In this document: positions 1 to 64,000 of the stretch, one piece after another
How positions within the stretch are numbered: the stretch's first letter is position 1
Layout: every line of letters begins with the position of its first letter
NCBI GenBank assembly: GCA_963082975.1
Contig: OY720344.1
Coordinates: 77,550,053-77,614,052 of the forward strand
DNA: 64,000 nucleotides
Reading direction: 5' to 3'
From: Labia minor
Taxonomy: Eukaryota; Arthropoda; Insecta; Dermaptera; Spongiphoridae
Position numbers and translations under genes: made by a program
The notes under the pieces: generated by a model
What the model saw: only the letters and a program-made list of their open reading frames with translations
Databases searched by the model: none
What the model was told of the DNA's origin: nothing

Positions 1-365
1 TTTGAACCCATCACTCTCAAGTTTCAAAGTTCATGATTATCACACTTGAATAAGGCTTCAATATATGAATACATTTATATTTATACGCTTATAATATTTT
101 ATACTATCATGAAAACAAATCTGTTTTATTCATTTTTTGTTTTTCATAAAAAATTTTAAAACTTTAAATTTTTTTTTAGTCAAACGCAAGCAGACAGAGA
201 GAGGGTATCAAAAGCTAAACTACCCTAACCACTTGTTTAATTATTATTATTTTTCAATATCAATTAAGAAATTTGAAGATTTTAATAAAATAAATCATTT
301 TTTTTTACTTATTTATTTGTATGTTTTTTTTATAAATATAAATTATTAGTAAAAAGTTATTTTAA
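1..365. other. AT-rich stretch, nothing recognised
   Basis: Long A and T runs with stop codons in all frames. The only open frame of any size (137-349) is lysine/phenylalanine/tyrosine-rich low-complexity translation. I see no repeat copy or RNA gene here. Confidence 0.6.
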
Positions 366-690
366 TGTTTCCATGCGATGCTTGGGTCTAGCAAAGTCCA
401 TCCAATCCGAACGGATTGGATGTGGGAGGCAGGGGGCCCTTCTCGCTGTGGGGTCCCGGGGCGGTCTTCACTGCTCGTGTTTGACATGGCGTCCTGGCAT
501 TTATTAATGATGATCAGGCCTGATAACATCGGACGGAATGCCTGTCTGTATGGGGTCCTTGGGAGGGGGTGGATGGTAAAGCCCTCGTCACAATGCTTCA
601 TTGGCCAGCAGATGACCACGGATGATTGCGATTAATTAACGATTAGCGATTCCCTCGATTGAGTTGTCGTTTGAGTAGAAAAGCGAAGAA
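366..690. promoter_or_regulatory. Balanced-composition island, candidate conserved non-coding element
   Basis: About 325 bp of high-complexity, GC-richer sequence stands out abruptly from AT-rich flanks. It contains a near-perfect palindrome at 399-422 (11-bp arms, 2-bp centre), a GGGTCCCGGGG block, a TGATCAGGCCTGATAAC segment and, near its 3' edge, homeodomain-type TAATTAA and GATTA cores. Overlapping 85-codon open frames exist on both strands, but neither resembles a known protein and they mirror each other, as expected from GC-rich DNA. A cis-regulatory element is the best reading; an unrecognised short exon is the alternative. No target gene is visible. Confidence 0.35.
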
Positions 691-1240
691 ATCAGCCAAA
701 TAACCAATTAACTAAAGACTAAGCCGTTTAGTCATTTCCTTTACAATTCTTTTATTATTTTTTTTTTTAATTTTCCTTTTTAATCTCTCACTATCTCCTT
801 CTCTCTTTCTAATTTTTATTTTTTATATATTGAATATAATTCTTCTAATTTCATTTAAATTTTTCATCCATTTTGTCAATGGACAAAAATAATATTTTTC
901 GGTTTTTTTCCATTAATTCGATACGTTCTAAATTTAAATTATTTGTTATTTTTTATTTTAAGCATATTTCCGGGTGAATGATATAAATAATCAATAAGGA
1001 ATATTTTCCACTGAAATAAAATCATTTTGAAGAGTTCATATATCTCTTCCTTTCTTGTCTCGGAAGAAAAATATGTTTTGTTCTTTGTTAAAAATTGGAT
1101 TGTTGATTTATTATCATTGATATGGGGAGACATTGTAACTAAATATTACCTCTCTCTTTCTCTTTCTATTTTCCATTTAATATATAATTATATTTATATA
1201 TTTTATTTTGACAAAAATATCTTTCAGTCCAGGCAATTTA
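691..1240. other. AT-rich stretch with pyrimidine tracts, nothing recognised
   Basis: T- and CT-rich runs (for example 770-830 and 1150-1170) and stop-dense frames. No transposon signature was found. Confidence 0.6.
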
Positions 1241-1565
1241 TTACTATCACGCAAAAACGGTTTGAGCTAGAATAATGAAATTTGGTACACGGGCATTATT
1301 CAAAACTTTTGAGAAATGTAGCTCATTCGGAAGAGGACCATTACCTACCAAGTTTGCATTTTTTGTTCCTCTAAACTGACAATAAAAATAAAGTATATGT
1401 TTGATAGTTTTTCACATGATGAAAAATTGTATAAAACTGCTATATATGGAATTTCAGCTTGATTGAATGACTGAGAGTAACGGAATTAATTTTTTAACAC
1501 GTTGACTGGCAATCACGCGCCAGCACGTAACGTGGTGTCATCAACAAAGATCCCAACACGCACTG

Positions 1566-1626
<61 letters not shown>

Positions 1627-1720
1627 TATTAATTTTATTTTATAATTTAATTTTAATTTAAATATAATATATGTTAATTAATCCAATTTAAATTTGTGAG
1701 ATAGTCGACTAGAGATACTC
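1241..1720 (+). repeat. Family X interspersed repeat, copy 1, partial
   Basis: Begins in the body of the repeat (ACGCAAAAACGGTTTGAGC at about 1250), runs through the conserved block with CACGCGCCAGCACGT, and ends near the GAGATAGTCGA motif at about 1698-1708. The hairpin end of the family is missing. A pure (TA)n tract at 1569-1621 has expanded inside the AT-rich part of the element. Orientation matches the copy at 5518-6110. Confidence 0.7.
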
Positions 1721-2514
1721 GAAATTTATTTTTTTTAATTTTTTTATTTTTTTAGTGGAAAATTCACTATTTAAATACATCTGGATACAATCGCCTTCTC
1801 CTGTATTAGCTTATGCTATTTAAAGACCCCTCTTATTATTATATAATCATTCCAATCTTCGTTAAGGATGAACCATGTGATAATATGAACCAACACTGAA
1901 AAAATAATATACCTATTTATTTTTCGATTTCGATTTTGAAAATTACGAATTGAAAAGTTTTTGGAATCAAAAAATCAAAATATATGTTTCAAATAACATA
2001 TTAGAACGCAAAAATAATATAATTGCAATGATTCATGTGGCCGTCGTTGGTAATTTTTAATTATAAATAGATCTAGTTTTATAAAACTCTTTTAATAATT
2101 TTATAATAAATAAATATAATTTTATATTGATTTAAAGATTTAAGCTTATATTAGACAAACAAAATGTAATACAAAAAAAATATATATAGGTATTTATTAA
2201 ACCTTTATTTATTCGATTTATTTTACAAATGAAATTATGTACTATTAGAGTTGAAATTATATTTTTGATTTCATTAAAGCGACTCGTAGTGGAGTTACGA
2301 AATTGTGCCCTGGATATTTTTTTCTCCTCTTAAATCTTAGTATTATTATTATTAAGGATTCAAAATCGGAATTAAATAAATTGAAATTAGTTTAATCTGA
2401 TACTTGAATTTGAATTTCTGATTTATGTATTTTGACTTATATTCTATTTAATTTATGAATCGAGTAAAACAAATAGAAATGTGTTGATTAACTAATCAAA
2501 ATAGAAAGAAAATG
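1721..2514. other. AT-rich stretch, nothing recognised
   Basis: Stop-dense, low-complexity AT sequence. No repeat family or open frame could be supported. Confidence 0.6.
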
Positions 2515-2780
2515 ATTGGTCATTGATACAAATCCGGTCAATCGGCTGCTGATGAAGTCACTTATCATCGAGAAATTTACCGAAACATATTCGGATGTTT
2601 GATGATAATGATGAGTTGACGGTGTCATCGGATTTCCATCCATGAATGGCAAGTCACTCTGTTGACACCACAAGGGCACCACGCCAACAAGATGACATTC
2701 ATTTGCTAAATGAAAAAGGGCATCATTCAAGGAGATAATTAGTCGCCCCCACAAAACATTCATTTTATATTCACGCATAT
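2515..2780. promoter_or_regulatory. Balanced-composition island, candidate non-coding element
   Basis: About 265 bp of non-repetitive sequence with ordinary base composition between AT-rich flanks. A 96-codon minus-strand frame spans it, but the translation (rich in S, T, H, L) has no domain I recognise and runs on into AT-rich DNA. It could be a regulatory element or an unrecognised exon; the sequence does not decide. Confidence 0.25.
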
Positions 2781-3254
2781 TAATTATCTAAGTGGATAAT
2801 CACTACCCAGTTTCGAGAGTAATTTCGTGGAAATTGAATTGCATCAGGGTTTTCCAACGAGCACTGTTTACTAAAAATAGATATAAAAATTCCAAATTAT
2901 AAACTCGTGGATGGACATTATGGTAATCAAACAAAACACTTAGGTTTATTATATAATAATTCATTTGAATTATAAGCAAATAAACAAAATAAAATGTTAG
3001 ATTTTATAAATAGACTCCCATTCTCTTAATATATTCTACATTAACACATTAAATGACTGAATTAAAGAACAATTTTATAATGTATAGATCAAGGGCGTAG
3101 CATTTTATATTATTTTTTTTTTTGGAATGAAAAAGGAAGGAAGAGCTACAAAAATTATTTAAATTAAAAATATACCTAATCTTTTTATAATTTAAATAAA
3201 CTATTAATTAGATGTTTTTAGCTAATTAAAAAAAACATTTAATAAATATAAGGT
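2781..3254. other. AT-rich stretch, nothing recognised
   Basis: AT-rich with no open frame or repeat match found by eye. Confidence 0.55.
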
Positions 3255-3960
3255 AATTAGGAGAAAATATCATTTGGATGGAGGTGGCCCATACCCTAGC
3301 TTAGTAGTGAAGGTATATTAATCTATATATATGTATATATTGTTAAAATTTGAAAATGTAGAAAAATTTAAATACATAGGTTCTGTAATCACCAAAGATA
3401 ATAATATTCGAGAAGAATTTAAATCGAAGTTATAATAGGGTAACCCCTGTTGTCATGCAGTAAAGGGGCTTATCTCGTCAAAATTATTATCCAAGGGAAT
3501 CAAAATTAAAATATATATAAATCAATTATTTTGCCTGTTATATTATGTGGCTGCGAGGCATGGTCTATGTCCCTGGGAGACGAGAGTAGATTTAGAGTAT
3601 TTAAGAATACGATTTTCAGTATTTATATGGGGCAAAGAAAGAGGAGGTCACAGGGGCATGGCGGAGACTGCATAACGAGGAATTGCATGACCTCTATGCA
3701 TCTCCAGACAGTAATAAAATCAAGAAGAGAGCGATGGGTAGGGCACATGGTAGAGGAAAGAATGGTGAAAAATAAATAATTAGGAGGCCAATTGGGAAAC
3801 GTCCGCTTGGAAAACGAAGGATGTGGTGGGTGGATAATGTAGGAAGGGACGTGAGGTTAGGAGTTAGATTGTTATGGGTTATAGAAAAATGGTTTCAGCG
3901 GCCAAGCACTTTTGGGTTCCGTAGAGCCACATAGATAGATAGATATTGTATATTGTATAT
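3255..3960 (+). mobile_element. GATA-tailed LINE, 3' fragment (copy a) with an older LINE scrap in front
   Basis: From about 3345 to 3950 this is the 3' end of the LINE family also present at 7350-10760, 30389-30971 and 46488-47045. It encodes a degraded C-terminal part of the reverse transcriptase polyprotein: residues like VILCGCEAWSMSLGDESRFR, then the WVGHM and GNVRLENEGCGGW region with stops and frameshifts, ending before a GATAGATAGATA tail at about 3937. The element is 5'-truncated, as is usual for LINEs. At 3257-3330 a shorter segment resembles the tail-proximal part of a more diverged subfamily (compare 5150-5345 and 48690-49020). No intact frame remains. Confidence 0.75.
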
Positions 3961-5149
3961 TAGTATAAAGATTATGAATAAAGTTAATCCTTACAAATAT
4001 AAATTGAACTATACAAATTTTGGAAGTTGTTTTTATTATTTTAAATTTAACTCTCCCTCCGTCTAGGCAGCCACAAATTATTCCAATATCTTTGCCCAGA
4101 GTATATAATTGTCATAATATATATATTCTTGATTATTTATATACAAATATTAATTTTTAAACCATAAAGGAAAGGGATCATTTTCGATTACACACTTTTT
4201 AATCCCACTTCTTTGGCCACTTTTTTAACTCCCTCCAATCTCTTATAAACATTTTAATAAATATCACCTTCACACATTCTTTCTCCTCTACCTCCATCTT
4301 TACTTTTTATTTGGATACAAATTAACAAATAATATTTTTTTTTTAAATTTCTATTCACTAATTAAAACAAATACATATATTTTTCCATTCAAAAACTTTC
4401 TCAAAGAAATTTGAAATTTGATGTGATTAAAAACAAATTGTCCAGATTTTTTTTTTCACCTTATCGATTTGAATTTCTATTGTTGTTATGTTAGGATTAG
4501 CCTAGAAATAAAAAAATAAAGAAGCGCGCGATCATCTTGAAACATCTGTTTACATATTAGAAAGTACAGAATGTCATTTCATCGTTCAAATTAAAATGAT
4601 AATAATTTTCTCTAGAAAAGTTGGTATAATTTTTATCAATAAATATCTTTCGCATTCTAGGCATAAATCACTAGAGCAACTTTCCAATTAATCGTTAGTG
4701 CCTTGCGCTTCACGATTATATTATTCTTCTTTAATATTATTATTATACTTTCACTTGCTAAGCTAATTATCATCAATTTTCTATTTGAATTGAAAAAAAA
4801 AAATAGTTTATATGGTCGATTTGTAGAAATTTATACTTATCTTTAATTCATAATTTTAAAGTTCCCAATTTCCAATAAGAAAATTATTTTATTGTATTTC
4901 TTCAAGATTTGAAATTTTTATTGCTAAAATGAAGGATGACAATCGAAGAAGATAGAGAAGGTTGAATTTGTTGGTTTTTGTATGATCAAGATCATAGCGA
5001 CATAATTATTAGAACAGGGGAACTTTGTATTAGTTAGTTTTAGATTATATAATTACGAATTATTTCTTTAATATTAATTTAAAAAATATATTAATTCATA
5101 ATGATAGTGATTAAATAATGGGTAAACATATGGTTAAACATAAATTAAA
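3961..5149. other. AT-rich stretch, nothing recognised
   Basis: Stop-dense sequence, A/T homopolymers and short CT-rich patches (4190-4310). No repeat or gene could be supported. Confidence 0.55.
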
Positions 5150-5345
5150 TCATTAAGTAGAGAAGGTTGCAATGGGCGGTACACCTCATTCTAATGGATA
5201 AGGAAATTTGTTTATAAAGAAACGATCCCTGGTTAAATCAAGAGTCTGCTGATCCGATAATATAAAGGAAGATAGAAGGAATTAGGAGAAAAACTGAATT
5301 GGATGGAGATATGGGATTGCTTCAATCAAAGGCTTTCAAGTTCTT
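5150..5345 (+). mobile_element. Highly degraded LINE 3' end
   Basis: The order of motifs follows the LINE family tail: a GGAAGATAGAAGGAATTAG segment, then an AATTGGATGGAGAT segment, then a GGCTTTCAAGTTCTTG segment matching the AAKNFRVP-coding end of better copies, followed by a GATAT remnant. Many substitutions show an old insertion. It looks closest to the pieces at 3257 and 48690, suggesting a separate older subfamily. Confidence 0.5.
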
Positions 5346-5517
5346 GTGATATAGAAAGATGTAAAAGTTTTATATTAAGATAGATCATATTCAGTTGGAT
5401 TCATTTTCTAAATTCAAAACATGTATATAGGGATAGATGTTTTTGAATAAATAGTCCTTTTTATTGTATTAGTTTATTTTTGTTTTTAGTGTTGTATAAA
5501 TTAATTTTGTAATTTTT

Positions 5518-6110
5518 TACTATCTCGCCAGACAGTATTGCGATCATGAAAATTTCCTTGTTGAGATTTTGATGTTTTTATACGTTTTGAAGGTCCCTCA
5601 GTCATTTTCACTAAGGTTGAGAAAAATGGATGTCTCTGTGTGTGTAGACAAGATTATTTAAAAATGGTTTGAGCTGGTATAATGAAATTTGGTACATGGG
5701 ATTTATTCAAAATTCATAGTTTTCTATCAACTTTTGAGAAATATAGCTCATTCGAAAGTGGACCATTACCTACCACGTTTTCATTTTTTCCTTTAAAATG
5801 ACCGTAAAAATAAAGATATGTTTGATAGTTTTTCACATGATGGAAAATTGTATAAAACTGCTATATATAGAATTTCAGCTTGATTGAATCGCTGAAAGTA
5901 CCGGAATTAATTTTTTAACACGTTGACTGGCATTCACGCGCCAGCACGTGACGTGGTGCAATCAACAAAGAGCTAAACACGCGCTGGTTTAATAAATATT
6001 ATTTATTAATTTCAATTTATAATTTATAATTAATTAAATTTAATATAAATATAATATATGTGTTAATTAATCCAATTCTAATTTGCGAGATAGTAGAGTG
6101 GCGACACTCC
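5518..6110 (+). repeat. Family X interspersed repeat, copy 2, near full length
   Basis: Starts with the hairpin end (TACTATCTCGCCAGACAGTA, an imperfect stem), passes through the TATACGTTTTGAAGGTCCCT block, a short TG-rich stretch, the AAAATGGTTTGAGCTGG block, the CACGCGCCAGCACGTGACG block and an AT-rich part, and ends with GCGAGATAGTAGAGTGGCGACACTCC. The two ends share the inverted motif ACTATCTCGC / GCGAGATAGT. There is no coding potential. Class unknown: features recall HINE or MITE elements, but I cannot assign it to a named superfamily. Confidence 0.8.
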
Positions 6111-6364
6111 AGATTTTTTTTTATATTTGCAGTACACTATATACTTTATTTTTATATTAAGGTTAATTAATAGATTAAATTATTTATTTTCGTTTATTTT
6201 TCGAAAAATTCAATATTATCTGTGTTGTCTTTTTGATCATAGCTATCAGTGATGTTAGTAAACAATAAAAAATTAAATAGATTCGTTAAAAATGGGATAC
6301 GTGGGAAAATTGAATTTGTCTTTTCACAGTCCCTGTTAAGTGTTATTGTTATTAAATCGAAGAC
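6111..6364. other. AT-rich stretch, nothing recognised
   Basis: A minus-strand open frame of 62 codons covers part of this stretch but has low-complexity composition and no recognisable motif. Confidence 0.5.
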
Positions 6365-6530
6365 GTTGTGGATGAAAAGCAAATTGGGGGGTTAGGGGGT
6401 GTGTGCGAGTGACACGCTTGCTACCTGCTGTCCAGAAAACAAGTGCTTACTTAAATAATATTTACCCAGGGCAAAGGGAGAGCCAATATTGACCTAGGGT
6501 CTTGATCTTCAATATTTAGAAGATTGCTTT
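6365..6530. promoter_or_regulatory. Balanced-composition island
   Basis: A short G-rich, high-complexity segment with GGGGGGTTAGGGGGTGTGTG at about 6387 and non-repetitive sequence after it. No open frame. Listed as a possible regulatory element on composition only. Confidence 0.2.
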
Positions 6531-7340
6531 GTGTTAATATTTTTTCTATTCATTTAATAAAATGAATTATTAAAAAAAATCTAACCGGTAAATAAATAAA
6601 TAAATATATAAAAGCTCTAAACCTCAAATAAAAAGAGATAAGTATTTTTTTTAATCTTCTGTTGTTTATTATTTTCAATTTTTAAATTCATTTTTTTTTT
6701 CTCTAATTAATTTTATGATTTTCCAAAAAGTAATTTATTTTCTTAAAAATAAAAAAACTATCTTGATGAAATATAATTAATAAAATGAAATTATTTCGTA
6801 AAAAGTGTTCCTTTTTGAATTATAAAAACATAAATTTAGCATTATTTAAATTTTCATTAAACAGTTTGTGGAAATTTCATCAGTCCCTCATAATTCATAT
6901 ATAAATGGTCACAAACCTCCAATTATAATTATAAATTTAGGGAATAAGTAGGGCTTGAAATTAAGTGGGCAATCCAAGTCACGTACTGGGAGAAAACAAT
7001 AATGAGAATTAAAGAAGTCTTCGAATTTAAAAGTGTTATAGTATCATTTTCCTATTTTTATTCATAAAAATTTGATATGTATTGTATGTTGGAGAACATA
7101 TACATTTTTTTGTAAGATATAAAAATCTCTAAAACCAAATCTTATAGGTTATAATAATGACAATAATATAATAATAATAATAAATAAAATATTTTCATAC
7201 AATAGATAGTACTAACAATAAGATATGAAGTCCAATAAACAAATAATAATTAAACATTTAAATATAAAGTTAAAACTAATTGTAATTATGTGGTACCTAA
7301 TAAATAAATCGATGGATTAATACAATAATATTTTAAAAAT
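6531..7340. other. AT-rich stretch, nothing recognised
   Basis: AT-rich with small (AAT)n and (TAAA)n runs (around 6592-6604 and 7150-7190). No gene or recognisable element. Confidence 0.6.
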
Positions 7341-7349
7341 ATGGTGAAA

Positions 7350-8433
7350 TATTATATCTATCTATCTCTGTGGCTCTACGAAACTCGAAAGTTCTTGGCC
7401 GCAGCAACCACACTTCTCCAAGTGTCCCTATTCAGAACCACAACCCTCCAATCCCTCTGCTCTCCCATCTCTCTCACGTCCCTTCCTACATTATCCACCC
7501 ACCGCGTTCTTGGTCTTCCAAGCGGGCGTTTCCCACTCACCGCAGCCTTCTCGATTTTATAATTCTAACTATATCTGGAGATGCATAGAGGTCATGCAAT
7601 TCCTCGTTATGCAATCTTCGCCATTTCCCGGTGACCTCATCTTCTTTGGCCCATAAATGCTTCGCAGAATCCTATTCTCAAATACTCTAAATCTACTCTC
7701 GTCACCTAAGGTCATGGACCATGCCTCACTCCCATATAATACAACCGGTAAAATAATTGTTTTATATATTTTAATTTTTATCCACTTTGATAATAATTTG
7801 GACGCGATAAGCCCCTTTACGGCATGATAACAGGCGTTTCCCGATTGTAACCTCGCTTTAAATTCTCCTCGAATATTATTATCTTTCGTTATTACAGAAC
7901 TTAAGTATTTAAATTTTTCTACATTTTCAAATTCTACATTTTGTATATTAAGACTTTGTGTTAATACTATTCCTCTCTGTTACTTAATACTTTGTCTTAG
8001 CATTATTAATTTCTAGTCCCACCTCTTTTCCTGCTTCGATTAATTTTTCTACGCTATTTTTAATTGCATTTGCCGAATCTCCTATTATATTTAAGTCGTC
8101 TGCGTAACCTAATATTTGAATTTTTTTATTTAATCCGATTCCGTTTGTTTTTTCCCCAATTTGTATAATTACATATTCCAGAACTAAATTAAATAAAATT
8201 GGTGATAATGCGTTTCCTTGTTTTAACCCATTCCGAATTTCGAAAGTTTCTGATAGTTTATTCCCACATCTTACTCTTCCTTTACTACTTTCAGGACAAA
8301 TTTGAATCATACGTGCTAGTTTTTTTGGAATTCCCATTAAGATCAAGATTTGAAAAAGTTTTTCCCGGTCTATTGAGTCATATGCTTTTGTCAAGTCTAC
8401 AAACAATTGGTGAACAGAGATATTGAATTCGCG
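7350..8433 (-). pseudogene. GATA-tailed LINE (copy b): C-terminal reverse transcriptase half
   Basis: On the minus strand this half starts at the insertion junction and reads REFNISVHQLFVDLTKAYDS (RT motif A, first catalytic Asp), then GLKQGNALSPILFN (motif B) and LGYADDLNIIGDS (motif C, YADD). It continues through NNAKTKY, where a stop near 7984 ends the open frame. Beyond, other frames give VILPVVLYGSEAWSMTLGDE and end at AAKNFRVP, followed by a CAGAGATAGATAGATA tail at about 7353-7370. The family makes a reverse transcriptase that copies its own RNA at a nicked target. This copy has frameshifts and stops and is dead. The 197-codon open frame 7984-8577 is chimeric: its first ~47 residues come from the inserted Helentron. 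LINE clade not assigned. Confidence 0.85.
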
Positions 8434-10139
8434 TTTTTGAAGTGAAAACTTCTTTAGCGGCGTTGAGCACTTTTGCGGATGGGGAAAAAATATAGATTTC
8501 GCGTGAGATTCCAAAACGACACCGACCCGACCGGCCGACCGATATACGCATGCGCAATACGCCAGAATGTTAGACACTAAACTTCTGATACATTCTTTAC
8601 GAAATTTTACATATTTGCCATATTAAATATTATTATTTATATTTACATTAATAATCAGTATTACTAAATTATGTATATATAAAATAAAATATTTTAATAT
8701 ATTATTATGTGTTAAATTATATTAAATTAATTTCTAATATATTTATATAATTTAAAATTAATTTCAGAATATATATATATATATATTAAATTATATACTA
8801 TATATAATATATTATATAATATATATTTTAATAAATTAATTTTTAAATATGTGTGTGTGTGTGTGTGTGTGTGACCGTAAAAATAAAGATATATGTTTGA
8901 TAATTTTTCACATGATTAATAATTGTATAAAACTGCTATATATAGAATTTCAGCCTGATAGAATCGCTGAAAGTACCAGAATTAATTTTTTTACACTGGA
9001 AATCTCACGCGCCAACACGTGACGTGGTGCCATCAACAAAGAGCCAAACACTCCACTATCCACTCGACTATCTTGCAAATTTGAATTTGATTAAATAATA
9101 TTTATTAATTTAAATTAAATTAAATTAATTAAATTATAATTTAATAAATATTATTTATAACATCAAAAACATGAAAATCTCAACATCGAAAATTGAATTG
9201 CTGAAAGTACCAGAATTAATTTTTTAACACTGGAAATCTCACGCGCCAACACGTGACGTGGTGCCATCAAAAGAGAGCCAAACTTTCGCTGGTTTAATAA
9301 ATATTATTTATTAATTTTAATTTATAATTGAATTAATTTAATTTAATTTAAATTAATATATGTTATTTAATCCAATTCAAATTTGCGAGATATGCTGAAT
9401 ATGCTTTTAAATAAAAAAAATTTTCAAGAAAGTAATTGGAATTATTAATATTAAGAATCAATAAATAAATTTATTAAATATACATTTAAACATGTAAATT
9501 AATCTATATATAAATTTAATAAATATTCAAACAATAATTGAAACAATATAAATAAAACGATTCAATATTTTACTTACATTGTGATTTATATTTTTATTTT
9601 TATTACAACTATTATTATGGGTATGTTATTTTTGGCAGTTTAAAAAAAATTAAAAATATTAATAAAATTTATCAAAATAATAATTTGAAAAGATTTCCAA
9701 TTATTTTTATTTATTTATTGTAAATTTTTCAATGTAACCATGGTAACCATAAATAGACTTTTACCAAAATATTACTATTTAAATTAATTTTGGATAAATT
9801 AATTTTGGACTTAACTACACTAAAACCTTCCCTGGGACGCCCACAACAATCCCTGAAAGTTTCATCGCAATCGGACGGGTAGTTTTTGAGTATTTGACAG
9901 ACACACACACACAGACAGACAGACAGACAGACATATATATATATATTCATACACATCGTATTTTTAATATTTTTGTAATAATAATCAGTTTGCTGAAAAA
10001 AATAATTATGAATTTTATATATATATATATACGTATATAAATTTCATTTTTCTCGTGAAGCTGGTGCGCATTCCGTCTGCTTTCAAATTTCTTACGCACA
10101 AGTTTTCACTTCTGTCGGCCAGTCCCACGACTGCCAATT
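8434..10139 (+). mobile_element. Helentron-like element inserted into the LINE reverse transcriptase
   Basis: Left edge: a T run followed by the subterminal repeat GAAGTGAAAACTT (8439-8451) and then CTTTAGCGGCG, an edge also seen at 24641. Right edge: the inverted copy AAGTTTTCACTTC (10100-10112), then a small stem-loop (CAGTC/GACTG around a CCAC loop) and CTGCCAATT at 10131-10139. The right-hand ~445 bp (9695-10139) is almost identical to the HINE at 36544-37010, including a TCTG/ACAG microsatellite and a TA run. LINE coding resumes on both sides. Paired subterminal inverted repeats, a 3' stem-loop, a tetranucleotide core and insertion at T-runs are the described structure of Helentrons and their non-autonomous HINEs (DINE-1 type). 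No Rep/helicase frame is present, so it is non-autonomous. The exact last base on the right (10139 or up to 10143) is uncertain. Confidence 0.7.
8843..9400. repeat. Family X copy 3, scrambled mosaic inside the Helentron
   Basis: A (GT)n run (8850-8872) leads directly into the GACCGTAAAAATAAAG block in forward orientation (to about 9045). Next comes an inverted piece beginning CCACTCGACTATCTTGC (about 9058) that also carries CTCAACATCGAAAATT (about 9180). Then a second forward piece with CTGAAAGTACCAGAATT and CACGCGCCAACACGTGACG (9193-9260) runs to a GCGAGATA remnant at about 9386. Parts of the family appear twice and in both orientations, so this is a rearranged copy, not one insertion. Confidence 0.65.
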
Positions 10140-10760
10140 CGACTTTTTTTTTCTAATATCTGCCTTAATGAGAATATCTGATCTACAATTGATCGGTTTG
10201 GCCTAAACCCGCACTGATATTCTCCTAATATTTCCTCTGCATATGGTCGTAATTTCATTGAGATAATATTCGAGAGAATCTTTAACGATGTCGTTAAAAG
10301 AGAAATTCCTCTATAGTTATTGCAGTTGGTTCTATTACCCTTCTTAAAGAGTGGTAAAATAACTGCCTCCTGCCATTCTAAAGGAATCTTTTCCTTATGC
10401 CAGATCGAAAGAACTAATTTATGCATTCACTCTACTAAAGGTTTTCCTCCATATTTTAATAATTTATGCATTCACTCTACTAAAGGTTTTCCTCCATATT
10501 TTAATAATTCTGCTGAAATCTCATCTATTTCCTCTGCTTTATTATTTTTGAAATTTCCCATTATCATTTCTAACTCCTCTTCGAGATTAATTTCTGCTGA
10601 GTCTTCTGTTAAGGTTTCTGATCTATTACCTAGATTCGAATTTAATAATTTTTCAAAATAGTTCCTCCATATATTTTTAATTGTAATATTTTTAATAATC
10701 TTATTTTCTATACTTTTATTGGTTAGAATTTTTTTTCTAGAACAAAGACCATGAATAAAT
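10140..10760 (-). pseudogene. GATA-tailed LINE (copy b): N-terminal reverse transcriptase half
   Basis: This is the other side of the LINE split by 8434-10139. The minus strand reads, in order: a LLKYGGKPLVE segment, LVLSIWHKEKIPLEWQEAV, ILPLFKKGNRTNCNNYRGIS (typical start of the RT palm/finger region), LGEYQCGFRPNRS and DQIFSLRQILEKK, where it stops at the junction. On the far side (8433 downward) it continues with REFNISVHQ, the expected next segment. A 45-bp in-frame direct duplication at about 10417-10508 repeats the KYGGKPLVE segment. Upstream of about 10660 (minus-strand 5' side) frames are broken, and the N-terminal endonuclease is not found. Confidence 0.8.
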
Positions 10761-11280
10761 AAATAAATAAAGGTATTACCTAATCATTTATTTAATTTAC
10801 AATTCTTCCGCTTGTTTGATAATTAAATTTATTAAAGAAAAACAACAGAATACAATTAGAATAAGATCATATTGTTTTACTTTCTATTCCTTTTCACTTC
10901 CTCACCCTGTAGAGGTTATCATTTTGTTTTTCTTTTAATTCTAATCAGTATTAATTCTTATTTTTCCCATAACAATTTTCATTTATAATTGAATAACAGG
11001 TATACAATAGAATTAATAATTATTATCGATTTTTATATTACTTTTGAATTGAGTCTTTTTAAAATCTTGGAATCTCTAATTTTAATTTGGAAATTTATTT
11101 TATTGTTTTATAATAAATTATTTTATCATTTATTCTCAATTAAATTACTATCGGTCTTGGTTTAATTTTTTTAAATAAACTTAAATAATAATTAATAGAT
11201 CTCTTAAGTATTTAATAATTTTTCTCTGTATTTCCAATTTCCTACATTATTTTTTCATTTATTGATTTATCCAACCTTTC
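10761..11280. other. AT-rich stretch, nothing recognised
   Basis: AT-rich DNA with no supported feature. Confidence 0.5.
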
Positions 11281-11284
11281 TTTC

Positions 11285-11440
11285 ATACAATTGTACACAC
11301 TCCAATGATCTTATTTAATTTCCGTATAAATGTTGAGAAAATTTTATTTTCAAATACTTTGTATATGTTCTCGTCCTATAATATCATGGACGGTGTCCCA
11401 TTCTCATTTAATAGTTTTATAGATTATAAATTTGATATAT
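11285..11440 (-). mobile_element. Degraded LINE internal fragment
   Basis: On the plus strand the order TTTTCAAATACTTTG, then ATGGACGGTGTCCCATTCTC, then TAATAGTTTTATAGATT matches the antisense of the VVLYGSEAWSM and ESRFRVFENR region seen at 7660-7760, with many changes. It is short and old, without a reading frame. Confidence 0.4.
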
Positions 11441-12000
11441 ACATATACATATAATAATTGTGATAAATTGATTTTTGTTATCACATAATAAATAATAAAC
11501 GTCACTAGAGCTTAATGTTTATTTAAATATAATTTCCCTTAGTAATTAAACTCTATAAAACTTTTATACCTTTTCAAAGCATTATCTAAACATATAGTAT
11601 AAATAAAAATTATCTTTAGCTCTTGTTATTATTATATATAAATTGTATAATAATGAAGACATTTGTTCGTTTAATATTATATTAATTTAATTTTAATTTC
11701 ACGTAAATTATATAATTAAAAATGAATGAAAAATGTTGCTTATTACTTAACATATATTCAAAATAAAATTTACATTAACTAATATTGATTGATATTGATA
11801 GTAAGATTCGAAAAAATTATTTTAGAAATAAAAAAGTAGTGAATCTTTGGAAAAAGTTCCGGCTCACTTGGTGGTCCCAGTTATTTAATTTTCAAATCCA
11901 GAACCGTATCAACTCTGGTGACCAACAGCATCTAATAATTGATTGCGCCTTTGTCTTGAACCGAAATGTTTTTGTTTTTTGTTTTTATTACATTGGATAA
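11441..12000. other. AT-rich stretch, nothing recognised
   Basis: No repeat or gene is supported. A 71-codon plus-strand frame (11785-12000) has no recognisable motif. Confidence 0.5.
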
Positions 12001-12480
12001 AAATCCAAGTCCACCCGTTGCAAAGTGTAGATGATCGAGACAATAAATCCACTTGAGTTTGATTTTTTTGAATAAATAGTTTTTGTCTCCCCCAGGAGGA
12101 ATGCGACCGCCCATTAAACCGATAACTTCGCCTGAAGTTTTTAGGGGAGAGGGGGAGCAAAAGTCGGAGCGTTGTGAAGATCGGGTTAGTAAGGAGGGGG
12201 AGAGGGGAGTAAATTGAACTCACTCTTTCTCTCTCTTCTCTCTTTCACTCACTTCAGGTTATTAAAAAGAACCAATTTGTTTGAACCAAGGGACAGATAA
12301 TTAATCAACTATTAATAATTAATCGAATTCTTCGTTAATTTATTAAATCAAAGAATGGCGGATCAGTTTCTCTTGAGAAAGATTTTTCTGGTTGTAAAAT
12401 ATTTAGACAGATCGTGCATTCGAAAAAATGAAGATTCATTCTTCGAGGTAAAGGGAAGGGGCCGTCAAAGTTCTTTTGGA
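12001..12480. promoter_or_regulatory. Balanced-composition island with strand-asymmetric GA/CT tracts
   Basis: Sequence of higher complexity with a G/A-rich stretch (12150-12210, AGGGGGAGAGGGG type) next to a CT-rich stretch (12222-12250, CTCTTTCTCTCTCTTCTCTC). Overlapping minus-strand frames of 60-104 codons show no known domain. GA/CT repeats are typical of GAGA-type promoter or enhancer DNA in arthropods, so a regulatory role is possible but unproven. Confidence 0.25.
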
Positions 12481-13030
12481 TTTTGTTAACAATTCTGAAT
12501 CCAAGATTAATTATTGTCTCCTTTAACTTTGAATGTTGCTTTAGAAAAACATTAAAATTATTTTTATTTTTTTTTTAAATTCTTATTTTTTTTTATTTAA
12601 TAAATAAATACATAGAAGATTAAAAATTAATATTTCTACTCATATTGATGAATTAAAGACGGTTTGCAAAAAAAAAAAAAATTAATAAAATTTTAAAGCA
12701 TCACTTATTAAAATTAAATGTAAGGTCAATGAATTATCCTATAATATAATTTATTATTAATTTATATTTTTAATTAATTAATTAATTAATTGAACTATTT
12801 ATTATTATTTTTTTTAATAATATTATAAGTATTTCTTATTTTAAAAATTTGTAATTTTTCTTGTTCTCATTAATACATATATAAATCGAATAGTAAACCT
12901 TTTTTTTAAACCTCTTTAACTTTCCATTTCTTTAATTATTTACATCCATCAACTTATGATTGGTCCTTGCATCCTCTTTCAACAACCTAATTAACAAGTA
13001 CATTTGGTCGAAAACAAAATTCCGATTATA
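12481..13030. other. AT-rich stretch, nothing recognised
   Basis: Long A/T runs and a short (TTAA)n patch near 12773-12792. No feature supported. Confidence 0.6.
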
Positions 13031-13225
13031 ATAGATTTAATTGGGGGAAAGTGTGGTCCTAGAGAGGCTGTTTGGAGGTCGGCAGGGCGGAGCTTATCCT
13101 TTGTCCACCTGTCCCTATCCCCACCCACGGGATAACCCACCTCTCCTCTTTCAAGTCCTATCTTCATTCTTTCATATCCCCTGTCTTTTTGTCATCAAGA
13201 TAGAAAAATACATCAATTGTTCAAA
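13031..13225. promoter_or_regulatory. Balanced-composition island
   Basis: About 190 bp with GGAGGTCGGCAGGGCGGAGC and then a C-rich stretch with two GATAA/TTATC cores (GCTTATCC, GGGATAACCC). A 62-codon frame is present, without a recognisable domain. Candidate regulatory DNA on composition only. Confidence 0.25.
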
Positions 13226-13740
13226 ATGAAACAATATTTGAAATTTCCCATTGATATAATAATAATAGTTATAATAATAATAATAATAATAATAAATTTT
13301 TAGTTTCACTTAAGTTGATAAAATTGATTTATCTTTCAAAGAACAAATTTTAATAGAACATCTTCATTTCATAATGCATTGAAATATTATTTTATTCAAT
13401 TCATTTCCTTTATTATATAAAATCTCTTTTGACTTTAGTTATTATACTACATACTAATAAATTATATATTGTATCCGATAAACCGATAGCTAATCTATTA
13501 TTTCATCATTTAGAAATTTTAAAAAAGTATTAAATTATATACTACTCAATTGTTAAACTTTCTAGTATCGCCTTTGATATTTAATAAAATAGATTTCCTA
13601 AATATATATTACTTCTTGGCTTTATGCTTTATTTATTTTTATTTGGGTAGTATATTTATATATTTATATATAGTAGTTCCTTTACAGTCTAACAATTGTG
13701 ACACTTATTTATTGTAGTTATAAATTTCGTAACTTTTAAT
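13226..13740. other. AT-rich stretch with (TAA)n
   Basis: Contains a short (AAT)n microsatellite at about 13257-13297. Otherwise no features. Confidence 0.6.
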
Positions 13741-14130
13741 TATGCTTAAATTGCAATAGCACAGGTGTCTTTTCAACTCTTCTCGTTTGCCCCGATCTCC
13801 TTGTTCTAAAAAGTGAACTGTGCAAATAATTGTTTAAGGAACAGTTCCTGGCCTTAACTACTGTGCTTCCAAAATAACAACTAATAATAATTCAATATTT
13901 AATAATTATTATCTCCTTTCATATATATATATTTGCCTCTAGATTGCCTTCGAGTGTCTTTCTGTAGTCTGCTCTTTTCAAATGATTTTAAACTGTCGTA
14001 TGGTTGATGTTTAGCTATTTTCTGACTGATAGTCCTGCATACCTGTCTTGTTTTCCAAGTTGAAAAGTTTTATTGGCATGAGTGCGAGGTGCATCGTCCC
14101 TATCGAAATTTGGCAAACCATTTTTGGAAA
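13741..14130. promoter_or_regulatory. Weak balanced-composition island
   Basis: Two segments of ordinary complexity (about 13755-13870 and 13940-14130) separated by AT-rich DNA. No open frame. Could be regulatory DNA or an old unrecognised repeat. Confidence 0.2.
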
Positions 14131-14925
14131 TTTTTTAAACAAAATTGTATTTTATTCATCTTTATTCGAGTACTTGATTCCTAATTTCAAAGTAAAATAT
14201 AAACCAAATGATTCATAGATTAATTTAATAGTAATTTTTCTTTATACTAATTGTATTTATTAATTATGGATTATAAATATAATTTATTTAAAATTTATAT
14301 TAAATTAATTATATTATTTTATCATTTATTGACGTTTCTATTATTAATATGAGTCCTAAATATAAAAGTAGGATGTTTCTCGCACATATTTTTTTTTAAA
14401 TAAAATAATATAGTTATTATAGGACAATTTTTACCATATTCCATTATTTTCTAGTATAAAAATATCTAAAAGGAAATATTTTTTTTATTTATAGTTTATT
14501 TAACGGATGTAAATACATTTTTATTATAAAAAATAATATATTTATATATATATATATATAAATAAAATTACGACAAAAACATATTTATTTTGTTTACTTC
14601 TATCGTTGATGAATTTTAAACTATATAATAGTTAATTAATTATTTATTAAATTCATTCTCTTCTGTTCATTCCATTTAAAATGGTAATTAGTTAATTTTA
14701 TTGGCTTACCAGGAGATATTGATCTGATTCTCCTCCAGGCGTTTAATTTCCGGAATCATAAAATTATATTAATATACATGTTTTTGGCTTAATATCCAAA
14801 ATTGATTAACCATTATACATTTACTATTATGAAAAGTGAAAGGGATATAAAATATAATTAAAATTAAACACACACAACACAATAAACGTGTATCGGAAAA
14901 TAAAGATCGCTATTGCTTATAGAAA
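14131..14925. other. AT-rich stretch, nothing recognised
   Basis: Stop-dense AT-rich sequence with a short TA run at about 14547-14562. Confidence 0.6.
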
Positions 14926-15330
14926 AATAAGGGAGGGTGAATATTAGGATCCAATAGGAATGGGGTTTGTCAAATTGTCAGGGTCTAAAAGAACGAATGC
15001 CGAGTCATGATCTCACCCTCCAATTGAACATTGAACAACCAACCCTCCTTGTACGTTGTTTCCTCCCCTATGGTTCATTGCAAGTGACATGGCGTCGTCG
15101 CGTTCCATTCACGGGTCCCATCGATCAAGCAAAAGTCATTCGCTGCCTGATAATATCCCTTCCAATTTATACAATACCAAATCCTACATACATATATATA
15201 CGAATACTTTATATTCAGATAAACTTCCTCTTGCCTTGTCTAGCTATCGTCCTCTCTCCCCTAAGAATAGAAAATGTCACCTTTTTGAATATAATTGCTC
15301 CCCTTGACAAAAAAAAGGGGAGAACGAATG
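14926..15330. promoter_or_regulatory. Balanced-composition island, candidate non-coding element
   Basis: About 400 bp of non-repetitive sequence, including TGACATGGCGTCGTCGCG and ACGGGTCCCATCGATC. It is open for 123 codons on the plus strand (14967-15338) and for 83 codons in another plus frame, but neither translation shows a domain or a plausible start context. I favour non-coding; a missed exon is possible. Confidence 0.3.
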
Positions 15331-15638
15331 AATATTAGGGTTTTCATTTTTAATCCTTTCTTTAAAAGCGACCTAAAGATGAAAAATTATTCATCTAGAC
15401 TACAATTCAATAACATCTATATTGTAAAATTTTCTATTGTGTAGGATCTATTTGAAAATTAATATTATTTTTCTATTGAAAAAATATTTAATAATAATTT
15501 TAGCTATTTATTCTACTTCATTCATAGAATAAAAATCAAAATTTCAATGATATCTATATTTCATACAATTACGTACACTTAAGATAATTTTGATATAAGT
15601 ATATATGACAAGTCATTTCCTGCTTATTTTCACTATTT
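15331..15638. other. AT-rich stretch, nothing recognised
   Basis: No supported feature. Confidence 0.5.
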
Positions 15639-15870
15639 ATTGTGAGATTTGAGTCTCGACTTTCATTCGCTCATTTAGGGAAACTCACCTTGGACTGTCT
15701 ACGAAAGTGTGTTAGTGCTAGTGCCGAGGATGCTTCAGAGCTTCAGAACGCAGAAAGTAAAAGACCACTCTCCAATTTAACTTAAAATCCCAACATGGAG
15801 TCCTGGTTAGACTAAGACAGAATTCCAAAAAATCCTCTTAAAAATGGCGCTGATTCTCAAATCTCACAAT
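15639..15870. mobile_element. Short TIR element (candidate MITE)
   Basis: The segment is bounded by perfect 15-bp terminal inverted repeats: ATTGTGAGATTTGAG at 15639-15653 and its complement CTCAAATCTCACAAT at 15856-15870. The ~200-bp interior is non-coding and of ordinary complexity. A clean target-site duplication is not evident (flanks TATTT and TAAAC), so the superfamily is unassigned. It may instead be a chance inverted repeat, though 15 perfect bases in non-AT sequence makes that unlikely. Confidence 0.5.
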
Positions 15871-17130
15871 TAAACATGAAAAATATGAAATAACATCTCA
15901 TAATAATAAAACCTTTTACCGGAACTTAAACGGATATATATATAATTATTCTATACCTAAATGTGCCTTTCAAGTAGTTTAAGAATTATATTTTATTTTT
16001 TATTTCAAAATTCATGCTGCTAAATACTTTTCGTTTACTTTTTCGTTATTAATACACTTTATTAAATATAATAATTTAGATTTATATTATTTTTTCAAAT
16101 ATACATTTTATTTATTTATATATTATTTATTATTTTCATTTAATATTTAATTAAAACACATTAGTCCTTCATTTAATACACTTAATCAAAATTAATCAAA
16201 TAAAATTACCGAAATATATTTGTTATTATAACTTTCTTTTTTTATTTATTGATAAAAAACTAGTCTACTATTATCTTATGAATATCATTGTTAGTTTTCT
16301 TATGGTATTACCTAATTTGTTTTTGTTTTTTTAATTTTTTTTGTTTCAGTTCTATTTATTCATATTAATTCAGTTTCATCGGTACGGGAAGAAAATTAAT
16401 TAAAGAGAATTATAATTTAATCTGAATATATTAAGACCTGTTTTTAAATTAAAAAAAAACTAATACATAACAAAGATTATAAAAGATAGTGATTAACTAA
16501 TAATTTCTCTAAAAGTAGTATTACTAATAGGTGTAAGATAGGGATTATAATTATATCTCTGTTATTAGACGTTGGCATTATTTATCATCAAAGTTTTTTC
16601 CGATAAAACGACGCAATTTCTTTTAATCATAAATTCAGATGGAAATTATGATTTATTAAAATAATTATTATCCTTCGTTCTTTCACAATATTTTTCTTTT
16701 TTTATATATTCAAATACTATCATTTCCTTGTTATATTTCATTTATGCATTATCCTACAAATGAATTTAATAATTTTGATTGGTTAATCATAATTTTTTTT
16801 AATTACAATTTTTTAAGAAATTAAAAACAAATATTAATTCTAATAATTAATTAATTAAAGTTTTCTATAAGATAAGAAGAATAAGGGACAGGGAATTAAG
16901 TTCATTTATATATAGATATTATTAATGAAATAATTTTAAATATATTATGGATTCCTATCTTTAACAAGTCTTATTTTTATTTGCTTTTTGTTATAAATCA
17001 ATTTCTTTGAAATAATATAAATTATCAAAGGCATAACTCAGAGGTATAAGGTTGAAATACTAAGCTTAATGAAAAAGATTCAAATACCAACAAGTTCACA
17101 AAAATTTGAATTATACATTCTCAAATATAA
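15871..17130. other. AT-rich stretch, nothing recognised
   Basis: Over 1.2 kb of stop-dense AT-rich DNA with A/T homopolymers. No gene or repeat copy recognised. Confidence 0.6.
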
Positions 17131-17132
17131 TA

Positions 17133-17641
17133 CGAGGGCAGATCAATAGATCCGTGAGTTTTTGATTTTCCCGACTCTTAAATGAAATGGTAACACTGCT
17201 CCTATCAACAGGAAGCTATCAACTGACTCCTGTCGAAATTTGAACCAGCTATGTCTTTTAGATTTTGTTTGACATCCATTAATGGCAAACTACCTGGTGA
17301 TTTAAGAAGAAAATGGAAAAAGTCAATTTCCATGAAAATCCATGAATTGGGTTAGGAATTGCTCCCTCATCCGTCCTATTCTCCGGATTTAGCCCCGAGT
17401 GACTATTTCTTGTTTCCAAATCTGAAGAAATGGCTCGGCAGAAAGAGAGAAGAGATGAAATCATCTCACAAACCTATTTTGATGTCCTCGACAAATCTTA
17501 TTTTTTAGAAGAGTAAAAAAATTTCGAGAAACTTTCGACAAAGTATATAGAGCTCAAAGGAGACTTCTTAAAAAATAATATAATTTTTTATCCAAATATC
17601 TGTTTCATTCAAAAAGTCACGGACTTATTGACCTGCTCTCC
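17133..17641 (+). mobile_element. mariner-family element, internally deleted copy 1
   Basis: Imperfect terminal inverted repeats of about 30 bp (left edge CGAGGGCAGATCAATAGATC; right edge the complement form ending GGACTTATTGACCTGCTCTC) are flanked by TA dinucleotides (17131-17132 and 17642-17643), the TA target duplication of Tc1/mariner elements. The only recognisable coding part is the transposase C-terminus: HPSYSPDLAPSDYFLF at about 17367-17414, containing the third catalytic Asp of a D,D34D mariner, then LKKWLGRKRE. At 509 bp it is well under half the ~1.3 kb of a complete mariner; the N-terminal and central catalytic parts are gone. Non-autonomous and dead as a gene. Confidence 0.88.
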
Positions 17642-17643
17642 TA

Positions 17644-17980
17644 TAATAGTGTATATATTTTAATTATAATTAATTCTTTATAAATATTATCAATCCTAAT
17701 TTAACAACAATTAATTGTAATATTTTATTTTATTATCATAGAAATTATCGGTAAAGGTAGACCATATCTAAAGTATTGATTTAAACATATAATAATATAT
17801 AAAAGTGGTGGGGGATAGAATAATAACCAAATTAAAATCAATCCTCTCATCAGAGAGTGTTAATTGAAATGAAAGGGATGGCATATCTTCTTATCAAAGA
17901 AGAAGAAAAACAAGAAAAGAAATGAACATCAAAAGGAGATGTCAAAAACTTTATTAAAGTATCTTCCAGTGACATTTTGA
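17644..17980. other. AT-rich stretch, nothing recognised
   Basis: No supported feature. Confidence 0.5.
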
Positions 17981-18290
17981 ATGAGTGACTGACAACGGAC
18001 CGGCCTTACGGAAGAATAGAAGCAATTAAGGGCCGCAACGACCAACCATCCAATGGTAAGTTAATTTGATCAGGAGAATATTTTCAACGAATTCCGATTC
18101 TCTTCTATCGAGAACGATAATTAATTATTATTTATTGAATGGCAAGAATATATATATACTTATATATATATATATACTATTCCCTCAAATAGCTTCGTAA
18201 TCCAATTAAGCGTCACGTACATTTCATTGTAATCAACCTCCACGTTTTCTAGGTCAACTATCCTATTTTATTCTCCTAGATAAAATAAAT
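17981..18290. promoter_or_regulatory. Weak balanced-composition island
   Basis: Two patches (17985-18060 with ACGGACCGGCCTTACGG, and 18180-18270) of ordinary complexity flank a (TA)n-containing AT stretch. No open frame. Possible regulatory DNA. Confidence 0.2.
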
Positions 18291-19895
18291 AAATAACGTC
18301 TCAATTCAATATAAAAAGAAATTAAATTACCAATTAAAAAAAAACACTTATTAATAAAAAAAATTTATATATACAGTGTTGAAAAACAGTAATAGAGAAC
18401 AAAAACAACAAATAATTGAAGATAAATAGAAAATCAATGGATGAGAATAGATTTATCGTTTGGAAAACGAATTGAATGGAGGTGAAAAATTAAAAAAAAA
18501 TATTGCAAACAAAATAAATATTTGAATAGAAGAATCAAGGATCACGATCAGATTGGAAACCAATCATTACTCGCTATTGTTAAGCAAAAGAACCAACCCA
18601 ATGAAAAAGAAGGAGAAGGAAATCAGTATATTTTTATTTATATTATAAAATTGTATAATAAAAAACAAAAAATTATCTAGATATTAAATCAACATGTAGA
18701 ACTGTCATACTTAATTTATATAACTATTTATTTTATTTATTTATTTTCAAGTAATTATTATAAAGTCATTTTCAATTAAATAGCATTAATAAATTCAATT
18801 ATAACTTTTAGTATTATTTTTATTTATTTTTCTGTTCAAGTATTATTATATGTAATTATTATTATAATTTTTATTATTATTATTATATGATTCACTTGAA
18901 ATACTGAAACGTGAGTATTATTTTATTTTTTTATAAATAAACTTCAGAACATTGTAAAAATTACATTTTGTAAAAAATGTTCTCTTATATTTTTTTATTT
19001 ACTTATAAACTAATTTAATTAGATTTATTCTCTAGGAACATTTTCGACACAGGAAGGCTAAACTTTTAGAACAATTGTTTTTGTCTGACATAATTATAAG
19101 AAAACTGGGTTTAAAATTCTACATCAACTTTATTCTTCTTGAAAGTGAAATTTAATAATTGATTTTGAGAATTTATTCTAATTCTCTATCTATTTAATGA
19201 ACAATTTTTAATAAAAATAAAAATCACAAATAAATTTTCGCCGTTTTCTATCAACAATTACAAATTTAACAATTTCAAACAATGTAAAATGGCCTGTTAA
19301 GTCAATTATTATGTTCTTTTTATGTTTGGCACGACTCTTCCTCTACTAATTGTTCCAATTTATTTATTTACTTTCAACAATTCACTATGTTCTTTATCCC
19401 TCACTTTAAACTCACAGTTTTAAATTTTTTTGGAATCACTATCACTTAGTTCTCACACCTAAAGCAGAACCACCATATTCTTTTACAAGATATCTTGGAA
19501 ACTTCACCAAATTTCTTCAAATTAAAGAATTAAATCAAAAGTTCAAGAATCTATTAAACTTATTTTCACTCACAAAACATAAAGTGTTTCTGATTCGAAA
19601 TCCCTAATGCTTCAAAATAACTTGTTATTGGATAAACGAACTTACAGTATTACATTTTACATCAGAATTGTGTAGTTTCCTTGATTTTATAAATTTACAT
19701 TATGATATAAAAGTTGATTTTAATTTGAAACGTTAATAATTAAAAGAAATTATAATTTTCTAAATTTCTGAAAATACAATAAGAAGAATAAGATTATATT
19801 TAGTAAAAAGGATTGTTTGCGTATGGACGTGTTATCAGTTAAAAAGAAAGGGGGAAAATGGCTGAAGTGGTTGATACCAAAGAAAAACTATTAAT
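18291..19895. other. AT-rich stretch, nothing recognised
   Basis: About 1.6 kb of AT-rich DNA with (ATT)n patches (18840-18890). No repeat copy or gene recognised. Confidence 0.6.
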
Positions 19896-20165
19896 TAATA
19901 TTGAATAGGCGGTATCAAAAGAAAAGGGAAAAAAAGATATTTGGGAGTTGGAAGTCGAAAAAGGATCCCTAAAAGCGAGACGAAGAGTGAAGAGTGGGGA
20001 AGATGTGTGGGGGAGGGGAATAGGAATAAGCTTGAAGAGAGAGAGAATAGATATTGGAGGAAGAAACCCCTGAACTGAGAACGAAAAAAAGAGGAGGGAC
20101 GAATGGCAATAGGGAGAGTGTGGGAGAGAAAGGAATAGAGAGAGAGAGAGGAATCAATGCATGAG
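19896..20165. promoter_or_regulatory. Purine-strand tract with GAGA repeats
   Basis: About 250 bp in which the plus strand is overwhelmingly A and G, with GAGAGAGAG runs at about 20036-20046 and 20136-20150. In arthropods such tracts bind GAGA-type factors and often lie at promoters or Polycomb-type elements. Minus-strand open frames here (96 and 62 codons, S/L/F/P-rich) are a by-product of the pyrimidine-rich complement. It lies directly upstream of the coding-like island at 20196-20410, which makes a promoter or 5' region conceivable. Confidence 0.35.
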
Positions 20166-20195
20166 AGGGTGGCGATGATCATCAATCAGGGGTGA

Positions 20196-20410
20196 GTCGA
20201 GGGCAAAGGGGCCGCCGACGATGAAGCTGAAAGCGGGACCGCTGGGGCGGAGCCCCGCACGAGCAGAGTGCACGACGAGATTAAAAGCCTTTTACATGGA
20301 TGCCATTTGGGAGAACACACGCTCAATTTCGAATACATTAACACAAGAGCAATTGTGGACACCAAAATCAACACTCCCCTGGAATCCACTTTCTTTCTCT
20401 TAAAGTTTTT
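20196..20410 (+). other. Coding-like island, possible single exon of an unrecognised gene
   Basis: One plus-strand frame is open from just after a stop at 20193-20195 through about 20450. Its translation looks protein-like: an acidic/serine stretch (DDEAESGTAG), then RVHDEIKSLLHGCHLGEHT and NFEYINTRAIVDTKINTPLE. Composition is far from the lysine/asparagine/isoleucine bias of spurious frames in this window. There is no ATG in this frame, so it would have to be an internal or terminal exon; acceptor candidates are the AG at 20200-20201 and the AG at 20188-20189, the latter only if the stop is skipped. A pyrimidine tract before them is lacking, which counts against it. I do not recognise the family. 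A minus-strand frame (20186-20389) starts with a hydrophobic signal-like segment but is probably its shadow. Confidence 0.3.
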
Positions 20411-20420
20411 TTGCAGAAAA

Positions 20421-23080
20421 AGCGATTTGATTTTGAAAATCGTTAATTAAGCGTTAAATTAATTCATTATTTTGAAAAATATTAATTATTAATCTTTTAT
20501 TTCATTATTTTTTGGATTATAAATTTAATCCTAAAAAAATACAAATTCATAAATGATTAAGAATTAAATTTGAACCTATACAATTTTTTGATAATAAAAG
20601 AAAAGTAAGTTCAACTGTTTATGGCACCGATATATTCCTAATGTTCTAAAAACAATTCTGACCATTCTTTGACGATTTGTTAGCAATCTACAAAATTAAA
20701 CTCAATTGGATAAACGGTGTAGTTTCTAGTGGGCCATCACTTTTCAAAAATGAATTCTTGAAACTTCTTTTATTTTTATTTTATGTGGCGGGATGAGCCA
20801 TCAGTGGTATATGCCGGCGGGAACGTGTTAAATGTACATTAATATTACAAATAAAATTTTAAAAATACAAAATATACGTTACGTTTAAATTAATTCTAAA
20901 TTATTCATTATAATAATGAAAGTTATCAATAAATAAACATTAAACTTGTCTCCTACTTTTCTTTTGCTTGTCCAATGAGATTATTTTGTGAAATTTTCTA
21001 CATAATTTAGGTATCCAGAGAAAGGTTTGTGGCAATTTTATACATGTTATCGATTATATTATATATTTTATTTATTTATTTTTTTTTTTTTTTTGTTACA
21101 AATCAAAATAACAAACAATATTTTTTTTTAAATTGATTCTTATAAAAATAGTAAAATAATAAATAAATTATTTTAAAAAAAAATTGTTTTTTTAGAAAAA
21201 AATTTGAATTCTACTTCTCCCCAAATGTTTAAAATTACTACATTTCTAACCTACAAAATAATTATATATTGTCTCCCCTATTATTATTTTTGTTTATTTG
21301 AAAGATCATACAAAGAAACATTTTGAAATTTGAAAAATGTCCCCGGAAACCCTCAAGATAAAAATACTCATATTTTCATTTCTATACAAGATTCAAAATA
21401 ATCTTATTTAAAAATTATATTAAATTATCTTGGTATTTATTATTATAATTATAATTGAATATAATAGAACACTATTTGAATTAACTGATAAGTGGTGGAC
21501 ACATAGTCGAGATATTTGATGATACAGCAAGTATAGTTAAGATGTTTTATTAAGGTCAATCTCATTAACAATTCGTCTTTTATATCATGAATAAATACTT
21601 TATAAAATACTGTATAAATAATACTTATTATTTTTTCAATAAAAAATATAATATTATATAAATACATTGATATTATTGAATAAATTATTAAATTATAAAA
21701 AGAAATTTAAATCATTATAAATTTAATGAGCAAATACGTCATCAAATATATATTTAACATATATACAAAAAATATTATTATTATAAAAAAGATAGTATAA
21801 ATATATGTATACATATATAGGTATATATATAACTTATATTATTATTCTAATTGAATTATATATATATATTTGTATTTTTTTTCTCTCTGAGGATTTTTTG
21901 AAATTCACAGCTTCACAGCATAGTTTCATCTGTATAGGTTTCCGCCTCGGGAAAAATCATCTTTGTTAGTTTCTTAATTTAAAATATGAATTTTATTAAT
22001 TAAAATATGATGCCGGGTAACGCCGAACATCGCTTCCTTAAATTCAAAATATTATAAATAAAATACTAAAAATATTTATTTTAATAATATTTTGTAATCA
22101 AGTTACGAAATATATATTATGTTATTTCCACAGGCCATACTTTTCTGTCTTTCAGTGCATTAATTCGTATTTTTAAGGGCTGTTTGTTTTATGACTATTA
22201 TTTTTTAATTTATGTTTTTTTAAATTATTTGAAATTGTTTCATATATTTTGTTGTCTATTTATTTTAAATAATAATCTTAATCTTAAATATTTATAGTTT
22301 TCATAAGGAATATTTTTTTAAAGTACCGAGCGATAATTTATAATATAGTACTTAAAATAAATTAATCGAAATATGTATATTTATGAAACCTTTATTCTTC
22401 TATAATAAAGTAATTATTTATTATTTTTTTAATATTGATATTTGTTAAAAATCTATACTGAGAATTCAAACTTCATTTTCCATTTTTCTCAAAATAAATA
22501 TAAAATTTTAAAAAAATGATGATTAAATTAAATCAATTAAAATTAATTATCACAATCAATTTTGAAAGATGAAAATTTTAATAATATTCTTAGCTGATGA
22601 GAATATATTATAAAATTTTGGCTGGAAATTGAAATAATTTCACGATCAAGAGTCAAAGGACTGTTGTTATTTTTTGCAAAGATCTGAAGATGGTATTTAT
22701 CAGGAACCGAAACTGTTGTTTTCGTGAAAGAGAATTTTATTTAATATCATATATTTATTTTATTTTTTCCTTTAATGTAATTCCACATGTAGTTATTTTT
22801 CAAAGTTCTGAATTAGCATCCTAAACTATTCATTCAAATGTTCAGTATTTTAGCCCAAATTTGTTTTGTTCATTAACAATAAATAACATATTGAATTCAT
22901 CATCATTTTATCATCATTATTATTGTATAATAATTCACATACCAATATTCTAAAAAAGTATTCAATTCATTGTAAGGACTTCATAATAACCGATTATGTT
23001 ATTCGTCACTGATAACACGCTCAAATGATTTTTGATATAATCCAAAGAAACTAATAAGAGCATATCGAAATCATTTTCCT
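20421..23080. other. AT-rich stretch, nothing recognised
   Basis: About 2.6 kb of very AT-rich DNA with short TA runs (21780-21860) and homopolymers (21068-21095). A 72-codon minus-strand frame (21449-21667) is low-complexity. No gene or known repeat. Confidence 0.6.
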
Positions 23081-23690
23081 CCATCCATTCGTAAAGGTAA
23101 ATTGTTCCTAAATCGCCGTACGAAGGAAGGAGAATTGTTTAGTGAAAAGCGACGATTCACGTTGTGTTGGTTACCATTGTGTGTTGTAACCACGCCCTGG
23201 AAAAGTGACTTCTTAAGTTAGAACATTAGTAATTAAGCAGAGAGTTGGATCGTAGAGCACGACTGGCGTTTGATCGTTTAATCTCGACGATTCGGCAGCT
23301 GCCAACTACCTTGGCGATCAATGCCTATGTTTAATTAACTCGTATTGACGATGCCGTTGTGCAGTGCATACAATACATGCCCAGGTTGGCTTTAATTAAC
23401 ATTTCCGAGCTACAGAAATCTCCCTGGACGGATGGACTGTCATGGGATTAGGCGGATGCAAGACTCACGTGATAAATGAATAGGAACGCATTGTACTCGT
23501 CAGAGACGGGCGGGCGGGGCAGTCTCAACCCCATGTGGCTTGCCCGCACATATCAGACACCCTTTCCAATTTTTTATTAATTTAATAACCAGCCACATTT
23601 ACATTCCAAGACAATGCGGGTATTTCGATCCCCATCTCATTTATGCATCCAGTTTGCATGGCTCAATGTAAAAAAACGAAATATTTTTTT
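23081..23690. promoter_or_regulatory. Long balanced-composition island, strong candidate conserved non-coding element
   Basis: About 600 bp of high-complexity sequence with no open frame of note on either strand, in otherwise AT-rich DNA. It contains an E-box-like CAGCTG (about 23297), several TTAATTAA homeodomain-type cores (about 23332 and 23393), a CACGTGA, and a G/C block GGGCGGGCGGGGC at about 23508. Lack of coding potential plus clustered binding-site-like words suggests an enhancer. No gene is visible within 20 kb on either side to assign it to. Confidence 0.4.
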
Positions 23691-23834
23691 TTCAGATTAA
23701 TCATTAATTAGTTCACGTCTTTTGCTTTATGTTAATTAAATCAATTTATCAACAATCATTGTATTTATTTTGAAAATTAAATTTAACTATGCATCGTCCA
23801 AACAACACTCGAAGCTCATTGAAAATTTAGATTT

Positions 23835-24140
23835 TATTACTATCTCTCCAGAGATAGTATTGCGATCACGAAAATTTTCGATGTCGAGATTTTGATGTTT
23901 TTATACGTTTTGAAGGTCCCTGAGTCATTTTCACTAAGGTTGAAAAAAATGTCTCTCTTTGTGTGTCTGTGTGTCTAGACAAGATTACGCAAAAACGGTT
24001 TGAGCTAGAATAATAAAATTTGGTACACGGGCATTATTCAATATTCGTAGTTTTCTATCAAGTTTTGAGAAATGTAGCTCTTTCGGAAAAGGGTCATTTA
24101 TCTACCACGTTTTCATTTTTTTTCCTCTAAACTGACCGTA
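23835..24140 (+). repeat. Family X interspersed repeat, copy 4, 5' portion
   Basis: Starts with the best hairpin of the family (TACTATCTCTCCAGAGATAGTA at about 23838, a perfect stem), followed by the CGATCACGAAAATTTTCG block, a TG-rich stretch and the ACGGTTTGAGCTAGAATAA block, and stops at AAACTGACCGTAC (about 24141). The distal AT-rich end is absent. Confidence 0.75.
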
Positions 24141-24640
24141 CTACTCAATTATATATAAAAAAATAAATACACCTAAAGTTGATGAATCATGGTACTGATG
24201 CATTAAGTAAATATGCCAAATTTTACCAAAATTCGTTGAGCTGTTCAAGCTGTACATGTCTATACGGGCGCTTGGAGAGACAGACATCATGCTTAAAATA
24301 CTTTTTTCTGTTAACAAAATGGAGATATGTAAAAATGTCCATATGTGAAATTTGGTGTTATAATAATACCTTCCCTTCCTATCGTCGGTCTGTAATTAAT
24401 GATTTATACAAGAATGGCTCAATAGATATAGTGCTTGCCTGACTATACCCCCAGGAACCCCGCTCTATACACTTTAAAACACCTTCTTTGATATCAATGA
24501 AAACAAATAAAGATGGAGTATAAATTGAATCTCAATGGTCTTTATTGACTTTGATAATATTATTATTAATAATAATAATTATAATTTAAACTTGGTCTGT
24601 ACATATATTAGGTACAAACAAAATAAATTTATTAAGATAA
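24141..24640 (+). repeat. Unclassified repeat-like segment, possible tRNA-derived SINE head
   Basis: Non-AT-rich, high-complexity DNA between two repeats. At about 24413-24440 TGGCTCAATAGATATAGTGC resembles a tRNA-derived SINE A box followed by TTGCCTG. The expected B box is not clear (GGAACCCCGCTC at about 24456 is a poor match). An 87-codon frame (24179-24442) shows no domain. Assignment as SINE is speculative. Confidence 0.2.
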
Positions 24641-24942
24641 TTTTTGAAGTGAAACTTCTTTAGCGGCGTCCTGACATTTGGTTGAGAATGGAGAGTGAAT
24701 TGAAAAATTGAAATTTCGTAACGCGTTACGTTACGCTAGGTCCAAAGTCCATGGTGCGCATGCGCGCGAGTACGTTGACCCGGAATAATATTTCTCAGCT
24801 TCTACTGGGTCAAAGAATAAAAATTAGTATGACTTATGATCAAAAGAGGGCGAGATCTCCACCTTGTCCAGTAGATATCGCAATTAAATACAATTTGAAT
24901 TTAAATATATATTAATTTCAAAATTTGCCTAAACATTTATAA

Positions 24943-25277
24943 AAATAAATATACATATGAAATTTGTTATTTTTTTTTAATATTAAAAAATATTTAATTT
25001 GAGATTAATTATATGTAAAAAGATCAACTATCAAATAGATTCAAACTTTTATTTTCTTTGATTAGATTATAATTAAATATTATTTATATTATTTAAAAAT
25101 TATTATTTTTCTATTTATTAAGGATGTCTATTAAAAAATTGTAATTAACCTTATCATATGTCAAATATTATAGCTAAGTTTTTTTGAATTTTTTAAAATT
25201 TTTTATATAATTAATCTCAAATTAAATATTTTTTAATATTAAAAAATAACAAATTTCATATGTATATTTATTTATTT
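24943..25277. repeat. Large imperfect inverted repeat
   Basis: The segment 24943-25018 reappears as its reverse complement at about 25187-25277, with only a T-run length change and a 2-bp indel. The loop is about 170 bp. Each arm holds the word ATATGAAATTTGTTATTTTT and a TTTAATTTGAGATTAATTAT segment. It could extrude as a cruciform, or could be a nested foldback element. Confidence 0.7.
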
Positions 25278-25299
25278 TTAATATTAAACGTATTTCATA

Positions 25300-25917
25300 T
25301 TTTTTGAGAGAGATTAATAAATATATATATATTTTATTAAAAATAAATATTTTTAATTTTATTTCGAAATTAAATAATGAATTTTAAAATATTTTAAATA
25401 TAAAAAAATGTTAATACAATATCATTTAAAAAAAAGCGGGATTAATAAATATATATATATATTTTATTAAAAATAAATATTTTTAATTTTATTTCGAAAT
25501 TAAATAATAAATTTTAAAATATTTTAAATATAAAATTTCGAAATTAAATAATGAATTTTAAAATATTTTAAATATAAAAAAATGTTAATACAATATCATT
25601 TAAAAAAAAAGCGGGATTAATAAATATATATATATATTTTATTAAAAATAAATATTTTTAATTTTATTTCGAAATTAAATAATAAATTTTAAAATATTTT
25701 AAATATAAAATTTCGAAATTAAATAATGAATTTTAAAATATTTTAAATATAAAAAAATGTTAATACAATATCATTTAAAAAAAAAGCGGGATTAATAAAT
25801 ATATATATATATTTTATTAAAAATAAATATTTTTAATTTTATTTCGAAATTAAATAATAAATTTTAAAATATTTTAAATATAAAAAAAATATTAATACAA
25901 AATTAAAAAAAGGCGGG
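25300..25917 (+). repeat. Hierarchical tandem repeat, ~175-bp unit with internal ~48-bp duplication
   Basis: The landmark GCGGGATTAATAAATAT occurs at 25436, 25611 and 25786 (spacing 175 and 175 bp), with a variant GCGGG at 25913 (127 bp). The first and last units are the short ~127-bp form; the middle two carry an extra ~48-bp internal duplication of the TTTCGAAATTAAATAATGAA segment. Copies are nearly identical, so amplification is recent relative to the decayed Helentron around it. Confidence 0.85.
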
Positions 25918-26339
25918 AGTAAAATTTCAAAATGGATGCCATTTACGTCACCCATATATAATTTTCAATTAAGAAATTAATAATGAAGCTGTAAGTTTCA
26001 AGAGATGTAATCAATAAAACTCAATTTTTCTTTATTTCTTTATAAATACTATATCTAGTGTGAATTTGAAAAAAATCGTTAGAGCGGTTTTTGAGAACCA
26101 ATGGTTATAGATAAATAGATAGATATATACAATTTTAGCTAGCATAATAAGATAAGATATATATCGTGAAATAATTAAAATTCTCAAGTCAAATATACAG
26201 CGTGCACGCATACCGACGCATGTAATTGTGTGTGTGAACATGGTCGGCGATTCACACGCCAACACATACAGTTATGTGCGTCGATGACCATTCACGTTAT
26301 TTATCCGAATCTCAACATTACTTTAACACTACTAAATCA

Positions 26340-26801
26340 ATTTAAAATTATTATTGCATTTAAAACTGCTTTTCTCTACTCCACAGATTTCACTATGGCG
26401 AAAAAAAATAACGACCAAAATTTAGACGATATTATTTATTTCATACACCGTTCACTACTGGTTTATAGCCACACAGGTGCTAATGCACTTGAACGAGGCG
26501 AAGATAAAATCCCTCTAATTCTCGGGGGAGATTTTAATGTAAATTTTGGATCTGAGATGATTCGTTGCCGTTGATCAACTTTCTTCGAGAAACATTTGGT
26601 CTGCTTATAAATAACGATCCCAAGGAATCAACAACAAAATCTGGAACTACAATAGATGCTGTTTTTACACGTTATATAGAAAATATCGAATCACGAACAT
26701 ATATATCTTATTTTAGTTATCACAAGCCATTAATATCAGTATTACCAATTGAAGCACCAACCGACAATAGTACAGGCAATGTAGATATGATGATAGAGTA
26801 G
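26340..26801 (+). pseudogene. Endonuclease-like (EEP-type) remnant of a Helentron protein
   Basis: Two frames join across a frameshift near 26560-26575. The first contains DIIYFIHRSLLVYS and the metal-binding motif LILGGDFNVNF, typical of exonuclease-endonuclease-phosphatase folds. The second runs INFLRETFGLLINNDPKES, TTKSGTTIDAVFTRY and ISYFSYHKPLISVLP, the C-terminal part with the SxHxP-type catalytic His. In arthropod genomes this protein type accompanies PIF1-helicase/Helitron proteins, where it would cut target or donor DNA. The N-terminal half of the domain is not recognisable and the helicase is absent, so this is a fragment. A LINE endonuclease is the alternative, but the sequence differs clearly from the RTE endonuclease at 52107. 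Confidence 0.6.
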
Positions 26802-26975
26802 ATAATAATAATAATAAAGCGAATATTTGTTACGAAAATTTTATACTGTTATATGTCTTTCGAAATGATCCCTTTATTTTTCTCTATTTCTCTCTCACTC
26901 ACACTCTCAACTAAAATTTATCTTATTCTCTAGATTGTAAGAAGTTTCACTTCCGCCACGTGTACGATGCTGCAC

Positions 26976-28200
26976 ATTTTGCTTTTTTTATCTTCTGATT
27001 CTATTTAACTAATGTAATAATTTTATTATAATGAGTATTTTTTATTTTAATTGATTTATTTTCTAGCCACTATATTTTAGATTTTTATTATTAGTACTTC
27101 TGAAATGAGGTCTTAATTCTTCTAGATGAAAAACTGAATTTTTAAAGAGTATAATTTATAAAACCAGAACCTTATCATTCCATCAGCAATTGGTTCTATA
27201 CGATATTAAAAAAGAGCCCAACACTTGATTCTGTAACTCGAGATTGGACTGAGAAGTGTAGAACCACCCAGTTTAATTGCTCAATTATCTAGTTATTATC
27301 CCCACTGTAGTTCAATCAATTACCCACCCAAAAGATTCATTTTTTTCAACTTATATATTTTTGCTATTTCGTTTTTGTTTTTATTTTTTTTTATTTAAAT
27401 ACAACCTTTTATATGAAATTATTAAAATTTAATTAATAGCATATTATTTTTTTCCTTCTATGGATGAATAATTTATAAATGTTTTAGAAGTCAAATGATC
27501 AGGCATAGTGAATAAAAGTTGTAATAAAAGAGAATAGAGAAACTTTAACGCGGTAATTGAATCTGTTGATCCGCAAGATTGCCTTTCCAATGATTGTTCG
27601 AATCGATTTGCCATGAAAAAGCATTCGATTCCTATTCAGATCAGGAAATTTACATTTCATTTTATTTCTTCGTTAGATAGACCAAGAAAAAAAAAATTAT
27701 TATATGAATTGATAATATATATATAAATCATAATTTTTAAACTAAATCTCTAAATAAATAAATATTAAAAATAAAATATAGAATAGAATATAGGGAGCAA
27801 TATACATATATTAATATATATATATTATAAATCTAAATATAAAATTTATCCTCATATATAATAATTAGTTATTTTTTGAATCTTTACAACAGAATGATTG
27901 GTTTGGCTCTAACTATGTATAAACTTAAATAAAATTGGTTTTATTTATTTAGAAGTAAATATTGTTGTATATTATAGTTGGAGAAAAAAGATATTATAAA
28001 TAAATAAATAAATATTTTACTTTTTGTTGACGTTTCGAATCCTATTTCGAGTTCTGTTCTTCTTCATGGTCCAAATAAAATGATATTCTCTTTATTTTAT
28101 TTTCTTTGGCTGCACCTCTCTCTCTTTTTTTTCTGCAACGATATATATATATATATATATATATTTATTTATATCTTTAACATATAAATTTGTATTCATA
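26976..28200. other. AT-rich stretch with a small balanced patch
   Basis: Mostly AT-rich. A ~120-bp patch at 27540-27660 (with GATCCGCAAGATTGCC and TCGAATCGATTTGCC) has ordinary complexity. A (TA)n run lies at 28140-28164. No gene recognised. Confidence 0.5.
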
Positions 28201-28204
28201 TATA

Positions 28205-28530
28205 ACTTCATCAAAGTCCTTTGTGTCGTAGACCCCTTGCCATGTTTTTTGGTTTTGGGTAGACCCCATAAATTCATTTTGATTTTTTATAAAAAAAATT
28301 TTATCCTTTTATAGAGACATATTGAAAAAAAATCAAAAAATATTTCAAAAGCCAGTCGGAAAACAATTTACCTTTTTTTTAAATCCGGGAAAACACATGG
28401 ACCGCCGTGGACCCCCATAGACCCACATTTTCATTTCATGGACCCCAAAATTTGTTATTCGCTGCCGTGAACCCCCTGGAGGTTGAAATAGATCCCCATG
28501 GGCCTATATAGACCACTTTGGGAACCTGTG
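28205..28530. mobile_element. hAT (Buster/Charlie-like) non-autonomous relic
   Basis: The right edge reads inward as CACAGGTTCCCAAAGTGGTC (complement of 28511-28530), close to the edges of the two intact hATs here (CAGTGGTTCTTAAACTG, CATAGGTTCTTAAACTT). Inside are at least six copies of a GGACCCC / AGACCCC word (28229, 28261, 28410, 28422, 28440, 28464 and nearby), the kind of subterminal repeat also found in the intact hATs. The left edge is degraded and no target duplication could be verified. No coding sequence. Confidence 0.5.
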
Positions 28531-29930
28531 GTATATAATATATTCAAAGAAAAGAAAATATTTATAAAATAACTTTTATTCAGATTATAATACTTTGTAC
28601 TAAAAATATTTAAGTATGATATTATAACGACCTTAAAGTAACGTTTTTTTTTGTAGTGAGTAATCTAAATTTCTACCATATATAAAAATCAATCATACTT
28701 GACTTTCCACCCTACTGGTTTATAAGTTTATTTAACCTAATTTTAATTTAAATATTTTGTTTAGATTTTATCATGAAATGTCTTCTTTAGTTCAATTGTT
28801 ATTAATTATTCGAAAACTTAAAATACAATTTTTTTAAAAAAAATATAAAGGTAATCTTCTTTAACTTACATGTGATGATCTCATAGTCATATTATTTTAA
28901 ATATATTAGCTATATTCGGCCAAGGCTGTTTGATTTTATCTATTTTAAATTATAATTTTCTCCTCTCAATAACAATATTTAATCAGAATTGTTTACATAT
29001 TTCTATTTAGTATCTACCTTTTATAAATAACTTGTTACCATCATAGATCAGAATTTATATCCGGGCAATGATGAATATAGAAAATAATAAGAATATTATG
29101 TAACGTTTATATACAACACCTTTAATCCAAATTTCAAAATGTACAAAAATTATAAAAATTAAAAATAATAGAAGAATACAAATTATATATTATATATTAT
29201 CAAATATTATAAGACTAATATAAAAATAATTTATTTTAATTTGTATTTTTATTAATTTTCGTTTAAATCTTATATATATAAGTATGTTAGGATTGGGTAT
29301 TACTTAAATCAATTTCATTTCTCTGTAAAATAATTTTATTTACATTTTTAATATAAATTAATTACATTTTATTTACAATATTACAAAATTTTTACCTGTC
29401 GATTCTTATCCATAATTTTAATAAATTATACCGTTTCTCTAACTATTAGTTTTATATAATAAATTAACAATACCAATTATATAATTTATTTATATACAAT
29501 TCTTATTATTAATAATATATACTATTGTAATTGAATTTCTCAGACCTAATTAATTAATTAAAGGTGTGAATTTATATATATATATATATATAAATTAATT
29601 TTTTTATTTGTATCTATACATCTACAGAATTGGAAATTTTTTAGTCAAAGCATTCACAATTTTGGCTATCCCAATCCTCTCCATTTATATCATATCTTCC
29701 TTTAATTTGTGTTCCAACCATTTGATTTTCAATTCATATATATATATATGTTTAAAAATAACATTAAAAATGATAATAAAATCCCTTTAAAAAAAATTAT
29801 TTTTTCTTGTTGTGAAGCGATTTGTTATTTTTTAATGATGAATTAATGATTGTAAAATACATTCGTCAATGTATATGTACTACATGGTATCAGGATTTAT
29901 TTTCGAATGAAATTATAATAATTAAATAAT
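28531..29930. other. AT-rich stretch, nothing recognised
   Basis: About 1.4 kb of AT-rich DNA with TA runs (29575-29592, 29738-29749). Low-complexity frames only. Confidence 0.6.
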
Positions 29931-30290
29931 GGGGAGGAGAGAGAGGGGGGCCGGATCTGTTTGCAATGCGCGGCGTCACTCCATGATTAATCGCTGTGAT
30001 TCTTAATTAGAACATGGAAAATAATTATTCCTCACCAAGATTCATTTATCTTGGTCTACACAAAGCCTTCGACACCCACACAAACAGACTCAGAGAGCGA
30101 AAGAGCAGGAGTCGCGTCCCCAAAGAAATTTCCAGAAATAAAATCCACTGATTTTAATCTAAGCGGGTTGGGCAAATAATAATTAAGCGCAAAATGTAAA
30201 TGGCGGACAATAGAGAGCACGAGAAGGCAGCATAAAAGAGGAAGGGGTTGCATTTAACGTCCATTAAGGGTGATAAATGAAAAATGGAAA
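29931..30290. promoter_or_regulatory. Balanced-composition island, candidate non-coding element
   Basis: About 350 bp of ordinary composition starting with a GGGGAGGAGAGAGAGGGGGG tract. It holds GCGCGGCGTC, ATTAATCG and TAATTA homeodomain-type cores and a GCATAAAAGAGG word. A 65-codon minus-strand frame (30056-30253) begins with a leucine-rich, signal-peptide-like segment but has no domain and may be chance. Best read as regulatory. Confidence 0.3.
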
Positions 30291-30388
30291 AAATATTAAA
30301 GAAGTTTTGTACATAAATACCAACCACAAATGAATAATTAATTTAGATCAACGAGAATTAAAAATATTTATTAGAAGGTTAATTAGAT

Positions 30389-30971
30389 AATAATTAATAA
30401 TATTCGAGATGAGTTTAAAGCGAGGTTACAATCGGGAAACGCCTGTTATCATGCAATAAAGGGGCTTATCGCATCAAAATTATTATCAAAGGCGATAAAA
30501 GTTAAAATATATAAAACAATTATTTTACCGGTTGTATTATGTGAATGTGAGGCATGGTCTATGACCTTAGGTGACGAGAGTAGATTTAGAGTATTTGAGA
30601 ATAGGATTTATGGGCCAAAGAAAGATGGGGTCACCGGGAAATGGCGAAGATTGCATAACGAGGAATTGCACGACCTCTATGCATCTCCAGATATAGTTAG
30701 AATTATAAAATCGAGAAGGCTACGGTGGGCAGGACACGTGGCTAGAATGGGAGAAGATAGAATGGCAAAATATATATATTGGTAGGGAGACCGAGTGGGA
30801 AACGTCCATTTGGATGACCAAGGACACGGTGGGTGGATAATGTGGGAAAGGACATGAGAGAGATGGGAGAGGATAGGGACTGGAAGGTTGTGGCTCAGAA
30901 TAGGAATACTTGGAGGGGTGTGGTTGCTGCGGCCAAGAATTTTCGAGTTCCGTAGAGTCACAGAGATAGAT
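30389..30971 (+). mobile_element. GATA-tailed LINE, 5'-truncated insertion (copy c) with 13-bp target duplication
   Basis: AGGTTAATTAGAT flanks the element exactly (30376-30388 and 30972-30984), defining a target-primed insertion. The content is the C-terminal end of the reverse transcriptase protein in several frames: VVLCECEAWSMTLGDESRFR, LHDLYASPDIVRIIKSRRLR, WAGHVARMGEDRMAKY, and after a frame change RTRWVDNVGK-like and AAKNFRVP, then a GAGATAGATAG tail. It is 583 bp, the usual severely 5'-truncated form. Two or three small frameshifts make it non-coding. Close similarity to 46488-47045 suggests both came from the same young source. Confidence 0.9.
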
Positions 30972-30984
30972 AGGTTAATTAGAT

Positions 30985-32674
30985 TCTTTAGGATTAATAT
31001 GATTACACTTTTTTTGGGGAATATTGAGGTAATAACTTCAATTATAACTAATTAAATTTAAAAATTATCTTTTATATAACTACATAAATGCAATAATGTT
31101 GATAAAAATTTTTGAATAGTCACCACACCCTCTGGCGGGCGTTTTGTAAAACATTGGCTAAGATTCAACAAAAGGTGACTCGATTTTCTCAGGCCTACGA
31201 CTTATTGAACACTCCATTAACAATAATACCTCTACTTCAGTGCTAATTTAGGCTGATAGTGAAAAATTTAAATTAAATTAAATTAAATTTGTTAAATAAT
31301 GACACAATTTTAGTGAAAATGTTATTTTTTTAACAAATTTAAAATAATATTATTAATATTATGTTTTTTATTAATTATGTATTTATTCTTTATGCTTAAA
31401 TTATTCATATAAAAAACTAAAAAGCAATTTTATTTATATGCATACATTTTTACACTTTAAATATATATATAGTATAACTTATTACTGTTATTTAAATTGA
31501 AATTCAAAAAGATGAATCTACATTTTTCACAGAACATCTGTTTTAATTTTGCCTCAACTAAATATGATATATAAACACGATATATCAAATCCTAATTTGT
31601 AAAAGATTATTACAATTAGATGTTAGGTGTTTGTGTAGGTATCTCCGTTTAAACAAAAAATTATAACCTATAAACAACTATTAAATAAATGTTTAACCAC
31701 GAGACTAATTTATCATTAAATGTATGCTAAAACTTTTATAATGACTTAAGATTTTCCTATATTAAGTGAAAAAAAAATTCTTATGTCAAGAAAAAATGCA
31801 AAATAACAAAAAATAAATAAAAAAAAATATATAAATTTACTTTAAATTGTCAAGTTTAATTAAGTGATTATATTATGAAATTCTGAAAATATATACAAGA
31901 TATATAAAAAATAAAAAATATCGTGACAATATGTAGGTACATATATTTTAATTTCTAAACAAGAATTACCTAAGCATTTTTCTCTAAAATCACCATCAGT
32001 AAGTTCTAATCACCTAATTTTTCTTCTATTTTAATTAAATACTTTGCTAATATTATCATTAATATAAATATATTATTAAATAGAATATATATTAAATTAT
32101 TAGAAAATCCAACTATCATAGAAAATATAATTACATTATATATGGATTAACTTAAATATATATTATAATATTGTTGTAAATATTGTTTAAAAAATATATT
32201 AGTTAAATATAAATAAAAAAAATAACTAACCAAAATTGTAGGCAATTTAAATAATAATAAAAAAATTGTTAATTCTAAAGATGATATTTTATATTTAGAT
32301 TTAAGTTTTTTTTAAATTTATATATATATATATATATTCCAACATGTCAAATTTTGCACAGGTGACAAATATATAAAATAAATAATAAAGATATTTTTTT
32401 TAAAAAGATTCAATTGTTAATATTAAAAATATTAATTAATAATTGAAAGATAAACATGATCATGAGGTCATTTTTTTCAATTGAAAGAAATTTCTTGAGA
32501 GTAAAGGTATTGTAATCCCGATTAAAACTACCGATATGAGGTTTTTGACACATCTCCACGTTTCAAGTCATTTCAATAACAAAAACGTTTTCCCGTTGAC
32601 GCTTGTGTCAACCTCACACCACCTTTCTATTCCGATTTACTTAACAATTTCATTTTGCTTTTAATCGCTTACTC
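30985..32674. other. AT-rich stretch, nothing recognised
   Basis: About 1.7 kb. A patch at 31115-31260 (ACCACACCCTCTGGCGGGCG and following) has ordinary complexity but matches nothing I recognise. The rest is stop-dense AT DNA. Confidence 0.5.
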
Positions 32675-35600
32675 CATAGGTTCTTAAACTTATGTACTCC
32701 ACGGACCCCCACTTGAAAAAATTTTTTTTGACGGACCCCCATCACAACTTTAGGTACTTTACGTCATTTTATTAATTAATTTCTGGCTTACGATCTCATA
32801 AGGACAAGGATATATGATGAATATTTCTAACAGTGATTGGTGAATAACGATTTTTTTGCATATTGTAGAACACATTTTATTAGAAATTATAATATTGAAG
32901 AAAGAAAATACAAACATTGTCATAGCAACAAATCTCACAAATTATAATGGGTACTTACATTAAATTCATATAAATATTTTATAATTTTTTTCAGAAAATA
33001 TTAAATAAGAAATATTTTAAAAAATAACTGCATCTATCTCATTAAATATAACTTACATATTTAATGAGATGTATGCAGTTGTTTTCTTGAAACAAGAATC
33101 TCAATATCTGGCTTAATATTGGAAACTTTTAATCTAAGATCCGGCTCTACATTTAATTTGTTTCTATATTTAGACTTAATATAAAATAGTACCGAAAAAG
33201 CTTGTTCGCATAAATATGTTGTGCAGAATGGAATCAAGTGTTGAAGTGCTTTATTTGCAAGCGCAGGATAATCTGACCTGAGAAGTAACCAAAAGTTGCT
33301 CAATTCAGTTTTGTTAAATTTTAGTTTATAAGTTGTATCACATGATAATTCCACGAGAATATCTTGTTCAGGTGCAGATAAATGTTTAGCATTTGTAATT
33401 TCCATATTAAATGGATCTCTGATCCAGTTATTGCAAGGATCAGGAGTAGAAAAATACTTCCTGAAGTTGCTTTTCAAAGTAATTAAATGTTCAACAAATA
33501 ATTGACGCGTTTGATTAAGCAATTTTTCACTGGAGCTTTCTATGAAATCATTGAGAGTTGGAAAAGACTCATATACACCGTTCTGGATGCGTTTCGACCA
33601 CAAGTCGATTTTTTTAATCATTGCTTCTATTTTATCTTCAACTTTAAATATATTTACAACAGTACCTTGCAGGCTCAAATTAAGTTCGTTCAATTTTGTA
33701 AAAATATCAGTCAAGTAAGCCACCTTAGCTAACCAGATAAAATCATTGAAACATTCGGTCAGTTCAAAATGCGCATCTATTAAAAACAATCGTATTTCAT
33801 CTCGAAGCTCAAAAAGGCGAATGAGTACTTTCCCGCGGGACAACCAACGTACATCTGTATGTAATAATAAATGTGTATGTTGACTACCCATTTCCTCACA
33901 CAAAATTTTAAAAACTCTGGAATTAAGTGGACGAGCCTTAATGAAATTGACAATTTTAACTACTTCGTCTAATGTTCTTTTCAAATCTGGTGACATATTT
34001 TTGGCTGCTAATGATTCTCTGTGAATGCAGCAATGATTCCAAACAACCTGAGGCGCAACATTTTTAATAAGAGCAATCAATCCAGTTCTTGTACCTGACA
34101 TTGCACGAGCACCATCAGTGCAAATTCCAACACATTTTGGCCACTCTATTTCATTTTCGGTTATAAAATTATTCAAACTGTTAAATATGTCATTAGCTGT
34201 CGTTCGTGAAGGTAGTGAATCACAAAACAATACATCTTCTTGTATTTGATTTTCAAACTCATATCTAATGAAAGCTAACAAATTGGCATTATTAGTGACA
34301 TCAGTACTTTCATCCAATTGTAATGAGTAATAGTGACTTTTGCGCACTCTCGATATTAATTCTTCTTTTATATTACATGACATGTCTTCAATCCTATTCT
34401 TAACCGTATCATTTGATAATGAAATCAAATTTATATCGTTTGCTGCTTTAGTTCCTAACATTATATTTGTAATTACTTTTGTAGCAGGAAGAATTAATTG
34501 CTCTGCTATATTATGCGGCTTTCCTGCTTTAGCAATAAGTAGAGCTACTTCATATGATGCCATTACTGCTTTCTTACTCATACCACCAGATCCCGTCTTT
34601 ACCATCAATTTCTGACTTGAATTAAGTTCTTCTTTTTCCATTTTAAAAAATTCGATAGACTTACTAACATGCTCGCTGTGCTTTGTTTGTAAATGACGTC
34701 TGAGATTAGCAGGTTTCATACTTTCATTGGATAAACTTTCCTGACATAGAACGCAGACTGGTCTTTCCACATCATTGTTGCAAATATAAGTAAATCCAAA
34801 TGATAAATAATCATCCGAATATTTTCTAGTTTTGCGTTTCTTGGTAGAGTTTGCTGTTGATGCCTCATCATCTGATTCTTTCCGTTTCTGTGTTGAACCA
34901 GTTTGTAGCCAACGATCCATTTTATGGAGTAATTTATTAACATTGAACTACAATAATATAAATATAATATAAATATAATATAAATATAACGAATTATTAT
35001 TTACTAGCTATGTTTTAATATGATTTTAAATGAATGTTTTAATATCATTTTAAATGAATGTTTTAAATCATTTTAATAAATGTTTTAAATCATTTTAAAT
35101 AAATGATTTAATATCATTTTAAATGAATATTAATTTATATAATAAATATATTTCGTAATTTGATTCTAAAATATTATTAATTTCGTAATTTGATTCTAAA
35201 ATATTATTAAAATAAATATTTTTTATTCATAAAACTAACTTATACTTACTCTCAAAAACAGCCTTTCTGGGAAATTGCAAAATGTGTTTAGTGTTTTTAT
35301 AAAATAATGATCATGCAAATTACACTAAAAATTAAAAAAAATTATTAGCTATAATAAACTATTATTAGCTATAATTTAATTATAATTAATTAAATTAATA
35401 AAAATAATTTAAAGATACAACTCGTTGAGAAATGAACTTATAATTAACATTAATAAAAATAATTTAAAGATACAACTCGTTGAGAAATGAACTTATAATT
35501 AACATTTGCTTTAAAACTGTTTAAAACCCCAGAGTGGACGCTGACAATTTGGGTTTTTCCGGGTAAGACTGTCCCCTCCCCTGGTTTTCCCCAATAACAA

Positions 35601-35971
35601 AGTGAAAGAAAATTCCCTTATATGCCTCCCCTTCCGAGCCCCTAAGAGGGGTTATTTTAAAGGAACAATCGAAAAATGATTTTAAATGAATGAATGGATG
35701 AAAATTCAAATTTTATATATAGTTTTTTATATATGTTTATTTATTCACAAAAAATTAATTGACATAATTATCAATTTAATAAAATAAAATAGTATTATTA
35801 ATAGTATTAAATTATAGCCGTAATTCTCTAGGAGGATATAGTTAAACAATGAACTTTAAATATTTATATATGTATATATTTTTACGATGATTTTTTTCCG
35901 AGGACCGCGGACCCCCAGTAAAGGCTTCGCGGACCCCCAGGGGTCCGCGGACCACAGTTTAAGAACCACTG
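32675..35971 (-). mobile_element. Buster-type hAT transposon, intact copy 1
   Basis: It is 3297 bp long, bounded by inverted ends CAGTGGTTCTTAAACTG (at 35955-35971, reverse strand) and CATAGGTTCTTAAACTT (at 32675). A perfect 8-bp target duplication GCTTACTC occurs at 32667-32674 and 35972-35979. The central TA of the duplication fits the nnnTAnnn preference described for Buster-type hATs, as opposed to nTnnnnAn of Ac-types. Subterminal GGGTCCG-type repeats lie at both ends, including a palindromic GGTCCGCGG cluster. The 5' non-coding part holds a 55-bp tandem duplication (about 35397-35515) and two copies of a 30-bp unit (35153-35215). One uninterrupted transposase gene fills the rest. Confidence 0.96.
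33061..34920 (-). CDS. hAT transposase (ZBED5-like), copy 1
   Basis: A 619-residue uninterrupted frame encodes the transposase that cuts the element out and inserts it elsewhere with 8-bp duplications; it acts in the nucleus. An N-terminal basic segment (TKKRKTRK, residues 26-33) could serve as nuclear signal. A BED-type zinc finger follows, with ligands C56, C59, H76 and H81. The RNase-H-like catalytic core shows LDESTDVTN (D203) and ICTDGARAM (D269); the C-terminal hAT dimerisation region has LCEQAFSVL, with E572 as the third acidic residue. Length matches animal ZBED5-like/Buster proteins. The start MDRWL is the only in-frame Met before the zinc finger and is shared by copy 2. Compared with copy 2 it has E95, D382, L456 and E465. 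No stop or frameshift, so it is probably functional or only recently silenced. Confidence 0.96.
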   Translation of the reverse strand: MDRWLQTGSTQKRKESDDEASTANSTKKRKTRKYSDDYLSFGFTYICNNDVERPVCVLCQESLSNESMKPANLRRHLQTKHSEHVSKSIEFFKMEKEELNSSQKLMVKTGSGGMSKKAVMASYEVALLIAKAGKPHNIAEQLILPATKVITNIMLGTKAANDINLISLSNDTVKNRIEDMSCNIKEELISRVRKSHYYSLQLDESTDVTNNANLLAFIRYEFENQIQEDVLFCDSLPSRTTANDIFNSLNNFITENEIEWPKCVGICTDGARAMSGTRTGLIALIKNVAPQVVWNHCCIHRESLAAKNMSPDLKRTLDEVVKIVNFIKARPLNSRVFKILCEEMGSQHTHLLLHTDVRWLSRGKVLIRLFELRDEIRLFLIDAHFELTECFNDFIWLAKVAYLTDIFTKLNELNLSLQGTVVNIFKVEDKIEAMIKKIDLWSKRIQNGVYESFPTLNDFIESSSEKLLNQTRQLFVEHLITLKSNFRKYFSTPDPCNNWIRDPFNMEITNAKHLSAPEQDILVELSCDTTYKLKFNKTELSNFWLLLRSDYPALANKALQHLIPFCTTYLCEQAFSVLFYIKSKYRNKLNVEPDLRLKVSNIKPDIEILVSRKQLHTSH

Positions 35972-35979
35972 GCTTACTC

Positions 35980-36543
35980 AATTTTTCTATTTCAATTATT
36001 TGAATACTTTGATACTTTTTATTTTTTATTCTTTTACTTATTTCTATTATATATTCTAAAGAATTTTTAAAACTTTTATTTTGTAAATTCTGCTTTAAAT
36101 TTTATATATAAATAATATACCTCTTAACTACTTTTTGGATATTATCAAGGTCTCATAATCTTGATAACTCTTTAACTAGTATTATATATTTATAAAGAAT
36201 AAAATTTCTCTGAGCATTAAATATAGGAAAATTAAAATTTCATTTAATCTCATAGAATTGACTATTATCGAAATAGTAAAATTTTATTTGTTTTTATAAA
36301 TATTTACAAGATTTAAGCTACATATTTAAATTCAGACACTTTAAAATTGCCTCGTGATATATTTATACTTTATTTAGTATTATATTTCATATTTTTTTTT
36401 AATTCTATGTTGAATTCAAATAGTTTAAGTTAATATTTCGGATATTAATTAATTATTTGCACCAAACATTATTTTTAATGTTGTATTTCAGATTTTAACA
36501 GCGGCAATTTTGAAATATTTGTTGAACAAGTTTTGTATGCGAT
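35980..36543. other. AT-rich stretch, nothing recognised
   Basis: AT-rich DNA between the hAT and the HINE. No supported feature. Confidence 0.6.
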
Positions 36544-37010
36544 TTTTTGAAGTGAAAACTTCCAATTATTTTTATTTATTTATTGTAAATTTTTCAATGT
36601 AACCATGGTAACCATAAATAGACTTTTACCAAAATATTACTAATTAAATTAATTTTGGATAAATTAATTTTGGATTTAACTACAATAAAACCTTCCCTGG
36701 GACGCCCACAACAATCCCTGAAAGTTTCATCGCAATCGGACGGGTAGTTTTTGAGTATTTGACAGACACACACACAGACAGACAGACAGACAGACATATA
36801 TATATATATATATATTCATACACATCGTATTTTTAATATTTTTGTAATAATAATCAGTTTGCTGAAAAAAATAATTATGAATTTTATATATATATATATA
36901 TACGTATATAAATTTCATTTTTCTCGTGAAGCTGGTGCGCATTCCGTCTGCTTTCAAATTTCTTACGCACAAGTTTTCACTTCTGTCGGCCAGTCCCACG
37001 ACTGCCAATT
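36544..37010 (+). mobile_element. HINE (non-autonomous Helentron, DINE-1-like)
   Basis: A T run is followed by subterminal repeat GAAGTGAAAACTT (36549-36561). Near the other end its perfect inverted copy AAGTTTTCACTTC (36971-36983) is followed by a stem-loop (CAGTC 36991-36995 with GACTG 37000-37004). The core holds a tetranucleotide (ACAG)n tract at about 36768-36795 and two TA runs. From 36560 on it is nearly identical to 9695-10139. DINE-1/HINE elements are known for exactly this plan: paired subterminal inverted repeats, a GTCT-type microsatellite core and a 3' stem-loop. Open frames reading through it are microsatellite artefacts. High identity of the two copies suggests recent activity. 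Confidence 0.75.
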
Positions 37011-37660
37011 TTTAAAGGAAACGTTTTATTATGTTAATTCATCTTTTATAAATGATAAAAACGATGTAACAGTCCTTCAATTAATGAATAAAATGAATTT
37101 AAATGAGAAAATATATTCAATCAAGCTGAATGTCAATTAGAAGTGAAAGTTTTGCACCGTTTACAATATTTTTTTTTTTTTTTTGTTTTTTGTTAAAATA
37201 ACAAAAAAATTACTATCTTTTAAAATTATTTCAGCAAAATATCATCGAAATTGACACTCTGACACCTTTTCGATATATAAAAACAATGTCTAAAATGAAA
37301 AATGACCCTGATTTCGAAATGTCATTTGATCAAATCTCGATTGTCTTTGTTTTTAATCGATGCCGATTTGTATAGTCCTGAAACAGAGTTCAACTTATCG
37401 ACTTTTAGTGATCGCGTGTTCAAAACATTCCCTCTTCTTTTTACCTCTTTAATCTCGTCTCTTTCTCTCTCTAATAATGCTTTTGGGTATCATAAAATTT
37501 ATTAACTATGCCAGGTTTCCAAATGAATATTTATTTATTTATTTATTTCCCTCTATCATTTACTTATCTTGTCGAATCACCGGAACTCGTTTATTGAAAT
37601 GATATTGTGCAATAAAAATTAAGTTTAATCGTTATCCAACCTGTATAACTTTAATTAAAT

Positions 37661-37695
<35 letters not shown>

Positions 37696-38519
37696 ATGCA
37701 TACAAATATTTTCAAATGATTTTAAGATTCATATGATTATCATAATTTAACTTATTTCAGGAAGAACGTGTTAAATAACAACTGCGCCAAACGGTGTGGT
37801 TTTGGTTCAACGAGTTTTTATATTTTTTTTTACTAAAGAGACATATATTCGATATATATAAACTAGTTTATTTATTTATGTTCTTTGTTTACATTGAACT
37901 TTGCTCAACTAATGACATATTATTTGATTTTTTCTATAAAATATATTTCTTTATCGTTTCGCTTGATTCATTTATATATATATATATACTGCTTTTTCCG
38001 TTTAATTGTTTATTTACAATGTAAAATTTAATTTTAAAATTTAAACAAGAACGGAACGAAGAGTTTAGACTTGAATTAAAAGGAAGTACATTTTTAAAAA
38101 AAAAAAGTAATACTAACAGCCATTTAATCCTCTTTAACTTGTGTAAATAAATAAAGAAAAAAATATTATATAAAATACTTTCCATCTATCTATTTAGGTT
38201 TATAAATATTTTTTATTTTGTAATTTCGATTGATTTTGCTAAATTTTTATATATAATAGTTGTTTTATATTTATATATTACTGTGAATTTTTTTTTAAAT
38301 CGATAAATTAGGGTAACTAAAGACATGAATGAGGACAATCTGTTTTATTGAGGTGACTTGTACTTTGAACTATTAATCTCATTTTTATATTGTTATCGTC
38401 ATTAAGGGAAAAATTAAAAAAAAAATTTAAATAAAAATTATCGATTTAATATTTTTCTTGATAGATTAATAAAGAATAAAATAATTATAAAAACATTTAA
38501 ATCAAACCTTTTTATAGTC
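37011..38519. other. AT-rich stretch, nothing recognised
   Basis: AT-rich DNA. A patch at 37290-37500 has ordinary complexity and a 67-codon plus-strand frame without recognisable motif. TA runs at 37665-37695. Confidence 0.5.
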
Positions 38520-38598
38520 ATTATATACTATAGTGTATAATATGTATACTATTGTATATATATACACTATAATGTATACTATAGTGTAATATATTACT
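38520..38598. repeat. TATA-rich palindrome cluster
   Basis: Repeated self-complementary words (ACTATAGTGTA, GTATACTAT, TACACTATA) occur on both strands between 38525 and 38592, so the segment can fold on itself in several registers. It directly abuts the hAT-like edge at 38599. Confidence 0.6.
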
Positions 38599-38690
38599 CA
38601 GTGGCGGATTAAGTTGATTGGGGGCCCCGGGCGGTAAAATTGAAATGGGCCCTCTCTTATTTACAATTATAATTGAAAGACAAATTTTGT
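38599..38690 (+). mobile_element. Edge of a second hAT-type element (truncated)
   Basis: CAGTGGCGGATTAAG followed by GGGGGCCCCGGGCGG is a typical hAT terminus (CAGTGGCGGAT- class). The preceding 8 bases, ATATTACT (38591-38598), would be the target duplication, but I found no matching inverted end downstream, so the other end has been lost or is too diverged. Where the element stops is unknown. Confidence 0.45.
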
Positions 38691-38990
38691 TTATATTATA
38701 ATTTAGGCTGTTTTATACTTACATATATAGTACTTATGTAAAAAATACATAATTTTTACTGTGGTCGCTGACACCCAAAATAGATTATTTTTTCTTGAGT
38801 TAGTCGGGGTTCAAACACGACCGAATAAAGATCTGTATATCAAGAATAACTTGTTTTATTTAAACTCCGATATATACATTAACGTTCCACCTTGATATAA
38901 AAATATCTTATTTTTCTATGTAAGTATTTATAAATAGAAATTTGTATTAAAACTTTAATACATAACTTAATTATATATTTATGTATATTG

Positions 38991-39028
<38 letters not shown>

Positions 39029-40540
39029 ATAATATTATTTAATTAAAATAAGTAAATTATTTTTATTTTTTTCAAAATTTACCATACTTATTATTATACA
39101 TAAAGTAGCGCCTCCGATCAAGAAGATCAAAACAACAGTTGGGAGGACCCGTTCTACTGATCATAGAACACCTATATTAGGCAGCAAAAAGCGCTGACCT
39201 TTCGTAGGATGTACAAAAGCCAGAGAAGAGATATTATTATATTTATGCATTTTAGATTAACATGTAATATATAAATATTATACAATTTTGACTCTTGGAT
39301 AAATATAATAGGAATAGAATAAAAATATAGTTTATTAATTAAAAAGTTTTTTTATATTCTTAATAACTAAAACTATTACTTTTTGTTATAGTATAAATTT
39401 AATAAAGTCATTATATGGGAGATCTCAATTTTATTTTCGTATTCTTTCAAAGCACACTTCCGTTAATAATTACTAATATCCGCTTGATTTTTTTTAATTA
39501 ATACTTAGTTTTCTAGAATACAAGATAATCAAAAAAGAGTTGCACTTTATTATACTTTAAAAAATAAAAATAAAATATTTTTTACTTATTCTCAAATAAT
39601 AAAATTCTAATTTCTAAACTGGTTTTAAAATTATCATTTTTACTAAACTTATACTGATATTTGGATTATTATCTTTATTATTATATTATATTCGTTCACA
39701 TTCAAATTAGAATTCTCGATGAAAAAATATTTATTCAAATAAATTTAAAATAAAAAAAGTTTTTTATAATATATTAAATAAATTTTTTTGTTAATTAAAA
39801 TGAAAATTTTATGATTATTTTAAATTTAATTATTTCTTATATGAAATTATATTATATTTTAAATTCTCCATTGGGAAGAAAGAAATATTTAAAAGAAAAC
39901 TTATTCTATATTTTATTATTTACATAATTAAGCGTATTTAAATTAGCCAAAAACCTGAATTTTCTTGAAAATATATCTTATCTAATAATTTTGATAAGTA
40001 AATATATGTTTTTATTTAATTATATCTCTTATAAATATTTAAACTGTAATATTTTATTTTAATAAAATTATTTGGAATGATATTGTTTTTTTTTCTTTTG
40101 GAAATACGTGTATATATACCTAGTAATAAAAATCAGTGGAGTATTAAAAGATTTCCTAATTATGTTTTAACATATGTTATTAATTTATTGTATTACAATT
40201 TTTTATATATATTTTGAAAAAAAAATATAAACATGTTTCATACTAAAAAATAATTTATTCATTAAATGAATGGTCCAAAAATCAAGAAATAATAAAAAGT
40301 AACTGTTAGTTAATTCTTTCAAAATTATTATCAAAATTTATAATTTACTTTTAAGTTTTGATATAATTATGATATCTTTGATTTTTGTTAATTTGTAATA
40401 TATATATAAAAAACAAGAGAATGAATTTCAACAAAAATTTTGATTTTCTAAAATTTTCATTATATTTAAGATTATGTCATTTTTATAAAAAATATTTCAT
40501 TTTATGCTCTCTAAACTAATTTATCATCTAATTTCTATTT
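38691..40540. other. AT-rich stretch with one complex patch
   Basis: Mostly AT-rich. The patch at 39100-39230 (GCGCCTCCGATC to CGTAGGATGTACAAAAGCC) and the one at 38755-38840 (GTCGGGGTTCAAACACGACC) have ordinary complexity and may be interior remnants of the hAT-like element starting at 38599. No coding sequence recognised. Confidence 0.4.
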
Positions 40541-40544
40541 CTAT

Positions 40545-40700
40545 TTTGAAATTATTAGCCACCACATTCCTCCAACTGCTTCTATCTTACCCACCTACAT
40601 CCAATTTTGATTTTCTCCTAATTCCTTCAAATCTTTATTTGTATTATTCGTCCATCACGTCCTTGATCTACTAACAGATTGTTTCCAAGTTTCTCTCATA
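40545..40700 (-). mobile_element. Highly degraded LINE 3' end
   Basis: The plus strand shows the antisense order of the family tail: TTAGCCACCACATTCC, then CCAATTTTGATTTTCTCC, then AATTCCTTCAAATC, then GTCCATCACGTCCTTGATC, then GATTGTTTCCAAG. This parallels the better copies at 48690 and 59015. No reading frame survives. Confidence 0.5.
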
Positions 40701-41010
40701 TTTTTACTTTTCTTAACATTCATTTATTTAAATAATATATAAATTATCTTTATTAATTGTATTTTTTTCTACTTTGTTTCAGGTAAGCGAAATAATTTCA
40801 CAATACTATCAAATTCATTTAATGTATATAAAGTATGAAACTTCAACTATGTAAGTACTACAATAATACACATATAACCTAAAATTTTTAGGAAATTTAT
40901 CTAGTTTTATTATTATTATTATTATTATTATTAATATTATTTCTTTTCTAAGACAATAAGATATTTTGAAAATAATAATATATTTTTTGGTTTTTATTAT
41001 TATCAGAAAG

Positions 41011-41640
41011 TAAGGTGGTTGTGTCTAACTTAATTGTCCCTAGGTAGCTTGCATCCGTGCCTTCCACTTCAACTCCCCACTTCCCTTCATTATTACTTTT
41101 TTTTCTCTCTCCCAGCTCAACTTCTGACACGTTTTGTCGTGCTGTGGTGTCGTTAAGTGGTGTTAATTTGTCGAAGGTCCTTCCGATGAGATTGGAACGG
41201 TGATAAGCTCTTCGGGCCCTTCCTAATTGGATCTGATGGTGCCTCATGCAGGCAGGTAGTAAGTTCAAGTGGCATGGTACGGCCGGTCCATGGGTACCGA
41301 CCATCTTACGCAAGTTCTTCGCTTCAGGCCGATGTTTTTCTTTCAATTGCCATGTCAATGAACTCGTCCGCATTTCCAAACTTCCCTTGTCCACTCGACT
41401 TCCTTGATAAGGGTGACATCCCTTCGGATTTACCACCGTATCTAATCACTTCTACACTCTTTCGATTGATTTTTATATTCTTTGTAGAACCAAGAAGAAT
41501 AGAGAGAAAACTTGTCAAATGGTTTTTAATCGGTCATGCGCTTCAAATTTTGAACTCGGCGTGTTTTGCTTCCAACCAAGACAATACATCCCAATGCCCA
41601 ATTAACCAAAACAATTGCCCTCGAATTGTCAACCAACAAC
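41011..41640. promoter_or_regulatory. Longest balanced-composition island; regulatory element or unrecognised exon
   Basis: About 600 bp of high-complexity sequence. It is open on both strands for unusually long: 162 codons minus (40948-41436), 176 codons plus (41274-41804), and a 53-codon ATG frame at 41246-41407 reading SKFKWHGTAGPWVPTILRK and then GRCFSFNCHVNELVRISK, which looks protein-like. None matches a family I know. Self-complementary blocks near 41277-41302 (CGGCCG and GGTACC sites) argue for DNA-level constraint. The site CAGGCAGGTAGTAAGT at about 41248 could act as a splice donor. I cannot decide between coding and regulatory. Confidence 0.35.
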
Positions 41641-42743
41641 ACTATGAAATAACAACGTTTCATTTTAAAATATATATTTACTTTACTAATCAAATCTGGA
41701 TATTCAAACCCCTTTACCTCTTTATTGTCATTACAAAATTTTTATTTCCTAATCTAATCAATTTTGACGTATTTCAGACGTATTTGATACGATTTTTTAT
41801 ATAACACATATATTTGTATAACAAAAGTAATAAATTCAACTCAAAAATTCTAATAATAAACTACAATATAAATATACATACTAATAATAATAATAATATA
41901 AATTGATTTGTCTCTAGTCAATCTGATGTTTGCTTTACTTCAGGTAAATTCTTTTACAAAAATTGGTAGAGAATAATTACTACGCTCTACTATTTTGCGT
42001 TCAGAATATTGTCCAGTTAGAAATTTAAATTAAAACTTTGTTCCAAAATTTATTCAAAATATCTATAAAATACTAGTGTTCTAGAATATATTTTTTTTTT
42101 TGATAAATTGCTTTTTGTACCATTTTTCTATCAAATAGAGGGGTACTATTGATTTACTAGTGATTTTCGAAAAAAACATCAATTAAATCGAAGTTAATTT
42201 TATTATTTTAAACTATTAATTATTATAATTAAACGACTACGCAATCCTAAACTCCTTTTAAACGGCTTCATGGATCTTAATGGATCGGGTATCCTTAGAA
42301 CCGTCATGACCCAAGGTTAAGGTATAAGGTTGAAAATTTCAAAAAAGTTGATCTGTTTCATAGTTATGGGCAAAAAACCGACTCATATAAACAACGCTCT
42401 ATATACCGCCTCTGGTGGGTCCGTTAAGAAGTTGACACTCAATATAATATTAATAATTCTAGAAATGTCCATACAAAAAATGTTTATAATATTTAAATTT
42501 TTATTTTAAGTTCTAATATTCTAAAATATTAAAAGTAAAATTAAATTAAATTGAATATTACTCCTAATTGATTAATATTTTCTAAATCAAAGTAAGTAAT
42601 ATTTTTTATATTTTGAAAAATGTTGCAATTTGCAAAGTTGAGTGAAAACGAAGATCCAAATGAGAGAAAAAATATACTGATGGAATTAAAATAAATTAAA
42701 ACCTTTCGCATACAGACTTTCAACAAATTACTATGTATTAAAT
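41641..42743. other. AT-rich stretch with unclassified repeat-like segment
   Basis: AT-rich DNA. The part 42100-42430 has ordinary complexity (TAGAGGGGTACTATTGATTT; GGATCGGGTATCCTTAGAACC; CCGCCTCTGGTGGGTCCG) and reads like the interior of an old transposon, but no ends or coding motifs were found. Confidence 0.4.
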
Positions 42744-43698
42744 CAGTGGTTCTTAAACTGTGGTCCGCGGACCCCTGGGGGTCCGCGAAGCCTTTACTGG
42801 GGGTCCGCGGTCCTCGGAAAAAAATCATCGTAAAAATATATACATATATAAATATTTAAAGTTCATTGTTTAACTATATCCTCCTAGAGAATTACGGCTA
42901 TAATTTAATACTATTAATAATACTATTTTATTTTATTAAATTGATAATTATGTCAATTAATTTTTTGTGAATAAATAAACATATATAAAAAACTATATAT
43001 AAAATTTGAATTTTCATCCATTCATTCATTTAAAATCATTTTTCGATTGTTCCTTTAAAATAACCCCTCTTAGGGGCTCGGAAGGGGAGGCATATAAGGG
43101 AATTTTCTTTCACTTTGTTATTGGGGAAAACCAGGGGAGGGGACAGTCTTACCCGGAAAAACCCAAATTGTCAGCGTCCACTGTGGGGTTTTAAACAGTT
43201 TTAAAGCAAATGTTAATTATAAGTTCATTTCTCAACGAGTTGTATCTTTAAATTATTTTTATTAATGTTAATTATAAGTTCATTTCTCAACGAGTTGTAT
43301 CTTTAAATTATTTTTATTAATTTAATTAATTATAATTAAATTATAGCTAATAATAGTTTATTATAGCTAATAATTTTTTTTAATTTTTAGTGTAATTTGC
43401 ATGATCATTATTTTATAAAAACACTAAACACATTTTGCAATTTCCCAGAAAGGCTGTTTTTGAGAGTAAGTATAAGTTAGTTTTATGAATAAAAAATATT
43501 TATTTTAATAATATTTTAGAATCAAATTACGAAATTAATAATATTTTAGAATCAAATTACGAAATTAATAATATTTTAGAATCAAATTACGAAATATATT
43601 TATTATATAAATTAATATTCATTTAAAATGATATTAAATCATTTATTTAAAATGATTTAAAACATTTATTAAAATGATTTAAAACATTCATTTAAAAT

Positions 43699-44035
43699 AA
43701 GGTGACCATTTTTTAGAAAGCAAAAACCAGTACATTTTTTTTTGTTGACTGGTGGGGTGGGGGCGAGAGATAGGGAGATATTACTTAGATATAATTTATA
43801 AACAAAAATATTATAAACAAAAATTATTTTTATGCAAAATATTTATTAAAAGTTGAATGTGGTCGTAAAAGTATCATCAAATTTTGGAAATAAAACAAAA
43901 TGAAGTAAATAAGTTAAAATTTAAACGTTTATAGAAATTAATGAAAATTTTGTACTGGTTTTTGTTTAAAACTATCTAGGACCAATGCCAAAAAACCAGT
44001 ACTGTACTGGTAAAACCAGTACGAATGGTCACCTT
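43699..44035. mobile_element. 337-bp MITE nested in hAT copy 2
   Basis: Inverted ends AAGGTGACCATT (43699) and AATGGTCACCTT (ending 44035) are flanked by a 9-bp direct duplication ATTTAAAAT (43690-43698 and 44036-44044). Copy 1 of the hAT has the empty site, which proves insertion. The word ACCAGTAC recurs near both ends and forms a palindrome CCAGTACTGTACTGG at about 43996-44010. The interior has a G-rich tract (about 43750-43780) and no coding sequence. The 9-bp duplication would fit Mutator-like elements; an 8-bp hAT-type reading with asymmetric ends is also possible. Confidence 0.9.
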
Positions 44036-44170
44036 ATTTAAAATGATATTAAAACATTCATTTCAAATCATATTAAAACATAGCTAGTAAATAATAATTC
44101 GTTATATTTATATTATATTTATATTATATTTATATTATTGTAGTTCAATGTTAATAAATTACTCCATAAA

Positions 44171-46030
44171 ATGGATCGTTGGCTACAAACTGGTTCAACA
44201 CAGAAACGGAAAGAATCAGATGATGAGGCATCAACAGCAAACTCTACCAAGAAACGCAAAACTAGAAAATATTCGGATGATTATTTATCATTTGGATTTA
44301 CTTATATTTGCAACAATGATGTGGAAAGACCAGTCTGCGTTCTATGTCAGGAAAGTTTATCCAATGAAAGTATGAAACCTGCTAATCTCAGACGTCATTT
44401 ACAAACAAAGCACAGCGAGCATGTTAGTAAGTCTATCGAATTTTTTAAAATGAAAAAAGAAGAACTTAATTCAAGTCAGAAATTGATGGTAAAGACGGGA
44501 TCTGGTGGTATGAGTAAGAAAGCAGTAATGGCATCATATGAAGTAGCTCTACTTATTGCTAAAGCAGGAAAGCCGCATAATATAGCAGAGCAATTAATTC
44601 TTCCTGCTACAAAAGTAATTACAAATATAATGTTAGGAACTAAAGCAGCAAACGATATAAATTTGATTTCATTATCAAATGATACGGTTAAGAATAGGAT
44701 TGAAGACATGTCATGTAATATAAAAGAAGAATTAATATCGAGAGTGCGCAAAAGTCACTATTACTCATTACAATTGGATGAAAGTACTGATGTCACTAAT
44801 AATGCCAATTTGTTAGCTTTCATTAGATATGAGTTTGAAAATCAAATACAAGAAGATGTATTGTTTTGTGATTCACTACCTTCACGAACGACAGCTAATG
44901 ACATATTTAACAGTTTGAATAATTTTATAACCGAAAATGAAATAGAGTGGCCAAAATGTGTTGGAATTTGCACTGATGGTGCTCGTGCAATGTCAGGTAC
45001 AAGAACTGGATTGATTGCTCTTATTAAAAATGTTGCGCCTCAGGTTGTTTGGAATCATTGCTGCATTCACAGAGAATCATTAGCAGCCAAAAATATGTCA
45101 CCAGATTTGAAAAGAACATTAGACGAAGTAGTTAAAATTGTCAATTTCATTAAGGCTCGTCCACTTAATTCCAGAGTTTTTAAAATTTTGTGTGAGGAAA
45201 TGGGTAGTCAACATACACATTTATTATTACATACAGATGTACGTTGGTTGTCCCGCGGGAAAGTACTCATTCGCCTTTTTGAGCTTCGAGATGAAATACG
45301 ATTGTTTTTAATAAATGCGCATTTTGAACTGACCGAATGTTTCAATGATTTTATCTGGTTAGCTAAGGTGGCTTACTTGACTGATATTTTTACAAAATTG
45401 AACGAACTTAATTTGAGCCTGCAAGGTACTGTTGTAAATATATTTAAAGTTGAAGATAAAATAGAAGCAATGATTAAAAAAATCGACTTGTGGTCGAAAC
45501 GCATCCAGAACGGTGTATATGAGTCTTTTCCAACTCCCAATGATTTCATAGAAAGCTCCAGTCAAAAATTGCTTAATCAAACGCGTCAATTATTTGTTGA
45601 ACATTTAATTACTTTGAAAAGCAACTTCAGGAAGTATTTTTCTACTCCTGATCCTTGCAATAACTGGATCAGAGATCCATTTAATATGGAAATTACAAAT
45701 GCTAAACATTTATCTGCACCTGAACAAGATATTCTCGTGGAATTATCATGTGATACAACTTATAAACTAAAATTTAACAAAACTGAATTGAGCAACTTTT
45801 GGTTACTTCTCAGGTCAGATTATCCTGCGCTTGCAAATAAAGCACTTCAACACTTGATTCCATTCTGCACAACATATTTATGCGAACAAGCTTTTTCGGT
45901 ACTATTTTATATTAAGTCTAAATATAGAAACAAATTAAATGTAGAGCCGGATCTTAGATTAAAAGTTTCCAATATTAAGCCAGATATTGAGATTCTTGTT
46001 TCAAGAAAACAACTGCATACATCTCATTAA
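44171..46030 (+). CDS. hAT transposase (ZBED5-like), copy 2
   Basis: A 619-residue intact frame, same protein as 33061-34920 apart from four substitutions: E95K, D382N, L456P, E465Q (copy 1 to copy 2). All key residues are kept: BED finger C56/C59/H76/H81, acidic D203 and D269, and CEQAF with E572. None of the changes touches a catalytic or metal-binding position; L456P lies in a likely helical insertion region and could affect folding. Its promoter region is separated from the 5' element end by the nested MITE (43699-44035), about 135 bp before the start codon, which may alter expression. It sits in the opposite orientation to copy 1, 9.3 kb away. Confidence 0.96.
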   Translation: MDRWLQTGSTQKRKESDDEASTANSTKKRKTRKYSDDYLSFGFTYICNNDVERPVCVLCQESLSNESMKPANLRRHLQTKHSEHVSKSIEFFKMKKEELNSSQKLMVKTGSGGMSKKAVMASYEVALLIAKAGKPHNIAEQLILPATKVITNIMLGTKAANDINLISLSNDTVKNRIEDMSCNIKEELISRVRKSHYYSLQLDESTDVTNNANLLAFIRYEFENQIQEDVLFCDSLPSRTTANDIFNSLNNFITENEIEWPKCVGICTDGARAMSGTRTGLIALIKNVAPQVVWNHCCIHRESLAAKNMSPDLKRTLDEVVKIVNFIKARPLNSRVFKILCEEMGSQHTHLLLHTDVRWLSRGKVLIRLFELRDEIRLFLINAHFELTECFNDFIWLAKVAYLTDIFTKLNELNLSLQGTVVNIFKVEDKIEAMIKKIDLWSKRIQNGVYESFPTPNDFIESSSQKLLNQTRQLFVEHLITLKSNFRKYFSTPDPCNNWIRDPFNMEITNAKHLSAPEQDILVELSCDTTYKLKFNKTELSNFWLLLRSDYPALANKALQHLIPFCTTYLCEQAFSVLFYIKSKYRNKLNVEPDLRLKVSNIKPDIEILVSRKQLHTSH

Positions 46031-46487
46031 ATATGTAAGTTATATTTAATGAGATAGATGCAGTTATTTTTTAAAATATTTCTTATTTAATATTTTCTGA
46101 AAAAAATTATAAAATATTTATATGAATTTAATGTAAGTACCCATTATAATTTGTGAGATTTGTTGCTATGACAATGTTTGTATTTTCTTTCTTCAATATT
46201 ATAATTTCTAATAAAATGTGTTCTACAATATGCAAAAAAATCGTTATTCACCAATCACTGTTAGAAATATTCATCATATATCCTTGTCCTTATGAGATCG
46301 TAAGCCAGAAATTAATTAATAAAATGACGTAAAGTACCTAAAGTTGTGATGGGGGTCCGTCAAAAAAAATTTTTTCAAGTGGGGGTCCGTGGAGTACATA
46401 AGTTTAAGAACCTATGTATTAAATGATTTTAAATTTCATTTTTAATTCACTTATAGAATTAATTATATTCTGAATCTTTATCTATTT

Positions 46488-47045
46488 TAAATATAATAAG
46501 AGATTCGGCAATTGCAACTATAGATAGTGTAGAAAAATTAATTGAAGCAGGAAAAGAGGTGGGACTAGAAATTAATAATGCTAAGACAAAGTATTTAGTA
46601 ACAGAGAGGAATAGTATTAACACATTAAATCTTAAAGAGTAGATTTAGAGTATTTGAGAATAGGATTCTGCGAAGCATTTATGGGCCAAAGAAGATGAGG
46701 TCACCGGGGAATGGCGAAGATTGCATAACGAGGAATTGCATGACCTCTATGCATCTCCAGATATAGTTAGAATTTTAAAATCGAGAAAGCTACGGTGGGC
46801 AGGACACGTGGCTAGAATGGGAGAAGATAGAATGGCAAAATATATATTGGTAGGGAGACCGAGTGGGAAACGTCCTCTTGGAAGACCAAGGACACGGTGG
46901 GTGGATAATGTGGGAAAGGATGTGAGAGAGATGGGAGAGGATAGGGACTTTAAGGTTGTGGCTCAGAATAGGAATACTTGGAGAGGTGTGGTTGCTGCGG
47001 CCAAGAACTTTCGAGTTCCGTAGAGTCTCAGAGATAGAGATAGAT
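46488..47045 (+). mobile_element. GATA-tailed LINE, truncated insertion (copy d) with internal deletion
   Basis: It starts in the segment just after the YADD motif (DSATIDSVEKLIEAGKE-like, then INNAKTKYLVTERNSINT) and jumps at about 46635 straight to SRFRVFENRIL, lacking roughly 300 bp that copies b and c retain. It ends with LHDLYASPDIVRILKSRKLR, WAGHVARMGEDRMAKYILVG, PSGKRPLGRPRTRWVDNVGK and AAKNFRVP (best-preserved C-terminus; open frame 46721-47023), then a GAGATAGAGATAGAT tail. A 14-bp target duplication with one mismatch (ATCTTTATCTATTT 46474-46487; ATCTTTATTTATTT 47046-47059) frames it. Confidence 0.87.
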
Positions 47046-47059
47046 ATCTTTATTTATTT

Positions 47060-48689
47060 AAAGTGATCATTCTTTACATTCTACAATATTGATTAAATAT
47101 GTTTTATTAAATTAATTTTTTATAGTCTCATTGTTAGATAAGAATATTAGTATCAAGTTTAACCTACTTTATTCATTATAACTAAAAATTGAAATTTTTT
47201 TTTTGTAATAAATTGATAGAAATAAATATATAAATAACAATAAATAAATTTCTCTGATGAACATTTACATAATATATATATATTATAAAAAACATACATA
47301 ATTTCATTTTAAAGAGAACATAAATTTTACTTTGTAAAAAATGGTATTCTTAAATATATTTATTATAATATAACAGTATATATCTTTATCTCCTATTGTC
47401 TCATATTATTATATTTATATATGTATGTCAATCAAATCTTTTTGTTTGTATAAATTACCTAGTTATCTTTTTATTTATTTAGTTTTTTGATTTATTTAAT
47501 TTTTCCAATACACAAATTACAATTAATTCATCTTTGAAATTAATTATATGAGATAAAGTATTATATTTTTTTTTTCAAAAATCTTTTTGTAAAGTTAATT
47601 CAAGTACGTTTTTTCATGCTTGAATAGTTTCACTTATAAATCGAATGAAATAAAAAGCGACACGTTATAACAAAAACAAATCAAAGAATATAAATAATGA
47701 CTCTTCCATTCACCCCATTTAGATTTCATCCTATAAATACTTGAAAATGATTTTTTACTTAAATTTTACTAAACCTACTAATTATTATTTATAAATAAAT
47801 TAAAATTTACATTGTGGAAAAACATTTAAATGGACATTTCGAATTGCGTCTATAAACTTGACTTTTGTGTAAATTATATAAAGGCCATTAATTATATTCA
47901 TTTAATATATTACTATTGAGTAAAGTTAATAAATTATTTAATTTAAATTTATATATATATGTATAAATATTTTCATATTTTAATGGAGTTTACTAAGCTT
48001 GGGATATTCGATATTTCAGAGTTAGTAGTAATTAAATTAGAAAATTATATATATATTTGCCTAATTATATTATATTAAAAGCAACCGATTTTGTTTTTCA
48101 TACATGATATTAATAACTCTTCAACCACCGCAAATGATAATATTGAAAATAATTAAACTTGTAAGGTATATGTATCTTCACAATGTTAAACTTCCTATTA
48201 TATCACTTTTCTTTTAAGATTCGATCTTCAATCAATACCGAAAGTAATTTATAAAGATTGGACATTTTTTAAAATTGATTTGAACAAATTCTTCTAGACC
48301 AAATGTTCTTTTTTCTTTAAATTTTTCAAAAGGTTTTTAAACATTTCCTTAAAAATGATTCTCTTTTTTCTTGTTTAGCAAACAAAAGGTTTTTTTTTTA
48401 TTTGACTCTCTTTTTCGTTTCTATTCCTATGGGGTTAAAAAAAATGAAAAAATAAAATAGCCAAAATGTGTTTTGGTTTCTTTCGGCTTGGTGTTTTCAA
48501 TACCTTGGGGAATTTATATTTCAAGCATTTTCCGACCGTTAATAAATTGTCACTATTCTAAAGAAATTTTATGGTTACTTAGGAAATTTATAAAAATTAT
48601 TTGACCAAAATATTATATAAAACAAAAAAAATCTTTCGTTAAATAATGCTTAATAAATACTCAAAACTTAAAGAACGATCGATACTTTC
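47060..48689. other. AT-rich stretch, nothing recognised
   Basis: About 1.6 kb of AT-rich DNA with no supported feature. Confidence 0.6.
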
Positions 48690-49020
48690 GACTATATGGT
48701 AAGCTCTTGGCTGCAATAAATCCATATCCAGAGCCACCTCCATCCAAATTATATTCTCTCTTAACTCCTTTCCAATTAGTCTTTCTAGAAACAAATGTCG
48801 CCCAAAATGCCTCTTGAGTCATCTGTCCTATATATTACATCCTTCCCCTCAATTTTTATAAACCACAAACATGATTGAAGATCCGTGGAGGTTATGCAAT
48901 TCTACATTAAGCAATCCCCGTCATTTCAAAGTAATTTCATTTTTTTTGACCAGTAAATGCTAGAAAGAAACTTATTTTCAAATATTCTAAATCTATTTTC
49001 GCCCTCTAATCTACTAAAAT
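48690..49020 (-). mobile_element. Degraded LINE 3' end
   Basis: Antisense of the family tail in order: AAGCTCTTGGCTGCAATAAA (the AAKNF end), CCATCCAAATTATATTCTC, TTAACTCCTTTCC, CTTTCTAGAAACAAATG, ATCCGTGGAGGTTATGCAAT, and AATATTCTAAATCTATTTTCG (the SRFRVFEN segment). It matches a more diverged subfamily than copies b-d. Frames are destroyed. Confidence 0.65.
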
Positions 49021-50090
49021 ATAGAAGAATTTGTTTAATTATATAATTTTAAAAATACTTTCGATTATTTTAATGAGAAATACATTAATATTTTTATTTA
49101 ATTTAATTAATAACAATAACTATAATACTCAATTTTAAATTAATTATTTTAAAGCAGTATTACTTAAATATATATTTATAAATAATTTTTTTTGAAAAAT
49201 TGTAACTTTTAAATATCAATTAATTATTCCAAAAGAATTAATATTTCATTTTATACCTTCTTTCTAATAATCATAACATAGATACTTAGTAATTTTAGAA
49301 TTTCTTTATAATATAGTAAAATTAGTGAAATGTTTTAGGGCATCACTGTTTTATATTTAAAATTTTTCAGTTTAATTTTTTAATTTATTTTATTTTTTCT
49401 AAAGTGTTTCAAGTGAAATAAAACAAAAACATTATAAATGATTTGGGGATTCTGATTTTCTCTCTCTATTTATGTTAGATGTTTTTACTTTAAATAATTA
49501 TTTTTAAATAAATATAAAAATATAATGAAATTAACTCTTATTTTTATCCATAACAAATTATGAATATTAATTTTGTCTAAATTTCCCTATTATTGAGAAA
49601 TACCCATTAAAACACTCACTTTTATATACCTTATTATTTATTAAAATGTTAAAAAAATATATCAATAATAATTTGATTTGTTATTTTTAATTTATTGCAT
49701 TTACAATTTGCAATTAAAAATTAAATTATCTTTTATGCATGATTGTATTATTTAAGTATACTTTTAAAAGATAAAAAAAAATATAAATTTATTAATAATT
49801 TTACTCCCTTTCTCTTTTATGAGAGAGAAACCGATTTAATATTTTATTGTTGTAATAAAAATCACTTTTACCCGTGATTTTTTTAATGTGGTATGAATTG
49901 TATTCAATTTTTTTTTTTTTTTTTTTTTTTTTATAAATTGAGGGCATCGACAATCCGTCAATCAATCCATCGGCCGGTGATTTCAATGCTTTAATTTATT
50001 ACCTTTAATTTCCTTTTTTTCTTTCTTAATTTGTTTTTTTTTTAAATTTTTTTTTTACTTTTTTTTATATGATTATGAATCTCTGAGACT
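49021..50090. other. AT-rich stretch with T homopolymers
   Basis: AT-rich DNA. A T run of about 22 at 49909-49930 borders a small complex patch (49935-49990, with CCATCGGCCGGTGA). The run could be a reversed poly(A) tail, but no retrogene body is visible next to it. Confidence 0.5.
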
Positions 50091-50520
50091 TCACGATTTC
50101 ACCTCTTCTTGATGATTACTTCTTCTTATTTCGAGCTAGATTCCGTTGATGCTGTCACTTGAGAACTGTATCTGCATCTAACATCGTCGACATATGTTCC
50201 GGACTGTCATAACTTCCACGAAGCTTGCTCGAGCACATGTCAAATTGGGCTTCATTCTCCAACGATTTTTTTCTTTCTCCCATTTTTTTTTTTTTTTTTA
50301 TTTTTTTTTATTATTATGTCACCAAAAATCTTTGAATGTTGCTATTAATGGGATGCTGAGCGCAGGTCACGCGTGCTGGCCATGATATTTCTAACATAGA
50401 AGATGGCCTCGTGCGGGGGCGGAGCCCCTCCCAGTTGAATAAAAGAGAGGATTTTTATCTCGACTGAAGTTCAAGGCGCAATGGGATTCCCTAATCCCTT
50501 TTTTCTCTGCTGACCTTCTA
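50091..50520. promoter_or_regulatory. Balanced-composition island split by a T-rich tract
   Basis: Two high-complexity parts (50091-50275 and 50340-50510) separated by a T-rich run. The second contains the 13-bp palindrome GGGGCGGAGCCCC at 50416-50428, identical to one at 20244-20256. A 63-codon plus-strand frame crosses the T tract and is not credible as protein. Candidate regulatory DNA. Confidence 0.3.
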
Positions 50521-51215
50521 CTAAGAAACAACATCTATCCATCTTTCAATATATAATCAAAAGAATCCTCCTCATCCCCTCTACTCTCCTAAACAAGACG
50601 ATTATTAAAATTAATTCTTTTTTTCCTTCGCTCATTTTGCAATTAAGAATAAAAATCCCTTTTGTCTGATGGTGATTATTAATGTAAAACCTTCGGAGAA
50701 AATGATTTATGAATATTTTTCTTAAAAGAATCAATCAAATTGTAAAATTTTATCTGAATTCAGGGAAAGAGAAAAAAAATAATTTTTTTTTCATATAATG
50801 ATAAAAATAATCTTTTCAGTCATAGCGTTATGAAATTGGATGATTGATTCTTTCATTTCATTTAAATTAATTTAAGGGATGAAAATTTGAATTACTAATT
50901 TTTCTTTTTAAATTTAGAATCACATTTAATATGTAAAATTCATTTCTGAATTTCTGCAGAGTCACTTACATTTAGGTTGAGTTAATACACGCAAACTGAT
51001 TTTTTTTGTATTTGTAATATCTTCCTTAATTTTTTTTAACCCTAAATGAAATTTAAATATATTACTAAAATAAGTTTACTTTTTATTAAATATATAGGAT
51101 CAGATTATGTAAAAGGGACTCATGCTTACCCATAATTTTTTTATTATAAATGCTATTTTTTATTAATTACAATTTCATCAGTGATGTCATACCTAAACTA
51201 AATAAAAAATAAGCT
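50521..51215. other. AT-rich stretch, nothing recognised
   Basis: No supported feature. Confidence 0.5.
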
Positions 51216-51804
51216 GGAGTGTCTCCACTCGACTATCTCGCAATTTGAATTGGATTAAATAACATAATATATTATATTTAAATTAAATTTAATTAATTAT
51301 AAATTATAAATAATAAATATTAAACCAGCGCATATTTGGTTTTTTATTGATGGCACCATGGCACGTGTTGGCGCGTGAGATTTGCAGTGTTAAAAAATTA
51401 ATTCTGGTACTTTCAGCGATTCAATCAAGCTGAAATTCCATATATAGCAGTTTTATACAATTATTAATCATGTGAAAAATTATCAAACATATATCTTTAT
51501 TTTTACGGTCACTTTAGAGGAAAAAAAATCAAAACGTTGTAGGTAATGACCCTCTTCCGGTTGAGCTACATTTCTCAAAAGTTGATAGTAAACTATGAAT
51601 TTTGAATAATGCTCATGTACCAAATTGCATCATTCTAGCTCAAACCGTTTTTGCGTAATCTTGCCTACATACATACACACACACAGACATTTTTCTCAAC
51701 CTTAGTGAAAATGTTTCAGGAACCTTCAAAACGTATAAAAACATCAAAATCTCAACATCGAAAATTTTCGTGATCGCAATACTATCTCTGGCGAGATAGT
51801 AAAA
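51216..51804 (-). repeat. Family X interspersed repeat, copy 5, best-preserved full copy
   Basis: Read on the plus strand it opens with GGAGTGTCTCCACTCGACTATCTCGC, here cited only as landmarks: the hairpin GAGTG/CACTC, then ACTATCTCGC. It passes an AT-rich part, the CACGTGTTGGCGCGTGA block, the CTGAAAGTACC-type block in antisense and a (CA)n tract at about 51675-51690. It closes with the hairpin TACTATCTCTGGCGAGATAGTA. The inverted 10-mer ACTATCTCGC / GCGAGATAGT thus sits at both ends. It is 589 bp and has no reading frame. Flanks show no obvious target duplication, which would suit a rolling-circle (Helitron-class) element, but the canonical CTRRT end is absent. Confidence 0.85.
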
Positions 51805-52106
51805 AGTTACATATATCACAGAACAATTACTCACCACTTACTTTTCTACACTTATATTTTATTTCTAAAATTAATTATCAATTTCGTTTATATATTATTT
51901 TATAATTATCCAGCTAGGGGTCATTCATTTCTTACTATTTACTTTCCCTTCTCTTAAGCCAGTTATGGCGAAACCCAGTAGCGTCTGTTCTCCAGGTTAG
52001 GGGCGGCTACGAACAGCGTCTGTACTCCAGGTTAGGGGCGGCTGAGAATCAAACCGAAGAAGGCAACGGGAAACCACTTCGGTATACCATCCCCAGGAAA
52101 TTCACT

Positions 52107-53264
52107 ATGACGAGAAACAAAATACAAATGGCCCCCAGTCCCGGGCAGCCCTTAAATGGGCAAGGGGTGCGAAGAATCTCCCGGCTCAGAATAGTGAAAA
52201 CCAGACTGCGAGTGTGTACATGGAATGTCAGAAGTCTCTTCATGGCCGGAAAATTAAACAACGCTATCAAAGAAATGAGAAGACTTAAAGTTAAGTTCAT
52301 GGGAATCAGCGAACTCAGATGGCCTGGTGTCGGTGTTTGTTCTCAGGAAGGAGGAACACTCTATTACTCAGGAAGTGAGAGTGGAGATAGGTTTCATCGA
52401 AACGGTGTCGGAATTCTAGTTGACTCGGAGTTCACGAGGTACGTTAAGAACTTTGTGCCCATATCGGATAGAGTGATGCTGCTACAGATTCATGGACAGC
52501 CATTTGACATAAATATCTTACAAGTCTACGCACCTACATCTGATAGTAAATACGATGAGGAAGTGGAAAAATTCTACAACACTTTAGAAAACACTCTAAA
52601 CTCTCTCAAGAAGAATACCATAAACTTGATACTTGGAGACTTTAATGCTAAAATCGGTCAGGGCAGACGGGGGGATTTGGTCGGCGATTTCGGCTTAGGT
52701 GAGTGTAATGAGAGAGGAGACCGGCTCTATGATTTCTGCCAAACTACAGAGATGGTAGTAACTAATACGCTATTTAAACTTCCAAAGCGACGTCTTTACA
52801 CATGGAAATCACCCAGAGACTCTATTGACAACCAAGAACCAAGTAGGAACCAAATTGATTACATTCTGATAAACAGACGTTTCCGAAATTGTGTTAAAAG
52901 AGTCACAACATACCCTGGTGCAGACATAGGCTCAGATCACAACCCTTTGGTTGCGGACATGGGCCTAGCGTTGAAGTCTGTAAAAAGAAAAAACTGCAAC
53001 GTTAATATTATTGATACATCAAGATTACAATTTGAGGATGTTAGGAATGCTGTTATTGATGATCTCAATGGCAAATTAATGAGGATATCTATTGACGATC
53101 TTGACGATATAAATACTCAGTGGGCACTGCTGAAAAATGCTTTGGTGGAGACTGGTTCGCTTCACTTGAGGAGAACACGTACAATGAAGAGGAGGTCGTG
53201 GATGACGGACGAGATTTTGGATTTGATGGAAGAAAGGAGACTTCTCAAAAATAACAGAATATAA
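52107..53264 (+). CDS. RTE-like endonuclease half (craniofacial-development-protein-2-like)
   Basis: 385 codons encoding the apurinic-like endonuclease that nicks target DNA for target-primed reverse transcription. Motifs in order: VCTWNVRSL (N40), GISELRWPG (E69), YAPTSD (residues 141-146), LILGDFNAKIG (D178, N180), QIDYILINRR (residues 249-258), and GSDHNPLVAD with the catalytic D277/H278. All are intact. Proteins annotated in animal genomes as craniofacial development protein 2-like are of this type. The frame ends at 53264 in RRLLKNNRI; the natural continuation (TEYKKM, then QFKIRKGIK) lies in another frame, so the stop is caused by a small indel near 53255-53262. In an undamaged element this and the next frame would be one protein of about 990 residues. 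Confidence 0.9.
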   Translation: MTRNKIQMAPSPGQPLNGQGVRRISRLRIVKTRLRVCTWNVRSLFMAGKLNNAIKEMRRLKVKFMGISELRWPGVGVCSQEGGTLYYSGSESGDRFHRNGVGILVDSEFTRYVKNFVPISDRVMLLQIHGQPFDINILQVYAPTSDSKYDEEVEKFYNTLENTLNSLKKNTINLILGDFNAKIGQGRRGDLVGDFGLGECNERGDRLYDFCQTTEMVVTNTLFKLPKRRLYTWKSPRDSIDNQEPSRNQIDYILINRRFRNCVKRVTTYPGADIGSDHNPLVADMGLALKSVKRKNCNVNIIDTSRLQFEDVRNAVIDDLNGKLMRISIDDLDDINTQWALLKNALVETGSLHLRRTRTMKRRSWMTDEILDLMEERRLLKNNRI

Positions 53265-53268
53265 AAAG

Positions 53269-55080
53269 ATGCAATTCAAAATAAGGAAAGGGATTAAATT
53301 AGCAAAACAAATTTGGATGACAGAAAGGTGTGAAGAAATAGAAGAATTAGTCTCAAAACATGACATGTTTAATATACATGTAAAGGTAAAGGAAATAACT
53401 GGACAATTCAGGAGTCGACCACCAATGTCAATACTAAATGAAGCCAAAAAACTAGTAACGGACGAAGCTGAACTCATGAAAGCCTGGCAATTGTACGCAG
53501 CAAAACTTTTTGAAGATTCCAGAGAGGAAGTTGAAATTGATGATTGCGATCCTGAAGGACCAAAAATAATAAAATCAGAGCTAATTCACGCTATTTCAAT
53601 TGCTAAGAACAAGAAAGCGCCGGGACCAGATGGAATCCCAATGGAATTAATCAAATTCATCAATGAAGACAATATAGACCTGGTATTGAAAATATTTAAC
53701 AATATCTATAACTGCGGTGTGCTTCCAGAGGAATGGCTGAAATCAACATTTGTTACTATCCCAAAGAAACAATACCCTAAGAATTGCAGTGACTATCGCC
53801 TCATCAGTCTTATGAGCCATATGTTAAAGACCTTTCTTCGAATAATACACGCCCGCATCCGATTAAAATGTGAGTTAGACTTAGATGACTCGCAGTTTGG
53901 ATTCAGAAACGCCTTCGGTACAAGAGAAGCATTATTTGGCTTCAATGTTTTGCTTCAAAAATGTCGTGACCAACACAAGGATGTATTTGCATGTTTTGTT
54001 GACTACGAAAAAGCCTTTGACAGAATAAAACACACTAGACTGATTGAACTTCTGTGCGATGCTGGAGTGGACGAAAAAGATATCAGGATTATAAAAAATC
54101 TGTACTGGAGGCAATATGCCGTAATCAGAGTAGGAAAATCCACAACACCGGGAATTGAGATCCAGAGAGGAGTCCGTCAAGGATGCATTCTCTCTCCCCT
54201 TTTATTTAATCTCTATGCTGACAGAATTTTTAAAGAGGCCTTGGAAGAACTGGATATGGGGGTGAAAGTAAATGGCGTACCAATTAGTACAATTAAATAT
54301 GCCGACGACACTGTGATCCTGTCTGAAAACATTGAAGACCTTCAACTACTTCTGAATAAAATTTCTCAAATTGGAATTAAAGCGGGCTTAAACATCAATA
54401 TAGCCAAAACAAAATTTATGGTCTTTAGCCGCCAGCCACATGGAAACGCCTCCCTCCACCTCGATAACAAACAAGTTGAACGAGTAAGATCTTTTAAATA
54501 TCTTGGTTGTATCATAAATGACCAGCTAGACCCGGATATCGAAATTAAGTCCAGAATTGAGGCTGCGAGGTCCACCTTCAATAAAATGAGATCCTTCTTC
54601 TGTGATGACAACCTAAATCTTAAATTACGACAGAGAATGGCCAAATGCTATGTTTGGTCCATTCTCTTATATGGTGTGGAAGCATGGACACTCAAGGTCA
54701 GTACGATGAATCGCCTGGAGGCTTTTGAGATGTGGATCCTCAGGCGAATGCTGCGAATTCCCTGGGTTGAGAGAGTTACCAACAGGGATGTCTTGAGGAG
54801 AGCAAACACACAGCGAGAACTCCTCAACACTGTCAAATGCCGGAAAATCTCTTACCTCGGCCACATCTTGAGAGGTAATAAATATCAACTCCTTCAATTA
54901 ATCCTCAAAGGGAAAATTGAGGGTCGACGTGGACCCGGGAGAAGACGTCAATCCTGGTTAGGGAATATCAGGGAATGGACCGGCATAAGGAGCGTGGGAG
55001 AGCTGTTCCGCACGGCGGAAAATAGAGACGTTTTCGCCAGAGTGATCGCCGACGTCAGGGAGACCGGACAAGGCACTTGA
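53269..55080 (+). CDS. RTE-like reverse transcriptase half
   Basis: 603 codons in a different frame from the preceding endonuclease. The first Met (MQFKIRK) is probably not a real start but the point where the frame resumes after the frameshift. RT motifs: KKAPGPDGIPMELI (residues 115-128), FVDYEKAFD (motif A, D245), GVRQGCILSPLLFN (motif B, 301-314), YADD (motif C, 344-347), SFKYLGCIIND (thumb). The C-terminal region has LLYGVEAWTL, YLGHILRGN and GRRGPGRRRQSW, ending about 10 bases before the GAA tail. All catalytic residues are present. Without the upstream frameshift this would be a complete element; as is, it could make RT only by ribosomal reinitiation or frameshifting, which I consider unlikely. 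Confidence 0.9.
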   Translation: MQFKIRKGIKLAKQIWMTERCEEIEELVSKHDMFNIHVKVKEITGQFRSRPPMSILNEAKKLVTDEAELMKAWQLYAAKLFEDSREEVEIDDCDPEGPKIIKSELIHAISIAKNKKAPGPDGIPMELIKFINEDNIDLVLKIFNNIYNCGVLPEEWLKSTFVTIPKKQYPKNCSDYRLISLMSHMLKTFLRIIHARIRLKCELDLDDSQFGFRNAFGTREALFGFNVLLQKCRDQHKDVFACFVDYEKAFDRIKHTRLIELLCDAGVDEKDIRIIKNLYWRQYAVIRVGKSTTPGIEIQRGVRQGCILSPLLFNLYADRIFKEALEELDMGVKVNGVPISTIKYADDTVILSENIEDLQLLLNKISQIGIKAGLNINIAKTKFMVFSRQPHGNASLHLDNKQVERVRSFKYLGCIINDQLDPDIEIKSRIEAARSTFNKMRSFFCDDNLNLKLRQRMAKCYVWSILLYGVEAWTLKVSTMNRLEAFEMWILRRMLRIPWVERVTNRDVLRRANTQRELLNTVKCRKISYLGHILRGNKYQLLQLILKGKIEGRRGPGRRRQSWLGNIREWTGIRSVGELFRTAENRDVFARVIADVRETGQGT

Positions 55081-55097
55081 AGAAGAAGAATTATCCA

Positions 55098-55584
55098 ACA
55101 TTTATAAGAACTAATTATCTAAAGTAATACTTTAGAAAAACTCTTTTGAAAACTTAACACTTCAACCCTTTTAGAGTACTGAAGGTGAAGTTGATAATAA
55201 AAATAATTTTGTTTGTCATTGATAAAGCAAGTTTAATTAAAATTTTTAGAGCCGTTTTCGGAAAAAATGGAAAAAAAGTGTAAAATCATTGAATTTCAAA
55301 AGCACTCGTGGTTAGCTGATTTTAGCAAAAGTTTCATTTAAAGATCTATACTTATTTAAAATACCGAATTTATGATTTTAACACAATTCCGATAACCCCA
55401 CACATAGAGACACAATCATCCATTGACCATTTTTGGGACTAGGTTTTTTGGACCTTAAAACTTTTTTTCTTTTTCCTTTGACAGATCGAATTCAATTTGC
55501 GCCCTATTACATTATGCTTTTCTTACTATATTTATACTTTTACTAATTTTTACAAATGAGTTATTATTATTATAACTAAAAGGT

Positions 55585-55620
<36 letters not shown>

Positions 55621-55641
55621 ACATATATGTATTTAATTCTA
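55098..55641. other. AT-rich stretch with old repeat-like segment and (GT)n
   Basis: A segment at 55240-55460 has ordinary complexity (AGCCGTTTTCGGAAAAAATGG; AATTCCGATAACCCCACACA) and reads like an old transposon interior, unclassified. A pure (GT)n tract lies at 55592-55618. Confidence 0.4.
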
Positions 55642-56125
55642 CCAGGACAGGTCAATGGCTTTTCGGTGGCTTTTTAAATGAAATGGAGGTTTTTGGATAA
55701 AAAATTATTTTATTTTCAACTTCTCATTGAGCTCTAAACACTTCGTCTAATGTTTCTTAAATTTTTTTATCCCTTCCAAAAAAATAAGATTTGTCCAGGA
55801 CATCAAAATAGCTATTTGTTTGTGAGATGATTTTATCGTTGAAGTCCAATCTCTTTCCACTAAGCCATTTCTTCAGACTTGAAAACAAGAAATAGTCACT
55901 CGGGGCTATATCCGGAGAATAGGGCGTAGCAATGGATTTTTATGGAAATTCACTTTTTTTCATTGTCTTCTCCAATCACGAGGTAGTCTGCTATTAATGG
56001 ATGTCAAAGAACAACTAAAAGCATCAACTGGTTCAAATTTCGACAGGAGTCAATAGTTGCAATACAGTGTTACTATTTCATTAAAGAGAAGCGAAATTCA
56101 AAACGGGCTTATTGACCTGCCCTGG
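55642..56125 (-). mobile_element. mariner-family element, internally deleted copy 2
   Basis: Imperfect inverted ends: CCAGGACAGGTCAATGGC (55642) and, at the other side, the complement of CCAGGGCAGGTCAATAAGCC (ending 56125), closely related to the ends of the element at 17133. The left TA is at 55640-55641; the right flank reads TGTA, so that TA is mutated or the edge is 1-3 bp off. On the minus strand, YSPDIAPSDYFLF and LKKWLSGKRL (about 55930-55865) mark the transposase C-terminus. The N-terminal two-thirds of the transposase is missing, with the same overall structure as copy 1. Confidence 0.85.
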
Positions 56126-58195
56126 TGTATATTATACTTTTAGTAATATTATATCCATGTTACTTACTTATATATTTATATCTATAATTTATTAACAAAT
56201 ACACAATACCTACATAAATTTATTTCTAAATAGAAAAATCACTTTTGTTAATTATAAAATGCTTTTAATCAAATTACTTAGTTCATATATATATATATAT
56301 ATATATTAAATTGTATGTCATCTAGATTGATATTTAATTTATTAAAAAGGCAATTCAATTTATTTACCAATAGCTAAGAATTTAAATGCGTGGAAAAATA
56401 ATAATAATAATAATAATACAAAAAATAACATTCAACTGGAAAAAAAGGGTGGGAGGTTTATGGTGGTTATAAAAGGTTATTTTGATATCAAGTTAATCGA
56501 ATGCATTGCGGCTGTGCATTACACTTGGATAGCAGCTGCCACTATCGCACTAATTCAGCTGCTTTATTTTGGAAATTTCATCGAAATACTCACCTTTTTT
56601 CTAACTCTCCCTTTCTTTGATCATCTTATGATAAGTTCAATTAGCATTTTCTTATTTAAAATAAAATAAAATAAAACTACATATAATATCAGGTTACATT
56701 CAGAACACGTTTATCTAATGTAAGATTAATAATAATTATAATAATAAATGAAACTGTTTCCCCTTATAAAAGTAAGAACTTTGTTTAAACTCTTAAATAA
56801 AATATGTTAATTGTGTCTACTTATAAGTTAAATTTAAATAATTTAACAAAGGAGTTTTAACAAACATTTACGAATCAATACACAAAAAAACTTCCTTAGA
56901 TAAAAATTGATAGTCAAAAATAAATATTTAAAGGTATAATGAATTAATATTATTGTTTTACATAACAAGATTTTTTTATATTTGTTCATTTTTAAAACAA
57001 GTTTACATTCAGGGTTGTAGAAAAATATATATTTAATTCTATATGAACTAAAATTCATACTGAAAATGTAAATATTAATTTAAAAGACGTTTAATGTATA
57101 AATTGTCACTTCGAAAATTTTAAAGAAGCGGGAATATTTAGAAAACTTAATGAATTAATTTTTTTCACTTCTTTTTGTTAACTAAATTCCAGGATCTTAT
57201 CTGTCGTTAATTAAAAATTTAATAAATTAATAACAAAAACGTTTTAATTTACACGCTTTTTAATCAAAAATGCCCTGAAAAATAGAAAATAAAATATTAA
57301 TTAAACCTGGAATATTATCCTTTACATATTCCCAATAAAAAAAGCCTGGGCGGATATGAACATATGTAGTAGGTAAAGAATTTAATATTATTATTCAATA
57401 TACGTTTCAAATTTGAACGGAATTGCTCAACTAGAAGTGGGTTAAAATCCAATTACAATTATTAACATTACAGATAGACAGAAAAGTCAAGTTAATAAAT
57501 AATATATATAATAGTTTGGACCAAAACCTCAACTTGATTGAAATATACTTCTAGAAAATAGGAGAGATTTAGAATAAATATAGCTGAAGAAATATAAATC
57601 CCTCTACCATTGCTGTACATTAGTCGAAATCAGCTTAGATCGATTATGATTCTTTTTATTTTTTAAAATTATTTCTAACAATTATTTTCACGGAGTTTTT
57701 TTTGGATTTTAAAGATATGTAATTATTATTTTTTCTATATATATAATACTCTTCTCTTTGTTTCTATCTATTACATTTTTTTTTCGTCTATTTATAGATA
57801 CCTCCTAAATGATTTCCCATGATCAGAAAATATATTTTAGTTAAGGATTATTCCTTTGATCCTTTATGAGAATACATTCGATTTTCGTTCCGATTTTCAT
57901 TTCTTTAACACTCAATTCAATCATTTTCTGGGGGAATGGACTGGAGATATCTAAGGGTAGAAATAAGTATTGCTTAGTCAGCATTTATGGTAGTTAGATA
58001 GTAGTGACTGCGTACGCATGTCATGCAATGTTAGCCCCTATAAAGATAAATCTTTATTATTTAGTAAAAATAGAAATTCTAAACTCAATTATATTTTATT
58101 AAGGAATCATTTCAAAAGGAATTTAGAATTATTCTTTGATTCTGTATTTTAATTCGACATAGATCATCATTTAAGTTAGAGATTTTGTTGATTTT
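56126..58195. other. AT-rich stretch, nothing recognised
   Basis: About 2 kb of AT-rich DNA. TA run at 56285-56305 and (AAT)n at 56397-56419. A 69-codon frame (56460-56669) is hydrophobic and low-complexity, without a recognisable domain. Confidence 0.5.
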
Positions 58196-58640
58196 TAGTC
58201 ATTTCAAATTAACGGTGCCCCAACCATGGTTAATCCTCAATAGAAGAGACAATCCGCCCGTTGATGACCGGCGCCACCCACAATTCACAGGTGGTTTCAA
58301 ATAAATAAAGTAATCTCTATTAATCGTTCCAGTGAAGATGAAGAAACGCTTCATCTTCGGAAATTGTCTAGATCATCATGAGGTATTAAATGTCTTCCTA
58401 GTGGATATCCATAGTGACGATATGTTTTCGCTCGAGTCACCCGGGACGCACCATCGGGCACAGCAGGGAATCCCCGGGTCCCCGTGAAATCCCCTTCAAC
58501 TGAACAAGAAGGAAACTAAAGCAATCCAGCAACAGAGGCTAATTATGACGCTGCGCTCTCCAAACAAACAATACAGCCTCTGCATGATCATCTTCATGTG
58601 TCAAATTGAAACAGCGATTTATTTCCAAAAATATAAATAA
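58196..58640. promoter_or_regulatory. Balanced-composition island, strong candidate conserved non-coding element
   Basis: About 440 bp of high-complexity sequence with no open frame of 60 codons on either strand, in AT-rich surroundings. It includes self-complementary patches (GAAGATGAAGAAACGCTTCATCTTC at 58334-58358, cited as a landmark; CCATGG; ATCATGAT-like), a CAGGTG E-box, and a CCCGGG / CCCCGGGTCCCCG cluster (58440-58485). Dense unique sequence without coding capacity is the profile of an enhancer or structured non-coding RNA. No neighbouring gene is visible. Confidence 0.4.
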
Positions 58641-59014
58641 ACCTTAGAATCATCATCGGCCACTATGGATTGAACAAGGAGAAAAAAATAAAAATGGAAT
58701 CGATGGAAAGAAAAGAGACTTTTACAGCTTGCAAGAAAAATTACTTCAAATAATGAAACTGTTCAACTAGAAGAGAGTTATTTATTTGTCTGTACTGTTA
58801 TTTTTTTGATTGGCTTCATATAACAAATATTTCTGTTTTCTTGAGTAAATCTTCCCACGGACTCATTTTTGAATTTTTTTATCTTATACAGTCATTTTAT
58901 ATTAGATAAGAAATATTGCGATACCAATTCAAATTTGAACTTACAAATACTTATATTACTTACTTATATTCACTCCCATAATATAACCTCAAAATGAAAT
59001 TACAAAATTTATAT
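58641..59014. other. AT-rich stretch, nothing recognised
   Basis: No supported feature. Confidence 0.5.
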
Positions 59015-59165
59015 TATCTATCTATTTATCTCTGTAGCGCATCCTAATTTGAAAGATCTTGGTCCCAATTACACAACATCCCTCTATTATTCTAAAGGAT
59101 CCATTTCTTCCCAAATTCTAATCTCTCCTAATTCCTTCAATCTATTTACTTGTCGTTATTCAAAT
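59015..59165 (-). mobile_element. Highly degraded LINE 3' end
   Basis: Starts with TATCTATCTATTTATCTCTG (antisense of the GATA tail), then GAAAGATCTTGGTCCC (the AAKNF end), CCCAAATTCTAATCTCTCC and AATTCCTTCAATC. It belongs with the diverged subfamily seen at 40545, 48690 and 59690. Confidence 0.55.
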
Positions 59166-59689
59166 TGTTTATTCTAAATAAACTTTACAATAATGTTTTT
59201 CTCTCCTATTTAAGTCATAATGTCTTTTCGATCTTAACTGTCTGTAATTTTTTTATTTATCTATTTCAGTTTTTGTTTTTAACTTTCAAAAATTTTTTTA
59301 TACTTAAAATCTTATTTTTTCTTTATTTAAATTATTATTCAAGAAATCAATTTCATAATTTGACTTTCCAAAGCTTCCTGAATCATTAACATTTATAAAT
59401 ATAATTTGATTATCACCATCAGTAGAAGTTGCCAATCCTTATGTCTTATTTAAACTGATTTTTTTTTATTTTTTGAAAATTTAAACATTTTTATGTAATA
59501 TTTTGTTTAGAATGTTATATATACTTATAAAAGTTAGATACATAATAGAAAGATGTTTATATATAGAAATGCTCTTATTTTAGTATTATAAAAAATTTTC
59601 TTTTCACTCCCTAAAGTATCTTGAAAAATTTTAATATCTCAAACAAGGGCCAATAGAATATAAATATTTAATAAATACAGTTAATTGGA
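59166..59689. other. AT-rich stretch, nothing recognised
   Basis: A 79-codon frame (59150-59389) is F/L/N-rich and low-complexity. Nothing else seen. Confidence 0.5.
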
Positions 59690-59860
59690 TATTTATCTAT
59701 CTCACTTTGACACTTCTCAAAAGTTCTTGGTCACAATAATTATATAATATATTATATCCATCCAATTCCTATCTTCTCACAATTCCTTCATATCTAATTT
59801 TTTTATTAACCCCTTGATCTCTTCTTATTGGTTATTTCCCGAATGTTTCCCAACTAATTG
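59690..59860 (-). mobile_element. Highly degraded LINE 3' end
   Basis: Antisense tail TATTTATCTATCTCACTTTG, then TCTCAAAAGTTCTTGGTC (the AAKNF end), CCATCCAATTCCTATC and ATTCCTTCATATC. Same old subfamily and orientation as the copy 675 bp upstream. Confidence 0.55.
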
Positions 59861-60225
59861 CGTAAAATAAAAGAGAAGAACAGAGAAACAATAAATAAAT
59901 AAAAATAAAAAAAAAATATTTTTAACATCATAAAAATTCATTGATTCCTTCACAAATAACTATAAAAATATCAATTAAGTATATTTATACTTTAATAAAA
60001 TAATTTATTAATTATAATGAAAAATATACTTACTTAATGGTGTCCTTTTAATGAAGGGGGTATAAAAAAATGCTTTCTAAACTTTCATGCAATAATAATT
60101 ATTCATCCCTTTTATTTTTTAACTTTATGTAATAAAAGAAAAGTAAAATAAAAAAAAAATTAATTTATAGTGAAATTTTTTTTCGTTACAATTTAGTAAT
60201 AATCTTTCGGTAGAAATGCCAAATT
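59861..60225. other. AT-rich stretch, nothing recognised
   Basis: No supported feature. Confidence 0.5.
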
Positions 60226-60425
60226 TTTCGGCAACATGGCGTGTTTGAGGGGCTGGAAATGTCGTGGCTGATCGCCCTTCATTCAGCCGGAACGTCGTGG
60301 CTGCTCAAGCATTGAACCCCAATGATCCTCCACCAACGCCAGGTGGACGAGACGACCAGGAAGCCCGACTCACCTACTTATCCCCACCCCTCCCTCCTCC
60401 CCCATTTTATTTACTTATTATCATA
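60226..60425. promoter_or_regulatory. Balanced-composition island
   Basis: About 180 bp of ordinary composition with a near-direct repeat: ATGTCGTGGCTG at about 60258 and ACGTCGTGGCTG at about 60291. A 60-codon frame (60264-60446, no ATG start) reads ADRPSFSRNVVAAQALNPND and then a proline-rich stretch, without a domain. Regulatory DNA or a short unrecognised exon. Confidence 0.25.
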
Positions 60426-61221
60426 GTATTTTTGATAAATATCTAAAATAAATAAATAAATAAATAAAAATGTCTCGCGATTTTGAATCTATTTGACAAG
60501 TCATGGTACATATGGGGATCTTCCAATGAAACATTTTTTTTTCTTCTTTTTCTTTATTTATTCGATGGAATCATATTTTTATGTAAATTCTATTCAGTTG
60601 TAAACGGTTAACGAAGCATGGAAATATATAGAAAAAGTGCAATATAATAAAATAAGAAAAGAGATTCCAGAGCGATGTTGACAAAAAAAAACTTTAATTA
60701 TTAAAGTTGAAATGCCAAGAAAATAGCTACTAAGAAAAAAAGAGGAGGACATTTTTCCAATTTCTTTTAAATCTTTTTCTAAAAGACCTACTCAACGTTA
60801 TTTGAGAATAATTGGCAACAGACAAGAAATCGTTGCCATCGTGGACGAATTTGTTTATTTTTTTATTTTTTTTTTTTTAAGTTTCCTTACAGGAAATTCT
60901 TCATCATTCGGTAAAAACGTAACATAAAGTGGATTAATAAATAATTGGGTGGTTTAAGAAGTTTAAACTTTTCTGAGTATACGATTATAAATCTAGAAAA
61001 TTACGAAATAAAGCCGGAAATCTCGTTTTCAAACGCTCTAATTGATAGAAAACTAGAAGAATAAAAAGAAAATCAAATCACTCGGAAGAGATTAAGTTTA
61101 CTGTACTCCAAATGATTCAATAATTATTCGTTTTATATTATAAATAAATAATTTAGAAGACTTTCATCAAATTAGAATTTTAAATATTTTGAAATTTTAT
61201 TTTGATATTTTTTATAAATAT
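60426..61221. other. AT-rich stretch, nothing recognised
   Basis: (AAAT)n at 60447-60470 and T-rich runs. No supported feature. Confidence 0.5.
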
Positions 61222-61784
61222 GGAGTTTCCCCACTCGACTATCTCGCAATTTGAATTGGATTAAATAACATATATTATATTTAAATTAAATTCCATTAAT
61301 TATAAATTAAAATTAATAAATAATATTTATTAAACCAGAGCCTGTCTGGCTCTTTGTTGGTAGCACCACGTGCTGGCGCGTGATTTGCAGTGTTAAAAAA
61401 TGAATTCGGTACTTTCAGCGTTCAATCAAGCTGAAATTTTATATATAACAGTTTTATACAATTTTTGAAAAATTATCAAACACATATAGGTATTTATTTT
61501 TACGGTCAGCTTAGAGGAAAAAAAAATGAAAACGTGGTAGGTAATGATCCACTTCCGGATGAGCTACATTTCTCAAAAGTTGATAGAAAACTACGAATTT
61601 TGAACAAAGCCCATGTACCAAATTTCATTATTCTAGCTCAAACCGTTTTTTGCGTAATCATGTCTACACACACACACACACACAAACAGGCAGAAATTTT
61701 TCCTCAACCTTAGTGAAAATGACTCAGGGACCTTCAAAACGTATAAAAACATCAAATTCTCGACATCTGGGGAGATAATAAAAA
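61222..61784 (-). repeat. Family X interspersed repeat, copy 6, near full length
   Basis: Same orientation as 51216-51804. It opens with GGAGTTTCCCCACTCGACTATC and continues through the CACGTGCTGGCGCGTGA block, the AGCTACATTTCTCAAAAGTT block and a (CA)n tract (61667-61684), to a damaged terminal hairpin (ATCTGGGGAGATAATA). A deletion near the end removes the GATCGCAATACT segment. An 82-codon frame (61465-61713) across it is incidental. Confidence 0.8.
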
Positions 61785-62460
61785 GATAAATATAAAATTT
61801 AAATTTTAATTAAATTCATCTACTCATTTTTATTTAATTAAAAGTTATACTCTAACTACTCTAACAATCCAATGTATATACGTATTAATAAAAATCTAAC
61901 TTGGTCATTCCCACACTTCAAATATAATTTGATAAAATTTAATTAACTTCTTATAAATATATATATATATTGCAAACTTATTTCTGTATTAATAATACAT
62001 ATTTCAGGGAATTATTAAACTACTATTATAAAATATTTTACAAAAAAAAAAATTCTCACTATTCATATAAATTAATTTACAATTTATTTTTTTTTTATTC
62101 CATAAATGAGAGATGATTTAGAAAGCTAATTTTTCTATTAAAAGAGCATTACTTGAATTTAAACTTTCAGTATGATTTCTCAGAAATGTTTAAGTAATAA
62201 AATGAGAACTGGAATAAAAAGTACTAATAATAAAACGTAAAACTAGTTATTTTCTTAATCTCAGTAATGCATTGTTAACATTTTTCATTTAACCACCCAC
62301 TCACACTCTTGGTGTTATTTATTTGAATACTTATTCTGGAGTTTATTTTAATTTGTTCATATTATTCTTCGTATGTATATGTATATGATATGATTAAGAA
62401 ATTCATTTCTATGGTTCTAATTAACTATAGTCTTATATGGCATATGCTCCATTAATAATA
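61785..62460. other. AT-rich stretch, nothing recognised
   Basis: No supported feature. Confidence 0.5.
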
Positions 62461-62600
62461 TGAAGAAATTTAAGTGCTGTCAACAGTGCTTGCTCCGCCA
62501 CACCCAAACGAGACACTCAATCCAATATTCGGTTAATTCTGTTTGGCTGGCGACACATTATGCAAATCAAAATGGTATACCAAAATGAAAAGGTTAAATG
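62461..62600. promoter_or_regulatory. Small balanced island with a POU octamer
   Basis: About 120 bp of unique sequence (GTGCTGTCAACAGTGCTTGC; CCGCCACACCCAAACGAG) that ends in TTATGCAAATCAAAATGG, containing the canonical POU-factor octamer ATGCAAAT at about 62560-62567. TGTTTGGCTGGCG just before could be a nuclear-factor-type half site. No reading frame. A compact enhancer is plausible. Confidence 0.3.
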
Positions 62601-62886
62601 AATAGAAGAAAAAAAAATTTAAAGGTGAAAATTAGTTCTCATACCGATGATTACTTGTACCTTTTTTAGTATAATTAATATGTACCCAACAGGGAATAAT
62701 ATGAAAGAATTAAAGAAGAAATAAATAAAATAAACACCTTCAATAGTCCCTGGCCAATGGTTTTTAATTTAATAATCGTGATCCTTGGTCCTTTCGGCCA
62801 GTCATTCTTTCTATCACTTCCTGAAAACGTCAACTCAACCTATACATTTATTTTATAAATACTCATGATATATTATAACATATATG

Positions 62887-62888
<2 letters not shown>
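62601..62888. other. Mostly AT-rich stretch
   Basis: A short complex patch at 62740-62840 (CCTGGCCAATGG, CGGCCAGTCATTC) is otherwise unremarkable. Confidence 0.4.

Positions 62889-62929
<41 letters not shown>
62889..62929. repeat. (TA)n microsatellite
   Basis: Uninterrupted TA dinucleotide run of about 40 bp. Confidence 0.95.
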
Positions 62930-62930
<1 letters not shown>

Positions 62931-64000
62931 AGGTATATCAAGAAGAATAAATATATCTTCATTTCATTTTTAAGTTCCCCTAAAAATAGAAAATAGGGGA
63001 TAATGACTCGACAAATTTTCGGGTGGCTAGGAAAAAATAAGACAACATTTCATCAATATCCGTCAATCCATTTTCAATTTATATATATATCCTATCTCAA
63101 CCAAGACAAACAGAAAGACAGACGGAAGGCGTTGTGGGAACAAAAGCGACTTTACCCGACTTTTATACAGTCCTGGTTGAAAAATAATAATAGGTTTAAT
63201 AATGAAGAAGGGCGTGAGAGGGGAAAAGAAAATGATTTTTTTTTTTGTTAAGAAAAGGTACTAAAATAATTAATAGACTTTGATTAGATATATTAAGAAA
63301 AATTTATTGTTAGTTCTCCATTTGATAAATAAAATTTATTACTTAGATAAAATTATTTATTTAAAAAATAATGGTTATTTAGTAACATTGATCACTTAAG
63401 AATTATTTTTAAAATAAAATTTGTTAATAAATACATTAAATTAAATATATATAGGTGAATCATTAATAAATGATTATGGAAATCTGAAAAATGAATTATC
63501 AGAGAACTTAAACATAATACGTCATTTCGCAGTGTATTGTTAACATTTTTTCACTTACTCGTCCACTCGACATTATTTATTACTTCTTTCAATGCAAAAT
63601 GATTGTTAAAGAAACAAATGTGATTACATCAGAAGGAATAGCTCAATCATACCTACAATTGTTTTTTAGATAAAATTCTCTTTCGACTAATACTTGTGTC
63701 AAACTCCTTAAAAAAATATTTAGCATAATATTTTGTATTATTTCAAAAGTATACCTAAACTAAATAAACTTAATTTGTAAGCTATTATATCCTTTATAAA
63801 TTCAGAAGTTTCTTACAGAAACAAAATAATACAATAATTTTTTTCGGTACTTTCCATTATAATTTGTATTTTAACATGTAATACTGAGAATTTTGTATTT
63901 TGACCAATAAAACTTTCTTCAAATTGGATGATCAATAAATTATTTCACCCAAAGATTGAATTAAATATTTTATCATTTATTTTTATACTGGTAATATTAA
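62930..64000. other. AT-rich stretch, nothing recognised
   Basis: The patch 63000-63200 has ordinary complexity and an 82-codon frame (63003-63251; Q/K/R-rich) without a recognisable domain. The rest is AT-rich. Confidence 0.5.

Follow-up and report, generated by a model that had tools for sequence, protein, structure and literature searches.

The window analyzed here (64,000 nucleotides; G000:C1:77550053-77614052, from an assembly of 604 Mb in 71 contigs) holds two closely similar transposons only 6.8 kb apart, which raises the question of how such a pair arose, and whether one copy gave rise to the other. We put a probability of roughly 0.87 on the reading that the two, called A and B below, are members of a hAT-type, Buster-like cut-and-paste family that has very recently burst to about 1,500 copies. 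An earlier note had described two complete hAT transposons in opposite orientation with perfect 8-bp target duplications, all of which was confirmed:

32675..35971, minus strand (that of the transposase): copy A, a complete hAT-type transposon of 3,297 bp, recovered genome-wide as the same locus (L001)
42744..46416, plus strand (that of the transposase): copy B, a complete hAT-type transposon of 3,673 bp, delimited by its ends and duplications
32667-32674 (left) and 35972-35979 (right): target duplication of A, GCTTACTC, a perfect 8 bp
42736-42743 (left) and 46417-46424 (right): target duplication of B, TATTAAAT, a perfect 8 bp
32675..32690, plus strand: left terminal inverted repeat of A, CATAGGTTCTTAAACT
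35956..35971, minus strand: right terminal inverted repeat of A, CAGTGGTTCTTAAACT as read on that strand
32702, 32732, 35908 and 35930: subterminal GGGGGTCCG repeats of A
42768..42807 (two) and 46351-46389 (two): subterminal GGGGGTCCG repeats of B

All 8 exact occurrences of GGGGGTCCG in the window fall within the ends of A and B. The idea that the pair is an assembly duplication was ruled out, as the flanks and the target duplications of the two copies differ.

The near-identity stated in the earlier note stands for the sequence and fails for the length. Only 6 substitutions separate A from B in a direct alignment (7 in a multiple alignment), and the common size of 3.3 kb given for both is wrong for B, owing to two length differences, of 346 bp and of one 30-bp tandem unit, both of them extra in B:

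43699..44035: 337-bp element nested in B and bounded by 12-bp inverted ends (AAGGTGACCATT), present in B's two sister copies and without counterpart in A
43690..43698 and 44036-44044: 9-bp duplication ATTTAAAAT flanking the nested element
43505..43595 in B (three units) and 35150-35210 in A (two units): 30-bp tandem array, the third unit of B being an extra copy at 43566-43595

The larger difference is thus the 337-bp element plus its 9-bp duplication, and considering that A has a single, unbroken ATTTAAAAT, it was B that gained an insertion rather than A that suffered a deletion. As it sits within a very young host element, the nested element is recently mobile too.

Both copies carry an open transposase reading frame, of the length and with the number of differing residues that had been claimed:

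33061..34920, minus strand: transposase of A, 619 amino acids, with weak Pfam matches
44171..46030, plus strand: transposase of B, 619 amino acids, four residues unlike A

The differences (E95K, D382N, L456P and E465Q) miss the putative DDE residues D203, D269 and E572, candidates placed by motif, so that, as the earlier note stated, probably none is catalytic; a copy elsewhere (L039) has a change at the putative D269. For the transposase of A, Pfam gave weak matches to a hAT dimerisation domain at residues 536-590 (Dimer_Tnp_hAT; E 8.5e-4, 19.5 bits, below the curated cut-off of 21.4) and a BED zinc finger at 55-82 (zf-BED; E 0.0074, also below its cut-off). NCBIfam yielded weak unrelated matches alone, and no solved structure matched at E 1. 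Near the last transposase codons of B, and overlapping them, lies a 29-bp inverted repeat with a 7-bp loop, 90% complementary (46006-46070 of the window).

To count the family, exact matches to the 41-mers of the element ends were collected across the 604-Mb assembly, giving 1,541 left and 1,551 right ends, while the reversed patterns, used as a control, gave 0 matches. At about 3.3 kb per copy, the family arithmetically occupies some 5 Mb, or about 0.8% of the assembly. Most copies examined are complete. Among the first 100 left ends, paired with the first 100 right ends of a single contig (C1, 0.25-41 Mb), 92 were matched with a right end; 84 of these pairs span 3,200-3,450 bp, 3 are shorter (1,782, 2,742 and 2,995 bp) and 5 longer, and for the other 8 no exact match to the right end lies within 12 kb. 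Twenty left-end loci from the first 8 Mb of one contig were fetched regardless of their reading frame; both ends were found in 19, perfect duplications in 17 of those 19, and a full reading frame in 18 of the 20. The earlier note had intact copies as uncommon in decayed hAT families; in this family they are the rule. A protein search returned 3,644 first-look candidates, and the 71 scored, a sample chosen for similarity, were all full length, without stops and at a rounded identity of 100%. Extrapolated from one contig, the number of open transposases genome-wide is likely well over 1,000.

In 46 unique copies, a mix of similarity-chosen and unselected loci, the 8-bp duplication is perfect in 44 and has one mismatch in the other 2; TA occupies positions 4-5 in 45, with one copy lacking it, in line with the nnnTAnnn preference that had been proposed. 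In addition, T is found two bases outside one side in 36/46 and A two bases outside the other in 34/46, biases that form an extended palindrome around the target.

These targets, together with the ends and the subterminal repeats, support placing the element among Buster-like hATs, as the earlier note had it. In the criteria given in PMC3517528, hAT elements have 8-bp duplications, short inverted ends and a length under 4 kb; here we find 8-bp duplications, 16-bp imperfect inverted ends, and both A and B within that length. Buster1, as presented in PMC4298943, has ends CAGGGCTTCTTAAAC(T), of which 14/16 positions are like CAGTGGTTCTTAAACT, and both elements carry short G-rich subterminal repeats, TGGGTCGCG in Buster1 and GGGGGTCCG here. 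Its reported hosts are a planarian, a triatomine bug, a butterfly and a twisted-wing parasite, with 17, 3 and 3 autonomous copies listed in Table 1 of that paper against 17-270 non-autonomous ones at 1.45-9.94% divergence. Unlike Buster1, the present family is dominated by full-length copies, about 0.07% from their majority sequence. TcBuster of the red flour beetle (PMC3499496), likened by target only, also makes 8-bp nnnTAnnn duplications, and so does Mar, a Buster-group MITE of Drosophila willistoni (PMC3517528), which, unlike this family, is described as comprising short non-autonomous copies and relic transposases.

Short derivatives are also present. Among the 92 paired ends there is one copy, of 1,782 bp, that has truly undergone internal deletion; it is flanked by a duplication of its own, CTCTAGGG. 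Allowing up to 3 mismatches raised the left-end matches from 1,541 to 2,277, and a degenerate left end gave 2,101, with 20 of the 100 listed beginning CAGAGG. The extra mismatched ends had been considered decayed copies, which we set aside once the degenerate pattern revealed this distinct CAGAGG end. The single CAGAGG locus that was fetched holds a non-autonomous element of 463 bp, flanked by the duplication ACTTATGC, whose ends are 95-97% similar to those of the autonomous element. This relative apparently numbers in the hundreds, the full-length form being the commoner among the listed matches. A different kind of length variant is seen in L041, where a 426-bp insertion repeats in tandem the 5' region of the transposon itself.

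The claim of very recent transposition is strongly supported, by the number of exact ends and by the mean pairwise difference of 0.136% among the 19 copies with both ends. These copies hold 45 changes from the majority sequence, or about 2.4 per copy (0.07%), and with A and B added (21 sequences) 36 of the 41 variable sites are singletons, a star-like pattern. If the butterfly mutation rate of 2.9e-9 per site per generation (as stated in PMC4271535) is assumed for this host, the burst would date to near 240,000 generations ago. Purifying selection as the force keeping the reading frames open was rejected for the 19-copy sample: the 16 variable sites in the frame (10 replacement, 4 silent, 2 stop) divide as neutral decay predicts (11.4, 3.8 and 0.7). 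In other words, the open frames look to reflect youth, not conservation.

What preceded the burst is a separate matter. A recent horizontal arrival from another species is a contender, which we place a little below even odds. The shape and youth of the burst speak for it, as does the patchy distribution of Buster elements, from which horizontal transfer has been inferred (PMC4298943). The related short non-autonomous family, on the other hand, with ends so similar to those of the full-length form, suggests that this lineage, or one closely related, was already present, and the viral and prokaryote collections searched yielded no relative. Somewhat more doubtful, and offered tentatively, is the proposal that the transposon is still invading, with polymorphic insertions, more than 1,000 copies able to make transposase, and the family not yet silenced by the host. 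If true, a single assembly would have caught the autonomous-dominated first phase, before short derivatives take over, and if copies are polymorphic, the start of host silencing could be followed.

It is very unlikely that the family is old and its copies are alike through gene conversion. That account would suit copies so numerous and alike, and the few variants that are common to 5 of the 21 sequences, but it sits badly with variation made up mostly of singletons, with nested insertions and tandem-unit changes that persist, and with stop codons that were not swept out; moreover, the duplications, which lie outside the element, are equally fresh (44/46 perfect).

Within the burst, the relationships among copies can partly be read from shared variants. 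A stop codon at S190, initially noticed in L033, is present in 3 copies (C1:2.47, C6:30.17 and C6:32.22 Mb), all of which share a second change at base 1293 of the reading frame and have three different target duplications (CTATATAC, TCCTAAGC and CTTTACAG). The stop alone would not prove common descent, since one given change is expected to recur independently about 0.36 times across this many copies; the stop together with the second variant, at three loci with three different duplications, implies mobilization in trans. The simplest reading of these variants is that this sublineage would be a dead copy moved by the enzyme of other copies, though it could also stem in part from conversion between copies. 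Elements that already held a nested insertion have evidently moved again, judging from the 641-bp insert that L037 and L006 share at one place, with differing duplications (ATTTAGAC and TATTATTG), and from the 337-bp element of B in its sister copies. Copies have also inserted into one another: a 6,658-bp end pair (C1:13796705-13803362) is a copy holding a second copy, at C1:13799894-13803216 with duplication CTCTAGGA. Sequence similar to the 641-bp repeat is found at many places in the window, such as 51207-51800, 5519-6112 and 61221-61767.

The same approach bears on the suggestion of local hopping, which is not supported between A and B and finds support within B's own sublineage. That A and B are one local hop, with either giving rise to the other, is highly improbable. 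They are separated by just 6.8 kb, and among 100 ends there are somewhat more pairs closer than 20 kb than expected (11 vs 4.7, P 0.006; 5 vs 2.4, P 0.09, for less than 10 kb; 14 vs 11.4, P 0.23, for less than 50 kb). The spacing is unremarkable by itself, however, because 1,541 copies spread uniformly would give about 53 neighbors this close genome-wide, and the closest relatives of the two copies lie elsewhere. Over the whole element, A shows 0 substitutions from two copies on contig C6 (L002 and L003) and 6-7 from B, and its E95 variant, absent from B, is found in 8 copies on C1 (2), C2 (3), C4 (1) and C6 (2). The combination of B's variants at codons 456 and 465 marks exactly 3 copies, none of them A: B itself and two copies at C1:80.09 and C1:80.20 Mb, 2.5-2.6 Mb off. 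Both of these sisters have D382N and the nested 337-bp element, in which they share one base unlike B's, and their own target duplications (CTTTATGT and CCCTAGAA). On these variants, neither A nor B is the parent of the other. Under uniform scatter, the chance that both sisters fall within 2.61 Mb of B would be about 7e-5, a figure set post hoc. Given that all three copies of B's sublineage lie within 2.6 Mb while A's is spread over four contigs, linked hopping would fit B's sublineage only, and A's argues against it as a rule.

It is no less improbable that the inverted, almost identical copies have recombined and inverted the segment between them, as the earlier note had thought possible and as remains so in principle, for in this assembly the duplications to the left and right of each copy still match each other. 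A single exchange would have mixed the two; the arrangement seen is as expected if no exchange, or an even number, occurred.

Taken as a burst, the history of the family may have run as follows. Binding of the transposase, presumably to both the 16-bp inverted ends and the subterminal GGGGGTCCG repeats, would be followed by excision of the element, as in the hAT superfamily; insertion at palindromic sites around TA would yield the 8-bp duplications, a structure that is seen here, with the action of the protein extrapolated from that superfamily. The net gain of copies would probably come about as donor sites are repaired using the sister chromatid, as is general for such transposons. Copies beget copies with no single master element, since elements that held nested inserts went on to move, copies landed inside other copies, and the stop-codon sublineage moved, the latter apparently with enzyme borrowed from other copies, to go by its shared variants and different duplications. 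Some daughters would stay near the parent's chromosome region, as in B's sublineage, and others scatter, as in A's; A and B would have reached their 6.8-kb spacing independently.

What is remarkable about this Buster-like hAT family is the size, youth and completeness of its burst. Bursts of DNA transposons are mostly known afterwards, from decayed copies and short derivatives, whereas here the amplification is directly readable. With near-identical copies numbering about 1,500, and an open transposase in most of those sampled, direct tests become possible of parentage, of the distance at which daughters land, of how often other copies mobilize broken ones and of the timing at which short derivatives appear. 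Among the titles and abstract beginnings that we screened, no description of this burst was found, and one may be in print. A parallel is Harbinger-Snek of sea kraits, likewise reported as an explosive DNA transposon expansion in which many copies are intact (269 of them fully so in one species; PMC8437027); it belongs to another superfamily and has few near-identical copies left, whereas near-identical copies are the rule here.

Other repeats are also present around the A/B pair. At 51918-55080 of the window lies a non-LTR retrotransposon, with frames for an endonuclease (PF03372) and a reverse transcriptase (PF00078). Two direct repeats, 95% alike and about 16 kb apart (30613-30970 and 46683-47038), flank the pair; they overlap reverse-transcriptase-like frames and look like fragments of another retroelement.
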